Positions 1-18,228 of a DNA stretch of 18,228 nt are shown here, one piece after another. Below the pieces are notes generated by a model that was not told where the DNA came from, searched no databases, and saw nothing but the letters and a program-made list of their open reading frames with translations. The stretch spans positions 1 to 18,228 of the forward strand of contig SLGR01000249.1 of assembly GCA_007136585.1 (NCBI GenBank), written 5' to 3'. Numbering within the stretch: position 1 is the stretch's first letter; each line of letters opens with the position of its first letter. This DNA comes from Candidatus Sumerlaeota bacterium (GTDB taxonomy: Bacteria; CG03; SLGR01). A program made the translations under genes and the position numbers.

Positions 1-644
1 ATCCCGCTCGTAAGGTTATCATCCTTTCCGGGTATGAGAGTGCTGTATATCCTGGTAGGGCGGAGGAGTTCCCCGGATATATCCCGGAGCTCTTCGTCGG
101 AGAATATCTTCCTGATAAGCGAGAACCCGTTGGAATGAACCCCGTCCGAGGGCCATCCTGCAAGGATATCGCCGCGGCTGACCCGGGACGGGGAGTACTC
201 GTTTACGGAGAGCCCCACCGCGAACCCCGCCAGGTCGTACCCGGAGGTTCCGAAAAGACCGGGGAGCTCCGCCGTCTCCCCCCCTATAAGAACGCTCCCT
301 GACTCATCCATACCCCGCCTTATCCCTTCCAGGACATTCCCGTAAACCTCTCCGTCAAGCGTGGAAGAGGCAAAGTAGTCAAGAAAAAAAAGCGGGCGGG
401 CACCGGAGGCTATAAGATCGTTTATGCTCATAGCAACAAGGTCTATCCCCGCGCATATATGGCCAGAAGGAGAGGTGAGAAGTTTCAGCTTGGTCCCCAC
501 CCCGTCGCAGGTCGCGGCAAGGCGCACCCCGTTTACCTCAAAGGTGCCGGCGTACCCGCCTATACCCGGAAACTTTTCCTTTACCTTCTCCAGGAGACTC
601 TCGGCCTTCTCGACATCCACCCCGCTTTTTTTGTACAGGTTCAT
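1..644 (-). CDS. purM: Phosphoribosylformylglycinamidine cyclo-ligase (AIR synthetase), C-terminus outside window
   Basis: PurM closes FGAM to aminoimidazole ribotide with ATP, the fifth step of IMP synthesis. I translated 214 codons from the ATG at 644; the frame stays open to base 1, so about 125 residues are missing off the left edge. Family signatures are clear: CDGVGTKLKLL (about residues 46-56), AMSINDLIASGARPLFFLDY (71-90), GGETAELPG (121-129), HSNGFSLIRK (170-179) and LLRPTRIY (193-200). The start ATG overlaps the TGA of purC as ATGA (641-644), and a GGGGAGG Shine-Dalgarno sits about 9 nt upstream, inside purC. It is the last visible gene of the purF-D-E-C-M operon. Identity is not in doubt; only the missing C-terminus is unknown. 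Confidence 0.97.
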   Translation of the reverse strand, partial: MNLYKKSGVDVEKAESLLEKVKEKFPGIGGYAGTFEVNGVRLAATCDGVGTKLKLLTSPSGHICAGIDLVAMSINDLIASGARPLFFLDYFASSTLDGEVYGNVLEGIRRGMDESGSVLIGGETAELPGLFGTSGYDLAGFAVGLSVNEYSPSRVSRGDILAGWPSDGVHSNGFSLIRKIFSDEELRDISGELLRPTRIYSTLIPGKDDNLTSG

Positions 645-1660
645 CCCAGGCGCCTCCCCGCTTCTTCCATAACCTCTTCCAGGGCCGGGGTATCAAACCA
701 CTCTTTTCCCGTAATCGCGTTGGCAGCGGATGTGTATACCCGTGATATTATCTCTATGAGCTCCTCCTCCATCTCCGGGGGCTCCGGAACGCGGTCTCTC
801 CAACCGGGGCCGTACCTGCTCTTCGCCTCGGAGATCCGGCTGTACCACCCGGTCTTCCTGTAGTATTTCCTGGCCAGTTCCTTGCTCACGCTCATCCCGC
901 GGAACCTGAACCGGCACTCGTCGGGGGTCCCGGCCACGTCCACTATGCTTATCTCTCTTTCCGGGTCAAAAGCAAGCTCAATCTTGCCGTCAACATTCTC
1001 CAGCGAGGCCCCGGAGGCGGCGCGGGTGATTATACCGTTTACCTGCTCAAGGACTTCCCTGATCCGGGAAACCTCGTCTTCTGAGAGGGCCCCCATCCGG
1101 GCGGCCTCCTCCCAGGTTACGTACCTGTCGGTATCTTCAAGCTTGGTGGAGACGTCCCAGAAAGGCTTCTCAAGCAAACTCCCCGGCTCCGGGACCGAAT
1201 CAAACCCTAAATCCCGGGGGGAGAGGGACCCCTTCTCCAGGCGCCTGAAAACGCTTGAACCTTCAGGGAGAGAGTTCCTGTAGATCACCTCAAGAGGTAT
1301 GAGAAAATTCCCACTCAGATCCTTATAGGCCGAGTAATCGTACCCGCCTCCGGTTCTCTCGGGGCGGATAACCCTGTAAATATCCACTTCCATACTTGCG
1401 GAAGGCTCCTTCAGCGCGCCGAGGCGTTTGACCTCCCCCTCTTCCAGAAGGCCCCTGTAATGCGTTTTAAGCCCCGCTTCCTCAAAAAGCTCAAAGAAAT
1501 AGGCCCCCATCACTGCCAGGGCCCTCCCCTTATCCCTTATCTCCTGGGGCATCCCTCCCCAGTCAAAGACCGAGTACCTGTCCGAGAACTCAAATACGCC
1601 CCGACCCGGCTCCGCGCCCGAAGGGTTCTTTATAACTTTAAGGTCTTTTACGCTACCCAT
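641..1660 (-). CDS. purC: SAICAR synthetase, long archaeal-like form
   Basis: PurC joins CAIR and aspartate with ATP to give SAICAR. At 339 residues it is much longer than the roughly 235-residue enzyme of most bacteria. Visible family features are FSDRYSVFDWG near the N-terminus (about 25-35), the substrate-loop signature IPLEVIYRNSLPEGSS (121-136), STKLEDTDRYV (171-181), and KIELAF...ISIVDVAGTPDECRF (226-251), corresponding to the Asp/Lys/Glu motif of other PurC proteins. SKELARKYYRKTGW (259-272) follows, then a C-terminal tail. The spacing and the TPDECRF wording resemble archaeal and other long PurC proteins as I remember them; that is recall, not a search. The ATG directly follows the TAA of purE (1661-1663), with AGGG about 8 nt upstream. 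Its stop overlaps the purM start. Confidence 0.93.
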   Translation of the reverse strand: MGSVKDLKVIKNPSGAEPGRGVFEFSDRYSVFDWGGMPQEIRDKGRALAVMGAYFFELFEEAGLKTHYRGLLEEGEVKRLGALKEPSASMEVDIYRVIRPERTGGGYDYSAYKDLSGNFLIPLEVIYRNSLPEGSSVFRRLEKGSLSPRDLGFDSVPEPGSLLEKPFWDVSTKLEDTDRYVTWEEAARMGALSEDEVSRIREVLEQVNGIITRAASGASLENVDGKIELAFDPEREISIVDVAGTPDECRFRFRGMSVSKELARKYYRKTGWYSRISEAKSRYGPGWRDRVPEPPEMEEELIEIISRVYTSAANAITGKEWFDTPALEEVMEEAGRRLG

Positions 1661-2128
1661 TTAACTGACCCTGTTATCCGACTCTTCGGCTTCCCGGCGC
1701 ATTGAGCCCATATACGCCTCTATCTTTTCCCTGATAGAGGGGTTTCCGAGAGCCAGTATCTTTGCCGCTGCCAGGGCGGCCTGCTCCGCTCCGATGACAG
1801 TCATCGGGCAGACCCCGCTCGGCATTGAGAGGGAGGAGAGTATATCCATCCCTCCGAACTTTGAGCTTACGGGAGGGGCGGCTATGACCGGCCGGACCGT
1901 ATTTGCGGCGGTAAACCCGCTGAGTGCGTTACTCCGCCCGGCTACCGTTATAAAAACACACTCTCTCTCCGATGCCTCCCTTATTATCCCGAGAGCCTTC
2001 TCCGGGGTCTTATGGGCCGAAGCCACCCTTACGGAAAACTCAACCCCCAGCTTCTCCAGCACCTCCTTCATCTCATCGGCTATACCCGAATCCCGGGCGG
2101 AGCCTAGAATAATTACTGCTTCCGGCAC
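1661..2128 (-). CDS. purE: AIR carboxylase, class II PurE
   Basis: This 155-residue protein has the PurE fold signatures GSARD (9-13) and ASAHKTP (36-42). At the position where class I mutases read AGxAAHLPG it instead reads AGRSNALSG (63-71), followed by GGMDILSSLSMPSG (92-105). Those variants mark class II PurE, the animal and Treponema type, which carboxylates AIR with CO2 directly and makes CAIR without PurK and N5-CAIR. No purK is seen in this window, which fits. The start is GTG at 2126-2128, with GGGAGGT about 8 nt upstream; it overlaps the 3' end of purD by 16 bases. The class assignment rests on recalled motifs. Confidence 0.93.
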   Translation of the reverse strand: MPEAVIILGSARDSGIADEMKEVLEKLGVEFSVRVASAHKTPEKALGIIREASERECVFITVAGRSNALSGFTAANTVRPVIAAPPVSSKFGGMDILSSLSMPSGVCPMTVIGAEQAALAAAKILALGNPSIREKIEAYMGSMRREAEESDNRVS

Positions 2129-3399
2129 GACTTATACCTCCCTTTCCCTATATCCCTGCGAAAATGTTTTCCCCTGAAACTTACGGCATCCGCACCCCGG
2201 TAGGCCTTCTCCCGGGCCTCCTCCAGGGTGCTTCCAAGAGCGGCCACGTTAAGGACGCGCCCGCCGGCGGTAAAATACCTCCCGTCGTCAAACCTTGTCC
2301 CGGAGTGAAAAAGCATCAGATCCCCGGGTATCTTCTCCTTATCAATATATATCGGAAACCCTGTCTCGTAGCTCCCGGGATACCCTCCGGAGGCAAGGAC
2401 CACATCAACGCAGGCCCCCTCCCGGAATTTAAGCCGGGGAGCTTCCCCTTCCATTATCCCGAGAGCCGAGACCAGAAGATCGCTCTCCATAAGGGGAAGC
2501 ACCGCCTGGGCCTCAGGGTCCCCCAGGCGGACGTTAAACTCAAGAACCCGCGGACCCGAAGGGGTCAGGATAAGCCCTATGTAAAGAATCCCGGTATAGT
2601 TTATTCCTCTTTCAAGGAGCTCCCCGGCAAGGGGAGAGAGGATACGTTTCTCAACCTCCCGGAGGAACTCTCCCTCCGCGGGAAAGACCGGGGCAAAGGC
2701 CCCCATCCCCCCGGTATTGGGGCCCCTGTCCCCGTCATAAACCGGCTTATGGTCACGGGAAACCGGAAAGAAGCTCCAGTCATTGCCGTTTACCATGGCA
2801 AGAACTGAGACCTCGTCGCCTTCAAGGCGCTCCTCAATTATAACCCTGCTCCCGGCCTCCCCCCGCGTCTTCTTTCGCATAAGCCCTTCCACAGCCGAGA
2901 GGGCCTCGGAGCGTGACCCGGGGAGGACCACCCCTTTCCCGCCGCAGAGCCCGTCCGCTTTTATCACAATCTTAAGCGGGTCGGTTTTTCTGAGATAATC
3001 AAGGGCCTCCGGAGCCGAATCAAAGGATTCCCAGGAAGGGGTGGGTATCCCTGCCGCGTCCATTACCTCTTTGGCGAATGATTTGGAGGACTCAAGGCGC
3101 GCCGCCTCCCTGCAGGGGCCGAAAACCCTTACCCCTTCCGAACTCAGGGTGTCGGTTATCCCGGCGGCCAGGGGGGCCTCCGGACCCACGAAGACCATAC
3201 CTATATCTTTCCCGGCGGCAAACGCGGCGATTTCCCTGAACCCGGCCATACTTCCGGTCACACGGGCCGCGCGGGATATCGCATCGCTCCCCGGCATACA
3301 GTATATATCCCCGCACTCTTCGGAAGAGGCGAGTTTCCAGGCAAGGGCGTGCTCCCGCCCCCCGGAGCCTATAACCAGGATGTTAAGTTTCTTCTTCAC
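2113..3399 (-). CDS. purD: Phosphoribosylamine-glycine ligase (GAR synthetase)
   Basis: PurD ligates phosphoribosylamine to glycine with ATP, the second purine step. The 428-residue length is normal for the stand-alone bacterial enzyme. The order of motifs is VIGSGGREHALAWKL (9-23), VGPEAPLAAGI (71-81), the ATP-grasp loop IKADGLCGGKGV (146-157), IEERLEGDEVSVL (188-200), DGDRGPNTGGMGAFAP (222-237) and LEFNVRLGDPEAQ (286-298, metal and substrate site). CGGKGV replaces the usual A(A/S)GKGV, a small variation. Translation starts with GTG at 3399, inside the purF 3' end (17-base overlap), with AAGGGA 4-5 nt upstream. This is the second gene of the operon. Confidence 0.97.
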   Translation of the reverse strand: MKKKLNILVIGSGGREHALAWKLASSEECGDIYCMPGSDAISRAARVTGSMAGFREIAAFAAGKDIGMVFVGPEAPLAAGITDTLSSEGVRVFGPCREAARLESSKSFAKEVMDAAGIPTPSWESFDSAPEALDYLRKTDPLKIVIKADGLCGGKGVVLPGSRSEALSAVEGLMRKKTRGEAGSRVIIEERLEGDEVSVLAMVNGNDWSFFPVSRDHKPVYDGDRGPNTGGMGAFAPVFPAEGEFLREVEKRILSPLAGELLERGINYTGILYIGLILTPSGPRVLEFNVRLGDPEAQAVLPLMESDLLVSALGIMEGEAPRLKFREGACVDVVLASGGYPGSYETGFPIYIDKEKIPGDLMLFHSGTRFDDGRYFTAGGRVLNVAALGSTLEEAREKAYRGADAVSFRGKHFRRDIGKGRYKSCRKQ

Positions 3400-4744
3400 A
3401 TTCCCTTCCCAGGGGATATTTATTATTGAAGCAGGAAAGACAGTAATCCTTCCCTCCGCACGCCCTGAGAAGCCCTTCCATTGAAAGGAAGGAGAGGCTG
3501 TCCACTCCCAGGTACCCGCGCATCTTTCCGGCGCTCATCCGGTTTGCCAGGAGCCGGGATGAGTCCGGGGTGTCTATCCCGTAGCGGCAGCTGTGAATTA
3601 TGGGAGGGGAGGTTATCAGAAGATGCACCTGGCTTGCCCCGGCATCCCTTATAAGTTTCACCAGTTTCCTGGAGGTTGTTCCCCTTACAATTGAATCGTC
3701 CACAACCGCGACCCTCCTGCCCTTTACCGCTCCCCGGATGGGGGTATGTTTTATCATTACCCTGAGGTCCCTTATATGCTGGTGGGGCTCTATGAAAGTC
3801 CTCCCTATGTAATGGTTCCTCATAAACCCGAACTCCAGCGGAAGCCCGCTCTCCCTGGCGTACCCCAGGGCCTGGATATTAGCCGAATCCGGGACGGGCA
3901 TCACCATATCGGCCTCAACGGGACGCTCCGAGGCAAGCTGCCTGCCCATATTCAGCCGGGTCTCATAGACGCTCTTAGAGAAGACATCGGAGTCCGGGCG
4001 GGAAAAATAGATAAGTTCAAAGATACAGGGGGAGGGGGTATGTTTCTCAAGGGGGATGCTCTTTATCCCCTCAGCCGAGACCGAGACCATCTCCCCCGGC
4101 TCTATATCCCTTACGAACCGGGCCCCGGTGATATCAAAGGCGCACGATTCGGAGGAAAAAAAGAGAGCCCCGTCCTTCTCACCCATCGAGAGGGGCCTGA
4201 ACCCGTACCCGTCCCGCACGGCTATAATCCTGTCCGGAAAGAAAAGAAGAACCGAGAAGGCTCCCCTGAGAGTGTTGAGAACACCTCTAAGACGCTCCTC
4301 CCAGCTCCCCTTGCGCCTGGCCATCATCTTGACTATAAGCTCTATATCGGTAGAGGTGGAGAATATCATCCCCTCGTCCTCAAGTTTTTTACGCCAGTTT
4401 TCGGCCGAAGGGATGCTCCCGTTATGGGCCGCGGCTATGGGCGAGTTCCTGTACCGCATCACAAGCGGCTGCGCATCCTCCGGAGCGCACCCGCCCCCGG
4501 TTGAGTATCTCACGTGCCCTATGGCCGAGTTTCCCTTTAATTCCGCAAGGGAGTCCGCGGAGAAGACATCGTTAACAAGGCCGGGACCCTTTCTTACCTG
4601 AAACTCATCCCCGGATCCGGATCCGGATACTATACCCGCGCTCTCCTGCCCCCGGTGCTGCAGGGAAAAAAGTCCCAGGTACACGGCCTCGGCCGCGTTT
4701 TCCAGGTTCCAGGCTCCGAATATACCGCAGTATTCTCTCCGCAT
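3383..4744 (-). CDS. purF: Amidophosphoribosyltransferase, Fe-S type with short propeptide
   Basis: PurF transfers glutamine amide nitrogen to PRPP, the committed purine step. Of 453 residues, the N-terminal half is a class II glutamine amidotransferase whose nucleophile is Cys6 (CGIFG). The five residues MRREY before it would have to be removed, as with the 11-residue propeptide of Bacillus PurF. GHVRYSTGGG (76-85) and HNGS (107-110) belong to the same domain. The PRPP loop is VVDDSIVRGTTS (347-358). Four cysteines at 240, 386, 435 and 438 (SPC, HSC, CLSC) match the four ligands of the [4Fe-4S] cluster of Bacillus-type PurF. The first gene of its operon, it is preceded by a consensus promoter about 50 nt upstream of the ATG. 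Its Shine-Dalgarno is poor: GGGAG lies 16 nt away and GAG about 9 nt away. The start codon falls within a 14-bp perfect palindrome. Confidence 0.97.
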   Translation of the reverse strand: MRREYCGIFGAWNLENAAEAVYLGLFSLQHRGQESAGIVSGSGSGDEFQVRKGPGLVNDVFSADSLAELKGNSAIGHVRYSTGGGCAPEDAQPLVMRYRNSPIAAAHNGSIPSAENWRKKLEDEGMIFSTSTDIELIVKMMARRKGSWEERLRGVLNTLRGAFSVLLFFPDRIIAVRDGYGFRPLSMGEKDGALFFSSESCAFDITGARFVRDIEPGEMVSVSAEGIKSIPLEKHTPSPCIFELIYFSRPDSDVFSKSVYETRLNMGRQLASERPVEADMVMPVPDSANIQALGYARESGLPLEFGFMRNHYIGRTFIEPHQHIRDLRVMIKHTPIRGAVKGRRVAVVDDSIVRGTTSRKLVKLIRDAGASQVHLLITSPPIIHSCRYGIDTPDSSRLLANRMSAGKMRGYLGVDSLSFLSMEGLLRACGGKDYCLSCFNNKYPLGRECEEET

Positions 4745-4754
4745 AATATTATGC
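4741..4754. promoter_or_regulatory. 14-bp perfect palindrome over the purF start codon
   Basis: GCATAATATTATGC is its own reverse complement and contains the purF ATG. As DNA it could be an operator; as RNA it is too short to fold on itself. Being AT-rich, it could also occur by chance. Its function is unknown. Confidence 0.35.
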
Positions 4755-4781
4755 TCTAAACTCCCTTTTCATTCCTTCAGC

Positions 4782-4796
4782 CGGGCCCAGGGCCCG
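4782..4796. promoter_or_regulatory. 15-bp GC palindrome at the expected purF transcription start
   Basis: CGGGCCC and GGGCCCG flank one central base, directly downstream of the -10 box at 4801-4806 and spanning the predicted transcription start (about 4794). Its position fits a repressor operator or a very short 5'-end hairpin. It does not resemble the E. coli PurR site or the Bacillus PurBox as I know them. Confidence 0.4.
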
Positions 4797-4800
4797 CAAT

Positions 4801-4829
4801 ATAATAAAGAGCGGGAAGGAGGTTGTCAA
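4801..4829 (-). promoter_or_regulatory. Sigma70-type promoter of the purF operon
   Basis: On the minus strand, TTGACA (4829-4824) is followed by exactly 17 bases and TATTAT (4806-4801). This matches the consensus -35 and is one base off the consensus -10. It lies in the 215-bp gap between dcd and purF, so the purine operon can be transcribed independently of the upstream nrdD-dcd group. The predicted start is near 4794, leaving a leader of about 50 nt. Confidence 0.8.
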
Positions 4830-4898
4830 TACCGGGGAAGCTCTACTTCCATCCTATGGTCCCGGAAGGGTTATCCGTTTAGCCCTGATGAGCTCTTC

Positions 4899-4940
4899 CG
4901 CCTCTCCCGTTATTATCGCAGAGTACGGGTATTAGAGGCG
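4899..4940. other. Stem-loop sequence between dcd and purF
   Basis: CGCCTCT (4899-4905) pairs with AGAGGCG (4934-4940), and CCCG (4906-4909) with CGGG (4926-4929), leaving a 4-base bulge and a 16-base loop. It lies about 20 bases after the dcd stop. No T-tract follows on the minus strand, so it is not a standard intrinsic terminator; it may stabilise the 3' end of the dcd message. Nothing coding was found in the rest of the gap (4745-4959). Confidence 0.35.
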
Positions 4941-4959
4941 ACGGGATCTACAACGGCTC

Positions 4960-5517
4960 TTATTCAACCCGCGGTAGGGTTATCCCCTTCTGCCCCTGGT
5001 ACTTTCCGCCGCGGTCCGAGTATGTGACCCGGCACTTCCGGCTGCTCCGGAAAAAAAGGACCTGGGCTATACCCTCGTTAGAGTATATCCTGGCGGGAAG
5101 GGGCGCGGTATTTGATATCTCCAGGGTCACGTGCCCCTCCCATCCGGGTTCAAAAGGGGTCACGTTCACTATTATCCCGCACCGGGCGTACGTGGACTTC
5201 CCCACGCATACGGCTATGACATCCGGGGGCATCCTGAAATACTCTACCGTCCTGGCCAGGGCAAATGAGTTGGGAGGGATAAGCACGTGCTCCTTCCCTT
5301 TTACAAGGACAAAGGACCTCCTGTCGAAATCCTTGGGGTCGACGGTCGCGCAGTTTATATCCGTAAAGACTTTAAACTCGTCGGCGACCCGGATATCGTA
5401 ACCGTATGAGGATAACCCGTAGGATATAACCCCTCCGGAGGCCTGCCTGCCGGAGAAGGGTTCTATCATACCCTTCTCCCGGGCCATCTTCTCTATCCAG
5501 GTATCGGGCTGTATCAT
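4960..5517 (-). CDS. dcd: dCTP deaminase
   Basis: Dcd converts dCTP to dUTP, feeding dTMP synthesis. At 185 residues it is of normal family length. The signature run [19 protein letters not shown] (106-124), with Ser108 and Arg112, and LEIS with Glu133 (132-135), correspond to the catalytic Ser/Arg/Glu of the E. coli enzyme. [10 protein letters not shown] (147-156) and [13 protein letters not shown] (170-182) complete the nucleotide site. It looks like the plain deaminase, though I cannot exclude the bifunctional deaminase/dUTPase from sequence alone; no separate dut gene is seen here. Its ATG shares one base with the guaB3 TAA. The likely partner is ThyX, two genes upstream. Confidence 0.95.
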
Positions 5518-6653
5518 TATTTACCCATCCCCAGGCTCTGGGCCCTCTGGTATATCTTTCCTTCTTTCTTTATCTCGGGGGCTATTATAAGGGTGCTTTT
5601 CTCGTGAAACTCCTTTACGCTTGAGGCCCCGCAGCTGGACATAGAGAGCCTTATGGCCCCGGCAAGGTTCTGGGTCCCGTCGTCGGTCTTGGCCGGGCCG
5701 AAGAGTATCTCCTCCAGCCCCCCCATTATCCCTACCCGTATCCTGGTACCCCGCGGAAGGTAGGGGTGCGGGAGCGCCATCCCCCAGTGGTAACCCCTGC
5801 CGGGGGCTTCCTTGGCCCGGGCGAAGGTATTGCCCAGCATAACCATATCCGCCCCGGAAGCGAAGGCCTTGCATATATCCGCCCCCACGGTCATACCCCC
5901 GTCCGTTATTATAGAGACATACCGTCCGGTCTCCTTATGGTACCTGTCCCGGGCCCGGGCGCAGTTCATTGTAGCGGTAACCTGGGGGACCCCTATCCCC
6001 AGCACCCCCCTTGTTGTGCAGGCGGCCCCGGGGCCGACCCCCACAAGGACCGCCGAGGCTCCGGCCTCCATCAGGTCGTAGGCAACCTCCCCGGTCACGC
6101 AGTTTCCCAGTATAACCGGGATCCCCATATCCTTTATGAACTTATCCAGCTCAAGAGGAGTGTACCTTGTAGATGTATGCCTGACAGTAAGAACAGTTGC
6201 CTGCACGCAGAATATATCCGCCCCGGCCTCCCGGGAGACAGGGCCCAGCCTGCCGGCGCTCAAAGGGGTGGAAGATACGCATACCGGTCCCCCCTTCTCC
6301 TTTATGGAGCTTACGACTTCCGCCACAAGCTTCTCTTTCACCGGAGCCTTGTATATCTTCTGAAGAAGGGGTGTAACCTCCTCGCGGGGAACCGATATTA
6401 TCTCCTGAAGGACCTCGGCGGGGTTCTCGTACCTTGTGTAAACCCCCTCAAGGTTAAGAACCGCAACCCCTCCCAGACTGCCCATAACAGCCGCAAACCC
6501 CGGATCCACCACCCCGTCCATCGCGCTGGCCAGTATAGGAAGCTCCAGCTTCACACCGCCTATGGCAGCGCTTATATCTATATCCTCGGGATCCGCTGTC
6601 TCCCTCCCCGGAACTATCGCCACTTCGTCAAAACCGTAAGCTCTCTCCATCAT
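5517..6653 (-). CDS. guaB3: GuaB3-family IMP dehydrogenase
   Basis: A 378-residue IMPDH/GMP-reductase barrel. The catalytic loop is [13 protein letters not shown], with Cys212 as the expected nucleophile. [10 protein letters not shown] (251-260) is the phosphate-site region and [18 protein letters not shown] (287-304) replaces the usual mobile-flap sequence. The tandem CBS domains of ordinary GuaB (about 490 residues) are absent. This short architecture and the YHWGM...LPRGTR wording are those of GuaB3 proteins of actinobacteria and cyanobacteria. A cyanobacterial GuaB3 has been reported to be a true IMP dehydrogenase, so IMP to XMP with NAD is the likely reaction; whether a second GuaB exists elsewhere is unknown. 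The ATG overlaps the thyX stop (ATGA, 6650-6653), with GGGG a few bases upstream. Confidence 0.9.
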
Positions 6654-7276
6654 TCATCCCCTTTTCTTCTTATGACCTTCTCTTCTTCGTCAATACTGAA
6701 ATCGCAAAAACACTCCGGAACCTTCTCCCGGAGTATCCGCAGTATCTCAATAAACACCTCCCGGATCTCCCGCTGAGCCCTGGGGCCGCCCCGGAGCTCT
6801 ATCATATGCCTGAGCTGCCTGAAGTTGGCGGTAAGGACTATCTCTGTCCGGCATCCGTTGGGGAGAAGGTACCTGGCCTCCTCTCTCGGAATACCCATTT
6901 TGACCAGCTCCGAGTAGGCCTCGGATATCCTCTCCATTGTTTTCCTGTAAAGACCGGAGGCCTCGCTGCTTACCGAGACTGAACCCGGCTCCACATACTT
7001 AAACCCCTTCTCGCTTACGTACCTCTGGGAGCGCTGCGAAAACGAGCAGAGCCTGTGCCTGACCAGCTGGTGCGTGCAGGAGCGGCTCACTCCGCTTAAG
7101 CGGAAACCGGCGGAGGCGTGCTCCAGGACCGAAAGGTGCCCGGCCCTGATAATCCTGCGGATAAACTCCCCGGCGGACCCGGGGCCCATATTTTCAAAAG
7201 ACATATAGCAGGTTCTCCCCGCCTCCTCTATTACCCTTGCCGCGGCGGGCGTTAGAGAAATAAGCTCCACCTTCAT
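6650..7276 (-). CDS. thyX: Flavin-dependent thymidylate synthase
   Basis: ThyX methylates dUMP to dTMP using methylene-tetrahydrofolate, FAD and NADPH. I start it at the ATG 7276-7274 (208 residues). That codon overlaps the nrdG stop as ATGA and has AAGGGGG about 6 nt upstream; a start 12 codons earlier has no such support. The ThyX signature RHR-X7-S is present (R73 H74 R75 to S83, RHRLCSFSQRSQR). Before it comes LSVLEHASAGFRLSGVSR (48-65), and after it ARYLLPNGCRTEIVLTANFR (134-153) and LRGGPRAQREIR (161-172), the dUMP and FAD-site regions. It sits between nrdG and guaB3 in the deoxynucleotide group. Confidence 0.97.
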   Translation of the reverse strand: MKVELISLTPAAARVIEEAGRTCYMSFENMGPGSAGEFIRRIIRAGHLSVLEHASAGFRLSGVSRSCTHQLVRHRLCSFSQRSQRYVSEKGFKYVEPGSVSVSSEASGLYRKTMERISEAYSELVKMGIPREEARYLLPNGCRTEIVLTANFRQLRHMIELRGGPRAQREIREVFIEILRILREKVPECFCDFSIDEEEKVIRRKGDE

Positions 7277-7983
7277 CCGTACCCCCTTTTTAAAACCCTG
7301 AACCCCGCGCACTCAAGGCGCGCGGATATCCCTTCCGCCTCCTCCTCCCCCAGGGGGGAGAGGCTCCTCATCCAGGGCTCCGCGGCGTTCTCAGGCCTGT
7401 ACCGCTGAAGCGCCCAGCGGGCCCCTCCGGGAAGTTTCCCGGCATTATAAAAAAGATCCTCCGGATCCGCCACCCCCGGGACAAGGGTTGTCCGGAACTC
7501 GTACTCTCTCCCGGATTTTTCAAGAATATCTATACTCATTAAGACACCCTCAAGGGCCCCGGCCGACCCCGTAGCCGTCCGGTACCTGTCTTTCCTCAAG
7601 GCGGTTTTTATATCCAGGGCAACATACTCCGCAAGCTCCCGGTCAAGCACCCGCTCAAGCAACCCGGGGCTGAACCCTCCCGTATCAAGTTTCACCCCAA
7701 GTCCAAGTTCCCTGAAAGACTCAAGGACCCCGATTATATCTTCCCTGAAAAGAGGCTCCCCCCCTGTTACCACTATGCCGTCTATCCATTTCCGCGCTGA
7801 TTGAAGGGTCTCGCGAATCTCCGCGAAGGGAATGCCGGGGATTTCGTTCAGGAGACCGGGGTTCTGGCAGAAAGGACAGCGCCAGGGACACCCGGAGATA
7901 AAGACCACAGCCGCGACCCTGCCCTCCCAGTCCGAGAGAGAGGTCTTCCGGAGACCGGCTATTCTGCCCCCTTTAAGCTCCAT
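7273..7983 (-). CDS. nrdG: Anaerobic ribonucleotide reductase activating protein (radical SAM)
   Basis: This 236-residue radical SAM enzyme has the cluster motif CPWRCPFC (Cys32, 36, 39; CX3CX2C) in the setting FISGCPWRCPFCQNP, and the SAM-binding TGGEP at 73-77. NrdG-type activases make the glycyl radical on NrdD by reductive cleavage of S-adenosylmethionine. The assignment to NrdD rests on its position 50 nt downstream of nrdD and on the CxWRCxxCQNP wording. Its length matches the longer NrdG-like proteins rather than the roughly 155-residue E. coli NrdG. The start ATG has only a weak CGGG upstream. Its stop overlaps the thyX start. Confidence 0.92.
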   Translation of the reverse strand: MELKGGRIAGLRKTSLSDWEGRVAAVVFISGCPWRCPFCQNPGLLNEIPGIPFAEIRETLQSARKWIDGIVVTGGEPLFREDIIGVLESFRELGLGVKLDTGGFSPGLLERVLDRELAEYVALDIKTALRKDRYRTATGSAGALEGVLMSIDILEKSGREYEFRTTLVPGVADPEDLFYNAGKLPGGARWALQRYRPENAAEPWMRSLSPLGEEEAEGISARLECAGFRVLKRGYG

Positions 7984-8033
7984 TATCCCGAATTTAAGTT
8001 AAGCGCCTATGAACCGCGTCCGGGTGAAAACCC

Positions 8034-10181
8034 TTACTGAAAGAGCGCCAGCTGCCCTTCGCCGCCTCTTCCCGACGCCGGTACCGGTTCCGGATCCTTT
8101 TTAGGCTCCCTGGGCATTTTAAAGAGCTTTCTCTCCGAGAACTCCCGGCGCTTTCCGCTGTTCCAGCTGGAGACGGGTCTGTAATACCCCACAACGCGGC
8201 TGTAGACCTCGCAGGGTTCGGCACACTCAGGACACTCCTGATGCTCTCCCCTGAAGTACCCGTGACCGGGACATACGCTGTACGTGGGGGTAAGGGTAAA
8301 GTAGGGTATATGGGAGAGCCCGGCGACCTTCTTTATAAGGTTGCGGCAGGAGTCCGGGGATATTGATTTCTCTCCCATAAATATATGAAAGACCGTTCCG
8401 CCGGTATAAAGGCTCTGAAGATCCTGCTGGTGTTCTATCGCATCAATAACATCATCCGTGTGGGATACAGGCAGCTGGGTGGAGTTTGTGTAGTAGGGGG
8501 TCTCCCTGTCCCCCGCGGTTACGATATCGGGAAACCGTTTCCTGTCCAGGCGGGCCAGGCGGTACGAGGTCCCCTCAGCAGGGGTCGCCTCAAGGTTGTA
8601 TATATGCCCTGTGGATTTCTGGTACTCCACAAGCCGCTCCCTTATATAAGCAAGCACCTCTGCGGCAAACTCCTTCCCTTCGGGAGAAGCTATATCGCGT
8701 CCGAGAAAATTCAGGCAGCTCTCGTTCATCCCCACAATCCCTATGGTGGAGAAATGACTGTCAAAACTTCCGAGGTACCTTTTTGACCACGGGAGCAGCC
8801 CCGCTTCCATATTCCGGGAGACCTCTCTCCTTTTTATCTCAAGCGACTCTTTGGCAAGGTAGAGAAGTTCGTCCAGGTGCGCATAGTACTCTTTTTTATT
8901 TGTGCTCCTGTACCCTATACTGGGGAGGTTCAGGGTGACCACCCCTATGCTCCCGGTCTTCTCTCCCGAACCGAAAAGCCCCCCTGTCTTCTTCTTAAGT
9001 TCCCTTATATCAAGCTGCAGGCGGCAGCACATGCTCCTTACGTCGCCCGGGTTCAGGTCGCTGTTTATGAAGTTCTGAAAATAGGGGATCCCGTATTTCG
9101 CGGTAATATCGAAAAGAAGATCCGATATTTCGCTATCCCAGTCAAAATCCCTGGTTATGTTGTAGGTGGGTATCGGAAAGGTAAAGACCCTGCCGTTCAT
9201 ATCCCCCTCAAGCATTACTTCCAGGAAGGCCCTGTTTATCATATCCATCTGCTCCTGGAAATCCGAGTAGGTCTCTCCCTTTACCATCTCTCCCCCAACT
9301 ATTACCGGCTGGTCCTTCATATCCTCCGGGGGTGAAAGGTCAAAAGTAATATTTGTAAACGGAACCTGGTTCCCCCATCTGCTCGTCGCGTTTATGGCAA
9401 AGACAAACTCCTGTATCCCCTGTTTTATCTGCTTGTATGAAAGGTTATCCTTACCCGCAAGGGGGGCAAGGTAGGTATCAAAGGAAGAGAAGGCCTGGGC
9501 CCCGGCCCACTCATTCTGCAGAGTGCCCAGAAAATTTACTATCTGACCCAGCGCGGCGTTGAAATGCCTGGCGGGTTTCGCAGAGATCCTGCCCCTTACC
9601 CCGTTGAACCCCTCGTAGAGAAGCTGCCCCAGGGACCACCCGGCGCAGTACCCCCCGAATGACCCCACAGAGAGATCGTGTATATGTATATCCCCCTGGC
9701 GGTGGGCCTTTGATATCTCCGGAGGATAGTTATGGCTGAGGGTGTACTCGGCTATGACCGAACCCGAGATGTACTCCTGCATCGCAGAAAGTGAGTAGGA
9801 GACGTTTGAGTTTTCCTGGACCCTCCAGTCCTGCCTCCCCATATAGGCCTCCACCAGCCCCCTTATCTTATCCGAGAAAGCGCTCATCTGACGCATCTCG
9901 TCGCGGTGATGCCGGTGAAGTATGTAGTTCTTTGCCGCTTCCGCGAGGTCATCTTCTATAAGCGTCTGTTCAACAGCGTCCTGGACATCCTCCACCGAGG
10001 GGACCGTATACCCGAACTTCTTTTTCAGATGATGCTCTACCTCCCCGGTGATTTTCCGGGCGGTCTTCTCATCCCGGTGGTCTTCCATCGCCCCCAGGAT
10101 CGCCCGGGTTATCTTCTCAGGCACAAAATCAACCGTATCACCGTTCCTCTTTTTAACAGACTGCAGAAATTTCCTGGCCAT
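8034..10181 (-). CDS. nrdD: Anaerobic (class III) ribonucleoside-triphosphate reductase
   Basis: NrdD reduces NTPs to dNTPs without oxygen by a glycyl radical. It has 715 residues. The N-terminus (about 1-95) is an ATP-cone allosteric domain (VKKRNGDTVDFVPEKI). The catalytic barrel carries GDIHIHDL (163-170), FTNITFDL (275-282) and the Cys-rich RSMCCRLQLD (382-391). The C-terminus has the metal-site cysteines 637, 650, 653 and 657 (CPGHGYFRGEHQECPEC), and the glycyl-radical motif RVVGYYRPV with Gly665 as the radical site. A short Pro/Gly-rich tail follows. GGGAGGG lies 7 nt before the ATG. It is the first gene of the nrdD-nrdG-thyX-guaB3-dcd group, behind a consensus promoter and a leader of about 160 nt. 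Confidence 0.97.
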   Translation of the reverse strand: MARKFLQSVKKRNGDTVDFVPEKITRAILGAMEDHRDEKTARKITGEVEHHLKKKFGYTVPSVEDVQDAVEQTLIEDDLAEAAKNYILHRHHRDEMRQMSAFSDKIRGLVEAYMGRQDWRVQENSNVSYSLSAMQEYISGSVIAEYTLSHNYPPEISKAHRQGDIHIHDLSVGSFGGYCAGWSLGQLLYEGFNGVRGRISAKPARHFNAALGQIVNFLGTLQNEWAGAQAFSSFDTYLAPLAGKDNLSYKQIKQGIQEFVFAINATSRWGNQVPFTNITFDLSPPEDMKDQPVIVGGEMVKGETYSDFQEQMDMINRAFLEVMLEGDMNGRVFTFPIPTYNITRDFDWDSEISDLLFDITAKYGIPYFQNFINSDLNPGDVRSMCCRLQLDIRELKKKTGGLFGSGEKTGSIGVVTLNLPSIGYRSTNKKEYYAHLDELLYLAKESLEIKRREVSRNMEAGLLPWSKRYLGSFDSHFSTIGIVGMNESCLNFLGRDIASPEGKEFAAEVLAYIRERLVEYQKSTGHIYNLEATPAEGTSYRLARLDRKRFPDIVTAGDRETPYYTNSTQLPVSHTDDVIDAIEHQQDLQSLYTGGTVFHIFMGEKSISPDSCRNLIKKVAGLSHIPYFTLTPTYSVCPGHGYFRGEHQECPECAEPCEVYSRVVGYYRPVSSWNSGKRREFSERKLFKMPREPKKDPEPVPASGRGGEGQLALFQ

Positions 10182-10241
10182 TTAATATCCCTCCCGCGCC
10201 GCTTTGCAGGCGACTTTCACTTCATAATAATATACTGCAAT

Positions 10242-10340
10242 AAAAACTCTGGATTACTGGAAGTTTTTCCCAGACTGAGACCCTTCAGGCAGGTAAGATG
10301 TAAACATTTACATGATAATCTTTTACCGTAGTTTATCATG
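10242..10340 (-). promoter_or_regulatory. nrdD leader with mutually exclusive hairpins
   Basis: The predicted leader runs from about 10340 to the nrdD ATG. On the transcribed strand its first 30 bases form one perfect hairpin: TTATCATG (10333-10340) and CATGATAA (10311-10318, plus-strand reading). The second arm is also needed for a larger hairpin, in which GGTAAGATGTAAA (10292-10304) pairs with 10307-10327 with two bulges around a perfect ATGTAAA/TTTACAT core. Further downstream, TCTGG/CCAGA (10248-10252 with 10270-10274) precedes five U residues and competes with a 6-bp hairpin at 10257-10273. This resembles a weak attenuator. No known riboswitch consensus was recognised. Confidence 0.35.
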
Positions 10341-10346
10341 TCTTTG

Positions 10347-10376
10347 ATTTTAGGAATGAAGGCCCTGGCTTGTCAA
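10347..10376 (-). promoter_or_regulatory. Sigma70-type promoter of the nrdD group
   Basis: On the minus strand, TTGACA (10376-10371), an 18-base spacer, then TAAAAT (10352-10347). The predicted start is near 10340. No other comparable promoter is seen before dcd, so nrdD-nrdG-thyX-guaB3-dcd probably form one transcript; the junctions overlap except for the 50-nt nrdD-nrdG gap. Confidence 0.7.
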
Positions 10377-10383
10377 GGTCGAA

Positions 10384-10497
10384 GGGGTCTTTATCGTCTT
10401 ACACATACCCGGATCTGCCCCAACGCGGGGCGAAGGCGGGGCCTTCTAACCTGACGATAACCTGCCGGCGAACGGGCTATACGCCGGCAACCTCCCC
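10384..10497. ncRNA. Multi-helix structured element of unknown class
   Basis: Perfect complementary arms nest here: TTATCGTC (10391-10398) with GACGATAA (10453-10460); inside it two adjacent hairpins, GCCCC/GGGGC (10417-10421, 10427-10431) and GAAGGC/GCCTTC (10432-10437, 10441-10446). After it comes GCCGGCG/CGCCGGC (10464-10470, 10482-10488); an outer GGGG/CCCC (10384-10387, 10494-10497) can close the whole. The loop CGGG at 10473-10476 can pair with CCCG at 10408-10411, a possible pseudoknot. It lies upstream of both divergent promoters, so it would need its own promoter to be transcribed; I see none of good quality. Strand is unresolved; it may instead be a DNA element or a dispersed repeat. 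Confidence 0.4.
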
Positions 10498-10530
10498 ATA
10501 GAAAGTGTCCTTTATCCAAAACCGGGAAAT

Positions 10531-10551
10531 CCCTGTTTTCCTCAAACAGGG
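10531..10551. other. Perfect 8-bp inverted repeat next to the pyr -35 box
   Basis: CCCTGTTT (10531-10538) and AAACAGGG (10544-10551) flank five bases and end 8 bases before the -35 box of the pyr promoter. The place suits an operator or an end-of-transcript hairpin, but no T-tract follows on either strand. Confidence 0.35.
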
Positions 10552-10559
10552 TTAGAACC

Positions 10560-10588
10560 TTGACAAAGAAGAAGTTACTTTTTAATAT
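10560..10588 (+). promoter_or_regulatory. Sigma70-type promoter of the pyr operon
   Basis: TTGACA (10560-10565), a 17-base spacer and TAATAT (10583-10588), one mismatch from consensus overall. The predicted start is about 10594-10596, leaving a leader of about 125 nt before pyrR. This promoter removes the case for a PyrR start at the TTG of 10560. Confidence 0.8.
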
Positions 10589-10605
10589 CTCAGCGGTTAA
10601 GAAAA

Positions 10606-10722
10606 ATGAGAGCATCCAAAAACTGCTTTTTTGTATTGACTGCGAAAAATATGACTCCCGCGCCGGGGCCAGCGCCCCGGTTTTTCTTAAACTCCGGGGA
10701 ACTTCAAATGAGGATAAAATGA
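10606..10722 (+). CDS. Candidate pyr leader peptide (38 aa)
   Basis: An ATG about 11 nt after the predicted transcription start opens a 38-codon frame that runs through the leader terminator and ends with a TGA overlapping the pyrR ATG (ATGA, 10719-10722). Its Phe-Phe codons at residues 8-9 form the U6 tract at 10627-10632, and a second Phe pair (26-27) lies in the terminator T-run. The layout parallels E. coli pyrL, where a translated, U-rich leader frame crosses the attenuator. The Shine-Dalgarno is weak (TTAAG). The pyrR frame is also open across this stretch, so openness alone is not proof. Confidence 0.4.
   Translation: MRASKNCFFVLTAKNMTPAPGPAPRFFLNSGELQMRIK
10663..10685 (+). terminator. 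Intrinsic terminator (attenuator) in the pyr leader
   Basis: CCGGGGC (10663-10669), tetraloop CAGC, GCCCCGG (10674-10680), then TTTTT (10681-10685): a 7-bp GC stem with a T-tract, placed between the promoter and pyrR. Two competing pairings are visible. TCCCG before it can pair with CGGGG of the 5' arm. A second CCGGGG at 10694-10699 can pair with the 3' arm. It should terminate transcripts unless antitermination occurs. Confidence 0.8.
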
Positions 10723-11288
10723 CCGAATCAAAACTCATAATGGACAGCCGGGAACTGGAGAGGAAACTGAACCGCCTCTCTACAGAAATCGTTGATGAAA
10801 CCCGGGGCGGGGATAACCTGGCCCTTATAGGCATACGCACCATGGGGGCCCACCTGGCGGAAAGGATAAAGAAGAAAACAGATGCCATCCTTTCAACCAA
10901 GATCCCCCTGGGAATTCTTGATATAACCCTTTACAGGGACGATTTTTCAAGGCAACCCGTATCCCTTGCCATTAAAGAAACCATAATAGATTTTGACCTG
11001 ACCGGAAAACATATAGTTCTTATTGATGACGTCCTCTGGTCAGGGCGCACGGTCAGGGCGGCCCTGGATCATATAATGGATTACGGGCGCCCTTCGGTTA
11101 TCCGCCTGGCCGTTCTTATAGACAGGGGCGGAAGAGAGCTTCCCATAGAACCGACCTTCACCGGAGCCAGGGTGGAGGTAAGGGAAGAGGAATGGATAGA
11201 GCTCCGGCTCAGGGAAACCGGAAGCGGCAGAGACGAGGTCCTGTTGAAAAAAGGGAAGAAACCGGGAAACTCCCGGAAAAAGAAATGA
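10719..11288 (+). CDS. pyrR: PyrR bifunctional regulator / uracil phosphoribosyltransferase
   Basis: PyrR binds UMP/PRPP and controls pyr operons, usually by RNA binding, and has uracil phosphoribosyltransferase activity. I use the ATG at 10719 (189 residues): GAGG sits 5 nt upstream, and MDSRELERKLNRLSTEI matches the normal N-terminus of the family. The PRPP loop is IVLIDDVLWSGRT (99-111). LALIGIRTMGAHLAERI (34-50) and LGILDITLYRDDF (64-76) are typical. The C-terminus is unusually basic (KKGKKPGNSRKKK). It leads pyrB-C-K-D-F-E. I do not see the Bacillus-type PyrR RNA-binding loop consensus in the leader, so its target site here is open. Confidence 0.95.
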   Translation: MTESKLIMDSRELERKLNRLSTEIVDETRGGDNLALIGIRTMGAHLAERIKKKTDAILSTKIPLGILDITLYRDDFSRQPVSLAIKETIIDFDLTGKHIVLIDDVLWSGRTVRAALDHIMDYGRPSVIRLAVLIDRGGRELPIEPTFTGARVEVREEEWIELRLRETGSGRDEVLLKKGKKPGNSRKKK

Positions 11289-12223
11289 TAGGAGGCAAAA
11301 AGGACCTTCTCGGGCTTGAGTACCTCTCCCGGCAGGAGATAGAGCTTATTCTTAAAACCGCAAAACCTATGAAGGAGCTCTTTACAAGGACAGTAAAGAA
11401 AGCCCCCGCCTTAAGAGGAAAAACCGTTGTAAACCTCTTTTACGAACCTTCCACAAGGACCCGGGTCTCGTTTGAACTTGCCGCCAAACGCCTCAGCGCC
11501 GATACCGTCAATATAAGCACCAGCGCCTCCTCGGTAGTAAAAGGGGAAAGCCTCATAGATACCGCAAAGACCATTCAGGCCCTGGGGGCCGATACGGTCA
11601 TAATGAGGCACCCGTACTCCGGGGCCCCCGAGCTGATGAGCCGGCATATCTCCTGCTCGGTCATAAACGCGGGCGACGGAACGCACGAACACCCCACCCA
11701 GGGGCTCCTTGACCTTTTCACCATAATGGAGGAAAAAGGAAGGCTTGAGGGGCTGAAAGTCGGCATAGCCGGGGATATACTTCACTCAAGGGTGGCCCGG
11801 TCGAATATTTGGGGACTGATAAAGACCGGGGCCGAGGTGTGCGTAATAGCCCCGGCGACCCTCATCCCTCCCCGGATACAGGAACTGGGGGTGGGGGTTT
11901 ACAACAGGATTGAAGATATAATACCCGAGCTTGATGTTATAAATATCCTCAGGATACAGAAAGAGCGCCAGAAAGAGCTCCTCTTTCCCAGCCTGGGAGA
12001 GTACAGTTTCGTATTCGGGATAGACTCGGATAAGCTCAGAAAATCCAAAAAAGATCTTCTGATAATGCACCCCGGACCTATGAACAGGGGCGTGGAGGTC
12101 TCTTCCACCGTGGCCGATTCCCCCGCCTCGGCTGTAAGCCGCCAGGTTACAAACGGCGTAGCGGTAAGGATGGCGGTACTTTACCTTTTATCCGGAGGAG
12201 CGGAGAATGAAGATGCTTCTTAA
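11285..12223 (+). CDS. pyrB: Aspartate carbamoyltransferase catalytic subunit
   Basis: PyrB makes carbamoyl-aspartate, the second step of UMP synthesis. The ATG at 11285 overlaps the pyrR TGA (ATGA) and gives 312 residues, normal for the family; a longer frame would add 31 residues lying over pyrR. Carbamoyl-phosphate and aspartate-site motifs are FYEPSTRTRVSFELAAKRL (52-70), HEHPTQGLLDLFTI (134-147), GDILHSRVARSN (163-174) and MHPGPMNRGVE (261-271). The Shine-Dalgarno is weak, so translation probably couples to pyrR. No pyrI regulatory subunit is seen, as in Bacillus-type operons. Confidence 0.97.
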   Translation: MIGGKKDLLGLEYLSRQEIELILKTAKPMKELFTRTVKKAPALRGKTVVNLFYEPSTRTRVSFELAAKRLSADTVNISTSASSVVKGESLIDTAKTIQALGADTVIMRHPYSGAPELMSRHISCSVINAGDGTHEHPTQGLLDLFTIMEEKGRLEGLKVGIAGDILHSRVARSNIWGLIKTGAEVCVIAPATLIPPRIQELGVGVYNRIEDIIPELDVINILRIQKERQKELLFPSLGEYSFVFGIDSDKLRKSKKDLLIMHPGPMNRGVEVSSTVADSPASAVSRQVTNGVAVRMAVLYLLSGGAENEDAS

Positions 12224-13496
12224 AGGAGGGATACTTACAGACCCGGCTTCCGGAACCGAGCTGAAAACCGATATCCTCATAAAAGGGAAGCGCGTAGAAA
12301 GGATAGGGAAAAACCTTAAATCCCCTGGAAAGACATTTGATATCCGGGGGAAGAGAGTTCTTCCGGGGTTCATTGACCTGCACACCCACTTAAGGGAACC
12401 CGGCAGGGAGGATACCGAGACCATAGCCAGCGGGACAAAAGCGGGGGCAAAGGGAGGTTTCACCACCCTATGCTCAATGCCCAACACCGACCCCCCGGTT
12501 GACTCCGTATCCGGGGTGAAATACATACTTACAACCTGCGCCCAGGAGGGGAAGATACGTGTCCTTCCCGCCGGCTGTATCACAAAGAACCGGGGCGGGA
12601 GCGAGTTGACGGAGGTGGGGAAGATGTCCAGCGCCGGGATAGTGGCTGTTTCGGATGACGGCAGCCCCGTAATGAACTCGCTTGTAATGAGACGGGCTAT
12701 GGAGTACGCGGGAATGTTCGGGATCCCCGTTATCTCCCACTGTGAGGATATTGACCTGAGCCGCGAAGGGATGATGAACGAGGGGCTCCTCTCAACAATG
12801 ATGGGTCTCAGGGGAATACCCTGCCAGGCGGAGACGGTTATGGCCGCGCGGGATATCGCCTTGGCTGAGCTTACAGGGTGCCGGCTGCATATAGCCCACG
12901 TCTCGGCGGAGAGAACGGCTGCGCTCATAAGGGACGCCAAGAAAAGAGGTATCCCTGTCACCGCCGAGGTTACCCCGCACCACCTTACTCTTACGGAAAC
13001 CAGCCTGAAGGGGTATGACACCAACTTCAAGGTCAACCCCCCGCTGCGTAGCGAAAAAGACAGAAAAGCTCTCCTGAAATATCTTAAGGACGGGACTATA
13101 GACTGCGTTGCCACCGACCACGCCCCCCACCTGGATACGGAAAAGGCCAGGGAGTTCTACCTGGCCCCGTTCGGGGTAACAGGACTTGAGACCGCTTTTG
13201 CCGTACTCTTCACGTATCTGGTTGAAAAGAAAAAACTGCATCTAATCAGCCTTGCCGAAAAGATGACCCTTGGGCCGGCCAGAGTGCTCGGAAGGGATGG
13301 GCTGGGCAGGATCAGCCCCGGCGGAGAAGCCGATATTACCGTAATAGATACTTACACTGAAAAAACAATAACAGAGGATTTCTTCCTTTCAAAATCAAGA
13401 AACTCGCCCTACCTGGGTAAAAAGTTAAAGGGGTTCCCTGTCCTTACCCTTTACGGCGGCCGGGTCGCCTTCAAGGATAATGAACACCTTTCATAG
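12207..13496 (+). CDS. pyrC: Dihydroorotase (class I)
   Basis: PyrC cyclises carbamoyl-aspartate to dihydroorotate. At 429 residues it has the length and motifs of the Bacillus/Aquifex-type enzyme rather than the 350-residue E. coli type. Expected zinc and catalytic residues are visible: His59 and His61 (FIDLHTHLREPG), Asp151 (VAVSDDGSPV), His178 (VISHCED), His231 (HIAHVS) and Asp304 (VATDHAPH). In Aquifex, class I dihydroorotase works with PyrB as a complex; here the genes adjoin. The start overlaps pyrB by 17 bases, with GGAGGAGCGGAGA before the ATG. Confidence 0.97.
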   Translation: MKMLLKGGILTDPASGTELKTDILIKGKRVERIGKNLKSPGKTFDIRGKRVLPGFIDLHTHLREPGREDTETIASGTKAGAKGGFTTLCSMPNTDPPVDSVSGVKYILTTCAQEGKIRVLPAGCITKNRGGSELTEVGKMSSAGIVAVSDDGSPVMNSLVMRRAMEYAGMFGIPVISHCEDIDLSREGMMNEGLLSTMMGLRGIPCQAETVMAARDIALAELTGCRLHIAHVSAERTAALIRDAKKRGIPVTAEVTPHHLTLTETSLKGYDTNFKVNPPLRSEKDRKALLKYLKDGTIDCVATDHAPHLDTEKAREFYLAPFGVTGLETAFAVLFTYLVEKKKLHLISLAEKMTLGPARVLGRDGLGRISPGGEADITVIDTYTEKTITEDFFLSKSRNSPYLGKKLKGFPVLTLYGGRVAFKDNEHLS

Positions 13497-14214
13497 GAAA
13501 GCCCCAATCCTTGAGAACAGGGAGCTGGGACCGGATATACTCTTAATGAGTGTAGAGGCCGGAGATATCGCCTCCGGGGTTTACCCCGGGCAGTTCATAC
13601 ACGCCGAGGCGCCCGGGCGGAGTCTGCGCAGGGCTTTCAGCGTATTTTCCGTCTCCGGAGATTCCCTTTCCATTATTTACAGGGTCCGCGGAAAAGGGAC
13701 CCGGGCCATAAGCGCCCTGGGAAAGGGGGGTATACTGGATATCCTGGGCCCTCTCGGGAAAGGGTTCCCCCGCCCCGGGGAAAACCCGCTCTTCCTGGCA
13801 GGGGGGCTGGGCGCGGCCCCGCTGGGATTTCTCGCCTCGAAAACTTCCGGGGGGGTATTCCTGTACGGCGCGGAGCGGGAGTGCGATTTCATACCCGAAG
13901 AGCTTCTTAATATACCCGGACATACCCTTATCCGGGTATGCCGGGGCTCCTCCGGGGAAACCGTCACCGATATACTCCCGGAATACCTGAACGGGGCCGG
14001 GGCCCTTTACGCGGCCGGACCGACGGCTATGCTTAAAAAGGCGGCCGGGGTAAGCCGCGGTAAGCTGAAAACCTTTGTTTCCTGGGAGGAGACGCTGGGG
14101 TGCGGGACAGGGCTCTGCATGGGGTGCGCCGTTAAGACCCTCTCCGGCTATAAAATGACCTGCAGCGACGGGCCGGTTTTTGACGCGGAAGAGATAGACT
14201 GGGATGCCTGCTGA
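13480..14214 (+). CDS. pyrK: Dihydroorotate dehydrogenase electron-transfer subunit
   Basis: PyrK passes electrons from PyrD to NAD through FAD and a [2Fe-2S] cluster. The 244 residues comprise an FAD domain with RAFSV (51-55), an NAD domain with GGLGAAPL (108-115) and AAGPTAML (178-185), and a C-terminal iron-sulfur site, CGTGLCMGC plus a later Cys (208, 213, 216, 228). The ATG overlaps pyrC by 17 bases; AAGGA is only 2 nt away, a tight spacing, but no better start keeps the FAD domain. PyrK implies the NAD-linked class 1B form of PyrD, which does not need quinones or oxygen. Confidence 0.96.
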   Translation: MNTFHRKAPILENRELGPDILLMSVEAGDIASGVYPGQFIHAEAPGRSLRRAFSVFSVSGDSLSIIYRVRGKGTRAISALGKGGILDILGPLGKGFPRPGENPLFLAGGLGAAPLGFLASKTSGGVFLYGAERECDFIPEELLNIPGHTLIRVCRGSSGETVTDILPEYLNGAGALYAAGPTAMLKKAAGVSRGKLKTFVSWEETLGCGTGLCMGCAVKTLSGYKMTCSDGPVFDAEEIDWDAC

Positions 14215-15034
14215 GTTTGCCTCATTAAAACTTAAGAACCCCTTTATGGCGGCAAGCGGATGTTTCGGTTACGGCTGGGAATCGGCCGGGACCTTCGGCG
14301 AACCCACTCTGGGCGCCGTCGTCACAAAGACCGTAACCCCCGAACCCGTAGAAGGAAACCCGCCCCCCAGGATATTTGAGACCGAGTCCGGGATAGTAAA
14401 CAGGATCGGGCTTCAGAACTGCGGAGTCAGGGAATTTATTGAGAGGCACCTTCCCCGGCTCAGCTCCCTTTCCCTGCCTTACATCATAAGTATTTATTCT
14501 TTTTCCCGTAAAGGGTGGGGGCCCCTGGCCGGCAGGGTTTCGGAAACCGGAGCGGCGGCCCTTGAGCTCAACCTCTCCTGCCCCAACCTCAAGGGAAAGA
14601 GGTTCACCCTTGACAGTGAGGGGTGCGCCCTTGCTTTGGAAGCTGTAAAACAGGCCACGAACCTGCCTCTCCTGGCCAAGATAAACGCATACGATGCTCC
14701 GGTGGAGTTATCCTGCGCGCTGGCGGAGGCCGGGGCCGATGCGGTGGTATGTTCCAATACCCTTCCGGCGGCGGTTATCAAAAACGGGGTTTATTTTGAA
14801 GGCGGCCTCTCCGGTCCTGCGATAAAACCCGTGGTCCTGAAAGCGGTAAAGGCCATAACCTCTGAACTCCGGATACCCGTGGCGGCCTGCGGGGGGATAA
14901 GCTCCCTGGAAGATGTGCGAGAGTACAGCCAGGCCGGGGCGAAGGCTTTCCAGCTGGGCTCGGCGCTTCTTAAAAACCCGAGGGCGGCGGAGAAGATACT
15001 CCGGCAGAGCCGGGAGGATAAGCAAAATGGCTGA
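14204..15034 (+). CDS. pyrD: Dihydroorotate dehydrogenase, class 1B catalytic subunit
   Basis: PyrD oxidises dihydroorotate to orotate with FMN. The protein is 276 residues, somewhat shorter than the usual 300 or so. It has NPFMAASGCFGYG (12-24), TKTVTPEP (41-48) with Lys42, NRIGLQNCG (66-74), the catalytic Cys126 in ELNLSCPNLKG (121-131) and the phosphate loops AACGGISS (227-234) and QLGSALL (250-256). Cys at the active site marks class 1; the pyrK neighbour makes it 1B. The start overlaps the end of pyrK by 11 bases. Only a weak GGG precedes the ATG, so coupling to pyrK is likely. Confidence 0.96.
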   Translation: MPAEFASLKLKNPFMAASGCFGYGWESAGTFGEPTLGAVVTKTVTPEPVEGNPPPRIFETESGIVNRIGLQNCGVREFIERHLPRLSSLSLPYIISIYSFSRKGWGPLAGRVSETGAAALELNLSCPNLKGKRFTLDSEGCALALEAVKQATNLPLLAKINAYDAPVELSCALAEAGADAVVCSNTLPAAVIKNGVYFEGGLSGPAIKPVVLKAVKAITSELRIPVAACGGISSLEDVREYSQAGAKAFQLGSALLKNPRAAEKILRQSREDKQNG

Positions 15035-15671
15035 ACTTATAGTGGCCCTTGATTTCCCGTCCCTTTCCCGTGCTGCCGAAATGGTTGATACTCTCCGTAA
15101 AGAGGTAAGTTTCTTTAAGGTGGGGCTGGAGCTCTTCACCCGGTGCGGCCCCGATGCGGTAAAGATGGTCAGAGACAGAGGGTGTGATGTTTTTCTTGAT
15201 CTCAAGATACACGATATCCCAAATACCGCCGCCGGGGCCGTAAGGTCCGCGGCAAACCTGGGATGCCGTTCGCTCACGATACATGCGGCATCAGGGAGAG
15301 AGGCCCTTAAAGCGGCCGCCGGGGCGCGGGAAAGCGGGGCTCCGCTTCTTTGGGGTGTGACCCTCCTTTCCAGTATTGACGGGGGTGACGGATCTGAGCT
15401 TGCCGCGCTGGCCTTTGAGGCGGGGCTTGACGGGGTCATAGCCTCCGGCGAGGGGGTTGTATCCGTAAAAAAATCCTTCCCACGGCTACAGATAATAACC
15501 CCCGGGATCAGACCCCGGGGCGGGGATGCCGATGATCAGAAAAGGGTGCTTACCCCGGCCCAGGCGGTAAGAGCCGGAGCGGATTTTCTGGTAGTCGGAA
15601 GACCCGTCACAAGAGCCGGGGACCCCGCCGCTGCGGCTGCCCTGATAAAAGAGGAGGCGTCCCGGATATGA
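15027..15671 (+). CDS. pyrF: Orotidine-5'-phosphate decarboxylase
   Basis: PyrF converts OMP to UMP. I start it at the ATG 15027 (214 residues) because GGGAGG lies about 9 nt upstream and MAELIVALDFPS is the usual N-terminus of the family; an in-frame extension of 38 residues lies over pyrD and is Arg-rich. The catalytic Asp-Lys-Asp set is in FLDLKIHDIPNT (Asp58, Lys60, Asp63). ITPGIRP (157-163) and VVGRPVTRAGDP (189-200) form the phosphate site. It overlaps pyrD by 8 bases, and its own stop overlaps pyrE. Confidence 0.97.
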   Translation: MAELIVALDFPSLSRAAEMVDTLRKEVSFFKVGLELFTRCGPDAVKMVRDRGCDVFLDLKIHDIPNTAAGAVRSAANLGCRSLTIHAASGREALKAAAGARESGAPLLWGVTLLSSIDGGDGSELAALAFEAGLDGVIASGEGVVSVKKSFPRLQIITPGIRPRGGDADDQKRVLTPAQAVRAGADFLVVGRPVTRAGDPAAAAALIKEEASRI

Positions 15672-16231
15672 AAGACCCGCGAAAAACCTTTATGGATGCG
15701 GGAGCCCTGAAGGAGGGGCATTTCCTTCTTGCAAGCGGGAAACATTCCGGATATTATTTCCAGGCCCAATCCGCCCTCCAGCACCCCTCAGTCGCCCGGG
15801 AAACAGGAAAGGCCCTGGCGGAGTTTTGGAAGAACGAGGAAATAGAGACGGTTGTATCCCTTGCCGTAGGGGGCGTACTCCTAGGGCACGAGACAGCAAA
15901 AGCCCTGGAAACGCGCCACATCTTCGCGGAACGGAAAAAAGGGGAGATGGGGTTTCACCGGGGGTTCTCCGTAAGACCCGGGGAGAGGGTTCTGATAGTT
16001 GAAGATGTGATAACAACGGGTGGAAGCGTGCGGGAAGTAATCGGAAAACTGGAGAGCTCCGGCGCGGATATAAAAGGTATAGCCGCTCTCTTAAAACGCG
16101 GAAAAGCGGAGTTTAAGCACCCCCTGAGAGCCCTTATGGAGGCGGAGTGGGAGGCCTACGACCCTTCAGGGTGCCCGTTATGCCTCAAGAGGCTACCGCT
16201 TTCAACCCCCGGGACAAAACAGTTCTCTTAA
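15668..16231 (+). CDS. pyrE: Orotate phosphoribosyltransferase
   Basis: PyrE joins orotate to PRPP, giving OMP. It has 187 residues with FLLASGKHSGYYFQ (19-32), the PRPP loop VLIVEDVITTGGS (108-120), and the C-terminal CPLC...PGTKQF (169-186) seen in many PyrE proteins of this length. The ATG overlaps the pyrF TGA (ATGA, 15668-15671). It is the last gene of the pyr operon; pyrF before pyrE follows the Bacillus order. No clear terminator hairpin is visible in the 77 bases between its stop and the end of the convergent gene at 16309. Confidence 0.96.
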   Translation: MKDPRKTFMDAGALKEGHFLLASGKHSGYYFQAQSALQHPSVARETGKALAEFWKNEEIETVVSLAVGGVLLGHETAKALETRHIFAERKKGEMGFHRGFSVRPGERVLIVEDVITTGGSVREVIGKLESSGADIKGIAALLKRGKAEFKHPLRALMEAEWEAYDPSGCPLCLKRLPLSTPGTKQFS

Positions 16232-16308
16232 CCAAAGTTCCGCGACAAAAGACATTACGAGAAAATATGCAAAATACACTTGCGAAACAGACCGCAAATG
16301 AAACTAAC

Positions 16309-16999
16309 TCAATAAGCATTATGTTTGATCCCCAATACCTCTTTAAGTATGGTATTTGCTATATTCTCCGCCATGAGTCTGTTGCCCCTGTCCGTACAGT
16401 GCCCGAAATCTCCGGCGAAATTATCAATAAAGTAATCCGAGTAGCTTCCTTCCCGCAGGGCATCCCTGAAAAGTTTCTCATTATCAACGAAAATAATATT
16501 TTCGTCATCACCCTCAAAGATTTTTTTCAGAGGGACTATACTGCGCATAGGGTACTGAACAGCTATATGAGCAATATTACGGCTTTCTAATATTTCACGG
16601 AGCTCCAAATAATTTCTCTGCGTCTTAAAAGCAACATATTTATTTGGTTTAGGCGCAATTGCTACAGCTTTTTCATAATACCTTTCAGCTGCCTCATAAT
16701 TACCCTTTCTCATATAACTACGGGCCATTTTCCCATAACTGTGGAAAAATTCAGGGTTTATCTCAACGGCTTTTTTAAATGACGCTATGGCTTCATCATC
16801 GTTTCCCATTTTAAACCAGGCCTGCCCCAAAAGGTGATTATTCCAGTAATTATCAGGATTGTATTTCACGGCTTTTAAAGTATATGAGAAAAATTTCTCG
16901 TATTCACCGTGGTATTCAAACTGGTCCAAAACAATCAGCGCTAATCCGATATACGCACTGCAACAAGCTTCGTTTATAGATATTGCCTGTTTATAATAT
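16309..16999 (-). pseudogene. TPR / SGNH-hydrolase-like gene, 5' end removed by IS insertion
   Basis: Read on the minus strand, the frame is open from the insertion-sequence edge near 17000 to the TGA at 16309, about 230 codons. Upstream it meets a TGA (17004-17002) lying inside the insertion-sequence terminus. TPR-like helices extend above the first available TTG (16929), so coding sequence clearly began further 5' and was lost. Two good TPR units are visible (about NYWNNHLLGQAW...INPE and FFHSYGKMARSY...IAPK). They are followed by a segment with VQYPMRSIV and the ending FGHCTDRGNRLMAENIA, where D-x-x-H (DFGH) resembles the C-terminal catalytic block of SGNH/GDSL hydrolases. The N-terminal Ser block is absent from this fragment. 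It is AT-richer than the pyr operon. The hydrolase link is inference from motif wording. Confidence 0.7.
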
Positions 17000-17005
17000 T
17001 GTCAA

Positions 17006-17125
17006 GGGTCATGAGTATTCCCCACTTTTTAGGCCTTAGGGTCACGAGTATTCCCCAGTTTTTTGCATGTTAGGGTAATTAGTATTCCCCAGCATAACCA
17101 CCCTCAGGGTAATTAAGATTCCCCA
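17006..17125 (+). repeat. Four 19-bp repeats in the IS21-like end
   Basis: Copies start at 17006, 17039, 17073 and 17107, so the period is 33-34 bp. Consensus GGGTMAYKAGTATTCCCCA: the first two read GGGTCATGAG and GGGTCACGAG, the third GGGTAATTAG, and the fourth diverges to AAGATTCCCCA. Multiple repeats inside the terminal regions are a known trait of IS21-family elements and are taken to be transposase binding sites. Confidence 0.85.
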
Positions 17126-17132
17126 CCCCGTT

Positions 17133-17160
17133 TTGTAACAAATCCAAGAGTTGTTAATAT
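17133..17160 (+). promoter_or_regulatory. Possible promoter of istA
   Basis: TTGTAA (17133-17138), a 16-base spacer and TAATAT (17155-17160), about 30 bases before the istA ATG. The -35 box is imperfect. Confidence 0.4.
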
Positions 17161-17189
17161 AACCTCCGGAGTTTAAACAGGAGGTAAAA

Positions 17190-18228
17190 ATGGGGTACAA
17201 AAAAATGAGCAACGTTGATGTTTACGAAATCTTCAGGCGCTATCATAGCGGTCAAAATATTTCTGAAATATCCGTAATGGAACAACGTGACCGAAAAACA
17301 ATCCGGCAGTATATACAAAAGCTGAACGATTTAGGATTTACCAAAGAGAAGCCGTTGCCGCAGAGAGAAGAATTATTTGCGGCAATTTCTACTATTCTTC
17401 CCAAAACAGAGAGGGCTAAAAATGCCTATGAAGAGCTTGAAGTTTTGACGGATAGATTTCGGGAGTTAATCCACGACAGGGAAGATGGAGTAAAACCTAA
17501 AACAGCCTTTAAGATATTAAAGAAACAAAACGATCTGAAATGCAGCTATGAGACATTCAAGAGATTTTCCCGGGATAAGAAATTAAAGAAAGAAAAACAG
17601 AAAGAAATGATCCGAATTGAGCTGCCGGCCGGCGAGGAAGCACAGCTTGATTATGGAAAAGTCGGACTGCATTATGACGCTAAATCCGGGAAGAAACGAG
17701 CTGTAAATGCATTCTGCATGGTATTATCGCACTGTCGCTTGCCGTTTTTTCAATTTACGTATACCCAGAAGCAGGATTCTTTTGTCAGCAGCATAATAGA
17801 CGGTTTTGAATATTACGATGGAGTACCCGAACGTATTTCCATTGATAATTTAAAACAGGGGGTGATAAAGCCGGATTTATATGATCCGAAACTAAACCGG
17901 ACGCTGTTGGAAATGGTGGAATACTATGGAGTTTTCATAGATCCGTGCAGAGTACAAAGGGCCACGGATAAAGGCAAAATTGAACGCCTGGTGTCGGTGG
18001 GCAGAGAACTGTTCCGGGAATTGAAGATATTGCATCCTGACGCAAGTCTGGAAGAGTTAAACAGGTTGGCCATAGAGTGGTGCCGCAAAGAATACGGGTT
18101 GAGAAAACATGGTACAACCGGGATTGAGCCGATGCTGGTTTATGAGAATATGGAAAGAGACAAATTAAAGAGATTGCCTGACGACAGATTTGAGCTCACC
18201 CAATGGAAACCTGTAACGGTGCATCCTG
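17190..18228 (+). CDS. istA: IS21-family transposase IstA, C-terminus outside window
   Basis: I translated 346 codons without a stop from the ATG at 17190, which has AGGAGGT four bases upstream. The N-terminus is a helix-turn-helix DNA-binding region (EIFRRYHSGQNISEI, then RKTIRQYIQ). A DDE integrase core follows: Asp154 in AQLDYGKV, Asp219 in ISIDNLKQG and Glu265 in DKGKIERLV, with the RATDKGKIE context typical of IstA. Family members are about 400-520 residues, so the C-terminus and the ATPase partner IstB should lie beyond the right edge. Base composition is clearly more AT-rich than the pyr genes, consistent with recent acquisition. The visible part has no frameshift, so the element may be active. 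Confidence 0.92.
   Translation, partial: MGYKKMSNVDVYEIFRRYHSGQNISEISVMEQRDRKTIRQYIQKLNDLGFTKEKPLPQREELFAAISTILPKTERAKNAYEELEVLTDRFRELIHDREDGVKPKTAFKILKKQNDLKCSYETFKRFSRDKKLKKEKQKEMIRIELPAGEEAQLDYGKVGLHYDAKSGKKRAVNAFCMVLSHCRLPFFQFTYTQKQDSFVSSIIDGFEYYDGVPERISIDNLKQGVIKPDLYDPKLNRTLLEMVEYYGVFIDPCRVQRATDKGKIERLVSVGRELFRELKILHPDASLEELNRLAIEWCRKEYGLRKHGTTGIEPMLVYENMERDKLKRLPDDRFELTQWKPVTVHP

Follow-up and report, generated by a model that had tools for sequence, protein, structure and literature searches.

Upstream of the pyr operon in the window (the whole 18,228-nucleotide stretch of DNA analysed here) lies a strong intrinsic terminator that is almost certainly an attenuator. Our best reading, which we hold tentatively and with just under even confidence, is that this is a transcription attenuator relieved by a ribosome, a loop-free variant of the Thermus type that works without the standard contact between PyrR and RNA. 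What makes it a variant of that known kind is the missing PyrR site. The operon has the order pyrR-pyrB-pyrC-pyrK-pyrD-pyrF-pyrE and is near-complete, with carAB missing, and its upstream neighbor, nrdD, is divergent from it. The features of the leader and operon are as follows.

10560 to 10588, + strand: sigma-70-type promoter, TTGACA-17-TAATAT, with 10 of 12 consensus matches; promoters of the same type are found in four relatives
10606 to 10722, + strand: 38-codon leader frame with a weak Shine-Dalgarno sequence, open in L002 and L005 too
10608 to 10630, + strand: weak predicted hairpin in the minimum-energy fold, GAGAGCA pairing with UGCUUUU; possible pause hairpin
10627 to 10632, + strand: U6 tract, also in L002, absent in L005
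10662 to 10685, + strand: intrinsic terminator (attenuator) with 8 pairs, 7 of them G-C, loop CAGC, and T5
10694 to 10699, + strand: CCGGGG third arm, a possible pairing partner of the 3' arm of the terminator (-11.9 versus -16.5 kcal/mol)
10710 to 10713, + strand: GAGG, the Shine-Dalgarno sequence of pyrR, within the leader frame
10719 to 11288, + strand: pyrR, encoding a protein without the residues associated with loop binding (T22, G138, E144, R151, E153)
11285 to 16231, + strand: pyrB, pyrC, pyrK, pyrD, pyrF, and pyrE, the rest of the operon

The phylum sample comprised 16 genomes, 7 of which have a close pyrR, while an eighth match is marginal. In the 5 loci from the order pyrR heads the operon, and in the other 2 phylum members with pyrR it adjoins pyrB. 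The order loci are the window (L001), L002 from the same family, L005 from the same order, and L003 and L004, which are order members with short leaders.

Promoter and terminator ahead of pyrR

The promoter boxes lie at 10560-10565 (TTGACA) and 10583-10588 (TAATAT) with a spacer of 17 nt, and the predicted transcription start is near 10595. A TTGACAAA...TAAACT-like promoter is found in all 5 order loci, at -159 in the window, -152 in L002, -161 in L005, and -87 and -89 in L003 and L004. This recurrence across the loci indicates that the promoter is more than a chance match and is conserved across the order. Some 100-130 nt ahead of this promoter, L003, L004, and L005 share another promoter-like element with CAACAGG behind it, which was not seen in the window.

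The terminator stem spans 10662-10681, with 7 G-C pairs and one G-U pair, and runs into T5 at 10681-10685. Its strength is above chance: among 5000 dinucleotide-shuffled versions of the 124-nt leader and 1000 of the whole intergenic region, none contained a stem of at least 7 G-C pairs with a T run. All three long leaders have a hairpin and U run before pyrR, which is strong in the window and in L005 and only 4 bp in L002; the terminator of L005 is the strongest among the relatives and occupies the same place as that of the window. The short leaders of L003 and L004 have no hairpin before pyrR, so that the hairpin is kept where the promoter stands at -152 to -161 and missing where it stands at -87 or -89.

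Since the terminator lies between the order-conserved promoter and pyrR, with no upstream gene on the same strand for it to end, it is almost certainly an attenuator and probably works as a gene switch for the pyr operon, with termination expected to occur there in vivo. The proposal in the first-pass annotation of an attenuator ahead of a pyrR-led operon is thereby supported, and the parts that it named (the promoter, the U6 tract, the terminator, the 38-codon frame, and CCGGGG) are all in place. We consider it very unlikely that the hairpin is a chance or unrelated structure rather than the terminator of the pyr transcript. Its weakness in L002 and its absence from L003 and L004 would be in keeping with such an origin, but both the shuffles and the strong terminator at the same place in L005 argue against it.

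The leader frame and the layout of known attenuators

The leader frame opens with ATG at 10606 and closes after 38 codons with TGA at 10722, which overlaps the pyrR ATG at 10719 (ATGA). The first-pass annotation listed this frame among the parts of the leader. As a control, we kept the terminator fixed and shuffled the leader sequence flanking it. A terminator-crossing ORF was present in 94% of the shuffled leaders; it began with ATG in 61%, and in 10% it both began with ATG and ended on the pyrR ATGA. An ORF in the pyrR frame, from TTG at 10560, is likewise open through the entire leader. Because the shuffles mostly yield a crossing ORF, the 38-codon frame in the window alone is not above chance, and we reject its significance by itself.

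Comparison of the three long leaders lends the frame mild support. In the window, L002, and L005, the final 75 nt of the leader contain no stop codon in the +1 frame, counted from pyrR; the shuffle probabilities are 0.32, 0.23, and 0.12 for the three leaders, and the joint probability is about 0.009, or about 0.03 allowing for frame choice. Conservation of the leader frame therefore holds in part: the same frame is open in all three (p of about 0.01 to 0.03), but the start codon is not conserved, being ATG with a weak Shine-Dalgarno sequence in the window and TTG behind a strong one (GAGGGG) in L005, and no convincing start codon was found in the L002 leader. The leader peptides of the window and its relatives have PRFF[LM] in common, the letters of which come mostly from the 3' arm of the terminator and the T run.

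The U-rich tract lies 30 nt ahead of the terminator stem, and the evidence for its conservation across the three leaders is mixed: it is present in L002, of the same family, but absent in L005, of the same order, which has the strongest terminator. L002 additionally has an A-run/U-run hairpin at the position that matches the 10608-10630 hairpin of the window. UTP-sensitive pausing in this U-rich leader is possible. The CCGGGG third arm, which had been proposed to capture the 3' arm of the terminator, is present and can form this pairing; it is not clearly conserved in the relatives. Since it lies 3' of the T run and is made after the termination decision, a role as antiterminator is excluded, and at most it could influence translation of pyrR. 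The minimum-energy fold contains no competing 5' structure (antiterminator) upstream of the terminator, the sole alternative arm being the one 3' of the T run.

These comparisons also bear on a static attenuator, in which the terminator would cut expression by a fixed fraction or answer some other signal and the leader frame would be accidental. Such an arrangement accords with a crossing frame being expected by chance in most shuffles, with a start codon and U-tract that are not conserved, and with the loss of the hairpin in L003 and L004, where the promoter was kept close to pyrR. We regard it as doubtful, however, given that a strong terminator fronts a biosynthetic operon of a kind commonly under attenuation control in other organisms and that the same frame is open in three leaders.

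Thermus strain ZO5 reportedly has, in the work of Van de Casteele et al. 1997, a promoter, a leader ORF crossing an intrinsic terminator, and pyrR leading pyrB and pyrC, and a translating ribosome is said to have been proposed there as what prevents the terminator. The window shares the intrinsic terminator between promoter and pyrR. As to a leader ORF, its 38-codon frame runs across the terminator and into the pyrR start, but a crossing ORF is expected in most shuffles; the frame is open in three leaders (p of about 0.01 to 0.03). The difference lies in the loop, the 3' strand of which carries the leader Shine-Dalgarno sequence in Thermus, whereas the window has no loop and a PyrR without the associated residues. 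In our collection, locus L018 belongs to a Thermus-like genome, since its PyrR matches 1ufr end to end (E 9e-108) and is nearly identical to it. This locus has a PyrR loop, a terminator, and a 28-codon leader ORF from -76 to +11 that crosses the terminator.

We found 42 pyrR leaders in which a loop is combined with a terminator. In 34 of these, an ORF begins no more than about 40 nt from the loop end and crosses the terminator, and in 9 of the 34 the end of this ORF coincides exactly with the pyrR start (ATGA or GTGA). Given the shuffle result for the window, crossing ORFs in this set may be partly due to chance; the ORF start that falls consistently just behind the loop AAGG is suggestive of a meaningful position. 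The survey points to a wide distribution of the Thermus-type leader-ORF layout, beyond Thermus itself. The window was initially suggested to combine a pyrBI layout with pyrR in a hybrid, but since its layout is of the Thermus type that was already known and is common, that label is superfluous.

Other regulatory systems resemble the window less completely. It shares with the Bacillus-type PyrR attenuator (RF00515) a terminator upstream of pyr genes and pyrR within the operon, but it lacks the binding loop and an antiterminator 5' of the terminator. The enterobacterial pyrBI attenuator has a U-rich tract and a leader frame that continues past the terminator into the first gene. Both have counterparts in the window sequence, but there the first gene is pyrR, conservation of the leader frame and of the U-tract is only partial, and pausing and a response to UTP are conjectural. 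In mycobacterial translational repression by PyrR, a PyrR loop covers the ribosome-binding site; the PyrR-led operon is common to both, but the window has no such loop and does have a terminator.

The PyrR-binding loop and the residues of PyrR

The Rfam model RF00515 finds no PyrR-binding loop in the window leader beyond chance up to E=10. We gathered 164 pyrR upstream regions from across bacteria and built a covariance model from 23 loops with the known core. This model picks up loops in about 68 other loci, with scores of 20 to 51 bits. The best score of this model in the window leader is 8.7 bits (E 3.6), and a stem-loop with the UCCNGNGAGG core was found there by neither model, confirming the earlier remark that no PyrR loop is visible. 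The covariance model also finds no loop in six phylum relatives and none that is convincing in any of the 16 phylum genomes, where the best match has 20.8 bits (E 0.27) and 0 of 4 matches lie on a contig with pyrR. The leaders of the 5 order loci have no stem-loop in common.

RNA binding by PyrR needs His22 and the arginine numbered 141 in Bacillus subtilis, which we take to be position 144 in the present alignment. Our comparison covered 155 PyrR proteins for which sufficient upstream DNA was available; of these, 69 have a loop. The loop is present for 67 of the 101 proteins with His22 and for 2 of the 54 with another residue at this position, both Phe (Fisher 1e-15, a value that ignores descent). 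The raw association between the loss of His22 and that of the loop is strong, but the four well-supported independent pairs that the tree offers are too few to separate it from descent. In a scan of all columns, the best or near-best predictors of the loop among the 69 loop proteins were N151 (68/69), R/K144 (63/69), H22 (67/69), P153 (69/69), and H138 (69/69). At positions 151, 144, 22, 153, and 138, the window PyrR has Arg, Glu, Thr, Glu, and Gly, and the PyrRs of the phylum are likewise without the predictors. Positions 27 and 144 of the window PyrR are both E, acidic in place of basic or contact positions, and its active-site region IDDVLWSGRTVRAAL is intact. If the loop-free reading holds, the PyrR lineage of the phylum has probably given up the standard RNA contact. 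Of the two alternatives offered in the first-pass annotation, a hybrid or a PyrR-independent sensor, the latter gains support from a phylum PyrR without the loop-predicting residues and the former is not needed.

It is extremely improbable that the window has the classical Bacillus or Thermus arrangement, in which PyrR binds a canonical loop. The gene order and terminator position are as in Thermus, but the loop is absent by two independent models and the residues associated with it are absent as well.

The genome has a separate upp gene, which weakens the idea that PyrR is kept solely as a uracil phosphoribosyltransferase. Since pyrR is kept beside pyrB despite this upp, PyrR would appear to still have a job beyond uracil salvage. 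No pyr-type attenuator was seen in front of upp, which in these genomes comes directly after the end of another coding region.

The main rival to our reading is that PyrR controls the attenuator through a diverged RNA site missed by the standard models, binding close to where the leader begins and so blocking the ribosome or aiding the terminator as in Thermus. The position of pyrR at the head of the operon or next to pyrB throughout the phylum loci fits this explanation, as do the separate upp, by which PyrR is not needed merely for salvage, and the residues that the phylum PyrRs have in common at the signature positions (K/R151 and E144). Against it stand the lack of a common stem-loop among the leaders of the order and the acidic residues at positions 27 and 144. 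On balance we consider a diverged site unlikely, if a serious candidate.

Elsewhere in the collection, L118 and L157 hold the only two loops whose PyrR is without His22. Both proteins have Phe22, and the loop core is altered to TTCCGTGAGA with a model score of 33 bits, which suggests that protein and loop co-vary. In L097, where PyrR has Tyr22, a different hairpin, CGGGAACGGTTGTTTCCCG, is followed by a leader ORF that extends across a terminator and has its end on the pyrR GTGA; this hairpin may be a PyrR site that varies in keeping with Tyr22.

Proposed mechanism and genomic setting

In the ribosome-relieved attenuator that we favor, RNA polymerase would start near 10595 and produce a leader of about 124 nt. 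By default, the polymerase would halt near 10685, where the terminator ends, without entering pyrR-pyrB-C-K-D-F-E. Readthrough would most likely be signaled by a ribosome following in the leader frame and blocking the folding of the terminator, so that the attenuator is possibly worked by translation coupling. Translation of the leader in the window, or its coupling to transcription, would probably be controlled without the standard PyrR contact, which is unlikely to be used since, in contrast to Thermus and many other bacteria, no loop lies over the leader start and PyrR is without the matching residues. The signal could be, for example, UTP-dependent pausing over the U-rich leader. The scheme joins observed elements (promoter, terminator, geometry, loop absence, and residue changes) to presumed termination in vivo, presumed leader translation, and a putative signal driving readthrough. 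Points against it are the chance-level frame, the weak Shine-Dalgarno sequence, the missing clear start codon and the 4-bp hairpin of L002, the lack of a U-tract in L005, the retention of pyrR beside pyrB despite the separate upp, and the number of leaders, which is only three.

It is also conceivable, though we think it rather improbable, that PyrR in the phylum lost its RNA recognition while the terminator was kept, and that a pyrBI-like, ribosome-coupled UTP sensor took control of the switch, which would be a natural exchange of sensors on a single attenuator. If true, this would mean that an attenuator with a protein sensor can lose the site for that sensor yet keep its output stage. The residue signature H22, H138, R/K144, N151, and P153 offers a testable predictor of PyrR proteins that use the loop.

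The window as a whole is a divergent nucleotide-synthesis cluster, with genes at 3-10181 on the - strand facing away from the pyr operon at 10719-16231 on the + strand. The - strand cluster contains a purM-like frame, purC, a purE-like gene, purD, a purF-like gene, and dcd, as well as a GuaB3-type IMP dehydrogenase, thyX, a radical-SAM nrdG-like gene, and nrdD. In the divergent intergenic region, positions 10400-10560 carry the G+C-rich inverted repeats CCCCAACGCGGGG, GCCGGCGAACGGGCTATACGCCGGC, and CCCTGTTTTCCTCAAACAGGG, which have no match in Rfam and could be involved in control of nrdD. Downstream of the operon, an IS21-family transposase at 17190-18227 (+ strand) is truncated by the end of the contig.
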